IMG/VR virus record: IMGVR_UViG_3300025303_000103
Span: 1-32,181 of that record
Strand: one strand, 5' to 3'
From: a virus
DNA: 32,181 bases
In this document: positions 1 through 32,181 of the stretch, piece after piece
Position numbering within the stretch: position 1 is the first letter of the stretch
Layout: each line of letters begins with the position of its first letter
The notes under the pieces: generated by a model
What the model saw: only the letters and a program-made list of their open reading frames with translations
Databases searched by the model: none
Told to the model about the DNA's origin: nothing
Program-made: the position numbers and the translations under genes

Positions 1-276
1 GTCAACCTACGCCGACGAGCCATCGACTTGATGCAGGAAATTGCGACCGTCAATGAGAACACCGTCCGGTACAAGGGCGCCAGCGAAGACTGCACCATCA
101 ATTTTCAAGACCATTACGTCTCAATGTGGCAGATGCGTCTGCTGGCCGCGCGCTTTGTTGCTGATGGCACGGCTGATCCCGAAGTAGTCGGACCTGTTTT
201 CCACAAAGACGACCACAACCGCTTCTACTCGTCGGCGACCGTCGTTCGAAACGAGTTTGCCACCCAGAGCAAGTAG
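1..276 (+). CDS. 3' end of an unidentified phage head gene (partial)
   Basis: The reading frame is already open at the first base (V-N-L-R-R-R-A-I-D...) and runs 91 codons to a TAG at 274-276, so this is the C-terminal part of a gene that begins outside the window. An internal TTG/ATG at 28-31 has no convincing ribosome site. The fragment is mixed hydrophilic with no domain I recognise. In siphoviruses the gene just before scaffold and capsid is usually the portal or a MuF-like minor head protein, so a head role is inferred from position only. Confidence 0.6.
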   Translation, partial: VNLRRRAIDLMQEIATVNENTVRYKGASEDCTINFQDHYVSMWQMRLLAARFVADGTADPEVVGPVFHKDDHNRFYSSATVVRNEFATQSK

Positions 277-296
277 GTCTACCAACCCTCAAACTT

Positions 297-341
297 CCCT
301 GACCGCAACGGTCCAGGGTTACGCCCAACCGGGCGTGTTTT
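297..341 (+). terminator. Tandem RNA hairpins, the second terminator-like, before the scaffold gene
   Basis: Two hairpins lie back to back in the 118-base gap. Hairpin 1 pairs 297-305 (CCCTGACCG) with 309-318, with one bulged C at 313. Hairpin 2 pairs 321-326 (ACGCCC) with 331-336 (GGGCGT) around an AACC loop and is followed by GTTTT. The second has the form of a weak intrinsic terminator. Because the genes on both sides must be transcribed, partial termination or RNA processing that tunes the scaffold/capsid transcript is more likely than a full stop. Confidence 0.45.
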
Positions 342-394
342 GCCGAGCCGAAACGGTGAGGTCTTCACATTCCGAAACGGAGCAAGTAACTGCC

Positions 395-913
395 ATGCCC
401 GACGCACCCGAAGAAACAGTGACTGACACCGACGTGGTCGAAACGACCCCTGACGACACCGCTGACACCACCGACGACTCCGATGAGCAGCCGAAGAAGC
501 CAACCGAAACGGTTGAGTTCTGGAAGGCGAAGGCACGCGAGCAAGAGAAGCGCGCCAAGGAAAACGACCGCGCAGCCAAGAAGCTGCTCGAGATCGAAGA
601 AGCTCAGAAGACTGAACTTCAGAGGTGGCAGGAACGCGCCGAATCCGCAGAGGGCGCCATCGGCGCGCTGCAGGCAGCGCAGGAAATCAGGGATGCCAAG
701 GACACTCTGTCGAAGCAGTACGGCATCCCTTCCGAGGCATTGCGTGGCTCAGATTTCGACGAGCTAGAAGAGCACGCCAAGTTGCTGAAGAGCTTGCTTC
801 CAGAACCCCCGACGCCAGGCCAAGTCAAGGCTGAGGGGCGGACCGTGAACGCCGGAAACAACGACCCGGCACAGCAATTCGCAAACATCATCACTAACGC
901 GCGGCGGGGCTGA
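395..913 (+). CDS. Capsid scaffold protein
   Basis: A 172-aa protein, very acidic at its N-terminus (about residues 1-30 rich in Asp, Glu and Thr). A long charged helix with coiled-coil character follows (about 45-115, rich in Glu, Lys, Ala and Gln), then a short C-terminal tail. This composition, together with its position directly before the major capsid gene, is the usual signature of a siphovirus scaffold that templates procapsid assembly and is then removed. ATG 395 was chosen because the frame upstream crosses the hairpin region and GGAG at 379-382 lies 12 bases ahead. The sequence match is to the class of protein, not to a catalytic motif, so the call rests on context and helix content. 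Confidence 0.8.
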   Translation: MPDAPEETVTDTDVVETTPDDTADTTDDSDEQPKKPTETVEFWKAKAREQEKRAKENDRAAKKLLEIEEAQKTELQRWQERAESAEGAIGALQAAQEIRDAKDTLSKQYGIPSEALRGSDFDELEEHAKLLKSLLPEPPTPGQVKAEGRTVNAGNNDPAQQFANIITNARRG

Positions 914-949
914 TCCCCACCCGCTCAATCCTGGAAAGGGTAACCAGAG

Positions 950-2182
950 ATGGCTATCAATCCCACCGCGCTGTCGAATACGGCAACGCAACTCCTCCCT
1001 CCCACCATTACAGGTCCGATCTTCGACAAGGCAGTGGAGCAGTCCGCCGTCATGTCGCTGGCCCGCCGTGTCCCGCTGTCGGTGAATGCGCAGACCGCCA
1101 TTCCCGTCCCGATGGACGTCCCGGTCGCAGACTGGGTCGCTGAGGGCGGCGTGAAGCCGGCCTCGCAGGTCGGCGTCGGCGTCAAGCTGATGACCGGCAA
1201 GAAGGTTGCACTGCTCGTCCCCGTCTCCGACGAGGTCGTGTCGTCCAACCCGGCCGGCCTGTACCAGCAGCTCCAGTCGGATCTGCCGACCGCCATCGCC
1301 CGCGCCTTCGACTACGCCGCCATCGTCGGCAAGTCCCTCCGCACCGGCGGTGCCGGCCCGTTCGCCGACTACCTGGCACTCACGCCCAATCAGGTGGCGC
1401 TGGGAACGGCGTCGCAGGGAACCGGTGGCCTCTACACCGATTTGGTGACCACTGTCGGCAAGGTCGTGGACAACAACTACGACATGACCGGCTGGGCGTG
1501 CGACCCGCGTCTGCGTGTCGACGCCATGCTCGCCACCGACACCCAGGGACGTCCACTGCTCGGCGATACGGGCGGCAACTCGCTGCTCGGCTGGGATGCG
1601 TTCTACAACAAGGGTGTGTCCGGACGCTACTGGCGTGCAGGCAACTCGGTGCAGACCGTCACCCAGAGTGGTGGCGCCACAGGCGGTTCGTACGTCATCG
1701 GTGCGGGTGGCAACACTCTTACCGTGGCCTACAACGCTGCTGCCGCTACCGTGCAGTCCGGCATCCAGGCATGGGGCGGCATCTTCTCCACCGTCACCGT
1801 GACCGGTTCGGCTGGTGGTCCCTACACCGTCACGTTCCCGGCGATCACGTCCAACGTGGCGCCTGAGTCGGCTCCGTTCAGTGTCGTGTCGAACTCGCTC
1901 ACCGGTGGCACCAACCCGAAGGTCGCGGTCGTCGCAACCTCCTCGGGTGCGGTGGACTCCACCATCCGCGCGGTCGCCGGCGATTGGTCGCAGGCTGCGT
2001 ACGGCGTTGGCATGGACATCAGCATCAAGGTGTCCACCGAGGCGAACTACTTCGACGGCACCACATGGCACTCGGCGTTCCAGGAAAACCTCACCCTCCT
2101 GCTCGTCGAGGCTTACTACGGATTCGTCATGGGCTCGCCGAACGCCTTCGCGATCGCCACGAAGGGCAGCGCCGCTTACTGA
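950..2182 (+). CDS. Major capsid protein, HK97 fold, with an inserted beta domain
   Basis: A 410-aa protein of typical length and position for the HK97-type shell subunit. The N-arm carries a conserved-looking WVAEGGVKPAS stretch (about residues 63-73), followed by KKVALLVPVSDEVV, as in many actinophage capsids. The C-terminal third (GDWSQAAYGVGMDI, about 344-357) is the usual A-domain strand pattern. Between about residues 230 and 325 sits a Gly/Ser/Thr/Val-rich block with the pattern GGNTLTVAYNAAAATVQ followed by VTVTG...YTVTF. I read this as an extra beta domain, probably displayed on the capsid surface. The ribosome site GGAAAGGG is at 933-940. The gene follows the scaffold by 36 bases. 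Confidence 0.93.
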   Translation: MAINPTALSNTATQLLPPTITGPIFDKAVEQSAVMSLARRVPLSVNAQTAIPVPMDVPVADWVAEGGVKPASQVGVGVKLMTGKKVALLVPVSDEVVSSNPAGLYQQLQSDLPTAIARAFDYAAIVGKSLRTGGAGPFADYLALTPNQVALGTASQGTGGLYTDLVTTVGKVVDNNYDMTGWACDPRLRVDAMLATDTQGRPLLGDTGGNSLLGWDAFYNKGVSGRYWRAGNSVQTVTQSGGATGGSYVIGAGGNTLTVAYNAAAATVQSGIQAWGGIFSTVTVTGSAGGPYTVTFPAITSNVAPESAPFSVVSNSLTGGTNPKVAVVATSSGAVDSTIRAVAGDWSQAAYGVGMDISIKVSTEANYFDGTTWHSAFQENLTLLLVEAYYGFVMGSPNAFAIATKGSAAY

Positions 2183-2234
2183 TTCAGCGGCATCGCAATA
2201 GTTCTCGTCTTTGGTGAGCGAAGGGAGTCAAATC

Positions 2235-2702
2235 ATGGACCTGGTAACAGTTGCCGACTTGACCCCCTTCGCCACCATCGACGAGGACAAGGCGACGGCA
2301 ATGATTGAAGATGCCATCGCCATGGCACGGATGGCGGCACCGTGTCTCACCATTGTCGACGACCTCTCGCCGCAGCAACGTGCTGCGGCCAAGGCCATCA
2401 TCCGCGGGGCGATCCTCCGATGGAATGATGCTGGCTCGGGGGCGGTGTCAGCTGAAGCGGCCGGCCCGTTCTCTCACACCCTGGATACCCGTCAGGTGCG
2501 CAGGTCGATGTTCTGGCCGTCGGAAATCACTGACTTGCAGAACATTTGCAAGGGCATCACCGAGAAGTCGGGGGCGTTCAGTGTCGACACCGCCGCGGCA
2601 CCGCAGGTGGTTCGGCAAAACTTCGGCGGGTGGCACGGGGTGTGGCCCGAGGGGATCGGGTGGAACGACAACGGCGTGTTCATCCCGAATAACAACATCT
2701 GA
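2235..2702 (+). CDS. Head-tail connector (adaptor) protein
   Basis: A 155-aa protein, first of four small joining genes after the capsid gene. Its start resembles the gp6/gp15-like adaptor family that docks under the portal: an N-terminal helical part with DLTPF near residue 8, alternating Ala/Met/Ile helices to about residue 65, then a Trp-containing loop. ATG 2235 is preceded by AAGGGAG (2220-2226) at good spacing; upstream in-frame TTG/GTG codons lack this. Its stop overlaps the next start by one base (TGATG). Assignment is by gene order and length. No catalytic function is expected. Confidence 0.75.
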   Translation: MDLVTVADLTPFATIDEDKATAMIEDAIAMARMAAPCLTIVDDLSPQQRAAAKAIIRGAILRWNDAGSGAVSAEAAGPFSHTLDTRQVRRSMFWPSEITDLQNICKGITEKSGAFSVDTAAAPQVVRQNFGGWHGVWPEGIGWNDNGVFIPNNNI

Positions 2703-3043
2703 TGCAAGCCTCGTTCACGGTGTCTCACGCCAAGTACACCGGCTCAACGGACTCTGATGGTTACCCCGTCGAAGACGACTATGACGAGCCCGTAGACCGG
2801 AAGGTGTTTGGGTGGTATCCGCTGTCGTCGCAACTGAACATGACCGGTGATTATGACCGGCGTGTGGTGACGTCGAAGGTGATCATGGTGCCCGATGTGG
2901 CGCCGTATTCGCCGCGAGACAAGGTGCTGCTACCTGGTTCGGACACTGAGTATTGGGTGTCGGAAGACGTGCGGGACTACACAACCGGCCCGTTCGGGTA
3001 TAAGCCTGGTGGGGAAGTGGTCATTGAGGTGGCGACCGGCTAA
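2702..3043 (+). CDS. Head-tail joining protein, probable stopper
   Basis: A 113-aa, beta-rich acidic protein (DSDGYPVEDDYDEPVD near residues 19-34; PRDKVLLPG near 76-84). In this syntenic slot siphoviruses encode the stopper, which closes the portal channel before tail joining. The start ATG shares one base with the stop of the preceding gene, and the stop shares one base with the next start, so translation is coupled through the joining cassette. The identity comes from position, size and predicted beta content. I cannot point to a diagnostic motif. Confidence 0.65.
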   Translation: MQASFTVSHAKYTGSTDSDGYPVEDDYDEPVDRKVFGWYPLSSQLNMTGDYDRRVVTSKVIMVPDVAPYSPRDKVLLPGSDTEYWVSEDVRDYTTGPFGYKPGGEVVIEVATG

Positions 3044-3438
3044 TGGTGCGCATCGCTTGGAACATCGACGAGTTCGAACGTATCCGCAAGTCCGAGGGCA
3101 TGAAGGCTCATCTGAATGCCTTGGGTGCGGAGACGGTGACGCGTTGCAACGCTGACCTTCACGCCGCGCAGGCCCGTCGTAAGCAGCCTGAAGCGGACGG
3201 GTACGAACATAAGGTTACTGAGGGTTCTTCTCGAGCGCGGTTGATCATCGCCGCTACTACCGCTCGGGCAATGGCGCACGAAGCGGTGAACAACGCCATC
3301 TTGAAGAACCTGCCAATCGGTGAACTTCCTGAGATCCCGGCGGCGAATCGGGAGATCCCGCAGGAGTTGGCACGGAGGTCTGACGCTGCCCGCAACCTAG
3401 ACGCGCAAGGCAACCGCATCCATCGGTTGGATTCATGA
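3043..3438 (+). CDS. Neck/tail completion protein, HK97 gp10-like
   Basis: A 131-aa protein beginning with an IDEFERIRKSEGMKAHLNALG helix, then a pattern of charged helix plus beta segments and a basic Arg-rich C-terminus. This is the layout of the HK97-gp10 family of minor head/neck proteins and fits its place between stopper and tail terminator. ATG 3043 overlaps the previous TAA by one base, and the 3' end overlaps the next gene by four bases (ATGA). The function is a structural part of the head-tail junction. Confidence is moderate because the family is highly divergent. Confidence 0.65.
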   Translation: MVRIAWNIDEFERIRKSEGMKAHLNALGAETVTRCNADLHAAQARRKQPEADGYEHKVTEGSSRARLIIAATTARAMAHEAVNNAILKNLPIGELPEIPAANREIPQELARRSDAARNLDAQGNRIHRLDS

Positions 3439-3842
3439 CGATCCCAATCCTCGGCACACCCAGCGCTTATCAGTTGACCCGCAACCACTTCCTTGGTGAA
3501 TGTCCTGGTCGGGGGTGGCCGACGAACATCACCCAACAGGTCCCGGACCCTCTTCCCACCGGTCGGCGGTTTTGGACGTTGGAGTTGCTGAACACCGCTG
3601 AGCCGTACCGGTTCACTTCGTCGCAGTTACTTCAGCTCCGTTACTACGACCCCAACGGTCAACGTGCTGAGCGGGTGGCGTTCGACGCGTGGGAGTTGTG
3701 GGCGGTGATGCCCGTGCAGGGGTTGGTTCAGGACGTGGAGAAGGCCGGCGGGCCGACACGTCAGAAGGACCCGGATTACCCGGACTTGGAGCGGTACGTC
3801 ATCACCGCCTGGGTCACGGTCATGAAGACCAACTACGCCTAA
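3435..3842 (+). CDS. Tail terminator protein (probable)
   Basis: A 135-aa protein that is the last gene before the major tail protein, the standard place for the tail terminator that caps the tube and joins it to the head. The sequence alternates strands and helices (FWTLELLNTAEPYRFTSSQLL near residues 39-60; ERYVITAWVTVMKTNYA at the C-terminus). The beta-alpha-beta layout with a hydrophobic final strand is consistent with the terminator fold. The start ATG lies in an ATGA overlap with the upstream stop. The transcript then meets a terminator-like hairpin at 3908-3932. Confidence 0.65.
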   Translation: MTIPILGTPSAYQLTRNHFLGECPGRGWPTNITQQVPDPLPTGRRFWTLELLNTAEPYRFTSSQLLQLRYYDPNGQRAERVAFDAWELWAVMPVQGLVQDVEKAGGPTRQKDPDYPDLERYVITAWVTVMKTNYA

Positions 3843-3907
3843 ATCGTCTGTTTCGTAACACAACTGAATAACCCGGCCTTCCAACAGACGGCCACACCCC
3901 TATAACG

Positions 3908-3932
3908 GGCCTCCACATCGTGGGGGCCTTTT
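3908..3932 (+). terminator. Terminator-like hairpin before the major tail gene
   Basis: A nine-pair stem (3908-3916 with 3920-3928, one G-T pair) closed by a three-base loop and followed directly by TTTT. It ends 20 bases before the major tail ATG, with the ribosome site GGAAGGA at 3938-3944 in between. The position suggests partial termination or a processing/stabilising end that sets tail-tube protein levels apart from the neck proteins. A close relative sits at 11258-11281. Confidence 0.6.
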
Positions 3933-3952
3933 CCATTGGAAGGAAAACCCTC

Positions 3953-4558
3953 ATGGCGTTCACCGGGAACACCACCAACGTCGTTCTGCCCTCACCGAAG
4001 AACCTCCCCACCATCGGCGGCCTGTACAAGGTGCCGATTGGTATGGCGATCCCCACGGCCATCGTCCCCGCCGTGACGACCACGTATGCGACGGCGAAGC
4101 TGTTGGGGTTCATCGCCGAGGATGGCATCAAGTTCGACGAGAACCGGCCGACCACGAAGATTTACGCGTGGGGTTCGGACATCGTCGCGAACCCGCAGCA
4201 GTCGTTCGACGAGACGATGCAGTTCACCCTGTATGAGTTCTTGAACGTGGACGCGTCGAAGGCTGCCTACGGTTCGTCGAATGTGACGGCGACGGTGGCG
4301 GATTCGACTCACGGCAACCGGCTGTCCATTTCGGTGACCTCGGATGCGTTGGACACGTCGGCGTGGATTGTGGACACGTTCTCCCCCGGTGGGAAGCGAA
4401 TCCAGTTCTACGTCCCGCTGGCGCAGGTGGTCAACAAGGGCACGATGACGATGAACAACAAGACCGTCCTCGCTCACGATTTGACGGTGGAGATGTTCCC
4501 GGACTCCAACGGGAAGTACAAGTACATCCTCACCGATGATGGGCAGCTGTCGGCGTGA
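3953..4558 (+). CDS. Major tail tube protein
   Basis: A 201-aa protein forming the siphovirus tail tube. Length, Thr/Val/Asn-rich beta composition and position, directly ahead of the two-frame chaperone gene and tape measure, all match. The segment KLLGFIAEDGIKFDENRPTTK (about residues 48-68) resembles the conserved N-terminal region of actinophage tube proteins. ATG 3953 follows GGAAGGA by 8 bases; the GTG at 3920 lies inside the hairpin and is rejected. The gene has its own hairpin and strong ribosome site, as expected for one of the two most abundant virion proteins. Confidence 0.88.
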   Translation: MAFTGNTTNVVLPSPKNLPTIGGLYKVPIGMAIPTAIVPAVTTTYATAKLLGFIAEDGIKFDENRPTTKIYAWGSDIVANPQQSFDETMQFTLYEFLNVDASKAAYGSSNVTATVADSTHGNRLSISVTSDALDTSAWIVDTFSPGGKRIQFYVPLAQVVNKGTMTMNNKTVLAHDLTVEMFPDSNGKYKYILTDDGQLSA

Positions 4559-4938
4559 CGATGGTGGCAGAGCCGAAGAAGGCCAGTAAGAAGAAGTCCG
4601 ACGACGTGGACGCTCTGCAGGATGTTCTGGAGCCGGCGAAGCCGGGTGAGCCCGGCTACGACTGGGCCCAGGATTACCCGGACGAGAAGTTCATGGTGTA
4701 CACCGCGAAAAGTGGTGTCACCGTGGGCCTGGCGGCGATGACTGAGGACCGCAAGCCGACGATGCGCGAGCTGAAGCAGATTCTGCAGAAGGATCAGTTG
4801 CAGCAGATGTTCGAGACGGTGGAGCGCATCACGTCCCCGGCGGCATTGGACATCGCGGAGGGCTTCAAGGAGTCCGAGTACATGAAGATGCTGGATGAGT
4901 GGACTGAGTGGTCTAACACCACGGTGGGGGAATCCTAG
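4555..4938 (+). CDS. Tail assembly chaperone, short (gpG-like) form
   Basis: A 127-aa, Lys/Glu-rich soluble protein ending in TVGES, made when ribosomes stay in the first frame. It binds the tape measure during tail assembly and is not expected in the finished virion. GTG 4555 overlaps the major tail stop by four bases (GTGA). ATG 4561 is an equally reasonable start two codons in, and neither has a clear ribosome site, so coupling to the tail gene is likely. The last codons hold the slippery run used to make the long form. Confidence 0.85.
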   Translation: MTMVAEPKKASKKKSDDVDALQDVLEPAKPGEPGYDWAQDYPDEKFMVYTAKSGVTVGLAAMTEDRKPTMRELKQILQKDQLQQMFETVERITSPAALDIAEGFKESEYMKMLDEWTEWSNTTVGES

Positions 4939-5312
4939 GCGCTCTGACGATCCTTCGGGATCACTGGAGCGCCGTCAACAGGGACCTCGTCACCAGTGGG
5001 TTGCACGTGACGGATTGGTGCACTGACCGTTTGCAGTTTCACGAGTTGTTCGCGTTCATCAACTACGCACCTCCTGGGACGGCTGTTTTCCACGTCCTCA
5101 ACGAGGGCTGGGACGCCAACACGCACCGTCTCACCGACTTGTTGGATGTGGCGGCGGTGACGATGTGGCTGAACACCCAGGACGCGCAGGAGAAGCATCC
5201 GCAGCACCGCCCGGAGCCGTCTAGGAGGCCGGGCATTCAACCGGAAATGGTTGCGCCGGAACCGTTCATGACCGTGGGTGACTACATGACTTTGTTGGAA
5301 GGCGGTGGCTGA
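4555..5312 (+). CDS. Tail assembly chaperone, long (gpGT-like) form by -1 frameshift
   Basis: The second frame is open from 4917 to the TGA at 5310-5312, directly before the tape measure gene. It has no canonical start with a good ribosome site near its beginning. Slipping back one base at GGGGGAA (4926-4932) joins 4555-4932 to 4932-5312 and gives about 252 residues. Past the junction (E-I-L-G-A-L...) the extension contains a Trp/Cys/His-rich stretch near residue 152 and an Asp/Thr-rich helix (TDLLDVAAVTMWL), then a Pro/Glu-rich tail. Synthesis of a G/GT pair by -1 slippage is the rule for long-tailed phages. The exact slip codon is inferred. Confidence 0.82.
4926..4973 (+). promoter_or_regulatory. 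Programmed -1 frameshift signal: slippery run plus UUCG hairpin
   Basis: The heptamer GGGGGAA lies at 4926-4932, read as GGG-GAA in the first frame. Five bases on, a two-part hairpin begins. The outer stem GGCGCTC (4938-4944) pairs perfectly with GAGCGCC (4967-4973), and the inner stem GATCC (4949-4953) pairs with GGATC (4958-4962) around a TTCG loop. Its distance from the slip site and a C-UUCG-G tetraloop make it a credible ribosome-pausing element. The first-frame stop (4936-4938) lies between the slip site and the stem. Confidence 0.75.
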
Positions 5313-5314
5313 CC

Positions 5315-8300
5315 TTGGCATCAATTGCCGATGTTTGGATTTCCGTCCTCCCGGACACGTCGAAGATCGCGCCGAAGATCAAAGAGGCGCTGCGCACCAC
5401 TGAGCGTGAACTCAAGGCCATCAACGTTGACGTCGAGGCGGACACGGCGGCGGCGAAGACGGAAATTGCACGTCTTGATGGTCAGACGGTCAAGGTCAAG
5501 GTGGACGTCGACCGGTCCGCGTTGGACCGCGCCTTCTCCGGTTTCAGTGGTGGTGGCTCATCTGGTGGTGGCGCATTCAAGTTGAATGCCGGTCTCGTCG
5601 GGGTGGGTTTACTGCCCGCCGCGGCCACTGCTGTCACCAATCTCGCTGGGGCGCTGCAACAGTTGGCCGGTGCGGGGGCTGTGGTCCCGGGTGTGTTCGC
5701 TGGGATTGCGTCGTCGGTGGGTGTGGCGAAGCTGTCCGTGCAGGGTATGTCCGACGCGTACGACGCGGTCACCAAGGCCGCCGATGGGACGCAAGCGTCG
5801 GTTGACGCCGCGAACAAGGCTCTCGCAGACCTGTCGCCGAACGCTGCTGACGCGGTGAAGACCGTTGTCGGGTTGAAGGGAACGTTCACCGACCTGCGGA
5901 ACATTGGGTCGCAGAACATGTTCGCCGGCGTGTCCCAAGGGCTCATGGGTCTGGTTGGGAACCTTCTGCCCGCGGTGACTCGCGGTGTGGATGGTATCTC
6001 CCGGTCTTTGAATCAGAACCTCATGCAAGCAATGACCTCGCTGGGTTCGGGCTCGTCGCAGGGGTTCCTGGATCGGATCTTCGGGAACACCGCCGACGCG
6101 CAGGGCCGCCTGTCTGCGGCGATTGACCCGATCATCAACGCGTTCGGCACATTGGCCGCCGCGGGGTCTGATTCGTTGCCCCGGCTCGCTGATGCGGTGG
6201 GGAGGGTGGCGGAACGCTTCAACGCGTTCATCACCTCCGCCGATGGTGACGGCCGGCTGCAGAAGTGGATCAGCGACGGTCTTGACGGGTTCTCCAACCT
6301 TGGCAACATCGTCCTCAACTTGGGGAAGTCGTTTACCGCTATCACCGAAGCCGCTGGTGGCGGTGCGGGTCTGCTTTTCACGTTGGAGTCGGCGACGCAG
6401 AAGATGGCGGCGTTCCTGAACTCCGCGCAGGGTCAGGAGAGGTTGCAGAACTTCTTCCAGCAGGGCCGCGACATGCTTGGCCAACTCCGTGACGTTGCGG
6501 TGCAGGCAGGTCCGATTCTCTCGGGGCTCTTCCAGGCCGGTACGAACGCCGCCAACCTGTGGTTGCCCGTCATCCGCCAGGTGCTTCAGACCATCAACAG
6601 CATTCCCGGTGGGGCTGCCACGGTGGTTCAGGCGTTCGTGGCGTGGAAGACCATCAGTGGGGTTGCGTCGCTGGCGTCGTCGTTGACCGGCATCGTCAAC
6701 CTTCTGTCGACGGGCCTGCCCAATGCGGCCGTGTCCGGTGTGGGGAAGATGTCCGGGGCGCTGGACGGGCTGATTGGCAAGTTCGGGATCGTCGCCGCCG
6801 CGGCGACCGCGGCGTACACGGTGGGTCAGGCCAACCCGCTGATGAACCCGAGTCAGCCGTTGCCTAATGGCACCCCCCAGATCGACATCAGCAAGATGAA
6901 GCCGGGTGACCACTTCGGTGTTGACGCCAACGGCAACATGACCGTCGTCCCAGGTTCGGGTCCGGGGATTCCGTCCACCTACCAGCCGCCCACCAATCTT
7001 CAGCTGCCGGGTATCGGCATTCAGGGTGGCGGTGGCGCCGGAGCGCAAGCGGACCGTCGTGGTGTTCCGCGTTCCCCGTTCGCCAACCGACCTCCTACGC
7101 CGACTTCCGGGTGGAACGCCACCCCCGCCCCAGCCATCAGCACCTACATGCCACCTGTGGTGACCGAAGCCCCATCTGGCAGTGCATCCACCCCGTTCGC
7201 GTACAGCAGTGGTGCCGCACCGGGCTACATCAGCGACCAGGCATTGCTGGCGAACGTGCCGGCCGGGTCCTACACGAACGGGCCGGGTGACCTGACGAAG
7301 GGTCTGGCGGACTGCTCGAGCGCAGTCGAGGACTTGGTCAACCTCATGGACGGAAAATCCACGGCAGGGCGCTCTTTGGCGACGGGAAACGCGGCCAGTT
7401 TGTTGCCCCAGATGGGGTTCGTCCGCGGCATGGGAGGCCCAGGCGACTTCCGGGTTGGTTACAACTCGGAACACATGCAGGCCACCCTTCCGGGTGGCAC
7501 CCCATTCAACTGGGGCAGCGATGCCGCAGCAGCTCGCGGCGGGGTAGGCGGCACTGGGGCGGACGACAAAGCGTTCACCGACCACTGGTACCGGCCGGTG
7601 TCCGGCAGCGCCGCAGCGTCGATGTACCCGGGGATGGACGGTGGCGCCACAGGGTTGACGTCTCAGGACCTGACGCTGCGGAACGCGAATCAGCGCGTAG
7701 CGGATTCTCAGGCGCGCATAGATTCCGCGCAGGGCCGGCTCAATGAGTTGGACGCGAAGGGCGACAAGGTCACCCCGCGTCAACGGGCTGAGGCGGAACG
7801 GGCGTTAGCAGTCGCGAAGCGTGAGCACGCCGACGCGATTGACGCGCTGTCGGTGGCACAGAACAAGTACAACTCGGCTGCCGCGAAGGACAAGGACGGC
7901 AACGGTGACATGTCCAGCCTTGGTGGGGACTTGTTCGGCGGTGTGCTCGAGGCCATCGGTTTGGACGGGTCGTTGTTCAAGAACCCGTTCCAGTCGGGGA
8001 TGTGGAAGGGCGTCACGGGGGTCGCGAACTTCGCGGGGGCACTCGGTCAGGGGCAGGCAGGTCAAACGGGGTCGATGATTCCCGGCGGCAGTGGCGGTGG
8101 TCTTGGTGGGCTGTTGGGGTTGGCGTCGAGTTTCATGCCCGGGATGCCGGGTGGGAACTCTTTGAACATTGCGGACGCCGCCCAGTTCAAGCCGCCGGGC
8201 GGGGCGAACTCTCCCGGACCGGGCAACGCTCCCGCCGGCGGCCCGACGATCAACTTGCAGGGCGCTTCATTCGGTGACAGCCACGGTGAGTTGCAGCAGC

Positions 8301-8365
8301 AGATCACGAACATCTCGTCGTCGATGCCACGGTGGCCGGCCCTAGCCCAGAACCTTCCGCAGTAA
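5315..8365 (+). CDS. Tape measure protein with internal NlpC/P60-like domain
   Basis: The longest structural gene after the tail spike: 1016 aa, which at about 1.5 angstrom per residue predicts a tail near 150 nm. The N-terminus has coiled-coil character (about residues 15-70), followed by long hydrophobic Ala/Gly/Val-rich stretches (about 90-160, 440-510) that resemble membrane-active segments. Residues about 630-765 form a separate globular unit with ADCSSAVEDL (Cys667) and SEHMQATLPGG (His720). The Cys...His order and spacing match an NlpC/P60-type peptidoglycan peptidase. A helical charged segment (about 785-860) and a Gly/Pro/Met-rich end follow. TTG 5315, two bases after the chaperone stop, is the only start that fits. 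The domain would trim cell wall at DNA injection. Confidence 0.92.
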   Translation: MASIADVWISVLPDTSKIAPKIKEALRTTERELKAINVDVEADTAAAKTEIARLDGQTVKVKVDVDRSALDRAFSGFSGGGSSGGGAFKLNAGLVGVGLLPAAATAVTNLAGALQQLAGAGAVVPGVFAGIASSVGVAKLSVQGMSDAYDAVTKAADGTQASVDAANKALADLSPNAADAVKTVVGLKGTFTDLRNIGSQNMFAGVSQGLMGLVGNLLPAVTRGVDGISRSLNQNLMQAMTSLGSGSSQGFLDRIFGNTADAQGRLSAAIDPIINAFGTLAAAGSDSLPRLADAVGRVAERFNAFITSADGDGRLQKWISDGLDGFSNLGNIVLNLGKSFTAITEAAGGGAGLLFTLESATQKMAAFLNSAQGQERLQNFFQQGRDMLGQLRDVAVQAGPILSGLFQAGTNAANLWLPVIRQVLQTINSIPGGAATVVQAFVAWKTISGVASLASSLTGIVNLLSTGLPNAAVSGVGKMSGALDGLIGKFGIVAAAATAAYTVGQANPLMNPSQPLPNGTPQIDISKMKPGDHFGVDANGNMTVVPGSGPGIPSTYQPPTNLQLPGIGIQGGGGAGAQADRRGVPRSPFANRPPTPTSGWNATPAPAISTYMPPVVTEAPSGSASTPFAYSSGAAPGYISDQALLANVPAGSYTNGPGDLTKGLADCSSAVEDLVNLMDGKSTAGRSLATGNAASLLPQMGFVRGMGGPGDFRVGYNSEHMQATLPGGTPFNWGSDAAAARGGVGGTGADDKAFTDHWYRPVSGSAAASMYPGMDGGATGLTSQDLTLRNANQRVADSQARIDSAQGRLNELDAKGDKVTPRQRAEAERALAVAKREHADAIDALSVAQNKYNSAAAKDKDGNGDMSSLGGDLFGGVLEAIGLDGSLFKNPFQSGMWKGVTGVANFAGALGQGQAGQTGSMIPGGSGGGLGGLLGLASSFMPGMPGGNSLNIADAAQFKPPGGANSPGPGNAPAGGPTINLQGASFGDSHGELQQQITNISSSMPRWPALAQNLPQ

Positions 8366-9393
8366 TGCCCGGCGCATCACGCCTCATCAGAGGCAACGAA
8401 TACACCGGGCTTGAATGGCGCACCCTGCCAGCTCGTCTGAAGGCTGAAGCCACCCGATGGGTGTACATCGGCCCAGATGGGTCGTGGTGGGACCTCGAAG
8501 GTAGGGACGCCGGTAAGCAAGGCGTCCGTCTGGGGCAGGGGTTGCAGGGCGCGTACCACCTGCCGTTCGAACAACTCTTGACCGAAGCTGCGTACCAGGT
8601 GGGGTCCACCTACGAGCGGACCAACATCAACAAACGGATCATCAACCTTGGTGTCGTTGCGGGTGCGCGCAACCCGAACATCAAGATGACCGCGGATGCC
8701 TACCGGCACATTGAGGCGAACTGGTGGAACGCGTGGCCCCATGACACACCTGGGTGGTTGGGATGCCATACCCGGTTCGGTGGGTGGCGTTGGGCCAGTG
8801 TGCAGTTGGCGAAGGCCATCGACACGACCATGAAGATGGACCCCACGGCGATGAAGAACAACGTCATGCAGTGGGACATGCAGATCATGGCGGTAAACCC
8901 GTGGTACGCGAAGCGCACCCTCGTGGAGAAGTGGGTTGCCCACCCGGAGACGGTGGCGCAAAACGGTTTCGACGAGGAAACGATCACCATCGCCAACCGG
9001 GGACATTTGCCGGCGTATCCGCTGTTCCTGTACAGCGCCCCGGGGCGTGCGTGGGTGCAGGACGGTATGACGTCCAACCTGATCAAACTGCCGTTGCTGG
9101 GACCGAATGAGAAGTACGGGATGGTCGACACCGACCCGGCGCACCGCACGTTGACGGGTGCCACGGACCCGGTCGACAACGCCTTCTACGACTTCATCCG
9201 CCATTCCCGGGTGTTGGATTTCTTCCTCCATGACACCGCGGCGTTGGGGTTGCCGTTGTGGCGGCGGGCGAACGGTATTCGGTTCACCTCACCCATTCCA
9301 CCGAAGACCGTTGCGAACTTGAAGGTTCGGCATGACCAGGCAGGAGGCAGTGTCACCGTGCTGCTGCCGCAAAGGTTCATCAGGCCGTCATGA
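8365..9393 (+). CDS. Minor tail protein, distal-tail (Dit)-like
   Basis: A 342-aa protein in the first slot after the tape measure, where siphoviruses encode the distal tail protein forming the ring at the tube tip. It has a mixed beta composition with many Trp residues (for example WRTLPARLKAEATRWVYIG near residues 18-36). The ATG shares one base with the tape measure stop (TAATG), and the end overlaps the next gene by four bases. In-frame codons upstream lie within the tape measure and are not used. The role is structural; the precise ring assignment is inferred from gene order. Confidence 0.78.
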   Translation: MPGASRLIRGNEYTGLEWRTLPARLKAEATRWVYIGPDGSWWDLEGRDAGKQGVRLGQGLQGAYHLPFEQLLTEAAYQVGSTYERTNINKRIINLGVVAGARNPNIKMTADAYRHIEANWWNAWPHDTPGWLGCHTRFGGWRWASVQLAKAIDTTMKMDPTAMKNNVMQWDMQIMAVNPWYAKRTLVEKWVAHPETVAQNGFDEETITIANRGHLPAYPLFLYSAPGRAWVQDGMTSNLIKLPLLGPNEKYGMVDTDPAHRTLTGATDPVDNAFYDFIRHSRVLDFFLHDTAALGLPLWRRANGIRFTSPIPPKTVANLKVRHDQAGGSVTVLLPQRFIRPS

Positions 9394-11240
9394 CCGACCC
9401 ATTCGGTGACTTGTATCGCGGCGCTGGAGGCATCGTCAACGCCCCAATCGAGTTCACGAAGAACCTTGCCGGGGCGATGCAGTCCAAGGTGATCGGGTCT
9501 TTGGGGACCCCGTTGCCTGCTGGTGACCCGATGTCGGCGTACCGGTACATCAACTCCCGCCGGCAGACGCTCATTGATTCGGCGAAGCAGCGACCGTTGA
9601 TCAGGTTGCAGGACAAGAACTTGAACCAGTTGGCGACGATTGGGCAGGAGATGTCCTGCGTCACTGAGGAGATCGCCGCGGACTCGGGTTCGGCGACGGT
9701 GGTCATCCGCGGTGGGGACTATCTGGGGGACTTCGTTCGCAACGCGGTCCGCCTCGAGGAAGACCTTCACCTCAGTGTTGACCCGATCGCGACCCAGCCG
9801 ACGTGGAAAACCCGGTGGGGCGGGAAGGTCACCAACATCGGGGTGAAGCGCGACTCCAACGGTATTCACACGGTGGAGTTGACGGCGATCTCCAACCGCG
9901 AGCACCTGAAGAACATCCTAATTGCCAGTACACCGCTGTTTCCGCCTGAGGTGCAGCCCATCAAGATGTGGATGTTGCCCGCGAACTGCCGAACCGCGTG
10001 CTCAATCACGTTGTGGATTCAGTTGTTGCGGGCGTTCAACCCGTTTGCGTCGATTCCGTCGAACATCTTCAACCCGGGTGGGTGGATCAACCCGTTGGGC
10101 CCGGATGCTCTGCTGAACCTTCTGCCGACGAACTGGCCCATCCAAGTGCAGTTCGTCAACCCCCTCCTGGACCAGTCGCGCACCACCCTGTTGACGTCGG
10201 CGTGGCAGGACTTCCATTCCTCCACCGTCGACATCATGAAGGACGCCGGCGTCATGGCCCGGGCGTACACGTACTTCACCGAAGACGAAGACAACCCGCA
10301 CCCCGAACTGGAAGCCGTCGTGGGGGACGAGTTGGCGGATTTCGCCCGCCCCGGCCGCAACGCCGTCGTCGTCGCGTTCGAAGACCACTCCGGGTACACA
10401 GGCCCCACGGGCACAGCACTTGACGGTGTCATCAACCTGTTCTCGAGCACCCTGGACGATTTGATCACCGAGACGGTGTTCCCGGTCGATGCTGACAACG
10501 ACGGGGAAACCGACCCCGTCTTCCGGAAACTGTTCGGGGTGGCCCCCGACCCCCCGTGGGCTGTGTACCGCGACGGGCAGGAGTCCGGGATCATCGAGTC
10601 CGGGTACTTCCAGCACAAAGGTGCTGTGAAGACCACGATGACGGGCGGTCGGTCACCGAAACTCGTGAACGATTTGCAGACGTTCGCAATCCGCTGGGGA
10701 TTGTCTCAACTGCAGGCGGTCATCGTCGCCGGTGTGTTCGGTTCCGGTGGTGGGCCACCATTGGGGGCGGGCCTCTCCGACCTCTATCAGGGTCAGCTCG
10801 ACAACATTCTCCTTGCGTGGCAACGGTATACGAACCCAATCCGCGCCTTGGTCACCGGCGATTTGGGCTACTTGGAGCGGGTTGAGCGGGGAAGTGGTGT
10901 CGCGTACACCATTTCCAGTGTCCTGACGCTGCGTGCGGGGGATTACAAGACGAAGCCGTATCGGGGGTTCAAAACCCAAATCCGCAACGGTGCGCCCTAT
11001 CTCGTCAATTACGACATCCTGTTGGACGACCGGGTGGGGTTCGAGGTCGACGGCATTCTGTACGTCGACCAGGTGTCGGCCATCAAGTACTCATACGACC
11101 GCCGCAAGCCCATCACGTACACGGTGAGCGTCGGTGACGACACCCGCCATGACGACCCCATTGCGATGGGCTTCCGTGCCATCCAAGCCGGCGCATCCCT
11201 CGTCGCCGGAGTAATCGGCGGCGAAGTCATCTTCAGCTAG
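9390..11240 (+). CDS. Minor tail protein, tail-associated hub (Tal/Gp37-like)
   Basis: A 616-aa protein following the Dit-like gene with an ATGA overlap. The section from about residue 60 to 180 (LIRLQDKNLNQLATIGQEM, then a GGDYLGDFVRNAV segment) has the repeated strand-loop pattern of the actinophage baseplate hub family. The remainder is beta-rich with conserved-looking Trp/Gly turns, ending at GGEVIFS. It probably forms the central hub that carries the receptor-binding proteins and positions the tape measure end. After the stop the transcript passes the hairpin at 11258-11281. I see no peptidase motif in it. Confidence 0.78.
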   Translation: MTDPFGDLYRGAGGIVNAPIEFTKNLAGAMQSKVIGSLGTPLPAGDPMSAYRYINSRRQTLIDSAKQRPLIRLQDKNLNQLATIGQEMSCVTEEIAADSGSATVVIRGGDYLGDFVRNAVRLEEDLHLSVDPIATQPTWKTRWGGKVTNIGVKRDSNGIHTVELTAISNREHLKNILIASTPLFPPEVQPIKMWMLPANCRTACSITLWIQLLRAFNPFASIPSNIFNPGGWINPLGPDALLNLLPTNWPIQVQFVNPLLDQSRTTLLTSAWQDFHSSTVDIMKDAGVMARAYTYFTEDEDNPHPELEAVVGDELADFARPGRNAVVVAFEDHSGYTGPTGTALDGVINLFSSTLDDLITETVFPVDADNDGETDPVFRKLFGVAPDPPWAVYRDGQESGIIESGYFQHKGAVKTTMTGGRSPKLVNDLQTFAIRWGLSQLQAVIVAGVFGSGGGPPLGAGLSDLYQGQLDNILLAWQRYTNPIRALVTGDLGYLERVERGSGVAYTISSVLTLRAGDYKTKPYRGFKTQIRNGAPYLVNYDILLDDRVGFEVDGILYVDQVSAIKYSYDRRKPITYTVSVGDDTRHDDPIAMGFRAIQAGASLVAGVIGGEVIFS

Positions 11241-11257
11241 CGCCGCTAAACAATCGT

Positions 11258-11281
11258 GGCCCTCACCCACCGGTGGGGGCC
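11258..11281 (+). terminator. Terminator-like hairpin before the minor tail cluster
   Basis: A ten-pair stem, GGCCCTCACC (11258-11267) with GGTGGGGGCC (11272-11281), has a CACC loop and one wobble pair. It is followed by TTCTGC, which is a poor U-tract. It has nearly the same sequence and the same placement (about 20 bases before an ATG with its own AAAGGA site) as the hairpin at 3908-3932. Partial termination or an RNA-processing site is more likely than a full terminator, because tail genes continue downstream. Confidence 0.5.
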
Positions 11282-11301
11282 TTCTGCATGAAAGGACGGC
11301 G

Positions 11302-11688
11302 ATGACCGAACAGTTCGTGCACCCACTCGTTGCGAAGCAGATGGCCGCCGTCCAAGACGTCGAGGATGCCACTTTTCAACTCCTCGAGTCCTTCAAGTAT
11401 CCCGTCGATGCTCACGGGTCCGTGCTGGACATGAACGTCATCAACGCCCAGCACCCCGACGTTCTCCCCGCCCTGATTCATCACCTCGTCAAGTGCGGTT
11501 GGCGGCGGGTGGAGGACAAACGCCTCATCAAGGCCCGCCCAGTAGTGGGCCCCGGGGTGTACGAGGACTTGATCAATTGGGTTCCCATGTCAGACCCGGA
11601 TGACCCCATCGACGTCAATCCCGCACCGGCACCGGACTTGTGGTCCGTGACGCCCACCGTGACCGAAATCTTTGAGGAGCGTCAATGA
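11302..11688 (+). CDS. Small minor tail-region protein, unknown function
   Basis: A 128-aa soluble protein lying between the tail hub and the receptor-binding genes. Residues about 1-80 look helical with a conserved-looking CGWRRVEDKRLIK motif near 68-80, and the C-terminus is Pro/Asp-rich. Small proteins of this size and place recur in actinophage tail operons, so a baseplate or assembly role is likely, but I recognise no domain. The ribosome site AAAGGA (11290-11295) supports ATG 11302. The stop overlaps the next start (ATGA). Confidence 0.7.
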   Translation: MTEQFVHPLVAKQMAAVQDVEDATFQLLESFKYPVDAHGSVLDMNVINAQHPDVLPALIHHLVKCGWRRVEDKRLIKARPVVGPGVYEDLINWVPMSDPDDPIDVNPAPAPDLWSVTPTVTEIFEERQ

Positions 11689-12794
11689 CTGCGCCCATCA
11701 GTCCCAGCAACGGCGACGACGTCTACCTGGGTGACATTCCATTCATCGCGCATTGTTTCGGCACGGTCAGCGACATCGACACCCCCGACCAGGTGTCGGC
11801 GTCGCTGGAGATTTTCGGGTCGAACGGTGCCCTGTCCCTGGCTGCGCTCATCGGACCGCAGGGGCCCGCGGGGTCGAATGCGCCGGTGGGCAAGTTGCAG
11901 TTCGTCATCTACGACGACGAAGACGACCTCCCGACGAACCTCACCGAAGACGACGTCGACATCGGGAAGTACTGGATTGTCCGCAAGTTCGACGACAACG
12001 CCAACGAAATCGGCTCGAATTGGTACATCTGGTACGGCGACCACTACGAACGCTTCCAGATGGGTACCGCCGGCCCCGTAGGCCCAGTCCCGAAGGCCAC
12101 CTACACCTTCGATTTGGTGACCTCCGACATCACCCCAACGGTGAAGGTCACCAAGACCGGTGACGATTACAACCCGTCAATCCTGGTGCAGATCAACAAG
12201 GAACTGATCCGCGGCCCCCAGGGCGAAATGGGACCCATGGAGGACCTGTCCAACTGGGATGGGTCGGTCGTCCCGGAGGACATGGATGTTCCGTCGTGGA
12301 ACGCGACGAAGAACAAATGGGAGCCACGCAACCCCACGGTGGCGGTGAACAAGTTCTACACGATGCCGGAGGCGGCGTTCGTCGATGTGCCGTTGGCGAT
12401 CAACACCACCGTCCCGTTGGGAACGTTCACCATCCCCCCGCAGGAGTTCGACTGCGTCCCGTACGTGCACGGGCACATGCGAATCACCGGTATTGAGGCT
12501 GACGCGGACCCGTTCATCATCGGTGCTGAGGTGAGGTTGGGTTCGCAGACCGGGGTGTTGGTGGCCCGCGGGTACGGCAACGTGTCGACGTACGCGTTCC
12601 TGTCCCCGCATGCGTCGTCGTCGGGGTCGCCGAATGATGCCATCAGCCCCGACAACGGTAGGGCGGTCATCCCCGCGGGGACGGTCGGCGCCGGTGCCCG
12701 CTTGTACATCAACGCCTTCAACGACGGCCTCGGCGGGATTTACCACTTCGAGCACCGCGGCGCGCAGCTGTCGATTCTGTTGGTGCCGGTCTAA
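11685..12794 (+). CDS. Minor tail protein with short collagen-like linkers
   Basis: A 369-aa protein. Two short Gly-X-Y runs (GPQGPAG near residues 62-68 and GPQGEMGP near 179-186) punctuate beta-rich modules, a pattern common in trimeric actinophage tail fibres. The C-terminal domain (about 225-369) has the jelly-roll-like strand pattern of a receptor-binding head (VPLGTFTIPP, then SFGSP-type loops). It is embedded by a four-base overlap before and a one-base overlap after (TAATG), so it is translated with its neighbours. Binding target unknown. Confidence 0.75.
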   Translation: MTAPISPSNGDDVYLGDIPFIAHCFGTVSDIDTPDQVSASLEIFGSNGALSLAALIGPQGPAGSNAPVGKLQFVIYDDEDDLPTNLTEDDVDIGKYWIVRKFDDNANEIGSNWYIWYGDHYERFQMGTAGPVGPVPKATYTFDLVTSDITPTVKVTKTGDDYNPSILVQINKELIRGPQGEMGPMEDLSNWDGSVVPEDMDVPSWNATKNKWEPRNPTVAVNKFYTMPEAAFVDVPLAINTTVPLGTFTIPPQEFDCVPYVHGHMRITGIEADADPFIIGAEVRLGSQTGVLVARGYGNVSTYAFLSPHASSSGSPNDAISPDNGRAVIPAGTVGAGARLYINAFNDGLGGIYHFEHRGAQLSILLVPV

Positions 12795-13996
12795 TGCCCA
12801 GGGCGGGAGACGCATTCCTCAACGGGGACCTGCCCCTCACCCATGACCCGTTGGGCAGGATCGACTACCACCCCAATGGGCCCGTCGTGGACCTGCAAGC
12901 GTTCATCGACGCTGTCACCAGCTTTCTGCACGACACGGTCTTCCCGATCATCAAGAACATCACCGGGTTGGACTTTTCCGGGCCGATGGAGTTCATCCAG
13001 AGCATCATCAACGTGCTGACCACTGGTGGCCCGATAGTGCAGAACTTCGGTAACACCGTCTTCGACATTCTCTCCCAAATTCTGTCGATCGGACCGTTGC
13101 AGGAATTGCTGCCGGCGATCTTCAGTGCGTTCGAGGGCATCGCTCTGGTCCCGGGGGCGATCCTCGGTGGCATTCAGGGTGCGGTGCAGAAGATCATCGA
13201 CGCCATCGTCAGTGCCATCACGGGTACGGCTTCGACGTTGAATGACATCACGGCGATTGTGGGGTCGTTCTTCAATCCGCTGCAGTTGTTGCAGAACGCG
13301 TTGGGGTTGATTCAGTCGATTGCTGATCAGTTGGGTGGGATGTCGGGTGGGTTGGATGCCCGGATTTCTGCTTTGGAGGCGGCGTCGTTGGGGGCGTCGG
13401 GGTTGGTGTCGGGGGACAACTTCAACCGTGCGTCCATTGGGTCGACGTGGACGAATGTCGCTGGTGCTCTTGCTATTGGGTCGAGTGACTTCGTGAAGAC
13501 GGCGGGGTTCGCCGCGGGGTATTACAACGTGGGGCGACCGTCGACTGACCGGTACGGGGTGGCGGTGAAGTTGGCGGCGAGGACGCCGGGGGATTGTTCG
13601 TTCTTCGGGTTCTCAGACACCACCATGTCGAACTATGTGGCGGTGAGGGTTCACGCCGGCCTGTTCGGGGATGATTTCCTCGCCCTGTACACGGGGTCCT
13701 CGCCGACGGTGAGTGTGGTGCACACCCAGGTGGACTTCGTGTCCAACCTCTTCGGCGGTAACTCGTTGAACGAGGGCGATGTCATCGCATTGAACTACGA
13801 CGACGTCACCAACACGTACAAGGTGTCCCGTAACGGTGCCGTGGTCGACGGTTTGACGTGGGTGGACAGTGACAACATCGTCACCCACGGTGTGACGAAG
13901 CGGGAGAACGGCATCGTCTCCAACGTGTTGAATCAGACCCTCCTCCCGGGGTTCGGGGTTACCGATTTCGTGTATTACGACCGGTCGGCCACGTGA
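12794..13996 (+). CDS. Minor tail protein with lectin-like C-terminal domain
   Basis: A 400-aa protein. The N-terminal half (about 30-195) is hydrophobic and helical (Ile/Leu/Val/Phe-rich), suggesting a helical bundle that anchors it to the baseplate. From about residue 205 a beta-sandwich begins at DNFNRASIGSTWTNVAG. Toward the end it has GDVIALNYDDVTNTYKVSRNG and then WVDSDNI, the strand order of concanavalin-like carbohydrate-binding domains. The next protein carries a related domain. The stop overlaps the next GTG by four bases. It probably contacts host surface glycans. Confidence 0.75.
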   Translation: MPRAGDAFLNGDLPLTHDPLGRIDYHPNGPVVDLQAFIDAVTSFLHDTVFPIIKNITGLDFSGPMEFIQSIINVLTTGGPIVQNFGNTVFDILSQILSIGPLQELLPAIFSAFEGIALVPGAILGGIQGAVQKIIDAIVSAITGTASTLNDITAIVGSFFNPLQLLQNALGLIQSIADQLGGMSGGLDARISALEAASLGASGLVSGDNFNRASIGSTWTNVAGALAIGSSDFVKTAGFAAGYYNVGRPSTDRYGVAVKLAARTPGDCSFFGFSDTTMSNYVAVRVHAGLFGDDFLALYTGSSPTVSVVHTQVDFVSNLFGGNSLNEGDVIALNYDDVTNTYKVSRNGAVVDGLTWVDSDNIVTHGVTKRENGIVSNVLNQTLLPGFGVTDFVYYDRSAT

Positions 13997-16641
13997 GTTT
14001 TTCGTTCGGGTTCTGCCAGTCCGAGCTGTCCGGCGGTGACGCCTGGATGTCGGAACCGGACATGCGGAAATGCTTGACTGGTATCAGGGACATCGGGGCC
14101 AGTGATGTTCGGATGGCGTGCGTGTGGGGATTCGTCGAAACCGCCCGGGGTCAGTTCAACTGGGGTCCCATTGACCGGGCTGTGACCATGACTCGGCAGT
14201 TCGGGTTGGCGCCTACTCTGGTGGTTCAGTTCCCCCCGCCGGGGTGGTCTGCGTCGGCGGGGGATTTCGGGAACTTCGCGAAAGCCGTTGCCGCTAGGTA
14301 TGGTTCGGGTGGGACGAATCAGTGCGCGAACTTCGAGATCATGAACGAAATGAACTCGATAGCCAACCTCGCACCCCCCAACGCGCAGCAATACAGTTCC
14401 TACTTGAAGGCCGCGTACCTGGGTATCAAGAGTGTTTACCCTGTCGGGTCGAACGTCATCTCCGGTGGCATCATGGCCGTGCTGGGTGGGTTCTTCACCC
14501 AGGACTCCGCGGACTTCGGACGCGGGTTGTACCAGACGGGGTGCAAGGGGTATTTCGATTCCCTTGGGTACCACTGGTACTCCAACACTGACCAGTTCGT
14601 GATGGAGAAGCCCACCGCGTCCCAGTTGTTTCTGTCGGAGATGACGCAGATTCGTGACCACATGGTTGCGCAGGGGGATTCGGCGAAGAAGATTTGGGTG
14701 ACGGAGTTCGGGTTCCCCCAGCCCACCGTCTCAGGTGTGAATGCTCGGGATTGGATGCACGCCCAGGTTGACATCCTGAACGGGTTGCCGTGGGTGGACA
14801 AGTGGTTCATCTACAACTACCGCAACTCCGGCACCGACATCGGGAACATCAACAACCAATGGGGTGTCGTCGATTTCAACTTCACCAAGAAGCAACCCCT
14901 GTGGGATTACGTCGCCACCCTGAACCCGGGTGTATCAGGTGCTTCCGCCCTGCCAGTAACGGCTCTTGCGTCCGGTACGGGGACGACGTTGGTGCCGAAC
15001 ACCATCCGCGCCACCGGTGAGGGCTTGGCCACGATAGACGCCCAGCAGGGCGGCACCCGACCCGTCACCGCTGTTCTCGCGGGTTCCGGTGCTGTGGTGG
15101 TGAAGCGGGACTTCTCGTACACCTTCACGGGGTCGACGAAACCCACCTCCTTGTTCGCGGATTTCGGGCAGGGGTACTCCGTCAGCGGTGGTGTCGCAGC
15201 CCCCAACCCGGTATGGGTGAACGGGTTCTACTTTTCCGGCGGCATCTACACCACCGACACGTTCTCACGCGACCAGTACGTTGAATTCACCACCGCCTCA
15301 GGCCAACCACCCTCCGGTGACCGGTCCAATATCCCCATCGTCCGCTCGGACGCCTCCGGGGCGAACTGGGTCGGCGCGGTCGGCCGGTGGGGCGGTGTGG
15401 GTTCCTCCCAAATCATCACCTGCATCGGCGGGAACATCCAGGGGCGTGAGGTGTCCTCGGATGCCTTCGTCGGTGGGGATGTCATGCGGCTCACCGCGGA
15501 CGGCAACACCTACCGGTTGTTCAAGAACGGTGCGCAGATCATCGAGTGGGTCGACTCCACCAACATCTTCACCGGTGGTGGGAAGCGGACCGGGTTCGGG
15601 TTCCAGCATGTGTATTCGTGGAGCAACTGGGGTCCGCTGAACATCACCGGCACCTGGTTGGCTGGTGACCTCCGCCCCGTCGTAGCCCCACCGTCGGGGC
15701 CGGTCACCATCACCGCTGTTGCAGTGGGTTCGGGTGTCACGTCCGGTGTCGTCGCCGCCGGCGCTTTACCGGTCACGGCTTCCTTGGTCGGTGCTGGTGT
15801 GCGGGCCGCGTACGGGTCCGGCTCCCTCGCCACACTGGCCGCTGCTGTCGGTGATGGGAACAACGGCCAAATCACCGGTGCTGGTGCGGCGCTGGTCACC
15901 GCGCAAACCACGTCCGGTGCGAACGTTCGTGTCACCGGGCAAGGTGACCTCCCCGCCACCGCCACAGCCGTAGGGAGCCCTGTTCCTCCGTTCACCCCCT
16001 ACAACGTCACCGCCAACCAAACCTCCCAACCAACTCCGGTCGGCTGCTCGGGGTGCTGGGTCACCCTTGAGGGAGCAGGTGCCCGCGGTGGCGACGGGTA
16101 CGGGTCCACCACCAACGGTGCCCGCGGCGGTGGTGGTGGTGGTGGCGGCGGCGCCTACATCCCTCGCTACTTCATCCCCGTGTCCCTACTGGGCAGCACA
16201 TACACGTTCAAGATCGCCACCAGTTCCAGCAGTGACAGTTTCTTCACCTCCGGTTCGTCGTCGTTGACCGCGGGAAGCGGTGGGACCGGTGGTAGCGGTG
16301 GGCCTGGCACCGGCGGCACCGCGGGTGCTGCTGGCGTGGCTTCCCAAACCGGGCTCAGCGGCGTCACCCTCTGCGACGGAGCACCCGGCGGCGCCGGTTC
16401 ACCCTCCGGTGTGGGTGGCAACGGCACCTCCACCACGAACGGTGCGGGTGCTGGCGGCCGCGGCGGTGGTGGTGCGTCCGGTGGCGGCACCCCCGTGGCT
16501 GGGACGGCGGGAACGTCGTCTGGTGGGCCGTACAGCGGCACCTACGGAAACGGCGGCAACGGTGCCAGCAGCAAGCACACCGCAGGCAACAACAGCGGCA
16601 GCAGTGGGCAGGCCGGTACCGGCTTGCTCGAGTGGGTCTAA
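13993..16641 (+). CDS. Minor tail protein: glycosidase-like barrel, lectin domain, glycine-rich tip
   Basis: An 882-aa protein with three parts. (1) Residues 1-315 look like a TIM-barrel glycoside hydrolase of clan GH-A. Candidate acid/base Glu119 is in FEIMNEMNS and candidate nucleophile Glu238 in WVTEFGFP, 119 residues apart, with aromatic residues (YHWYS) between. (2) About 375-560 is a beta-sandwich related to the preceding protein's (GDVMRLTADGNTYRLFKNG, WVDSTNI), flanked by repeated short units of the form LPVTA-x(3-5)-G-x-G. (3) About 685-882 is extremely Gly-rich, with a nine-Gly run and Gly-Gly-X repeats, as in receptor-binding tips built of polyglycine helices. GTG 13993 lies in a GTGA overlap. 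It likely cuts and binds a surface polysaccharide; the substrate is unknown. Confidence 0.85.
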   Translation: MSFSFGFCQSELSGGDAWMSEPDMRKCLTGIRDIGASDVRMACVWGFVETARGQFNWGPIDRAVTMTRQFGLAPTLVVQFPPPGWSASAGDFGNFAKAVAARYGSGGTNQCANFEIMNEMNSIANLAPPNAQQYSSYLKAAYLGIKSVYPVGSNVISGGIMAVLGGFFTQDSADFGRGLYQTGCKGYFDSLGYHWYSNTDQFVMEKPTASQLFLSEMTQIRDHMVAQGDSAKKIWVTEFGFPQPTVSGVNARDWMHAQVDILNGLPWVDKWFIYNYRNSGTDIGNINNQWGVVDFNFTKKQPLWDYVATLNPGVSGASALPVTALASGTGTTLVPNTIRATGEGLATIDAQQGGTRPVTAVLAGSGAVVVKRDFSYTFTGSTKPTSLFADFGQGYSVSGGVAAPNPVWVNGFYFSGGIYTTDTFSRDQYVEFTTASGQPPSGDRSNIPIVRSDASGANWVGAVGRWGGVGSSQIITCIGGNIQGREVSSDAFVGGDVMRLTADGNTYRLFKNGAQIIEWVDSTNIFTGGGKRTGFGFQHVYSWSNWGPLNITGTWLAGDLRPVVAPPSGPVTITAVAVGSGVTSGVVAAGALPVTASLVGAGVRAAYGSGSLATLAAAVGDGNNGQITGAGAALVTAQTTSGANVRVTGQGDLPATATAVGSPVPPFTPYNVTANQTSQPTPVGCSGCWVTLEGAGARGGDGYGSTTNGARGGGGGGGGGAYIPRYFIPVSLLGSTYTFKIATSSSSDSFFTSGSSSLTAGSGGTGGSGGPGTGGTAGAAGVASQTGLSGVTLCDGAPGGAGSPSGVGGNGTSTTNGAGAGGRGGGGASGGGTPVAGTAGTSSGGPYSGTYGNGGNGASSKHTAGNNSGSSGQAGTGLLEWV

Positions 16642-16655
16642 CCGAAGGGCGTCCA

Positions 16656-16748
16656 GTGGACATCTTGCAACTCGTGGCTACCGGCACCGCCGTGGTCACC
16701 ACCGCAGACGGCGAACTCGCCAACAACACCTCCGAAGAAAAGGAATAG
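16656..16748 (+). CDS. Micro-protein of 30 aa in the tail operon
   Basis: GTG 16656 is preceded at ideal spacing by GAAGGG (16644-16649), and the frame ends at TAG 16748, five bases before the next GTG. The product (start VDILQLVATG, then TAVVTTADGE, end SEEKE) is short and has no recognised domain. Support comes from the good ribosome site and the exact fit between two genes that would otherwise leave a gap of over 100 bases. It is below usual gene-calling limits. Confidence 0.5.
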   Translation: MDILQLVATGTAVVTTADGELANNTSEEKE

Positions 16749-16752
16749 CACT

Positions 16753-17145
16753 GTGAGCGTTGGACTTTCTGCCACTGGAGTAGCTAACAAGTTTCTGGCC
16801 ATCCTTCAGGCGGGGACGCCGTTCCCCTCCCCGCCAGCTGGCTTGTACTTCAAGCTGCACACTGGTGACCCGGGTGCGGCGGGTACGGCCAACCCATCTG
16901 CGGTGACCACACGCGTTGCCGCGCCCTACGCCGCGCCCTCAGCCGGCTCCATCGCCCAGACCGGGACCAACCCGTCGTGGACGATGACTGCCACCGAGAC
17001 CATCTCCCACGTCTCCGTGTGGGATTCGGCGACGTCGGGCAACTTCCTGTTCTCCTTCGCCCTCACCGTCAGCCAGCCAGTGGTTAGCTCAAACACCTTC
17101 ACGATGACGACCTACAGCCTGTCGCTGACGCCCATCGCGGCCTAA
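16753..17145 (+). CDS. Small beta-rich structural protein, probable tail component
   Basis: A 130-aa protein with GTG 16753 and an AAGGAA ribosome site at 16739-16744 that overlaps the end of the micro-gene. The segment PPAGLYFKLHTGDPGAAGT (about residues 27-45), then TISHVSVWDS (about 78-87), is a pattern seen in small tail-region proteins of actinophages; the rest is Ser/Thr/Val strands. Placement between the glycosidase-like fibre and the spike suggests a small adapter or virion decoration. The function is unassigned. Confidence 0.65.
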   Translation: MSVGLSATGVANKFLAILQAGTPFPSPPAGLYFKLHTGDPGAAGTANPSAVTTRVAAPYAAPSAGSIAQTGTNPSWTMTATETISHVSVWDSATSGNFLFSFALTVSQPVVSSNTFTMTTYSLSLTPIAA

Positions 17146-17170
17146 CTGCCCGCCAAGCTGAGAGGCCACA

Positions 17171-20100
17171 ATGGCGTCGCTCACCTATTTCAATGTCACC
17201 GCAACGTATTTGGCGGCGCTTAAAGACTCGTTGTACGACGTTGACAACGACCCCGAATTATCCCCAATGTCGGGGACTGTGGTGTTGACGCCTCTCATCG
17301 ACACCGGGGATTCCATTCCCGCCCCCACATTGACCCCTCCGGCGAATCTGTGGTTGGTGCCGATCCGCGCCCAAATCAAGGGCGGGAAGATCACCACCAA
17401 CGGGGCCAACGGGGTGAAACTCGTTGCGAACACGGCCGTGTTGGGGTTGTCGGGGAACCTGTACTACCGGGTCGACTACCCCGAGGGTTTGACTGCTGGC
17501 GGCAACCGGTACCAGCCGGACCCGTTCACCTTCCAAGCGCCCACCACGGCAACGACTGTGGACTTGGTGGAGGTCACCCCACTGCCAGGTCACCCTGCGA
17601 TTGCTGATGTGTTGCCGGTGGTGTCGGTGGGCGGCAAGACCGGTGCGATCATTCTCACCGCCGACGACGTGTCCGACGCGGGAGCCACGGGTAAGGCTTT
17701 GACCCGGGCTGCGGATCAGGCTTCAGCATGGTCGGCTCTGGGCCCCGTCCCCGACACCAACCTGCCGAACCTCGCGCTCGTTCAGTACAAGGGCGCCAAG
17801 GCCAACCAAACGGCAATGCTCGCCACCACGGGTGAACCTGGGGACTGGGTGACCCGGACGGACACTTCGACGGCGTGGATCATCACCGGCTCAAACCCCA
17901 CGCAGCTTTCGTCGTGGACGCAGTTGCCGTTCCCGTCGGTGACGTGGTCGAACCTGTCGGGGATGCCTGTTGTGGTTGCGGCTGGTACTACCCAAGCAGA
18001 AGCAAGAGACACCATCGCTGCGACACAAGCGTGGAAAGGCAGCACCGCCTACACCGCAGGGGCTACGATCAGCACCCCCCTGGGTATCTTCATGGCCCGC
18101 AAAACCTCGGGTACATCCGCGTCAACGTGGGCGACTGACCAAACCAACTGGGTGCCGTCGGACAGTGTGCGCGGCTGGTCGGTGAAGGACTTCGGCGCCC
18201 TCGGCGACGGTCAGATCCGCACAGGCATGTCCATGACATCAGGGTCGGCCGTACTCACCAGCGACGTCGACCGGTTCAGTGCTGTGCACGTCGGGATGAC
18301 GATTGGTGTCACCGGGGCGGGGAGTGCGGGAGTTCCGCTCATCACGACGATCTCCGGGTTCACCGACACGAAGCATGTCACCCTGGCCGCGCCTGCCGGT
18401 GCCACCGTCGCCAGTGCGACGGCGTCTTGGGGTACGGATGACTCTGCGGCGTTCACTGCTGCCATCACGGCCGCGTCGTCCAGTCGCCTGCCGTTGACGG
18501 TGCCATCGGTGGGTGGGCATTACGTCGCCGACGGGCTGGTCATCCCGAACGGGTCGGTGTTCACGATGCGTGGCGGCAGTCCCGCGTCGGACAAGTTTTC
18601 CCAGCTCCGCGGTGACGCCACGAACAACAGTCACCTCACCGGGGCCGCTGCGACCATCCGCCAAGTTCCCGGGTCCTCGGGCACGCTGCTCACTGTTTCC
18701 GGGGGCGGCACCACCTTGGAAGGGTTCCAACTGTCCGGTAACAACCGGATGGGTGCCGGTGTTGGGTTGCGGATTGACTACGGCATGGAGTGCCGCCTCA
18801 ACAACATCGTCGTCAGCGATTTCGCCGGTGTGGGGTTGAAGGTTGAGTCGGCGAACAACGCGTACTGGCAGTCGGTGTTCGTGTTCAACTGCGGAGCCAA
18901 CGACGGTGCGGGGAATTCCACCGCCTCCGCGGTGGTGCTGTCGGTTGGGTCTGATGTCAACGACAGCGTCAACTGCCTGACCCTCGAAGAACTGAACATC
19001 GAGTACTCGCAGGGCATTTCGCTGGACATCGGCCCAGGCATTCAGGCGGGCGGGTACTACCCAGAGTTCCTCCGTATTCACAAACTGCACATCGAAGCCA
19101 CCACTGGGTACGGCGGCGGTATCACCAACCCGTGGCCTTTGGTGCGGCTGGTCAACTGCCGTTCGGTGTCTTTCGTCGACCCGTTCCTCTACGGTGGGCC
19201 GGGGCCGTGCATCAGCCACGAATTCACCGCGACCTCGTCCTCCGAGATGGGCGGCATCACCATCATCGGCGGCACACTACTCGGCCGCCGGGCCGACTCC
19301 GGAGCTCAACCGTCAACGCTGGTGCGCCTCAAGACCGGCGACCAGTTCACCATGATCGGCACCCGCGTCGACAACTACTCCACGCAAGCCGTGCTGATCG
19401 ATTCGACCTACAACACGCAGGTCTTCGTTCACGACATCATGCGCGGCCCGAACACCGTGTCGCCGATCGTCACCGACAACCGGACCACCCGGGCGCCCAC
19501 GCTGGAGAGCGGTGACTACCGGGTCAACGGTGGGGTCGGACTGGGCATGGCGCCGGATGCCGCGTACGGCCTGTCATCTGCTCGCACGATGCAGGTCGTC
19601 AGCGGCGCCGGCAACGTCGGCTACGAAACCACGACGTACAGCTTCAACGGCCAGAGCCTCTTCAAACGCGCCAACGGCACACCGACTGGCCCGTCGGCGG
19701 TCGGCAACGGTGACACCATCGGCCTGTTCGGCTTCAACGGCCACAACGGCACAGCTTTCGCGGGAACGAAGGCAGCCGTCTACGCGGCGACTACTCAAGC
19801 GTGGACCGGCGGCGCGAACGGTGTCGCCCTCAAATTCCGCACCACACCGAACAACTCGTCGACACCACGCGACGTCGCCGCGTTCGGGCAGGATGGCCGC
19901 CTGGAGCTGCCGATCACCGGCAGCGGTGCTGGACTGCTCATCGGCGGCGACACCACCCTCTACCGCGACGCGGCCGACGTCTTGAAGACCGACGACTCGT
20001 TCACCATTGCCGGAACCCTCACCTCAACGTTGTCGGAAGTTCCCGCGTACGCCACGACCGGTCAACGAGTGTTTAAGCGTGCCAACGGAACTGCTGGGTC

Positions 20101-20482
20101 TCCATCGGCGTTGGCGAACACCGATGTGATCGGATTGCTCGGCTTCAACGGCCACAACGGCTCCTCGTTCGCGGGCAACAAAGCGTCGATCTTCGCGACT
20201 GCCACTCAGGCGTGGACAGGCTCGAACAACGGTGTGTCACTCACCGTGCGGACAACACCCAACAACTCGTCGACACCACGCGACGTCGCCATCTTCGGGC
20301 AGGACGCCAGCCTGTCCGTCATCGGCCGACTGAACACAGCCACCCCGGCCGTCGGCGGGGCCGGCCTCAACCTCCCCCACGGTGCAGCGCCGACCGCGCC
20401 CGCCGACGGTGACATGTGGACCACCACCGCGGGACTGTTCGTGCGTGTCAACGGCGTCACCAAGACGGTCACCCTCACCTAA
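17171..20482 (+). CDS. Pectate-lyase-fold tail spike
   Basis: The largest gene in the window: 1103 aa. Residues 1-160 form a beta-rich attachment region, and about 165-330 has helical and strand modules. KDFGALGDG at 339-347 is the conserved start of pectate-lyase-3-type tail spikes, but its partner DDSAAF begins only at residue 423, so about 75 residues are inserted between them. From about 440 to 780 short strands with Asn/Gly turns fit a right-handed beta-helix. Residues about 822-905 and 959-1042 are two copies of one C-terminal module (FKRANG...FNGHNG...AWTG...TPNNSSTPRDVA), 137 residues apart. ATG 17171 follows GAGAGG. It probably depolymerises or binds a host glycan as a trimer. Confidence 0.85.
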   Translation: MASLTYFNVTATYLAALKDSLYDVDNDPELSPMSGTVVLTPLIDTGDSIPAPTLTPPANLWLVPIRAQIKGGKITTNGANGVKLVANTAVLGLSGNLYYRVDYPEGLTAGGNRYQPDPFTFQAPTTATTVDLVEVTPLPGHPAIADVLPVVSVGGKTGAIILTADDVSDAGATGKALTRAADQASAWSALGPVPDTNLPNLALVQYKGAKANQTAMLATTGEPGDWVTRTDTSTAWIITGSNPTQLSSWTQLPFPSVTWSNLSGMPVVVAAGTTQAEARDTIAATQAWKGSTAYTAGATISTPLGIFMARKTSGTSASTWATDQTNWVPSDSVRGWSVKDFGALGDGQIRTGMSMTSGSAVLTSDVDRFSAVHVGMTIGVTGAGSAGVPLITTISGFTDTKHVTLAAPAGATVASATASWGTDDSAAFTAAITAASSSRLPLTVPSVGGHYVADGLVIPNGSVFTMRGGSPASDKFSQLRGDATNNSHLTGAAATIRQVPGSSGTLLTVSGGGTTLEGFQLSGNNRMGAGVGLRIDYGMECRLNNIVVSDFAGVGLKVESANNAYWQSVFVFNCGANDGAGNSTASAVVLSVGSDVNDSVNCLTLEELNIEYSQGISLDIGPGIQAGGYYPEFLRIHKLHIEATTGYGGGITNPWPLVRLVNCRSVSFVDPFLYGGPGPCISHEFTATSSSEMGGITIIGGTLLGRRADSGAQPSTLVRLKTGDQFTMIGTRVDNYSTQAVLIDSTYNTQVFVHDIMRGPNTVSPIVTDNRTTRAPTLESGDYRVNGGVGLGMAPDAAYGLSSARTMQVVSGAGNVGYETTTYSFNGQSLFKRANGTPTGPSAVGNGDTIGLFGFNGHNGTAFAGTKAAVYAATTQAWTGGANGVALKFRTTPNNSSTPRDVAAFGQDGRLELPITGSGAGLLIGGDTTLYRDAADVLKTDDSFTIAGTLTSTLSEVPAYATTGQRVFKRANGTAGSPSALANTDVIGLLGFNGHNGSSFAGNKASIFATATQAWTGSNNGVSLTVRTTPNNSSTPRDVAIFGQDASLSVIGRLNTATPAVGGAGLNLPHGAAPTAPADGDMWTTTAGLFVRVNGVTKTVTLT
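19655..20315 (+). repeat. In-gene tandem duplication in the tail spike 3' end
   Basis: Two copies of a module of about 250 bases are offset by exactly 411 bases (137 codons). Markers are GGCTTCAACGGCCACAACGG at 19730 and 20141, AACAACTCGTCGACACCACG at 19850 and 20261, and the FKRANG codons at 19661 and 20072. Some stretches are identical at DNA level while others have drifted. That indicates either a fairly recent duplication or repair by recombination between the copies. Confidence 0.85.
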
Positions 20483-20495
20483 CCGAAAGGTCCCC

Positions 20496-20795
20496 ATGGA
20501 GATCGACGGGCTGATCTACCTGCTCAACCAGGCCGGCGTGGCGCTGGCCCAAGCCAACGAACGCATCGCCGAACTGGCACGGGAGAATGATCGCCTAGTT
20601 GCCGAGCGCGGAGTCCGCGGCGAGCCTCCGGAGCCCATCTTGCTGCGTAACGGCGTTCAGGTCTACGAAGTGAACGGTAATTTCGTCATGGCGACTGGGG
20701 GCCAGTGGCTCGAAGGCACGTATCGCACACCTGATGAGGCAGTAGAAGCCGCGATGGTGCAAACGGCTCCGGCTGCTAAGCCACCCCAGTCGTAG
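20496..20795 (+). CDS. Small coiled-coil protein at the end of the tail operon
   Basis: A 99-aa protein. Residues about 5-40 form a charged amphipathic helix (NQAGVALAQANERIAELAREN) of coiled-coil type. A compact beta unit follows (NGVQVYEVNGNFVMATGG), then a Pro/Ala-rich end. CGAAAGG (20483-20490) precedes ATG 20496. Its last 20 bases overlap tail-to-tail with the acyltransferase gene on the other strand. It may be a spike chaperone or accessory virion protein; nothing in the sequence decides this. Confidence 0.7.
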   Translation: MEIDGLIYLLNQAGVALAQANERIAELARENDRLVAERGVRGEPPEPILLRNGVQVYEVNGNFVMATGGQWLEGTYRTPDEAVEAAMVQTAPAAKPPQS

Positions 20796-22908
20796 CGAAC
20801 GTCTCCACCATCGCCGGGGCGATCTTCACCCCGTACTCCGGTGACATGTGCACGTCGTCGTGCTTGGTCGGGGTCGACCCGGCAAACGGCGGGCACGCAC
20901 CCTGGCTGCAGAACCAGGGCCGCGAATCCACCCACACCCCGTTGACCTTGGTGGCGAGGTCCCGTTCAGCCCTCGCCATGCCGAGCCACTGATTGTCCAC
21001 GTAACTGACGCAGTCGGCGGGGGTGCGCCCGCGGGTGCCGTAACAGTCGCCGATGTTCACGTCCGCAGGTGGTGGGGACAGGAACAGGATCTTGGTGCCA
21101 GGGAAGCGGGCCACGATCTTGGCCATCGACTCGCTCCAACCGTTCGGCGAGATCGTGCCGTCGGAGCCGACGAGGTGCTTGGGCGTGTACGAGTTCGCGA
21201 TCACCACCACCTGCGGCTTGTTCGCAGTGATGTAGTCGATCGCGCGCTGCTTGCGGGCGGGGCACGCGTCCTGCAGGGTTTGGTCGTCGTTGGCGATCAG
21301 GTCGTCGATGAACGTGCATCCCGGCATCGCTTCGGTGTGCAGGCGCATTCCCATGCTGCGGGCCACCTCGCGTAGCGGTCCGACGTAGGACAGACCCACG
21401 GAGTCGCCGACGACGACCATCAGCGGCCCTGCACCCCATGAGCAGTCCGGGGGGTTGACGGTGCCGCACGGCACGACGTCGGGTGCTGCTTCCCTGCCGC
21501 CGATGACGTCTTCCATCGACGGGTTCAGCGCTGGCCAGTCGGTCGCCTGCAAGGCGGTCGCGATGTCAGCAGCGAGTGCTTTCCCGGCGGGACCAAAACT
21601 GTCCGGGGCGGGCTCAGGGACACCGGTTCCGTCTTGCGTAGTGGCGATGACGGCAGCGGGCAGCGCGACGGGTGCGTGATGCTCAACGGGGCGGAACGTG
21701 AAAGCTGCCAAACCGATCACCAGGCACGTCGCCGCGACGGCGGCACCGTACTGGGTGGCGGCGGACGGACGCCACCACCCCTTGCTGCGGAGGGATGCCC
21801 AGTCGGCGCGGCGCAGCGGATTCTCTACCAGGTGATACGACGCGCACGCCAAGCCGAATGAGACGAACACGGCGGCGACCGTGTACGCGGCGCTTGGAGG
21901 GAAGATGCTGGCGAGGAGCACGATGACGGGCCAGTGCACCAGGTACAGCGAGTAGGAGATGTCGCCGACGTAGCCGCTGAGGGGGTTGCGGAGGAATGCG
22001 TTCTTCGGTTCACCGCCAACGCCTGCGGCGATGACGAGCGCGGCTCCCAGCACCGGCAGGAGAGCCCACGGGGCGGGGAAACCCGCTGAGCCGTCGCTGA
22101 GCAGGTACATGCTGGCGGCGATGACGACGAGGCCGCCCCAGGACAGGATCGGCTTCGCGGCCGCAGGAATCCGGGCGAGGAGGCCAGCGGCGATGGCGAG
22201 CAGGGCTCCCGCGCCGAGCTCCCAAATTCGGGTCAGCGTGTCGAAGTACGCCCAGGCCGGAGCTGTCGCGGTCTGCACGATTGCGTATGTGAGTGACGCG
22301 GCGACGACGCAACCCATTACCACCCCAGCGATCGCCATGCGCCGGGTGTGGCTCCACGCCTTGCGGATCACGATGACGCTGATCAGGAAGATCAGGGCGG
22401 GCCACACGAAGTAGAACTGCTCCTCGATCGACAGCGACCAGTAGTGCTGCAGCGGGGAGACGGCGTCGCCCGCGTTGAAGTAGTCGGTGTCCTGGAACGC
22501 GAAGCGCCAGTTCGCCATGAACGCGAAGGCGAACAGTGCGTCGACCCCGACTTGGTGGGAGCGGAACGGAAGGAACACGATCAGCGACGCCAGGTAGGTC
22601 AGGGCGAGGACGACGGTGGCGGCCGGCACGATGCGTCGCACACGGTTCCAGTAGAACGCGCGGAACGACACCTTGCCCGTCGTCTCCGCTGTCCGCAGCA
22701 GGTTGCCGGTGATGAGAAACCCAGAGATCACGAAGAACACGTCGACACCAACGAACCCGCCCGTTGGCCAGCCCCACAGGTGGTTGGCGAACACGGTGAG
22801 GACGGCGACCATCCGCAAGCCTTGGATGTCGAGGCGCTGATGCTTTGCCGCAGCCCGCCGCTGCCTTCGCCGCGATTTCTTCTTGTACTGCTTCAGAACG
22901 TCTGCCAT
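20776..22908 (-). CDS. Membrane acyltransferase (AT3/OafA-like) with C-terminal SGNH domain
   Basis: A complete 710-aa gene on the opposite strand inside the late region. Residues 1-25 are strongly basic and cytoplasmic. About 30-410 contain ten to twelve membrane helices of the acyltransferase-3 family, with the R-x10-H motif (Arg32, His43) and GGFVGVDVFFVISGFLI (50-66). About 470-710 is an exported SGNH hydrolase-type domain with GDSVGLS (Ser503) and DDVHMS (His687). In this family the membrane part passes an acyl group, usually acetyl, to the SGNH part, which O-acylates a surface glycan or peptidoglycan. ATG 22908 has GAGGGG upstream. Own-promoter antisense placement suggests expression in lysogens. 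The substrate is unknown. Confidence 0.9.
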   Translation of the reverse strand: MADVLKQYKKKSRRRQRRAAAKHQRLDIQGLRMVAVLTVFANHLWGWPTGGFVGVDVFFVISGFLITGNLLRTAETTGKVSFRAFYWNRVRRIVPAATVVLALTYLASLIVFLPFRSHQVGVDALFAFAFMANWRFAFQDTDYFNAGDAVSPLQHYWSLSIEEQFYFVWPALIFLISVIVIRKAWSHTRRMAIAGVVMGCVVAASLTYAIVQTATAPAWAYFDTLTRIWELGAGALLAIAAGLLARIPAAAKPILSWGGLVVIAASMYLLSDGSAGFPAPWALLPVLGAALVIAAGVGGEPKNAFLRNPLSGYVGDISYSLYLVHWPVIVLLASIFPPSAAYTVAAVFVSFGLACASYHLVENPLRRADWASLRSKGWWRPSAATQYGAAVAATCLVIGLAAFTFRPVEHHAPVALPAAVIATTQDGTGVPEPAPDSFGPAGKALAADIATALQATDWPALNPSMEDVIGGREAAPDVVPCGTVNPPDCSWGAGPLMVVVGDSVGLSYVGPLREVARSMGMRLHTEAMPGCTFIDDLIANDDQTLQDACPARKQRAIDYITANKPQVVVIANSYTPKHLVGSDGTISPNGWSESMAKIVARFPGTKILFLSPPPADVNIGDCYGTRGRTPADCVSYVDNQWLGMARAERDLATKVNGVWVDSRPWFCSQGACPPFAGSTPTKHDDVHMSPEYGVKIAPAMVETFATTGVA

Positions 22909-22960
22909 GGAACGACCCCCTCAACCGCCTGAAGTGGCGGACCCCCCGGTTTAGCTGCGC

Positions 22961-22991
22961 ATCTTAACTGCGCCGCCCATGTGACCGCCAA
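22961..22991 (-). promoter_or_regulatory. Candidate promoter for the acyltransferase gene
   Basis: On the minus strand TTGGCG (complement of 22986-22991) and TAAGAT (complement of 22961-22966) are separated by 19 bases and lie about 50 bases ahead of the acyltransferase ATG. The -10 fits the actinobacterial TANNNT consensus and the -35 is partial. The spacer is two bases longer than ideal. A small hairpin (CCGCC 22925-22929 with GGCGG 22936-22940) lies in the leader. Confidence 0.3.
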
Positions 22992-23006
22992 TGAATGGAG
23001 TGAGAC

Positions 23007-23126
23007 GTGGCCCGTTACTGCCTTCCCCTCCTCGCCGGGATGGTGTTGGGGGTGTTGTTTGTGGGTGTGACGTCTGCGGCTCTCATCGAGTTCACCGGTG
23101 TCATGGACGGGAAGTTTCACAGTTGA
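23007..23126 (+). CDS. Single-span membrane micro-protein, 39 aa
   Basis: GTG 23007 has GGAG at 22997-23000 with ideal spacing. The product starts VARYCLPLLAGMVLG and is almost entirely one hydrophobic helix (about residues 4-28) with a short charged tail (MDGKFHS). The TGA stop overlaps the next TTG start by four bases (TTGA). It opens the rightward lysis region, so a lysis or holin-modulating role is possible, but no family is recognised. Confidence 0.6.
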   Translation: MARYCLPLLAGMVLGVLFVGVTSAALIEFTGVMDGKFHS

Positions 23127-23260
23127 TTCACGTACTCATGTGGGACGACCGGCCGATAGCAGCAGCGGAACGCCTCGAGCGCTTGTCGATGCAGTTGAGC
23201 GCGTACACCCCGGCGCAGCAGGAACGCATGCACATCGTCGCCGTCGAACTCTTCGACTAA
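23123..23260 (+). CDS. Small soluble protein, 45 aa, coupled to the membrane micro-gene
   Basis: The frame begins at TTG 23123, overlapping the preceding stop by four bases, with GGGAAG about 8 bases upstream. ATG 23138 is an alternative start. The product is helical and charged (AAAERLERLSMQLSAYTPAQ near residues 13-32), ending VAVELFD. The overlap and ribosome site support it, and the function is unknown. Frames opening earlier upstream lack a ribosome site and give Arg/Gly/Cys-rich nonsense-like sequence. Confidence 0.55.
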   Translation: MIHVLMWDDRPIAAAERLERLSMQLSAYTPAQQERMHIVAVELFD

Positions 23261-23323
23261 ACCCCACCCCATTTCACTGCCCGCCTATGAGTGGGTTCCT
23301 TCGTCGCGCCCGAAAGGGGCCAC

Positions 23324-23656
23324 ATGAGCTTCCTGACCACCATCGGTAACGCCATCGCAGACCAACTCATGCCCGTGGTGGAAGAGAAGGGCAAGCAGCT
23401 CCTCGACAAAGCCGAAGCCAAGGCGGAGGAGGTGTTGGTGAAGATCATCGACACCGTCCAAGCGGAGATTGAGAAGCGCATCCCAGCACTGACTGCGGCG
23501 TTGGTGACGGCGGTGACGCAGGCGGGTGCGACAGCGGTTCAGGACGGCGCGGACAAGCTCACCGACTTCATCCCCGGGCAGGTGGATGACGCCATCTTGG
23601 ACCCCATCGTGAAGAACGCCATGGACATCTTCCGAAACCTCACCAAAGGCCACTGA
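23324..23656 (+). CDS. Helical protein directly upstream of lysin A
   Basis: A 110-aa protein, nearly all predicted amphipathic helix: Lys/Glu/Ala heptads at about residues 17-55 (KGKQLLDKAEAKAEEVLVKI) and a second Ala/Val/Thr helix at 55-75. There is no transmembrane span. GAAAGGGG (23311-23318) precedes ATG 23324. The stop overlaps the lysin A ATG (TGATG), so the two are translationally coupled. It may be a lysin partner, an inhibitor or a late virion protein; none can be chosen from the sequence. Confidence 0.65.
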   Translation: MSFLTTIGNAIADQLMPVVEEKGKQLLDKAEAKAEEVLVKIIDTVQAEIEKRIPALTAALVTAVTQAGATAVQDGADKLTDFIPGQVDDAILDPIVKNAMDIFRNLTKGH

Positions 23657-24909
23657 TGTCCTTCGTCTGGAAGGCCGACAAAAGGCTCCGAACCCCGGAG
23701 CAAGTCATGGCCATCATCATCACCACCGTCAACGAACTGAACATGCCCGACAAACGCGGAGCGGCTATCTGCGCGGGGATGTGCGTCGCTCAGGAGTCGG
23801 ACTTCTGGTGCCCCTGGAACGCAAAAGAACCCTCATCCAAGGGGTTCCCGTTCGACTCCCAGTCCGACGACGGACGGTCGGTGGGTTACTACCAGCAGCA
23901 GACCGGCCCCAAGGGTGAGTTGTGGTGGGGCCCAGTGTCGCAGGAGATGGACGTTCACCTGTCCACCCGGGAGTTCCTGACCCGGCTCAAGAAGAACGGT
24001 TACAACGCGGCGAGCGCCCAAGCGGCGAACGACTCCGTTCAAGCCGTGCAGCGCAGCGGTGTCCCACAGGGCTACATGAAGCACTGGGACCGCATCCGAA
24101 CCCTCTACGACAGCGTCGCGAGCGGCGCAGTACAGGAGCTACCCGTGGACCCGAACCGCCCAGACTTCAACGAAGTCAACCAAATCGGCTACGACGCCGC
24201 CGACCCGCACGGCAGTGTCCGCAGCCGCCCACCCATCAACTTCTTCATCCACACCCAGGAAGGTGACGGCAACGCCACCGACCTCGCCGCCTATCTACGC
24301 AGCACCACAGGTAACAAGGCGGTGTCCTACCACTACACCATTCGTGAAGACCTCAACGACCACGGTGTCACCGTCGTGGACGTCATCGACACCGACCTCT
24401 ACGCATGGGCGGTGTTGAACGCCAACGTCTTCTCAATCAACTTGTGCTTCGCTGGGTCACGGGCAGCGTGGAGCCGCGACCAGTGGTTGCAGCAATCCCG
24501 AGCCATCGACGTCGCCGCCTACCTTGCAGTCGCCGACTGCAAGAAGTACGGAATGCCCACCGAAGTGCTCGCCCCGCCGTACGCCGGCGCAGCCCGCGGC
24601 GGCATCAGTGACCACAAGTACGTCACCCAAAAGCTCGGTATCGGCAACCACACCGACGTCGGCGACAACTTCCCGTGGGATGTCTTCGCGGCCGCGGTGA
24701 AGAAGTACGTCGCCGCTGACCTCCCACCGGCGGTGAGCCCGCCTGTCGTGGCACCGTCCGCCCCACCGCCGAAGCCTGTTGGTCCTGCGGACGACCAGCT
24801 CACGTTGCGGTGGAACATGCTCGGCGGTCAGACCGTCGTGGAAGCCCTCGCCGAAGTGCGGGACAAGGTCACCGGCAGCACCGACCGCACCAAGACGGGC
24901 GTGAAATGA
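23656..24909 (+). CDS. lysA: Lysin A, peptidoglycan endolysin (lysozyme-like plus amidase)
   Basis: A 417-aa modular endolysin. The N-terminal domain (about residues 10-155) looks like a lysozyme/transglycosylase fold, with a candidate catalytic Glu47 in CVAQESDFW and a GYYQQQTGP loop. A linker leads to an N-acetylmuramoyl-L-alanine amidase domain (about 190-360): His199 in FFIHTQEGDG, His320 in SDHKYV, and His332 with Asp334 in GNHTDVGDNFPW are the expected zinc and active-site positions. After a Pro-rich hinge, a C-terminal piece of about 40 residues (WNMLGGQTVVEALAEVRDKV) recurs in actinophage lysins. There is no signal peptide, so a holin must let it reach the wall. Confidence 0.92.
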   Translation: MSFVWKADKRLRTPEQVMAIIITTVNELNMPDKRGAAICAGMCVAQESDFWCPWNAKEPSSKGFPFDSQSDDGRSVGYYQQQTGPKGELWWGPVSQEMDVHLSTREFLTRLKKNGYNAASAQAANDSVQAVQRSGVPQGYMKHWDRIRTLYDSVASGAVQELPVDPNRPDFNEVNQIGYDAADPHGSVRSRPPINFFIHTQEGDGNATDLAAYLRSTTGNKAVSYHYTIREDLNDHGVTVVDVIDTDLYAWAVLNANVFSINLCFAGSRAAWSRDQWLQQSRAIDVAAYLAVADCKKYGMPTEVLAPPYAGAARGGISDHKYVTQKLGIGNHTDVGDNFPWDVFAAAVKKYVAADLPPAVSPPVVAPSAPPPKPVGPADDQLTLRWNMLGGQTVVEALAEVRDKVTGSTDRTKTGVK

Positions 24910-25979
24910 AAATCAACGGCACCTACGTAGGGCTCGGTGAGGGTGACACCTCACCTGAGGTTGTAAAGGTCAAAGCGCTGCTGAAGAAGAAGTTCACCCC
25001 CGCCCGCAACACGTTGGACGACGGACCATTGTTCACTCCGGCGCTGACCGCGGAAGTGGTTCGCGTGCAGGGGGTGTACGCGTCGCAGGGGAAGCCGGGT
25101 GCCCCGAAGTACATCCCCGGTGTCATCAACCTGGAGTTCAAGTACGACGTCGGCCTGTTGCAGCGCCCACCAAAGACCCTGCCGATCGTATTCACGGTCG
25201 AGGGACACATGTCGAGCATGTTTTTCGGGCCGTGCGCGCAGACCGCCGGCGCGCTCGAGCAGCAAGGTGTCTGTCATTGGAAGCCGGTGGGGGACTGGGA
25301 CACCACGTCCATCCCATTCAAGAACAACACCGGTGTCGAAGCGCTGTACCGGCAGCTCAGCCAGAACGCCATCGAAGGCGGTCCGGTAGACCCGAACAAC
25401 CCCGACGGCCCAAAGGTGATGTGGCCCTTCCCCCCTGGCACCCCGTGGGGCGGTGTCGCGTTCTCCCAAGGGGCGATGGTGTTCTGCGAGTTCATGTGGA
25501 AATACGTCCTCCCACCCTCAGCGCCGTTGCACTACCGGCTGAAAGACTTCAAGCGCGGCTTGATGTTCGGCAACCCCCGCAGAGCCAAGGACGCAGTGTG
25601 TTCGTGGGCTCAGTCCCCACCCGACCCTGGCACCCACGGCATCATGGACAAACTGTTCGACGCCAACGCTGAAGGCATCGGAGACCGGTGGGCTGAGCAC
25701 CCGAACAACGACGACATGTTCGCGGAGGTCGGCGACGACTCCATGAGTCAGGACCAGACCGCCATCGCGAAGATTGTGTGCGAGGGGTCGTTCACCGGTG
25801 GGCCTTCGTCCATCTTCACCCGGGTGCTGAAGATTTTCGGCAACCCGTTGGGCGAAGGGTTCGGGGTGGTGAAGGCCATCTTCGACGCCATCATGTTCCT
25901 CGCCGCCAACCCCAACCCCCACTACTCGACGTTCGCCACTCCCGGCGACATCGAATGGGTTCGCGGCGTCGCCGCCTAA
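24906..25979 (+). CDS. lysB: Lysin B, mycolylarabinogalactan esterase
   Basis: A 357-aa alpha/beta-hydrolase. Residues about 1-85 resemble a peptidoglycan-binding segment. The catalytic domain has the nucleophile elbow GGVAFSQGAMV (Ser187) and a C-terminal His339 in PNPHYST, fitting the Ser-Asp-His triad of the LysB/cutinase family. The acid is probably an Asp in the 250-300 region. LysB cuts mycolic acids from arabinogalactan, so it is useful only against hosts with a mycomembrane. ATG 24906 overlaps the lysin A stop (ATGA). Confidence 0.92.
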   Translation: MKINGTYVGLGEGDTSPEVVKVKALLKKKFTPARNTLDDGPLFTPALTAEVVRVQGVYASQGKPGAPKYIPGVINLEFKYDVGLLQRPPKTLPIVFTVEGHMSSMFFGPCAQTAGALEQQGVCHWKPVGDWDTTSIPFKNNTGVEALYRQLSQNAIEGGPVDPNNPDGPKVMWPFPPGTPWGGVAFSQGAMVFCEFMWKYVLPPSAPLHYRLKDFKRGLMFGNPRRAKDAVCSWAQSPPDPGTHGIMDKLFDANAEGIGDRWAEHPNNDDMFAEVGDDSMSQDQTAIAKIVCEGSFTGGPSSIFTRVLKIFGNPLGEGFGVVKAIFDAIMFLAANPNPHYSTFATPGDIEWVRGVAA

Positions 25980-25997
25980 CCACCAACGGAGGAAATC

Positions 25998-26240
25998 ATG
26001 AAGCTGCCCGCATTCGCCCAAGACCTCGCAGAACGTGCGGTGAAGACGTTCGCGTACGCAATGCTCGGCGCCTTACCCGTCACCGCGTCCACCACATCGG
26101 TCGTCGGAGTTCCGTGGCTGGACGCCGCGCAGATCGCCGCGTCCGCCACCGTGCTGTCGGTGCTGGGGTCGTTGGCGTCACTGAAGTTCGGCAATTCTGG
26201 TACCGCGTCGCTTACCTCGGCGGTTGAGCCCGCCCCGTGA
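25998..26240 (+). CDS. Holin, r1t-like
   Basis: An 80-aa membrane protein. The N-terminus DLAERAVKTFAYAMLGAL (about residues 9-26), then a second hydrophobic segment (WLDAAQIAASATVLSVLGSLA, about 40-60), matches the r1t-type holin layout of two membrane helices and a short polar tail. An excellent ribosome site GGAGGAAA precedes ATG 25998. It lies directly after lysins A and B, and its end overlaps the next GTG (GTGA). It would set the lysis time by forming membrane holes. Confidence 0.85.
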   Translation: MKLPAFAQDLAERAVKTFAYAMLGALPVTASTTSVVGVPWLDAAQIAASATVLSVLGSLASLKFGNSGTASLTSAVEPAP

Positions 26241-26716
26241 CCAGTCGGGATCCCGGTCTGGCGCAGCAGGCCAAAGACGACATCATCGAACGCAACGGCC
26301 GGGACCTCACCTGGTTAGCCGTCGCCACCGGTGTCGTGATCGTCGCCTGCCACCTCGAGTCCGGTGCCCGCAGATGGTCCGCCGCCATTTGGGAAACCGC
26401 CCTGAAAGTTCCTGGGGCGCCGGCGACGTGGGGGTTGTTCATCCTCGCTGCGGGGATTCTGATGTGGGCGGGGAGCAAACGGGACACCGTGAAAGCCCGC
26501 CGCCTGTACCGGTTAGGGGCGAAGGCTAGCTCTGCGTGGTTTTCCTGCGTGGCGTTCTTCTGGGGGTTGGCTGTCATCACCGACCTCATCACCCATTACG
26601 CCGAAGGTGTCCCAGGTTCCGGTGTTGCGAACCCCTTCGGCATTCCCATGTGCGTGTACGTTGCCGTGATGATGGGCCGCAGGGCTCACATGGCCAACGA
26701 GCAGCACTATGGCTGA
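26237..26716 (+). CDS. Four-span membrane protein, lysis cassette
   Basis: A 159-aa protein with about four predicted membrane helices (about residues 27-44, 62-80, 97-115, 130-147) joined by basic loops (RRWS, KRDTVKARR, GRRAHM). GTG 26237 overlaps the holin stop by four bases, so it is co-translated with it. Its 3' end overlaps the next gene by eight bases. A second holin, holin regulator or antiholin is the natural guess from position, but I know no named family that it matches clearly. Confidence 0.7.
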   Translation: MTSRDPGLAQQAKDDIIERNGRDLTWLAVATGVVIVACHLESGARRWSAAIWETALKVPGAPATWGLFILAAGILMWAGSKRDTVKARRLYRLGAKASSAWFSCVAFFWGLAVITDLITHYAEGVPGSGVANPFGIPMCVYVAVMMGRRAHMANEQHYG

Positions 26717-27104
26717 GCGGCGGCACGACGCCTCCCACCCCCTTCAAGTCATTCCCCTCGGCGGGTTAGCGGTCCTCGCCGGCCTCCAACTCGCGTTGGG
26801 TCCAGCGTCCCCGGTGGTGTTGCGGATGCCGGGGTGGTCGCAGTTGTGTTTCGCCCTGATGTTGCTGTGTGGGGCGGTGATGTGTTTGGCGTCCACCCGC
26901 GGTGAGGGGAGGACGTTCGCCCGCCTTGAGATGGTGGGGATGCTCATCACCGGTATGGCCCTGATTGTGTACACGTTCAGTGTGGGTGGGGCTGTTGGTG
27001 GGGTCAGTTTGGGGTGGTTCTTCGGCGCGGTCGGCGCTGGCTGTGTGTATCGGTTCGGGCAAGTGTGGGGGTGGCTGAGGCGCACAGGACGGGAGCTGAC
27101 GTGA
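26709..27104 (+). CDS. Second four-span membrane protein, lysis cassette
   Basis: A 131-aa protein with hydrophobic segments at about residues 14-32, 43-61, 71-93 and 97-115. The N-terminal head (MAERRHDASH) and the C-terminal tail (RRTGREL) are charged. Start ATG 26709 lies eight bases inside the preceding gene, and the stop overlaps the next GTG by four bases. It may form a complex with the preceding membrane protein. The function is unassigned; the operon suggests lysis timing or envelope stress. Confidence 0.65.
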   Translation: MAERRHDASHPLQVIPLGGLAVLAGLQLALGPASPVVLRMPGWSQLCFALMLLCGAVMCLASTRGEGRTFARLEMVGMLITGMALIVYTFSVGGAVGGVSLGWFFGAVGAGCVYRFGQVWGWLRRTGRELT

Positions 27105-27481
27105 GCACGCTGTGGACAGAGGTGCTCCGTTGGTTGGGTGCCGGTGGGATGGCCGGCATCGTGGGGTACTTCGTGTCCCGGCCGAAGATTCACGGCGAAG
27201 CGAAACAAGCTGAGGGTGCTGGGTCGAAGTCCGAGGCTGAGGGTCAGGTCGCGTTGTCGGCGGAGTGGCGTGCTGAGCGGGACAACATTTTGCAGCAGGC
27301 TTCTGCGGCGCGGGTGGGTGCTCAGGAGGCGGAATCTCAGTGCCGTCAGCAGGTTCGGAAGATGCGGGATGACTTCGAGGCGTTCGCCGATGTGATTGAG
27401 GAGTTGATTCCGTTGTTGCCGGAGGGGGAGTCTCAGCGGAAAGCACGGGTGGCGTTACGCGCAGCCCGCCTGGCCATCTAG
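27101..27481 (+). CDS. Membrane-anchored coiled-coil protein, possible spanin-like lysis factor
   Basis: A 126-aa protein. GTG 27101 sits in a GTGA overlap. One N-terminal membrane helix (about residues 8-25, WLGAGGMAGIVGYFVS) is followed by a long charged coiled-coil (about 30-100, Glu/Ala/Gln/Arg-rich) and a basic C-terminus. That shape resembles i-spanins and the DUF2746-type proteins seen in mycobacteriophage lysis cassettes. It is the last rightward gene before the convergent leftward block. The spanin role is inferred from shape only. Confidence 0.65.
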   Translation: MSTLWTEVLRWLGAGGMAGIVGYFVSRPKIHGEAKQAEGAGSKSEAEGQVALSAEWRAERDNILQQASAARVGAQEAESQCRQQVRKMRDDFEAFADVIEELIPLLPEGESQRKARVALRAARLAI

Positions 27482-27753
27482 GAAGCGATGTAGGGCGGGT
27501 ACATGCGGTTGTCCGGCATGTAGAGCCCGAAGATACCCCTCGGGTCGCCGGCGTCCACCCACGCGGTCTGCTCATCCGCTCGAGCGGCTATCTCCGCGGC
27601 CCGTTCCTTTCGTGCTGCTTGTTCCTCCCGGAACTCCCTGAGCGCCACCGGGAACGCCTTCACCACCAACACCACAACCGCCAGAAGCAACAACCACTTC
27701 CACCAGGTGAGTATCACGCCCACCAGTAGCAGAACCCCCAACAACTGCTTCAC
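27478..27753 (-). CDS. Small membrane protein convergent with the lysis operon
   Basis: A 91-aa protein. Residues about 3-35 form a very hydrophobic hairpin-like stretch broken by WWKW, followed by a basic/acidic helix (FREEQAARKERAAEIAARAD, about 41-60) and a short tail with DPRGIFGLYMP. Its 3' end overlaps the last lysis gene by four bases. It could be an antiholin-like or superinfection-exclusion membrane protein of the leftward operon, but there is no diagnostic motif. GGGG is present in the leader ahead of ATG 27753. Confidence 0.7.
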   Translation of the reverse strand: MKQLLGVLLLVGVILTWWKWLLLLAVVVLVVKAFPVALREFREEQAARKERAAEIAARADEQTAWVDAGDPRGIFGLYMPDNRMYPPYIAS

Positions 27754-27755
27754 GA

Positions 27756-27792
27756 CCGCCCCTCAGCTTTCAGAGCTGGGGGGCGGCGTTTT
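27756..27792 (+). terminator. Strong rightward terminator of the late operon
   Basis: A 13-pair stem (27756-27768 with 27774-27786, one G-T pair) closes on a five-base loop (TTCAG) and is followed, after CG, by TTTT at 27789-27792 on the plus strand. The minus strand has no T-run next to the stem, so it stops rightward transcripts. It lies beyond the last late gene, so late RNA continues across the 27478-27753 gene in antisense. The stem overlaps the stop codon of the leftward gene at 27763. Confidence 0.65.
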
Positions 27793-28050
27793 GCGTTCAC
27801 CCTTGACGGCGAAGTACACATCCGGCCCAACAAGGTCCATCTGCGACATCTCGTAGGCGGCGCGCTGCGCTTGGGACTCCTCCCGCCACCTATCCATGTC
27901 CGCGAGGGTGTAGCCCTTGCCTGCGTCGGGTGCGTGCTCGGGGCACCAGATGCGGTCCTCCGAACTATCGCCGAGACCACCGGTCGTGCTGAACCCGGTC
28001 TCGTAGGACACCGTGATGCCGCACTGATAGCACTTCACCTCGTCAGCCAT
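27763..28050 (-). CDS. Zinc-ribbon-like small protein
   Basis: A 95-aa protein starting MADEVKCYQCG. It has a Cys-x2-Cys pair at residues 7-10 and a second pair in WCPEH (Cys-x2-His) near 36-39, as in one-zinc ribbons. The rest is a charged helix (LADMDRWREESQAQRAAYEMS) and a polar tail. ATG 28050 is preceded by AGGGA. Longer upstream frames overlap the divergent gene at 28082 and are rejected. It may be a small DNA-, RNA- or protein-binding regulator; the function is unknown. Confidence 0.65.
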   Translation of the reverse strand: MADEVKCYQCGITVSYETGFSTTGGLGDSSEDRIWCPEHAPDAGKGYTLADMDRWREESQAQRAAYEMSQMDLVGPDVYFAVKGERKTPPPSSES

Positions 28051-28068
28051 GGTGTCCCTGCTTGGTTG

Positions 28069-28081
28069 TACCGTTAGACCC
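28069..28081 (+). promoter_or_regulatory. Candidate leaderless promoter for the gene at 28082
   Basis: TACCGT (28069-28074) fits the TANNNT -10 consensus and is followed by exactly seven bases before GTG 28082, the geometry of leaderless transcription common in Mycobacteriales. No good -35 lies at the usual distance, and no ribosome site precedes the GTG. The divergent gene starts only 31 bases away. Confidence 0.35.
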
Positions 28082-28315
28082 GTGATTGGTGACGTTGTCC
28101 CCTGGAAAGGGAAGTGGGCTGTCGTAGCACCCAACACGTGCATCAACGGACACCGCCTCGGCCCCGGGGAAGTCACTGTTGGACACCAACCATGCTCGGC
28201 CACCCACTCGCACGTCACTTGGTTTTGCAGAACGTGCAAGGACGTGCAGTATGGCCCGCCGCTTGGCGCCGACTGCCGAATCCTCCACGGAGCAGCAGGC
28301 ATCAGAAACCTCTAA
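28082..28315 (+). CDS. Small Cys/His-rich protein, actinophage-wide type
   Basis: A 77-aa protein, the only rightward gene in the leftward block. GTG 28082 starts MIGDVVPWKGKWAVVAPNTC. The spaced metal-ligand set is Cys20, then His25, an HQPC group, HSH, WFCRTC and a final Cys near residue 67, suggesting one or two zinc sites. Proteins of this pattern are widespread in actinophages and in prophage remnants of their hosts, with no known function. It ends two bases before the stop of the convergent gene at 28318. The start has a leaderless-type -10 and no ribosome site. Confidence 0.7.
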   Translation: MIGDVVPWKGKWAVVAPNTCINGHRLGPGEVTVGHQPCSATHSHVTWFCRTCKDVQYGPPLGADCRILHGAAGIRNL

Positions 28316-28317
28316 CC

Positions 28318-28629
28318 TCACCGCTCCCGCACCTGCACATCCCACGTCCCCGACGGGTGCTCAGAAGCCCACACACTCAGCTCTTCAGCATTGCGGAACG
28401 CCCACGCGGTAGACCCGTCGTACCCGTAATAGGCCAGCCCGTCGTCCACCGGCACGGGCTTGCTCTTCGCCATCTTCTTATCTACCCATCGGCGCAGGAC
28501 TCCACCGAGGTTGTCGATGCCATCGGTACGGTAAGCGTTGCGCCGGCTGAGTGAGTAGCAGATGAAGCCGATGGCCCCGAAGAAGACCAGCGTCATGTAG
28601 ACGTAAGCAAGCACCTGCTGGGCGGTCAC
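28318..28629 (-). CDS. Single-span membrane protein
   Basis: A 103-aa protein with one N-terminal membrane helix (about residues 5-26: VLAYVYMTLVFFGAIGFIC). A basic stop-transfer region follows, then a cytoplasmic part with a compact beta unit near the end (YGYDGSTAWAFRNAEELSVW). GTG 28629 was chosen because AAGGGA precedes it at proper spacing and it overlaps the stop of the small zinc-ribbon gene by four bases (GTGA). The frame is open further upstream without a ribosome site. Function unknown. Confidence 0.65.
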   Translation of the reverse strand: MTAQQVLAYVYMTLVFFGAIGFICYSLSRRNAYRTDGIDNLGGVLRRWVDKKMAKSKPVPVDDGLAYYGYDGSTAWAFRNAEELSVWASEHPSGTWDVQVRER

Positions 28630-28739
28630 GGCTCTGGTGTCCCTTGTAGGGCAACAACCGACAGCCCGCCGCACACATCGCACGGCGATTCACCTTCGGG
28701 GTACTCATGAACGACCACACCGTCTTTGACGCACCCCAC
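28626..28739 (-). CDS. Zinc-ribbon micro-protein, 37 aa
   Basis: A frame from GTG 28739 gives MGCVKDGVVVHEYPEGESPC then DVCGGLSVVALQGTPEP, with a Cys-x2-Cys knuckle (residues 20-23) and an additional Cys3. It ends in a GTGA overlap with the membrane-protein start at 28629, which is strong support. It overlaps the preceding gene by 35 bases, and a later GTG at 28718 would shorten this. It is too short for routine gene calling. It may instead be the C-terminal part of the preceding gene reached by a frameshift. Confidence 0.55.
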   Translation of the reverse strand: MGCVKDGVVVHEYPEGESPCDVCGGLSVVALQGTPEP

Positions 28740-28896
28740 CGTAAGAGGTGACCTGCTCGCCGGCGACCTTCCCCGACTTGCGGAACACGTACGACTGGGG
28801 AGTGTCCTTCATGCGCGGCAAGGAGCCGCTGATGGCCCACTGCGGGCCGGCCTTCCCGCGGTCGAAGCTGTCGTTGAACGTGAGCCCGTCGGTCAT
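28705..28896 (-). CDS. Small basic protein, 63 aa
   Basis: ATG 28896 sits in an ATGA overlap with the stop of the upstream gene at 28893. The product starts MTDGLTFNDSFDRGKAGPQW and carries a basic segment (YVFRKSGKVAGEQVTSYGG). It has no recognised domain. Its last dozen residues (VRQRRCGRS) overlap another frame that looks better conserved in character, so the true C-terminus is uncertain. Several adjacent genes share the four-base-overlap style of this operon. Confidence 0.55.
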   Translation of the reverse strand: MTDGLTFNDSFDRGKAGPQWAISGSLPRMKDTPQSYVFRKSGKVAGEQVTSYGGVRQRRCGRS

Positions 28897-29084
28897 GGCT
28901 GCCCCAACCCAGCAGCAGCGACACCGGGGAACACACCATCCAACACTCGGGCCACGTGCACGAAGTGGGACGGGGCATCGTGGAAGTCGACGCCGCACGC
29001 GCAAGACCACGTGTACGCCTCTGGGCCGTCGTAGGAGACGTGCCGATACAGCACGTTGGCGATCTGGTCGACTCGGTCTGCCAT
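28893..29084 (-). CDS. Small Cys/His protein, 63 aa
   Basis: ATG 29084 has an excellent ribosome site, GGAGGAT, about 8 bases upstream. The product starts MADRVDQIANVLYRHVSYDG and includes WSCACGVDFHD (Cys-x-Cys plus His), then HFVHVARVL, giving a possible metal site. The stop overlaps the next ATG (ATGA). It is helical at both ends. Function unknown; it is one of several small Cys-rich products in this leftward operon. Confidence 0.65.
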   Translation of the reverse strand: MADRVDQIANVLYRHVSYDGPEAYTWSCACGVDFHDAPSHFVHVARVLDGVFPGVAAAGLGQP

Positions 29085-29088
29085 GGCC

Positions 29089-29352
29089 CTATCCTCCTAC
29101 CGGAGCAGCGACAACCTCGTCGAGATAGAAGCTACCGATGCCGTATGACTCCAATGTGGTTCGTGCACGCCACGCATCGTTGTTGGTGCTGTATGGCCCG
29201 GAGATAACCGCGCACGTGTCATGCCAGAAGAACCCGGTGAGGATGTACCAGCCAGGGCGCAGGCCCGCGGAGTGCTGCTCAAGCATCGCGATGCGGTGGC
29301 CGGCCAACTCGGTGTCCTCTTGCCAATGCGGCTTTGAAACGGTTTCGCTCAT
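29089..29352 (-). CDS. Small protein of 87 aa, unknown function
   Basis: ATG 29352 is preceded by AAAGAGAAG. The product begins MSETVSKPHWQEDTELAGHR, has an aromatic central stretch (PGWYILTGFFWHDTC, residues 33-47) and ends with a helical/beta unit (TTLESYGIGSFYLDEVV). It has no membrane helix and no recognised motif. The stop TAG lies four bases before the next start, with the following ribosome site inside its last codons. Antisense frames here lack ribosome sites and read Arg/His-rich. Confidence 0.65.
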   Translation of the reverse strand: MSETVSKPHWQEDTELAGHRIAMLEQHSAGLRPGWYILTGFFWHDTCAVISGPYSTNNDAWRARTTLESYGIGSFYLDEVVAAPVGG

Positions 29353-29396
29353 GGCTTCTCTTTCAGGTAAGTGGTGGGTACACCGGAAGACAGGTC

Positions 29397-29537
29397 CTAT
29401 TTCAGGTCGGGCGCGTGATACGCGGCGATGAAGAAGTAGGTTGACGAGTGTTCACCAGGGCATCGACTGTCGGGGATTAGATGCTCGCCGAGCCCCAGTC
29501 CGCAGTGGTCGCACACCTCTTTCAGCGTGTAGCTCAT
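29397..29537 (-). CDS. Zinc-ribbon micro-protein, 46 aa
   Basis: ATG 29537 with GGGAGA five bases upstream opens MSYTLKEVCDHCGLGLGEHL and ends at TAG 29397. Metal-ligand candidates are Cys9-x2-Cys12 and Cys26-x3-His30. The upstream neighbour stops at 29547 and the downstream start is at 29352, so the gene fills its gap exactly. It is below usual gene-size cutoffs. Function unknown, but it fits the pattern of small ribbons across this block. Confidence 0.6.
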   Translation of the reverse strand: MSYTLKEVCDHCGLGLGEHLIPDSRCPGEHSSTYFFIAAYHAPDLK

Positions 29538-29546
29538 GCCATCTCC

Positions 29547-29780
29547 CTATGTCACGTCAACGGGGCGGACGAAAAGCAGCACCCTTGGGAGTGTTCCGGC
29601 CATGAATGTGCGGTTGAACACGCGAACGGTCGGACCCGACGTGCCCAGCACTACCCGCTCGCCAACCTCGGGGAGGGCGGGCAAGTCCGTGCGCTCGGCC
29701 CACGTCGGAATGGTCAGGTTGTCGTCTTCGGACACGAAGCTCACCATGATGGACGGTTCGCGGTCGATTCTCGTTGGCAT
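29547..29780 (-). CDS. Small beta-rich protein, 77 aa
   Basis: ATG 29780 follows AAGGGAAAAG at good spacing. The product begins MPTRIDREPSIMVSFVSEDD and is strand-rich (LPEVGERVVLGTSGPTVRVF, about residues 45-64), ending in a hydrophobic strand (RVLLFVRPVDVT). It has no recognised domain. A longer frame reaching upstream to 29975 crosses the disrupted gene and is not used, because the ribosome site is at this ATG. Confidence 0.6.
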   Translation of the reverse strand: MPTRIDREPSIMVSFVSEDDNLTIPTWAERTDLPALPEVGERVVLGTSGPTVRVFNRTFMAGTLPRVLLFVRPVDVT

Positions 29781-29790
29781 TGCTTTTCCC

Positions 29791-29972
29791 TTACATGAAG
29801 TGGCGGGTGGCGCCATCAGCGGCGGCTTCCAGTAACAGTTCGGCGTGCCGGTGCGCCTCGTTAAGCGCTTTCGTTCGATTGCCGTAGAAGCCACCCACCG
29901 CTTGTAGATGATTGCCCAGCCCTGAATGCGCCCGCCAACGGAACGCACCGGGAGCACTCTCACTCGATCCAT
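29791..29972 (-). pseudogene. Small gene split by a frameshift
   Basis: The first half reads from ATG 29972, with GGAG 7 bases ahead, as MDRVRVLPVRSVGGRIQGWA and then IIYKR. The second half continues only after a -1 shift around 29891-29905 as VGGFYGNRTKALNEAHRHAE, then LLLEAAADGATRHFM, ending at TAA 29791-29793. The two halves join as a sensible protein of about 60 aa. The stop sits ten bases before the next start with that gene's ribosome site between. Causes could be a real one-base deletion, programmed slippage at the GGTGGGTGG run or a sequence error. Confidence 0.5.
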
Positions 29973-30006
29973 CACGCCACTCCGTCAGGCTGGGTGTGTC
30001 CGGTAG

Positions 30007-30345
30007 TCACCGGACACCCCCGAGCCATGAGCCGTTCGCGAGATGCCACGCCTTCCGACGTTCCTCATATTCACTGAACCCCAACTTGCGGCCGTCCGGG
30101 TCGTACAACGGGTTCTGCTCATAGAAGATGACGGGGGCGTCGTCGCTGTAGCGGTGGTGTTCAATGGGGCAGAGATGCGGGTACGCCGACTCTTCGTGGT
30201 TGACGCGCCAACCCTCAGTCGCGAGGTGGCGGTATGCATCGTGCCGGTCTTTGGCGTCGACCACCGTTGCCGTGGGGCATTTGTCGATGTTCGTGACGTA
30301 GCCGTCGCATGTAATTCGCCACCGCTTCAACCGCTCAACGCTCAT
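30007..30345 (-). CDS. Small Cys/His protein, 112 aa
   Basis: ATG 30345 follows GAGGAG at good spacing; an earlier ATG at 30363 lacks this. The product starts MSVERLKRWRITCDGY, with Cys13 and a second Cys ten residues on. It then has a helix (DAKDRHDAYRHLATEGWRVN) and an HLCPIEHH group, spacing that suggests one zinc site. A Trp/Lys-rich tail follows. The general plan (Cys pair, amphipathic helix, Gly-Trp, then CP-x2-H) recurs in small actinobacterial and phage proteins of unknown function. Confidence 0.65.
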   Translation of the reverse strand: MSVERLKRWRITCDGYVTNIDKCPTATVVDAKDRHDAYRHLATEGWRVNHEESAYPHLCPIEHHRYSDDAPVIFYEQNPLYDPDGRKLGFSEYEERRKAWHLANGSWLGGVR

Positions 30346-30349
30346 TGGG

Positions 30350-30589
30350 TTACTCCTCACCAACCGCAGCAGCGGACGGCAGGCTCCATGGGAAAACCAG
30401 GCGCCGACTTGGTCCAGGATGTGGGTGGCGCCAGCTTGTGGGATATCGCAGCTCTTCCTTTATTCCGAGCGCAACAATCAATCGTTGACCCAGCTCTTGC
30501 GGATCGACAGAACCATCGACATGGACGATTCCGTCATCCGCTAGGAGCGCATCCCATGCTGCTTGACCTAGATCTTCAATCTGCCCCAT
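30350..30589 (-). CDS. Small acidic protein, first gene of the leftward block
   Basis: The frame allows ATG 30598 or ATG 30589; 30589 is preferred because TAACAT sits exactly seven bases ahead of it, as in leaderless genes, while 30598 overlaps that -10. From 30589 the product is 79 aa, starting MGQIEDLGQAAWDALLADDG, then helical (DPQELGQRLIVALGIKEEL), with a Pro/Trp-rich end. Its final codons hold the GAGGAG ribosome site of the following gene. It has no recognised domain; its place beside the control region suggests an early or lysogeny function. Confidence 0.55.
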   Translation of the reverse strand: MGQIEDLGQAAWDALLADDGIVHVDGSVDPQELGQRLIVALGIKEELRYPTSWRHPHPGPSRRLVFPWSLPSAAAVGEE

Positions 30590-30596
30590 GCCTTCC

Positions 30597-30625
30597 ATGT
30601 TACACCGTTTCGTGGCGATTGTCCG
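30597..30625 (-). promoter_or_regulatory. Leftward promoter, probably leaderless
   Basis: On the minus strand CGGACA (complement of 30620-30625, four of six matches to TTGACA) and TAACAT (complement of 30597-30602) are separated by exactly 17 bases. Seven bases after TAACAT lies ATG 30589, matching leaderless transcription. It would drive the leftward small-gene block. It overlaps the region of the opposing promoter at 30627. Confidence 0.5.
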
Positions 30626-30626
30626 C

Positions 30627-30638
30627 TACGATTGAGGT
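30627..30638 (+). promoter_or_regulatory. Rightward promoter for the HTH gene, probably leaderless
   Basis: TACGAT (30627-30632) fits TANNNT and is followed by six bases before ATG 30639, which opens a seven-codon frame. No convincing -35 is visible at 17-18 bases. The element lies only a few bases from the opposing promoter, so binding at one could interfere with the other. Confidence 0.35.
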
Positions 30639-30662
30639 ATGAATACGGTGGCGGCATGGTGA
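30639..30662 (+). CDS. Possible seven-residue leader peptide (MNTVAAW)
   Basis: ATG AAT ACG GTG GCG GCA TGG TGA runs from 30639 to 30662. It would be translated from a leaderless transcript, and its stop overlaps the GTG at 30659 of the HTH frame (GTGA), a layout suited to translational coupling. It could equally be chance. Codon composition says little in so short a frame. Confidence 0.25.
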   Translation: MNTVAAW

Positions 30663-30865
30663 GGCCCGCAGGAACCCCCACAGCAGCCCAACGACGACGA
30701 CTCGCCACCGCAGTACGCAAACGTGCCCAAGCCGAACAGCGAGCCGAGGAAGCCTTCCTCCAAGAGTTGCGCGCCATCCACGCCGAGGGTGTCTCCATCC
30801 GCAAACTCGCCGAGGAGTTGGGCCATTCGACCAACACCATCCAACGGTGGCTGAAAGGGGAGTAG
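30656..30865 (+). CDS. Small helix-turn-helix DNA-binding protein
   Basis: A 69-aa protein from ATG 30656 (GTG 30659 and TTG 30632 are alternatives; none has a clear ribosome site). A basic helix (AAQRRRLATAVRKRAQAEQRA) is followed by a resolvase/homeodomain-like helix-turn-helix, EGVSIRKLAEELGHSTNTIQ, ending RWLKGE at the C-terminus. It is convergent with the integrase, five bases apart, and divergent from the leftward block. A repressor, excisionase-like protein or other lysis-lysogeny regulator is inferred. It is much smaller than classical cI-type repressors. Confidence 0.7.
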   Translation: MVRPAGTPTAAQRRRLATAVRKRAQAEQRAEEAFLQELRAIHAEGVSIRKLAEELGHSTNTIQRWLKGE

Positions 30866-30870
30866 GCGTT

Positions 30871-32133
30871 CTACAAGGCTTTCGGGACCAACACGGCCAG
30901 GGCATCCATCATCGCGGAGTTCTTCGCCTGGTCAGCGTGCGCGTACACCCGGGTCACCTCAGCCGAGGCGTGACCAAGGATCTCCATCCGGGTTTGTTCG
31001 TCGGCACCGGCCGCACGGAGCACGGTGGCAGTGGTGTGGCGGGTGGCGTGCAAGGGCATCGTCTCGTTAGAACCGATGATGCCAGCACCGCGTAGGAGTG
31101 CGTGCCATGCCTCGGAGTCATCCTTTGGGTCCACGGGGCGCCCGTCGACCCGGTGGAACACGAGGTTGTGGGGGTTGGCCCCAACATCCTTGGCGTGCAG
31201 CTCTGCCAGCGCCAGTCGCAGCGGTTCGATGATGGGCACCCACCGTTTACCGGATTCCGACTTCGGTCGCGTCAACGCCAGTGAGGCGTGCAGCGGGTGG
31301 TATTCGAACTTCACTGGCACATCCCACCGGGGATTGGTGCAGCGGGCGCCGTACTTCTTCCCGCACGGCCAGCGGCCGGTGAACTCTCCGCACCCGTGGG
31401 CACGCTTGATGGACTGCAACTGCCACGTGATGTCCACCGCACCCGATTCAAGGTCGACTCGGTCCCACGTCATCCCAAGGGTCTCACCCTGCCGGGTACC
31501 GGTGAGGAACACGAACAACCACCTGGCAGCTTCCATCTGATTACAGTGCTCGGCCGCGTAGGTGAGGATCGTCTGCACCTGGTCGACAGTCAGGGCTGCC
31601 CGTTCACCGGGTACGAAGTCGGGTGTGTCGACGGCGTCGCATGGGTTGTGCCGGATGATCCTCTCCGCCACGGCGTCGGTGAGTGCCTTGTTCAGCACCA
31701 CGTGAGCCTTCTGGGCGCGACGCTCACCCTTGCCGATGGTGTTGGTCATTCGCCTCACGTCGGCCGCGGTGAGTTCCACCAGCTTCTTGCTGCCGATGAT
31801 GCGGGCGATGTTCGCGCAGGTGTACCCGTAGTCCTTGTACGTGCTTGGCCTGATGCGTTCCTTGTGGATGTGGGGGAGCCAGTAGTCGAGCCATTTCGTC
31901 ACGGTGATGCTTCGGTCGAGTCGGAGGCCGTCGGCGGTCTCGGCTTTCAGTTGCTCGAGTTTGGCTACGGCGGTGCGGTAGTCGCCGGCGTAGACGTAGC
32001 GCCGTCGCCGCTTCCCGTCTGGTCCGGGGGATGCTTCGATGCTGCCGTACCAGATGCCGTCGCTCTTGCGTTGGGAGATGCTGCCCTCGCCCTTGGCCCT
32101 CGACGGCTTCTTCTTCTTGGACACGAACGGCAT
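30871..32133 (-). CDS. int: Tyrosine integrase
   Basis: A 420-aa site-specific recombinase that integrates and excises the genome at attP/attB. A basic N-terminal arm-binding part (residues 1-50; SISQRKSDGIWYG then KRRRRYVYAG) leads to the core-binding helices (about 75-170) and the catalytic domain. Active-site residues are Arg214 (TGTRQGE), Lys291 (TRPKSESGKR), His362 and Arg365 (LHATRHT), His388 (GHAS) and Tyr397 (TRVYAH). A Cys-bearing insertion (about 245-275: C248, C257, C265) interrupts the domain, as in other actinobacterial integrases. ATG 32133 has GGAGAGGAA six bases ahead. No attP core was recognised next to it. Confidence 0.93.
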   Translation of the reverse strand: MPFVSKKKKPSRAKGEGSISQRKSDGIWYGSIEASPGPDGKRRRRYVYAGDYRTAVAKLEQLKAETADGLRLDRSITVTKWLDYWLPHIHKERIRPSTYKDYGYTCANIARIIGSKKLVELTAADVRRMTNTIGKGERRAQKAHVVLNKALTDAVAERIIRHNPCDAVDTPDFVPGERAALTVDQVQTILTYAAEHCNQMEAARWLFVFLTGTRQGETLGMTWDRVDLESGAVDITWQLQSIKRAHGCGEFTGRWPCGKKYGARCTNPRWDVPVKFEYHPLHASLALTRPKSESGKRWVPIIEPLRLALAELHAKDVGANPHNLVFHRVDGRPVDPKDDSEAWHALLRGAGIIGSNETMPLHATRHTTATVLRAAGADEQTRMEILGHASAEVTRVYAHADQAKNSAMMDALAVLVPKAL

Positions 32134-32181
32134 GGGCAGTTCCTCTCCGTAGCGACTCCACACGACGCTACACACATACAT

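What the first reader, a model, noticed from the sequence alone, without database searches (positions are those of the whole stretch)
20776..22908. Complete surface-acylation enzyme carried antisense inside the phage late region
A 710-aa acyltransferase-3 protein with a fused SGNH domain, with R-x10-H, GDSV and DxxH motifs intact, is inserted on the opposite strand between the tail and lysis genes and has its own candidate promoter. This family O-acylates surface glycans or peptidoglycan, and related phage enzymes in other bacteria change serotype and block superinfection. In a phage of mycolic-acid bacteria the target could be arabinogalactan, peptidoglycan, lipoglycan or glycolipid. The same phage carries a glycosidase-like fibre and a pectate-lyase-fold spike, which suggests it modifies the very glycan it uses for entry. 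Sequence and motifs are seen; the role is inferred.
Basis: partly seen in the sequence, partly recalled or inferred. Interest (0 to 1): 0.8.

Follow-up and report, generated by a model that had tools for sequence, protein, structure and literature searches.

The report
Phage-borne mycobacterial surface-glycan acyltransferase gene
A temperate phage of soil-type mycobacteria carries, on the strand opposite its late genes, an intact host-derived membrane enzyme of a well-known kind that adds acyl groups to surface sugars; it is probably a cargo gene that changes the lysogen's coat.

Summary
Window 20776-22908 (-) is an intact 710-aa AT3-SGNH acyltransferase (Pfam PF01757 + PF19040; PHROG 6705 'O-antigen acetylase'). 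R32-x10-H43, R89xxR92, GDSV 501-504 and D684xxH687 are present and their key residues conserved. It lies between tail and lysis genes of a temperate phage. It belongs to a fully supported Mycobacteriaceae clade that mixes chromosomal and prophage copies. The nearest copy (60-62%) sits in a Mycobacterium yunnanensis prophage in the same antisense slot, followed by a GDSL hydrolase. A phage with an 85%-identical lysin segment carries only such a GDSL gene there; other relatives carry neither. Similar phage genes near tail genes and integrase are already annotated in Gordonia and Arthrobacter phages, and Salmonella BTP1 OafB is the studied precedent. So it is a new member of a known kind. No Mycobacterium phage appeared among 62 matching records of 50,697. 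Its chromosomal cousins lie in Wzx/Wzy-type polysaccharide loci, which points to an exported polysaccharide rather than arabinogalactan or peptidoglycan. Expression, donor, acceptor and any effect on superinfection are untested.

The parts
20776..22908 (-). AT3-SGNH acyltransferase gene, 710 aa
21835..22830 (-). AT3 (Acyl_transf_3) transmembrane domain, aa 27-358
   Evidence: AlphaFold model mean pLDDT 90.3
22780..22815 (-). R32-x10-H43 motif
   Evidence: both residues invariant in 45 homologues
20809..21450 (-). SGNH domain, aa 487-700
   Evidence: best PDB match 6se1
21397..21408 (-). GDSV nucleophile motif, aa 501-504
20848..20859 (-). DxxH (D684, H687) of the SGNH triad
22916..22922 (-). 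ribosome-binding-like GAGGGGG
   Evidence: sequence
22961..22966 (-). candidate -10 TAAGAT (only one on this strand of the window); weak -35 TTGGCG at 22986-22991
   Evidence: not found by the sigma-70 scan
20496..20795 (+). small convergent ORF (99 aa) whose 3' end overlaps the acyltransferase gene by 20 bases
   Evidence: no PHROG match
17171..20482 (+). tail spike-like protein; PHROG pectin-lyase match at aa 337-438
13993..16641 (+). minor tail protein with N-terminal Glyco_hydro_cc domain
23656..24909 (+). lysin A (amidase)
24810..25979 (+). lysin B (PHROG 102); likely true start inside this ORF
25998..26240 (+). holin
30871..32181 (-). tyrosine integrase, 66% identical to that of the M. 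sphagni prophage which also carries an AT3-SGNH gene

Best explanation
The gene is a lysogenic-conversion cargo gene of host origin. In the lysogen it is transcribed from its own leftward promoter, while the phage late operon runs the other way through it (inferred). The product sits in the cytoplasmic membrane: the AT3 domain draws an acyl group (probably acetyl, possibly succinyl) from acyl-CoA at the cytoplasmic side, and the extracytoplasmic SGNH domain passes it to a hydroxyl of an exported surface polysaccharide of the mycobacterial host (mechanism taken from OafB/OatA; not shown here). The altered coat probably reduces adsorption or depolymerisation by competing phages, perhaps including its own kind, and may give the lysogen other surface benefits (inferred).
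For: Family, domains and active-site motifs intact. Confident model (pLDDT 90.3, pTM 0.87): AT3 helices plus helix 383-404 leading to an SGNH domain. Best solved-structure match is the periplasmic domain of a Salmonella LPS acetyltransferase, 6se1, by fold (E 5.7e-7) and by profile (E 6.2e-6). Temperate phage. Accessory: absent from 20 mycobacterial prophage regions with related tail genes (two of these regions are cut short by contig ends) and from relatives L116, L121, L123, L124 and L125, some of them fragments. Cultured relatives Nergal and MalagasyRose go from tail to lysin A without an antisense gene. Same slot, same orientation in an M. yunnanensis prophage, followed directly by a GDSL hydrolase; L116 has only that hydrolase there. 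AT3 genes of other actinophages and viral contigs mostly point against the next gene block and several lie near an integrase. The clade mixes chromosomal and prophage copies. Chromosomal cousins lie in Wzx/Wzy-type loci. Precedents: Sf6 Oac and BTP1 OafB hinder phages that cut the O-antigen (PMC9558356).
Against: No expression, biochemical or phenotypic evidence. The promoter is only a candidate. The acceptor is inferred from the context of 50-58% identical cousins; the host species and its polysaccharide are unknown. The SGNH half looks less conserved than the AT3 half in the alignment, so the acceptor may differ from that of the cousins.
Confidence: 0.62

Rival explanations
1. The enzyme acylates a conserved envelope glycan (arabinogalactan or lipoarabinomannan), as mycobacterial SucT does, rather than an exported polysaccharide.
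For: NCBIfam's only match is the M. smegmatis SucT model over the AT3 domain; SucT acts on mycobacterial envelope glycans (PMC10503756 found; details from own knowledge).
Against: 179.7 bits against a curated cut-off of 1275, AT3 half only. M. yunnanensis has, besides its prophage copy, a chromosomal full-length relative only 35% identical to the phage enzyme, which could be its SucT.
Confidence: 0.15
2. A recently captured host gene without benefit to the phage (hitch-hiker in transit).
For: Nested among chromosomal genes of the host family; patchy.
Against: Open frame with all motifs intact; same slot and orientation in a second, divergent mycobacterial prophage; repeated in many actinophages.
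Confidence: 0.13
3. It acts in the lytic cycle, for example acylating the wall to tune lysis, or its antisense overlap regulates late transcription.
For: Lies directly before the lysis genes; no terminator-like site separates it from the convergent late transcript.
Against: Opposite strand to the late genes; in the Gordonia and Arthrobacter phages such genes sit between tail genes and integrase, not beside the lysins; chromosomal cousins are in polysaccharide loci.
Confidence: 0.07

Closest known systems
OafB (GtrC family II) of Salmonella phage BTP1, AT3-SGNH O-antigen rhamnose acetyltransferase
   Same: AT3 fused to SGNH, same motifs, carried by a temperate phage; best fold and profile match of the SGNH domain is 6se1, a Salmonella LPS acetyltransferase domain; BTP1 gtrC matches over AT3 at 30%
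   Different: Gram-negative O-antigen acceptor; only about 30% identity over AT3; different genome position
AT3-SGNH genes of Gordonia phages Murp, LonelyBoi, BritBrat and Arthrobacter phage Peas (annotated O-acetyltransferase A, O-antigen acetylase, OatA-like, or hypothetical)
   Same: Full-length or AT3-half homologues (39-47%), integrase-bearing actinophages, between tail genes and integrase, convergent with the tail genes in three of four
   Different: Not between tail genes and lysin A; other host genera; no functional test known to me
AT3-SGNH gene of the M. yunnanensis DSM 44838 prophage (L036)
   Same: 60-62% identity, same slot and orientation, related tape-measure protein
   Different: Followed by an overlapping GDSL hydrolase gene absent from the window
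SucT, mycobacterial succinyltransferase (NF058601)
   Same: AT3 domain match, mycobacterial
   Different: Far below the curated cut-off (179.7 of 1275 bits), AT3 half only

Membership tests
AT3-SGNH membrane acyltransferases | Acyl_transf_3 domain above Pfam's cut-off | tested here: met
   96.8 bits, cut-off 31
AT3-SGNH membrane acyltransferases | fused SGNH domain above Pfam's cut-off | tested here: met
   PF19040 71.9 bits, cut-off 27
AT3-SGNH membrane acyltransferases | R-x10-H and RxxR motifs of AT3 (PMC9833829) | tested here: met
   R32/H43 and R89/R92
AT3-SGNH membrane acyltransferases | SGNH Ser-Asp-His triad | tested here: met
   S503, D684, H687 invariant in 45 homologues
AT3-SGNH membrane acyltransferases | AT3 helix bundle plus helix linking to an SGNH fold | tested here: met
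   predicted model, pLDDT 90.3; SGNH matches 6se1. No solved full AT3-SGNH structure matched
AT3-SGNH membrane acyltransferases | acyl transfer to a sugar | not testable with these tools
   -
Phage lysogenic-conversion (moron) genes | temperate phage | tested here: met
   tyrosine integrase; related prophages
Phage lysogenic-conversion (moron) genes | accessory, absent from close relatives | tested here: met
Phage lysogenic-conversion (moron) genes | own promoter, apart from lytic operons | tested here: inconclusive
   opposite strand; candidate -10 only
Phage lysogenic-conversion (moron) genes | expressed in the lysogen and changes its phenotype | not testable with these tools
   -
SucT equivalog (NF058601) | curated cut-off 1275 bits | tested here: not met
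   179.7 bits
Known anti-phage defence proteins (PADLOC) | match to a PADLOC model | tested here: not met
   none up to E 0.01

The most novel reading that the evidence does not exclude
The interval between tail genes and lysin A in some mycobacterial temperate phages is a cargo slot for antisense enzymes that write or erase acyl groups on the host's exported polysaccharide: AT3-SGNH alone (window), AT3-SGNH plus an Rv0518-like GDSL hydrolase (M. yunnanensis prophage), or the GDSL hydrolase alone (L116). This would be serotype-like conversion in mycobacteria.
Probability: 0.25. Interest if true: 0.55.

Novelty: new member of a known kind. Interest (0 to 1): 0.4.

Why it matters
Coat conversion by prophages is well known in enterobacteria and Pseudomonas; I found no paper showing it in mycobacteria, though the search was limited to open-licence text. 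If this enzyme acylates an exported polysaccharide it would give a direct handle on mycobacteriophage receptors and on how prophages change mycobacterial surfaces. The gene's absence from all Mycobacterium phages in the collection, most of them isolated on one M. smegmatis strain, may mean that the target polysaccharide is missing from that strain (inference).

Tried and rejected
Known defence system: no PADLOC match. SucT orthologue: far below cut-off. Direct sequence match to solved structures with the single protein: none; a profile was needed. Conserved core gene of this tail lineage: rejected, absent from 20 related prophage regions. Literature searches for phage AT3 enzymes in actinobacteria, or for Wzy-type polysaccharide with prophages in mycobacteria, gave nothing specific. 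Generic promoter scan: nothing.

Full report
Observation. The window is a 32,181-base virus record, a fragment of a temperate tailed phage: scaffold, capsid, tail, spike, lysis genes and a tyrosine integrase. On the minus strand at 20776-22908 lies an intact 710-codon gene. Pfam finds Acyl_transf_3 (aa 27-358) and the SGNH domain known from AT3 fusions (aa 487-700); PHROG 6705, 'O-antigen acetylase', matches nearly full length at 1e-126. The OafB study describes R-x10-H in TMH1 and RxxR at the cytoplasmic face of TMH3 as the conserved AT3 motifs, and Ser-Asp-His as the SGNH triad (PMC9833829). In 45 homologues these residues are invariant. The predicted structure is confident (mean pLDDT 90.3, pTM 0.87); its SGNH part matches PDB 6se1, the periplasmic domain of a Salmonella LPS acetyltransferase.

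Which host. The protein falls in a clade of 18 Mycobacteriaceae sequences with full support (quick method, inner order unsure). The phage has lysin B. Its integrase is 66% identical to that of an M. sphagni prophage and 72% to M. abscessus prophages. The best matches of its minor tail protein 8332-9393 in cultured phages are mycobacteriophages Nergal and MalagasyRose.

Position and patchiness. A sister contig, L120, is identical in protein over 16 kb but ends before the gene. The best relative of the gene, in an M. yunnanensis prophage, sits in the same slot and orientation: tail genes, then the antisense AT3-SGNH gene, then lysin A and lysin B; its tape-measure protein is related to the window's. 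There the gene is followed, with a four-base overlap, by a GDSL hydrolase. In L116, a phage whose lysin A has an 85%-identical segment, only a 51%-identical GDSL hydrolase lies in that slot, also antisense. Both GDSL proteins resemble the Rv0518 family below its cut-off. L123/L126 has a sense-strand ORF there and L125 nothing comparable. Of 396 sampled genomes of the M. yunnanensis genus group, 24 hold a related tail gene; in 20 downstream regions taken from them no AT3 or GDSL gene was found, although two of these regions stop early at contig ends. Nergal and MalagasyRose have no antisense gene there. The M. sphagni prophage carries its copy between integrase and lysis genes instead.

How common. 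Among 50,697 phage records 62 match, including Gordonia phages Murp, LonelyBoi and BritBrat and Arthrobacter phage Peas over most of the protein or its AT3 half; none is a Mycobacterium phage, although at least 539 Mycobacterium records are present. In viral contigs 30 relatives were found; in most the gene is convergent with the next gene block (ORF choice in GC-rich DNA is approximate). Antisense placement is therefore the usual arrangement, not an oddity.

Likely acceptor. Cousins on mycobacterial chromosomes (52-58% identical; L038, L041, L042, L043, L045, L060) lie among genes for a Wzx-like polysaccharide exporter, Wzy/O-antigen ligase, a Wzz-type chain-length protein, glycosyltransferases, a GDP-mannose dehydratase-like epimerase, methyltransferases and an initiating sugar transferase. 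This suggests an exported, Wzy-type polysaccharide. It is context, not proof.

Mechanism. Shown: an intact gene, conserved motifs, predicted fold, position, patchy distribution, host descent. From the literature: AT3 brings an acyl group across the membrane from acyl-CoA and SGNH passes it to the sugar (PMC9833829); phage Oac and OafB enzymes change O-antigens and hinder phages that cleave them (PMC9558356). Inferred: expression in the lysogen from TAAGAT 52 nt upstream, the only such hexamer on that strand; silence or interference during late transcription, because no terminator-like site on the plus strand was found between 16500 and 26500; acylation of an exported polysaccharide; reduced phage adsorption.

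Verdict. A new member of a known kind, in a host group where it was not evident among cultured phages.

Noticed in passing
L116:7975-8766 (-) and L036:12124-12888 (+): Related GDSL hydrolases (51% identity, Rv0518-like) in or beside the same antisense slot of two mycobacterial phages.
   Followed up: partly
L126:3237-4409 (+): In a relative with tail proteins 80-88% identical, the tail-lysis interval holds a sense-strand 390-aa ORF that looks sedolisin-like by eye (not tested).
   Followed up: no
L127:7808-8218 (-): In the sister contig, beyond terminase-like ORFs, a 144-aa ORF is 34% identical to the N-terminal 139 residues of the window's spike.
   Followed up: no
27763-28302 (-): Small protein of unknown function, part of which recurs (36-45% identity) in three mycobacterial prophages (L006, L036, L165).
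   Followed up: no
24906-25981 (+): The lysin B region shares 76% DNA identity over 1.1 kb with Mycobacterium phage LilSpotty while the rest of the searched stretch does not: a mosaic exchange.
   Followed up: no
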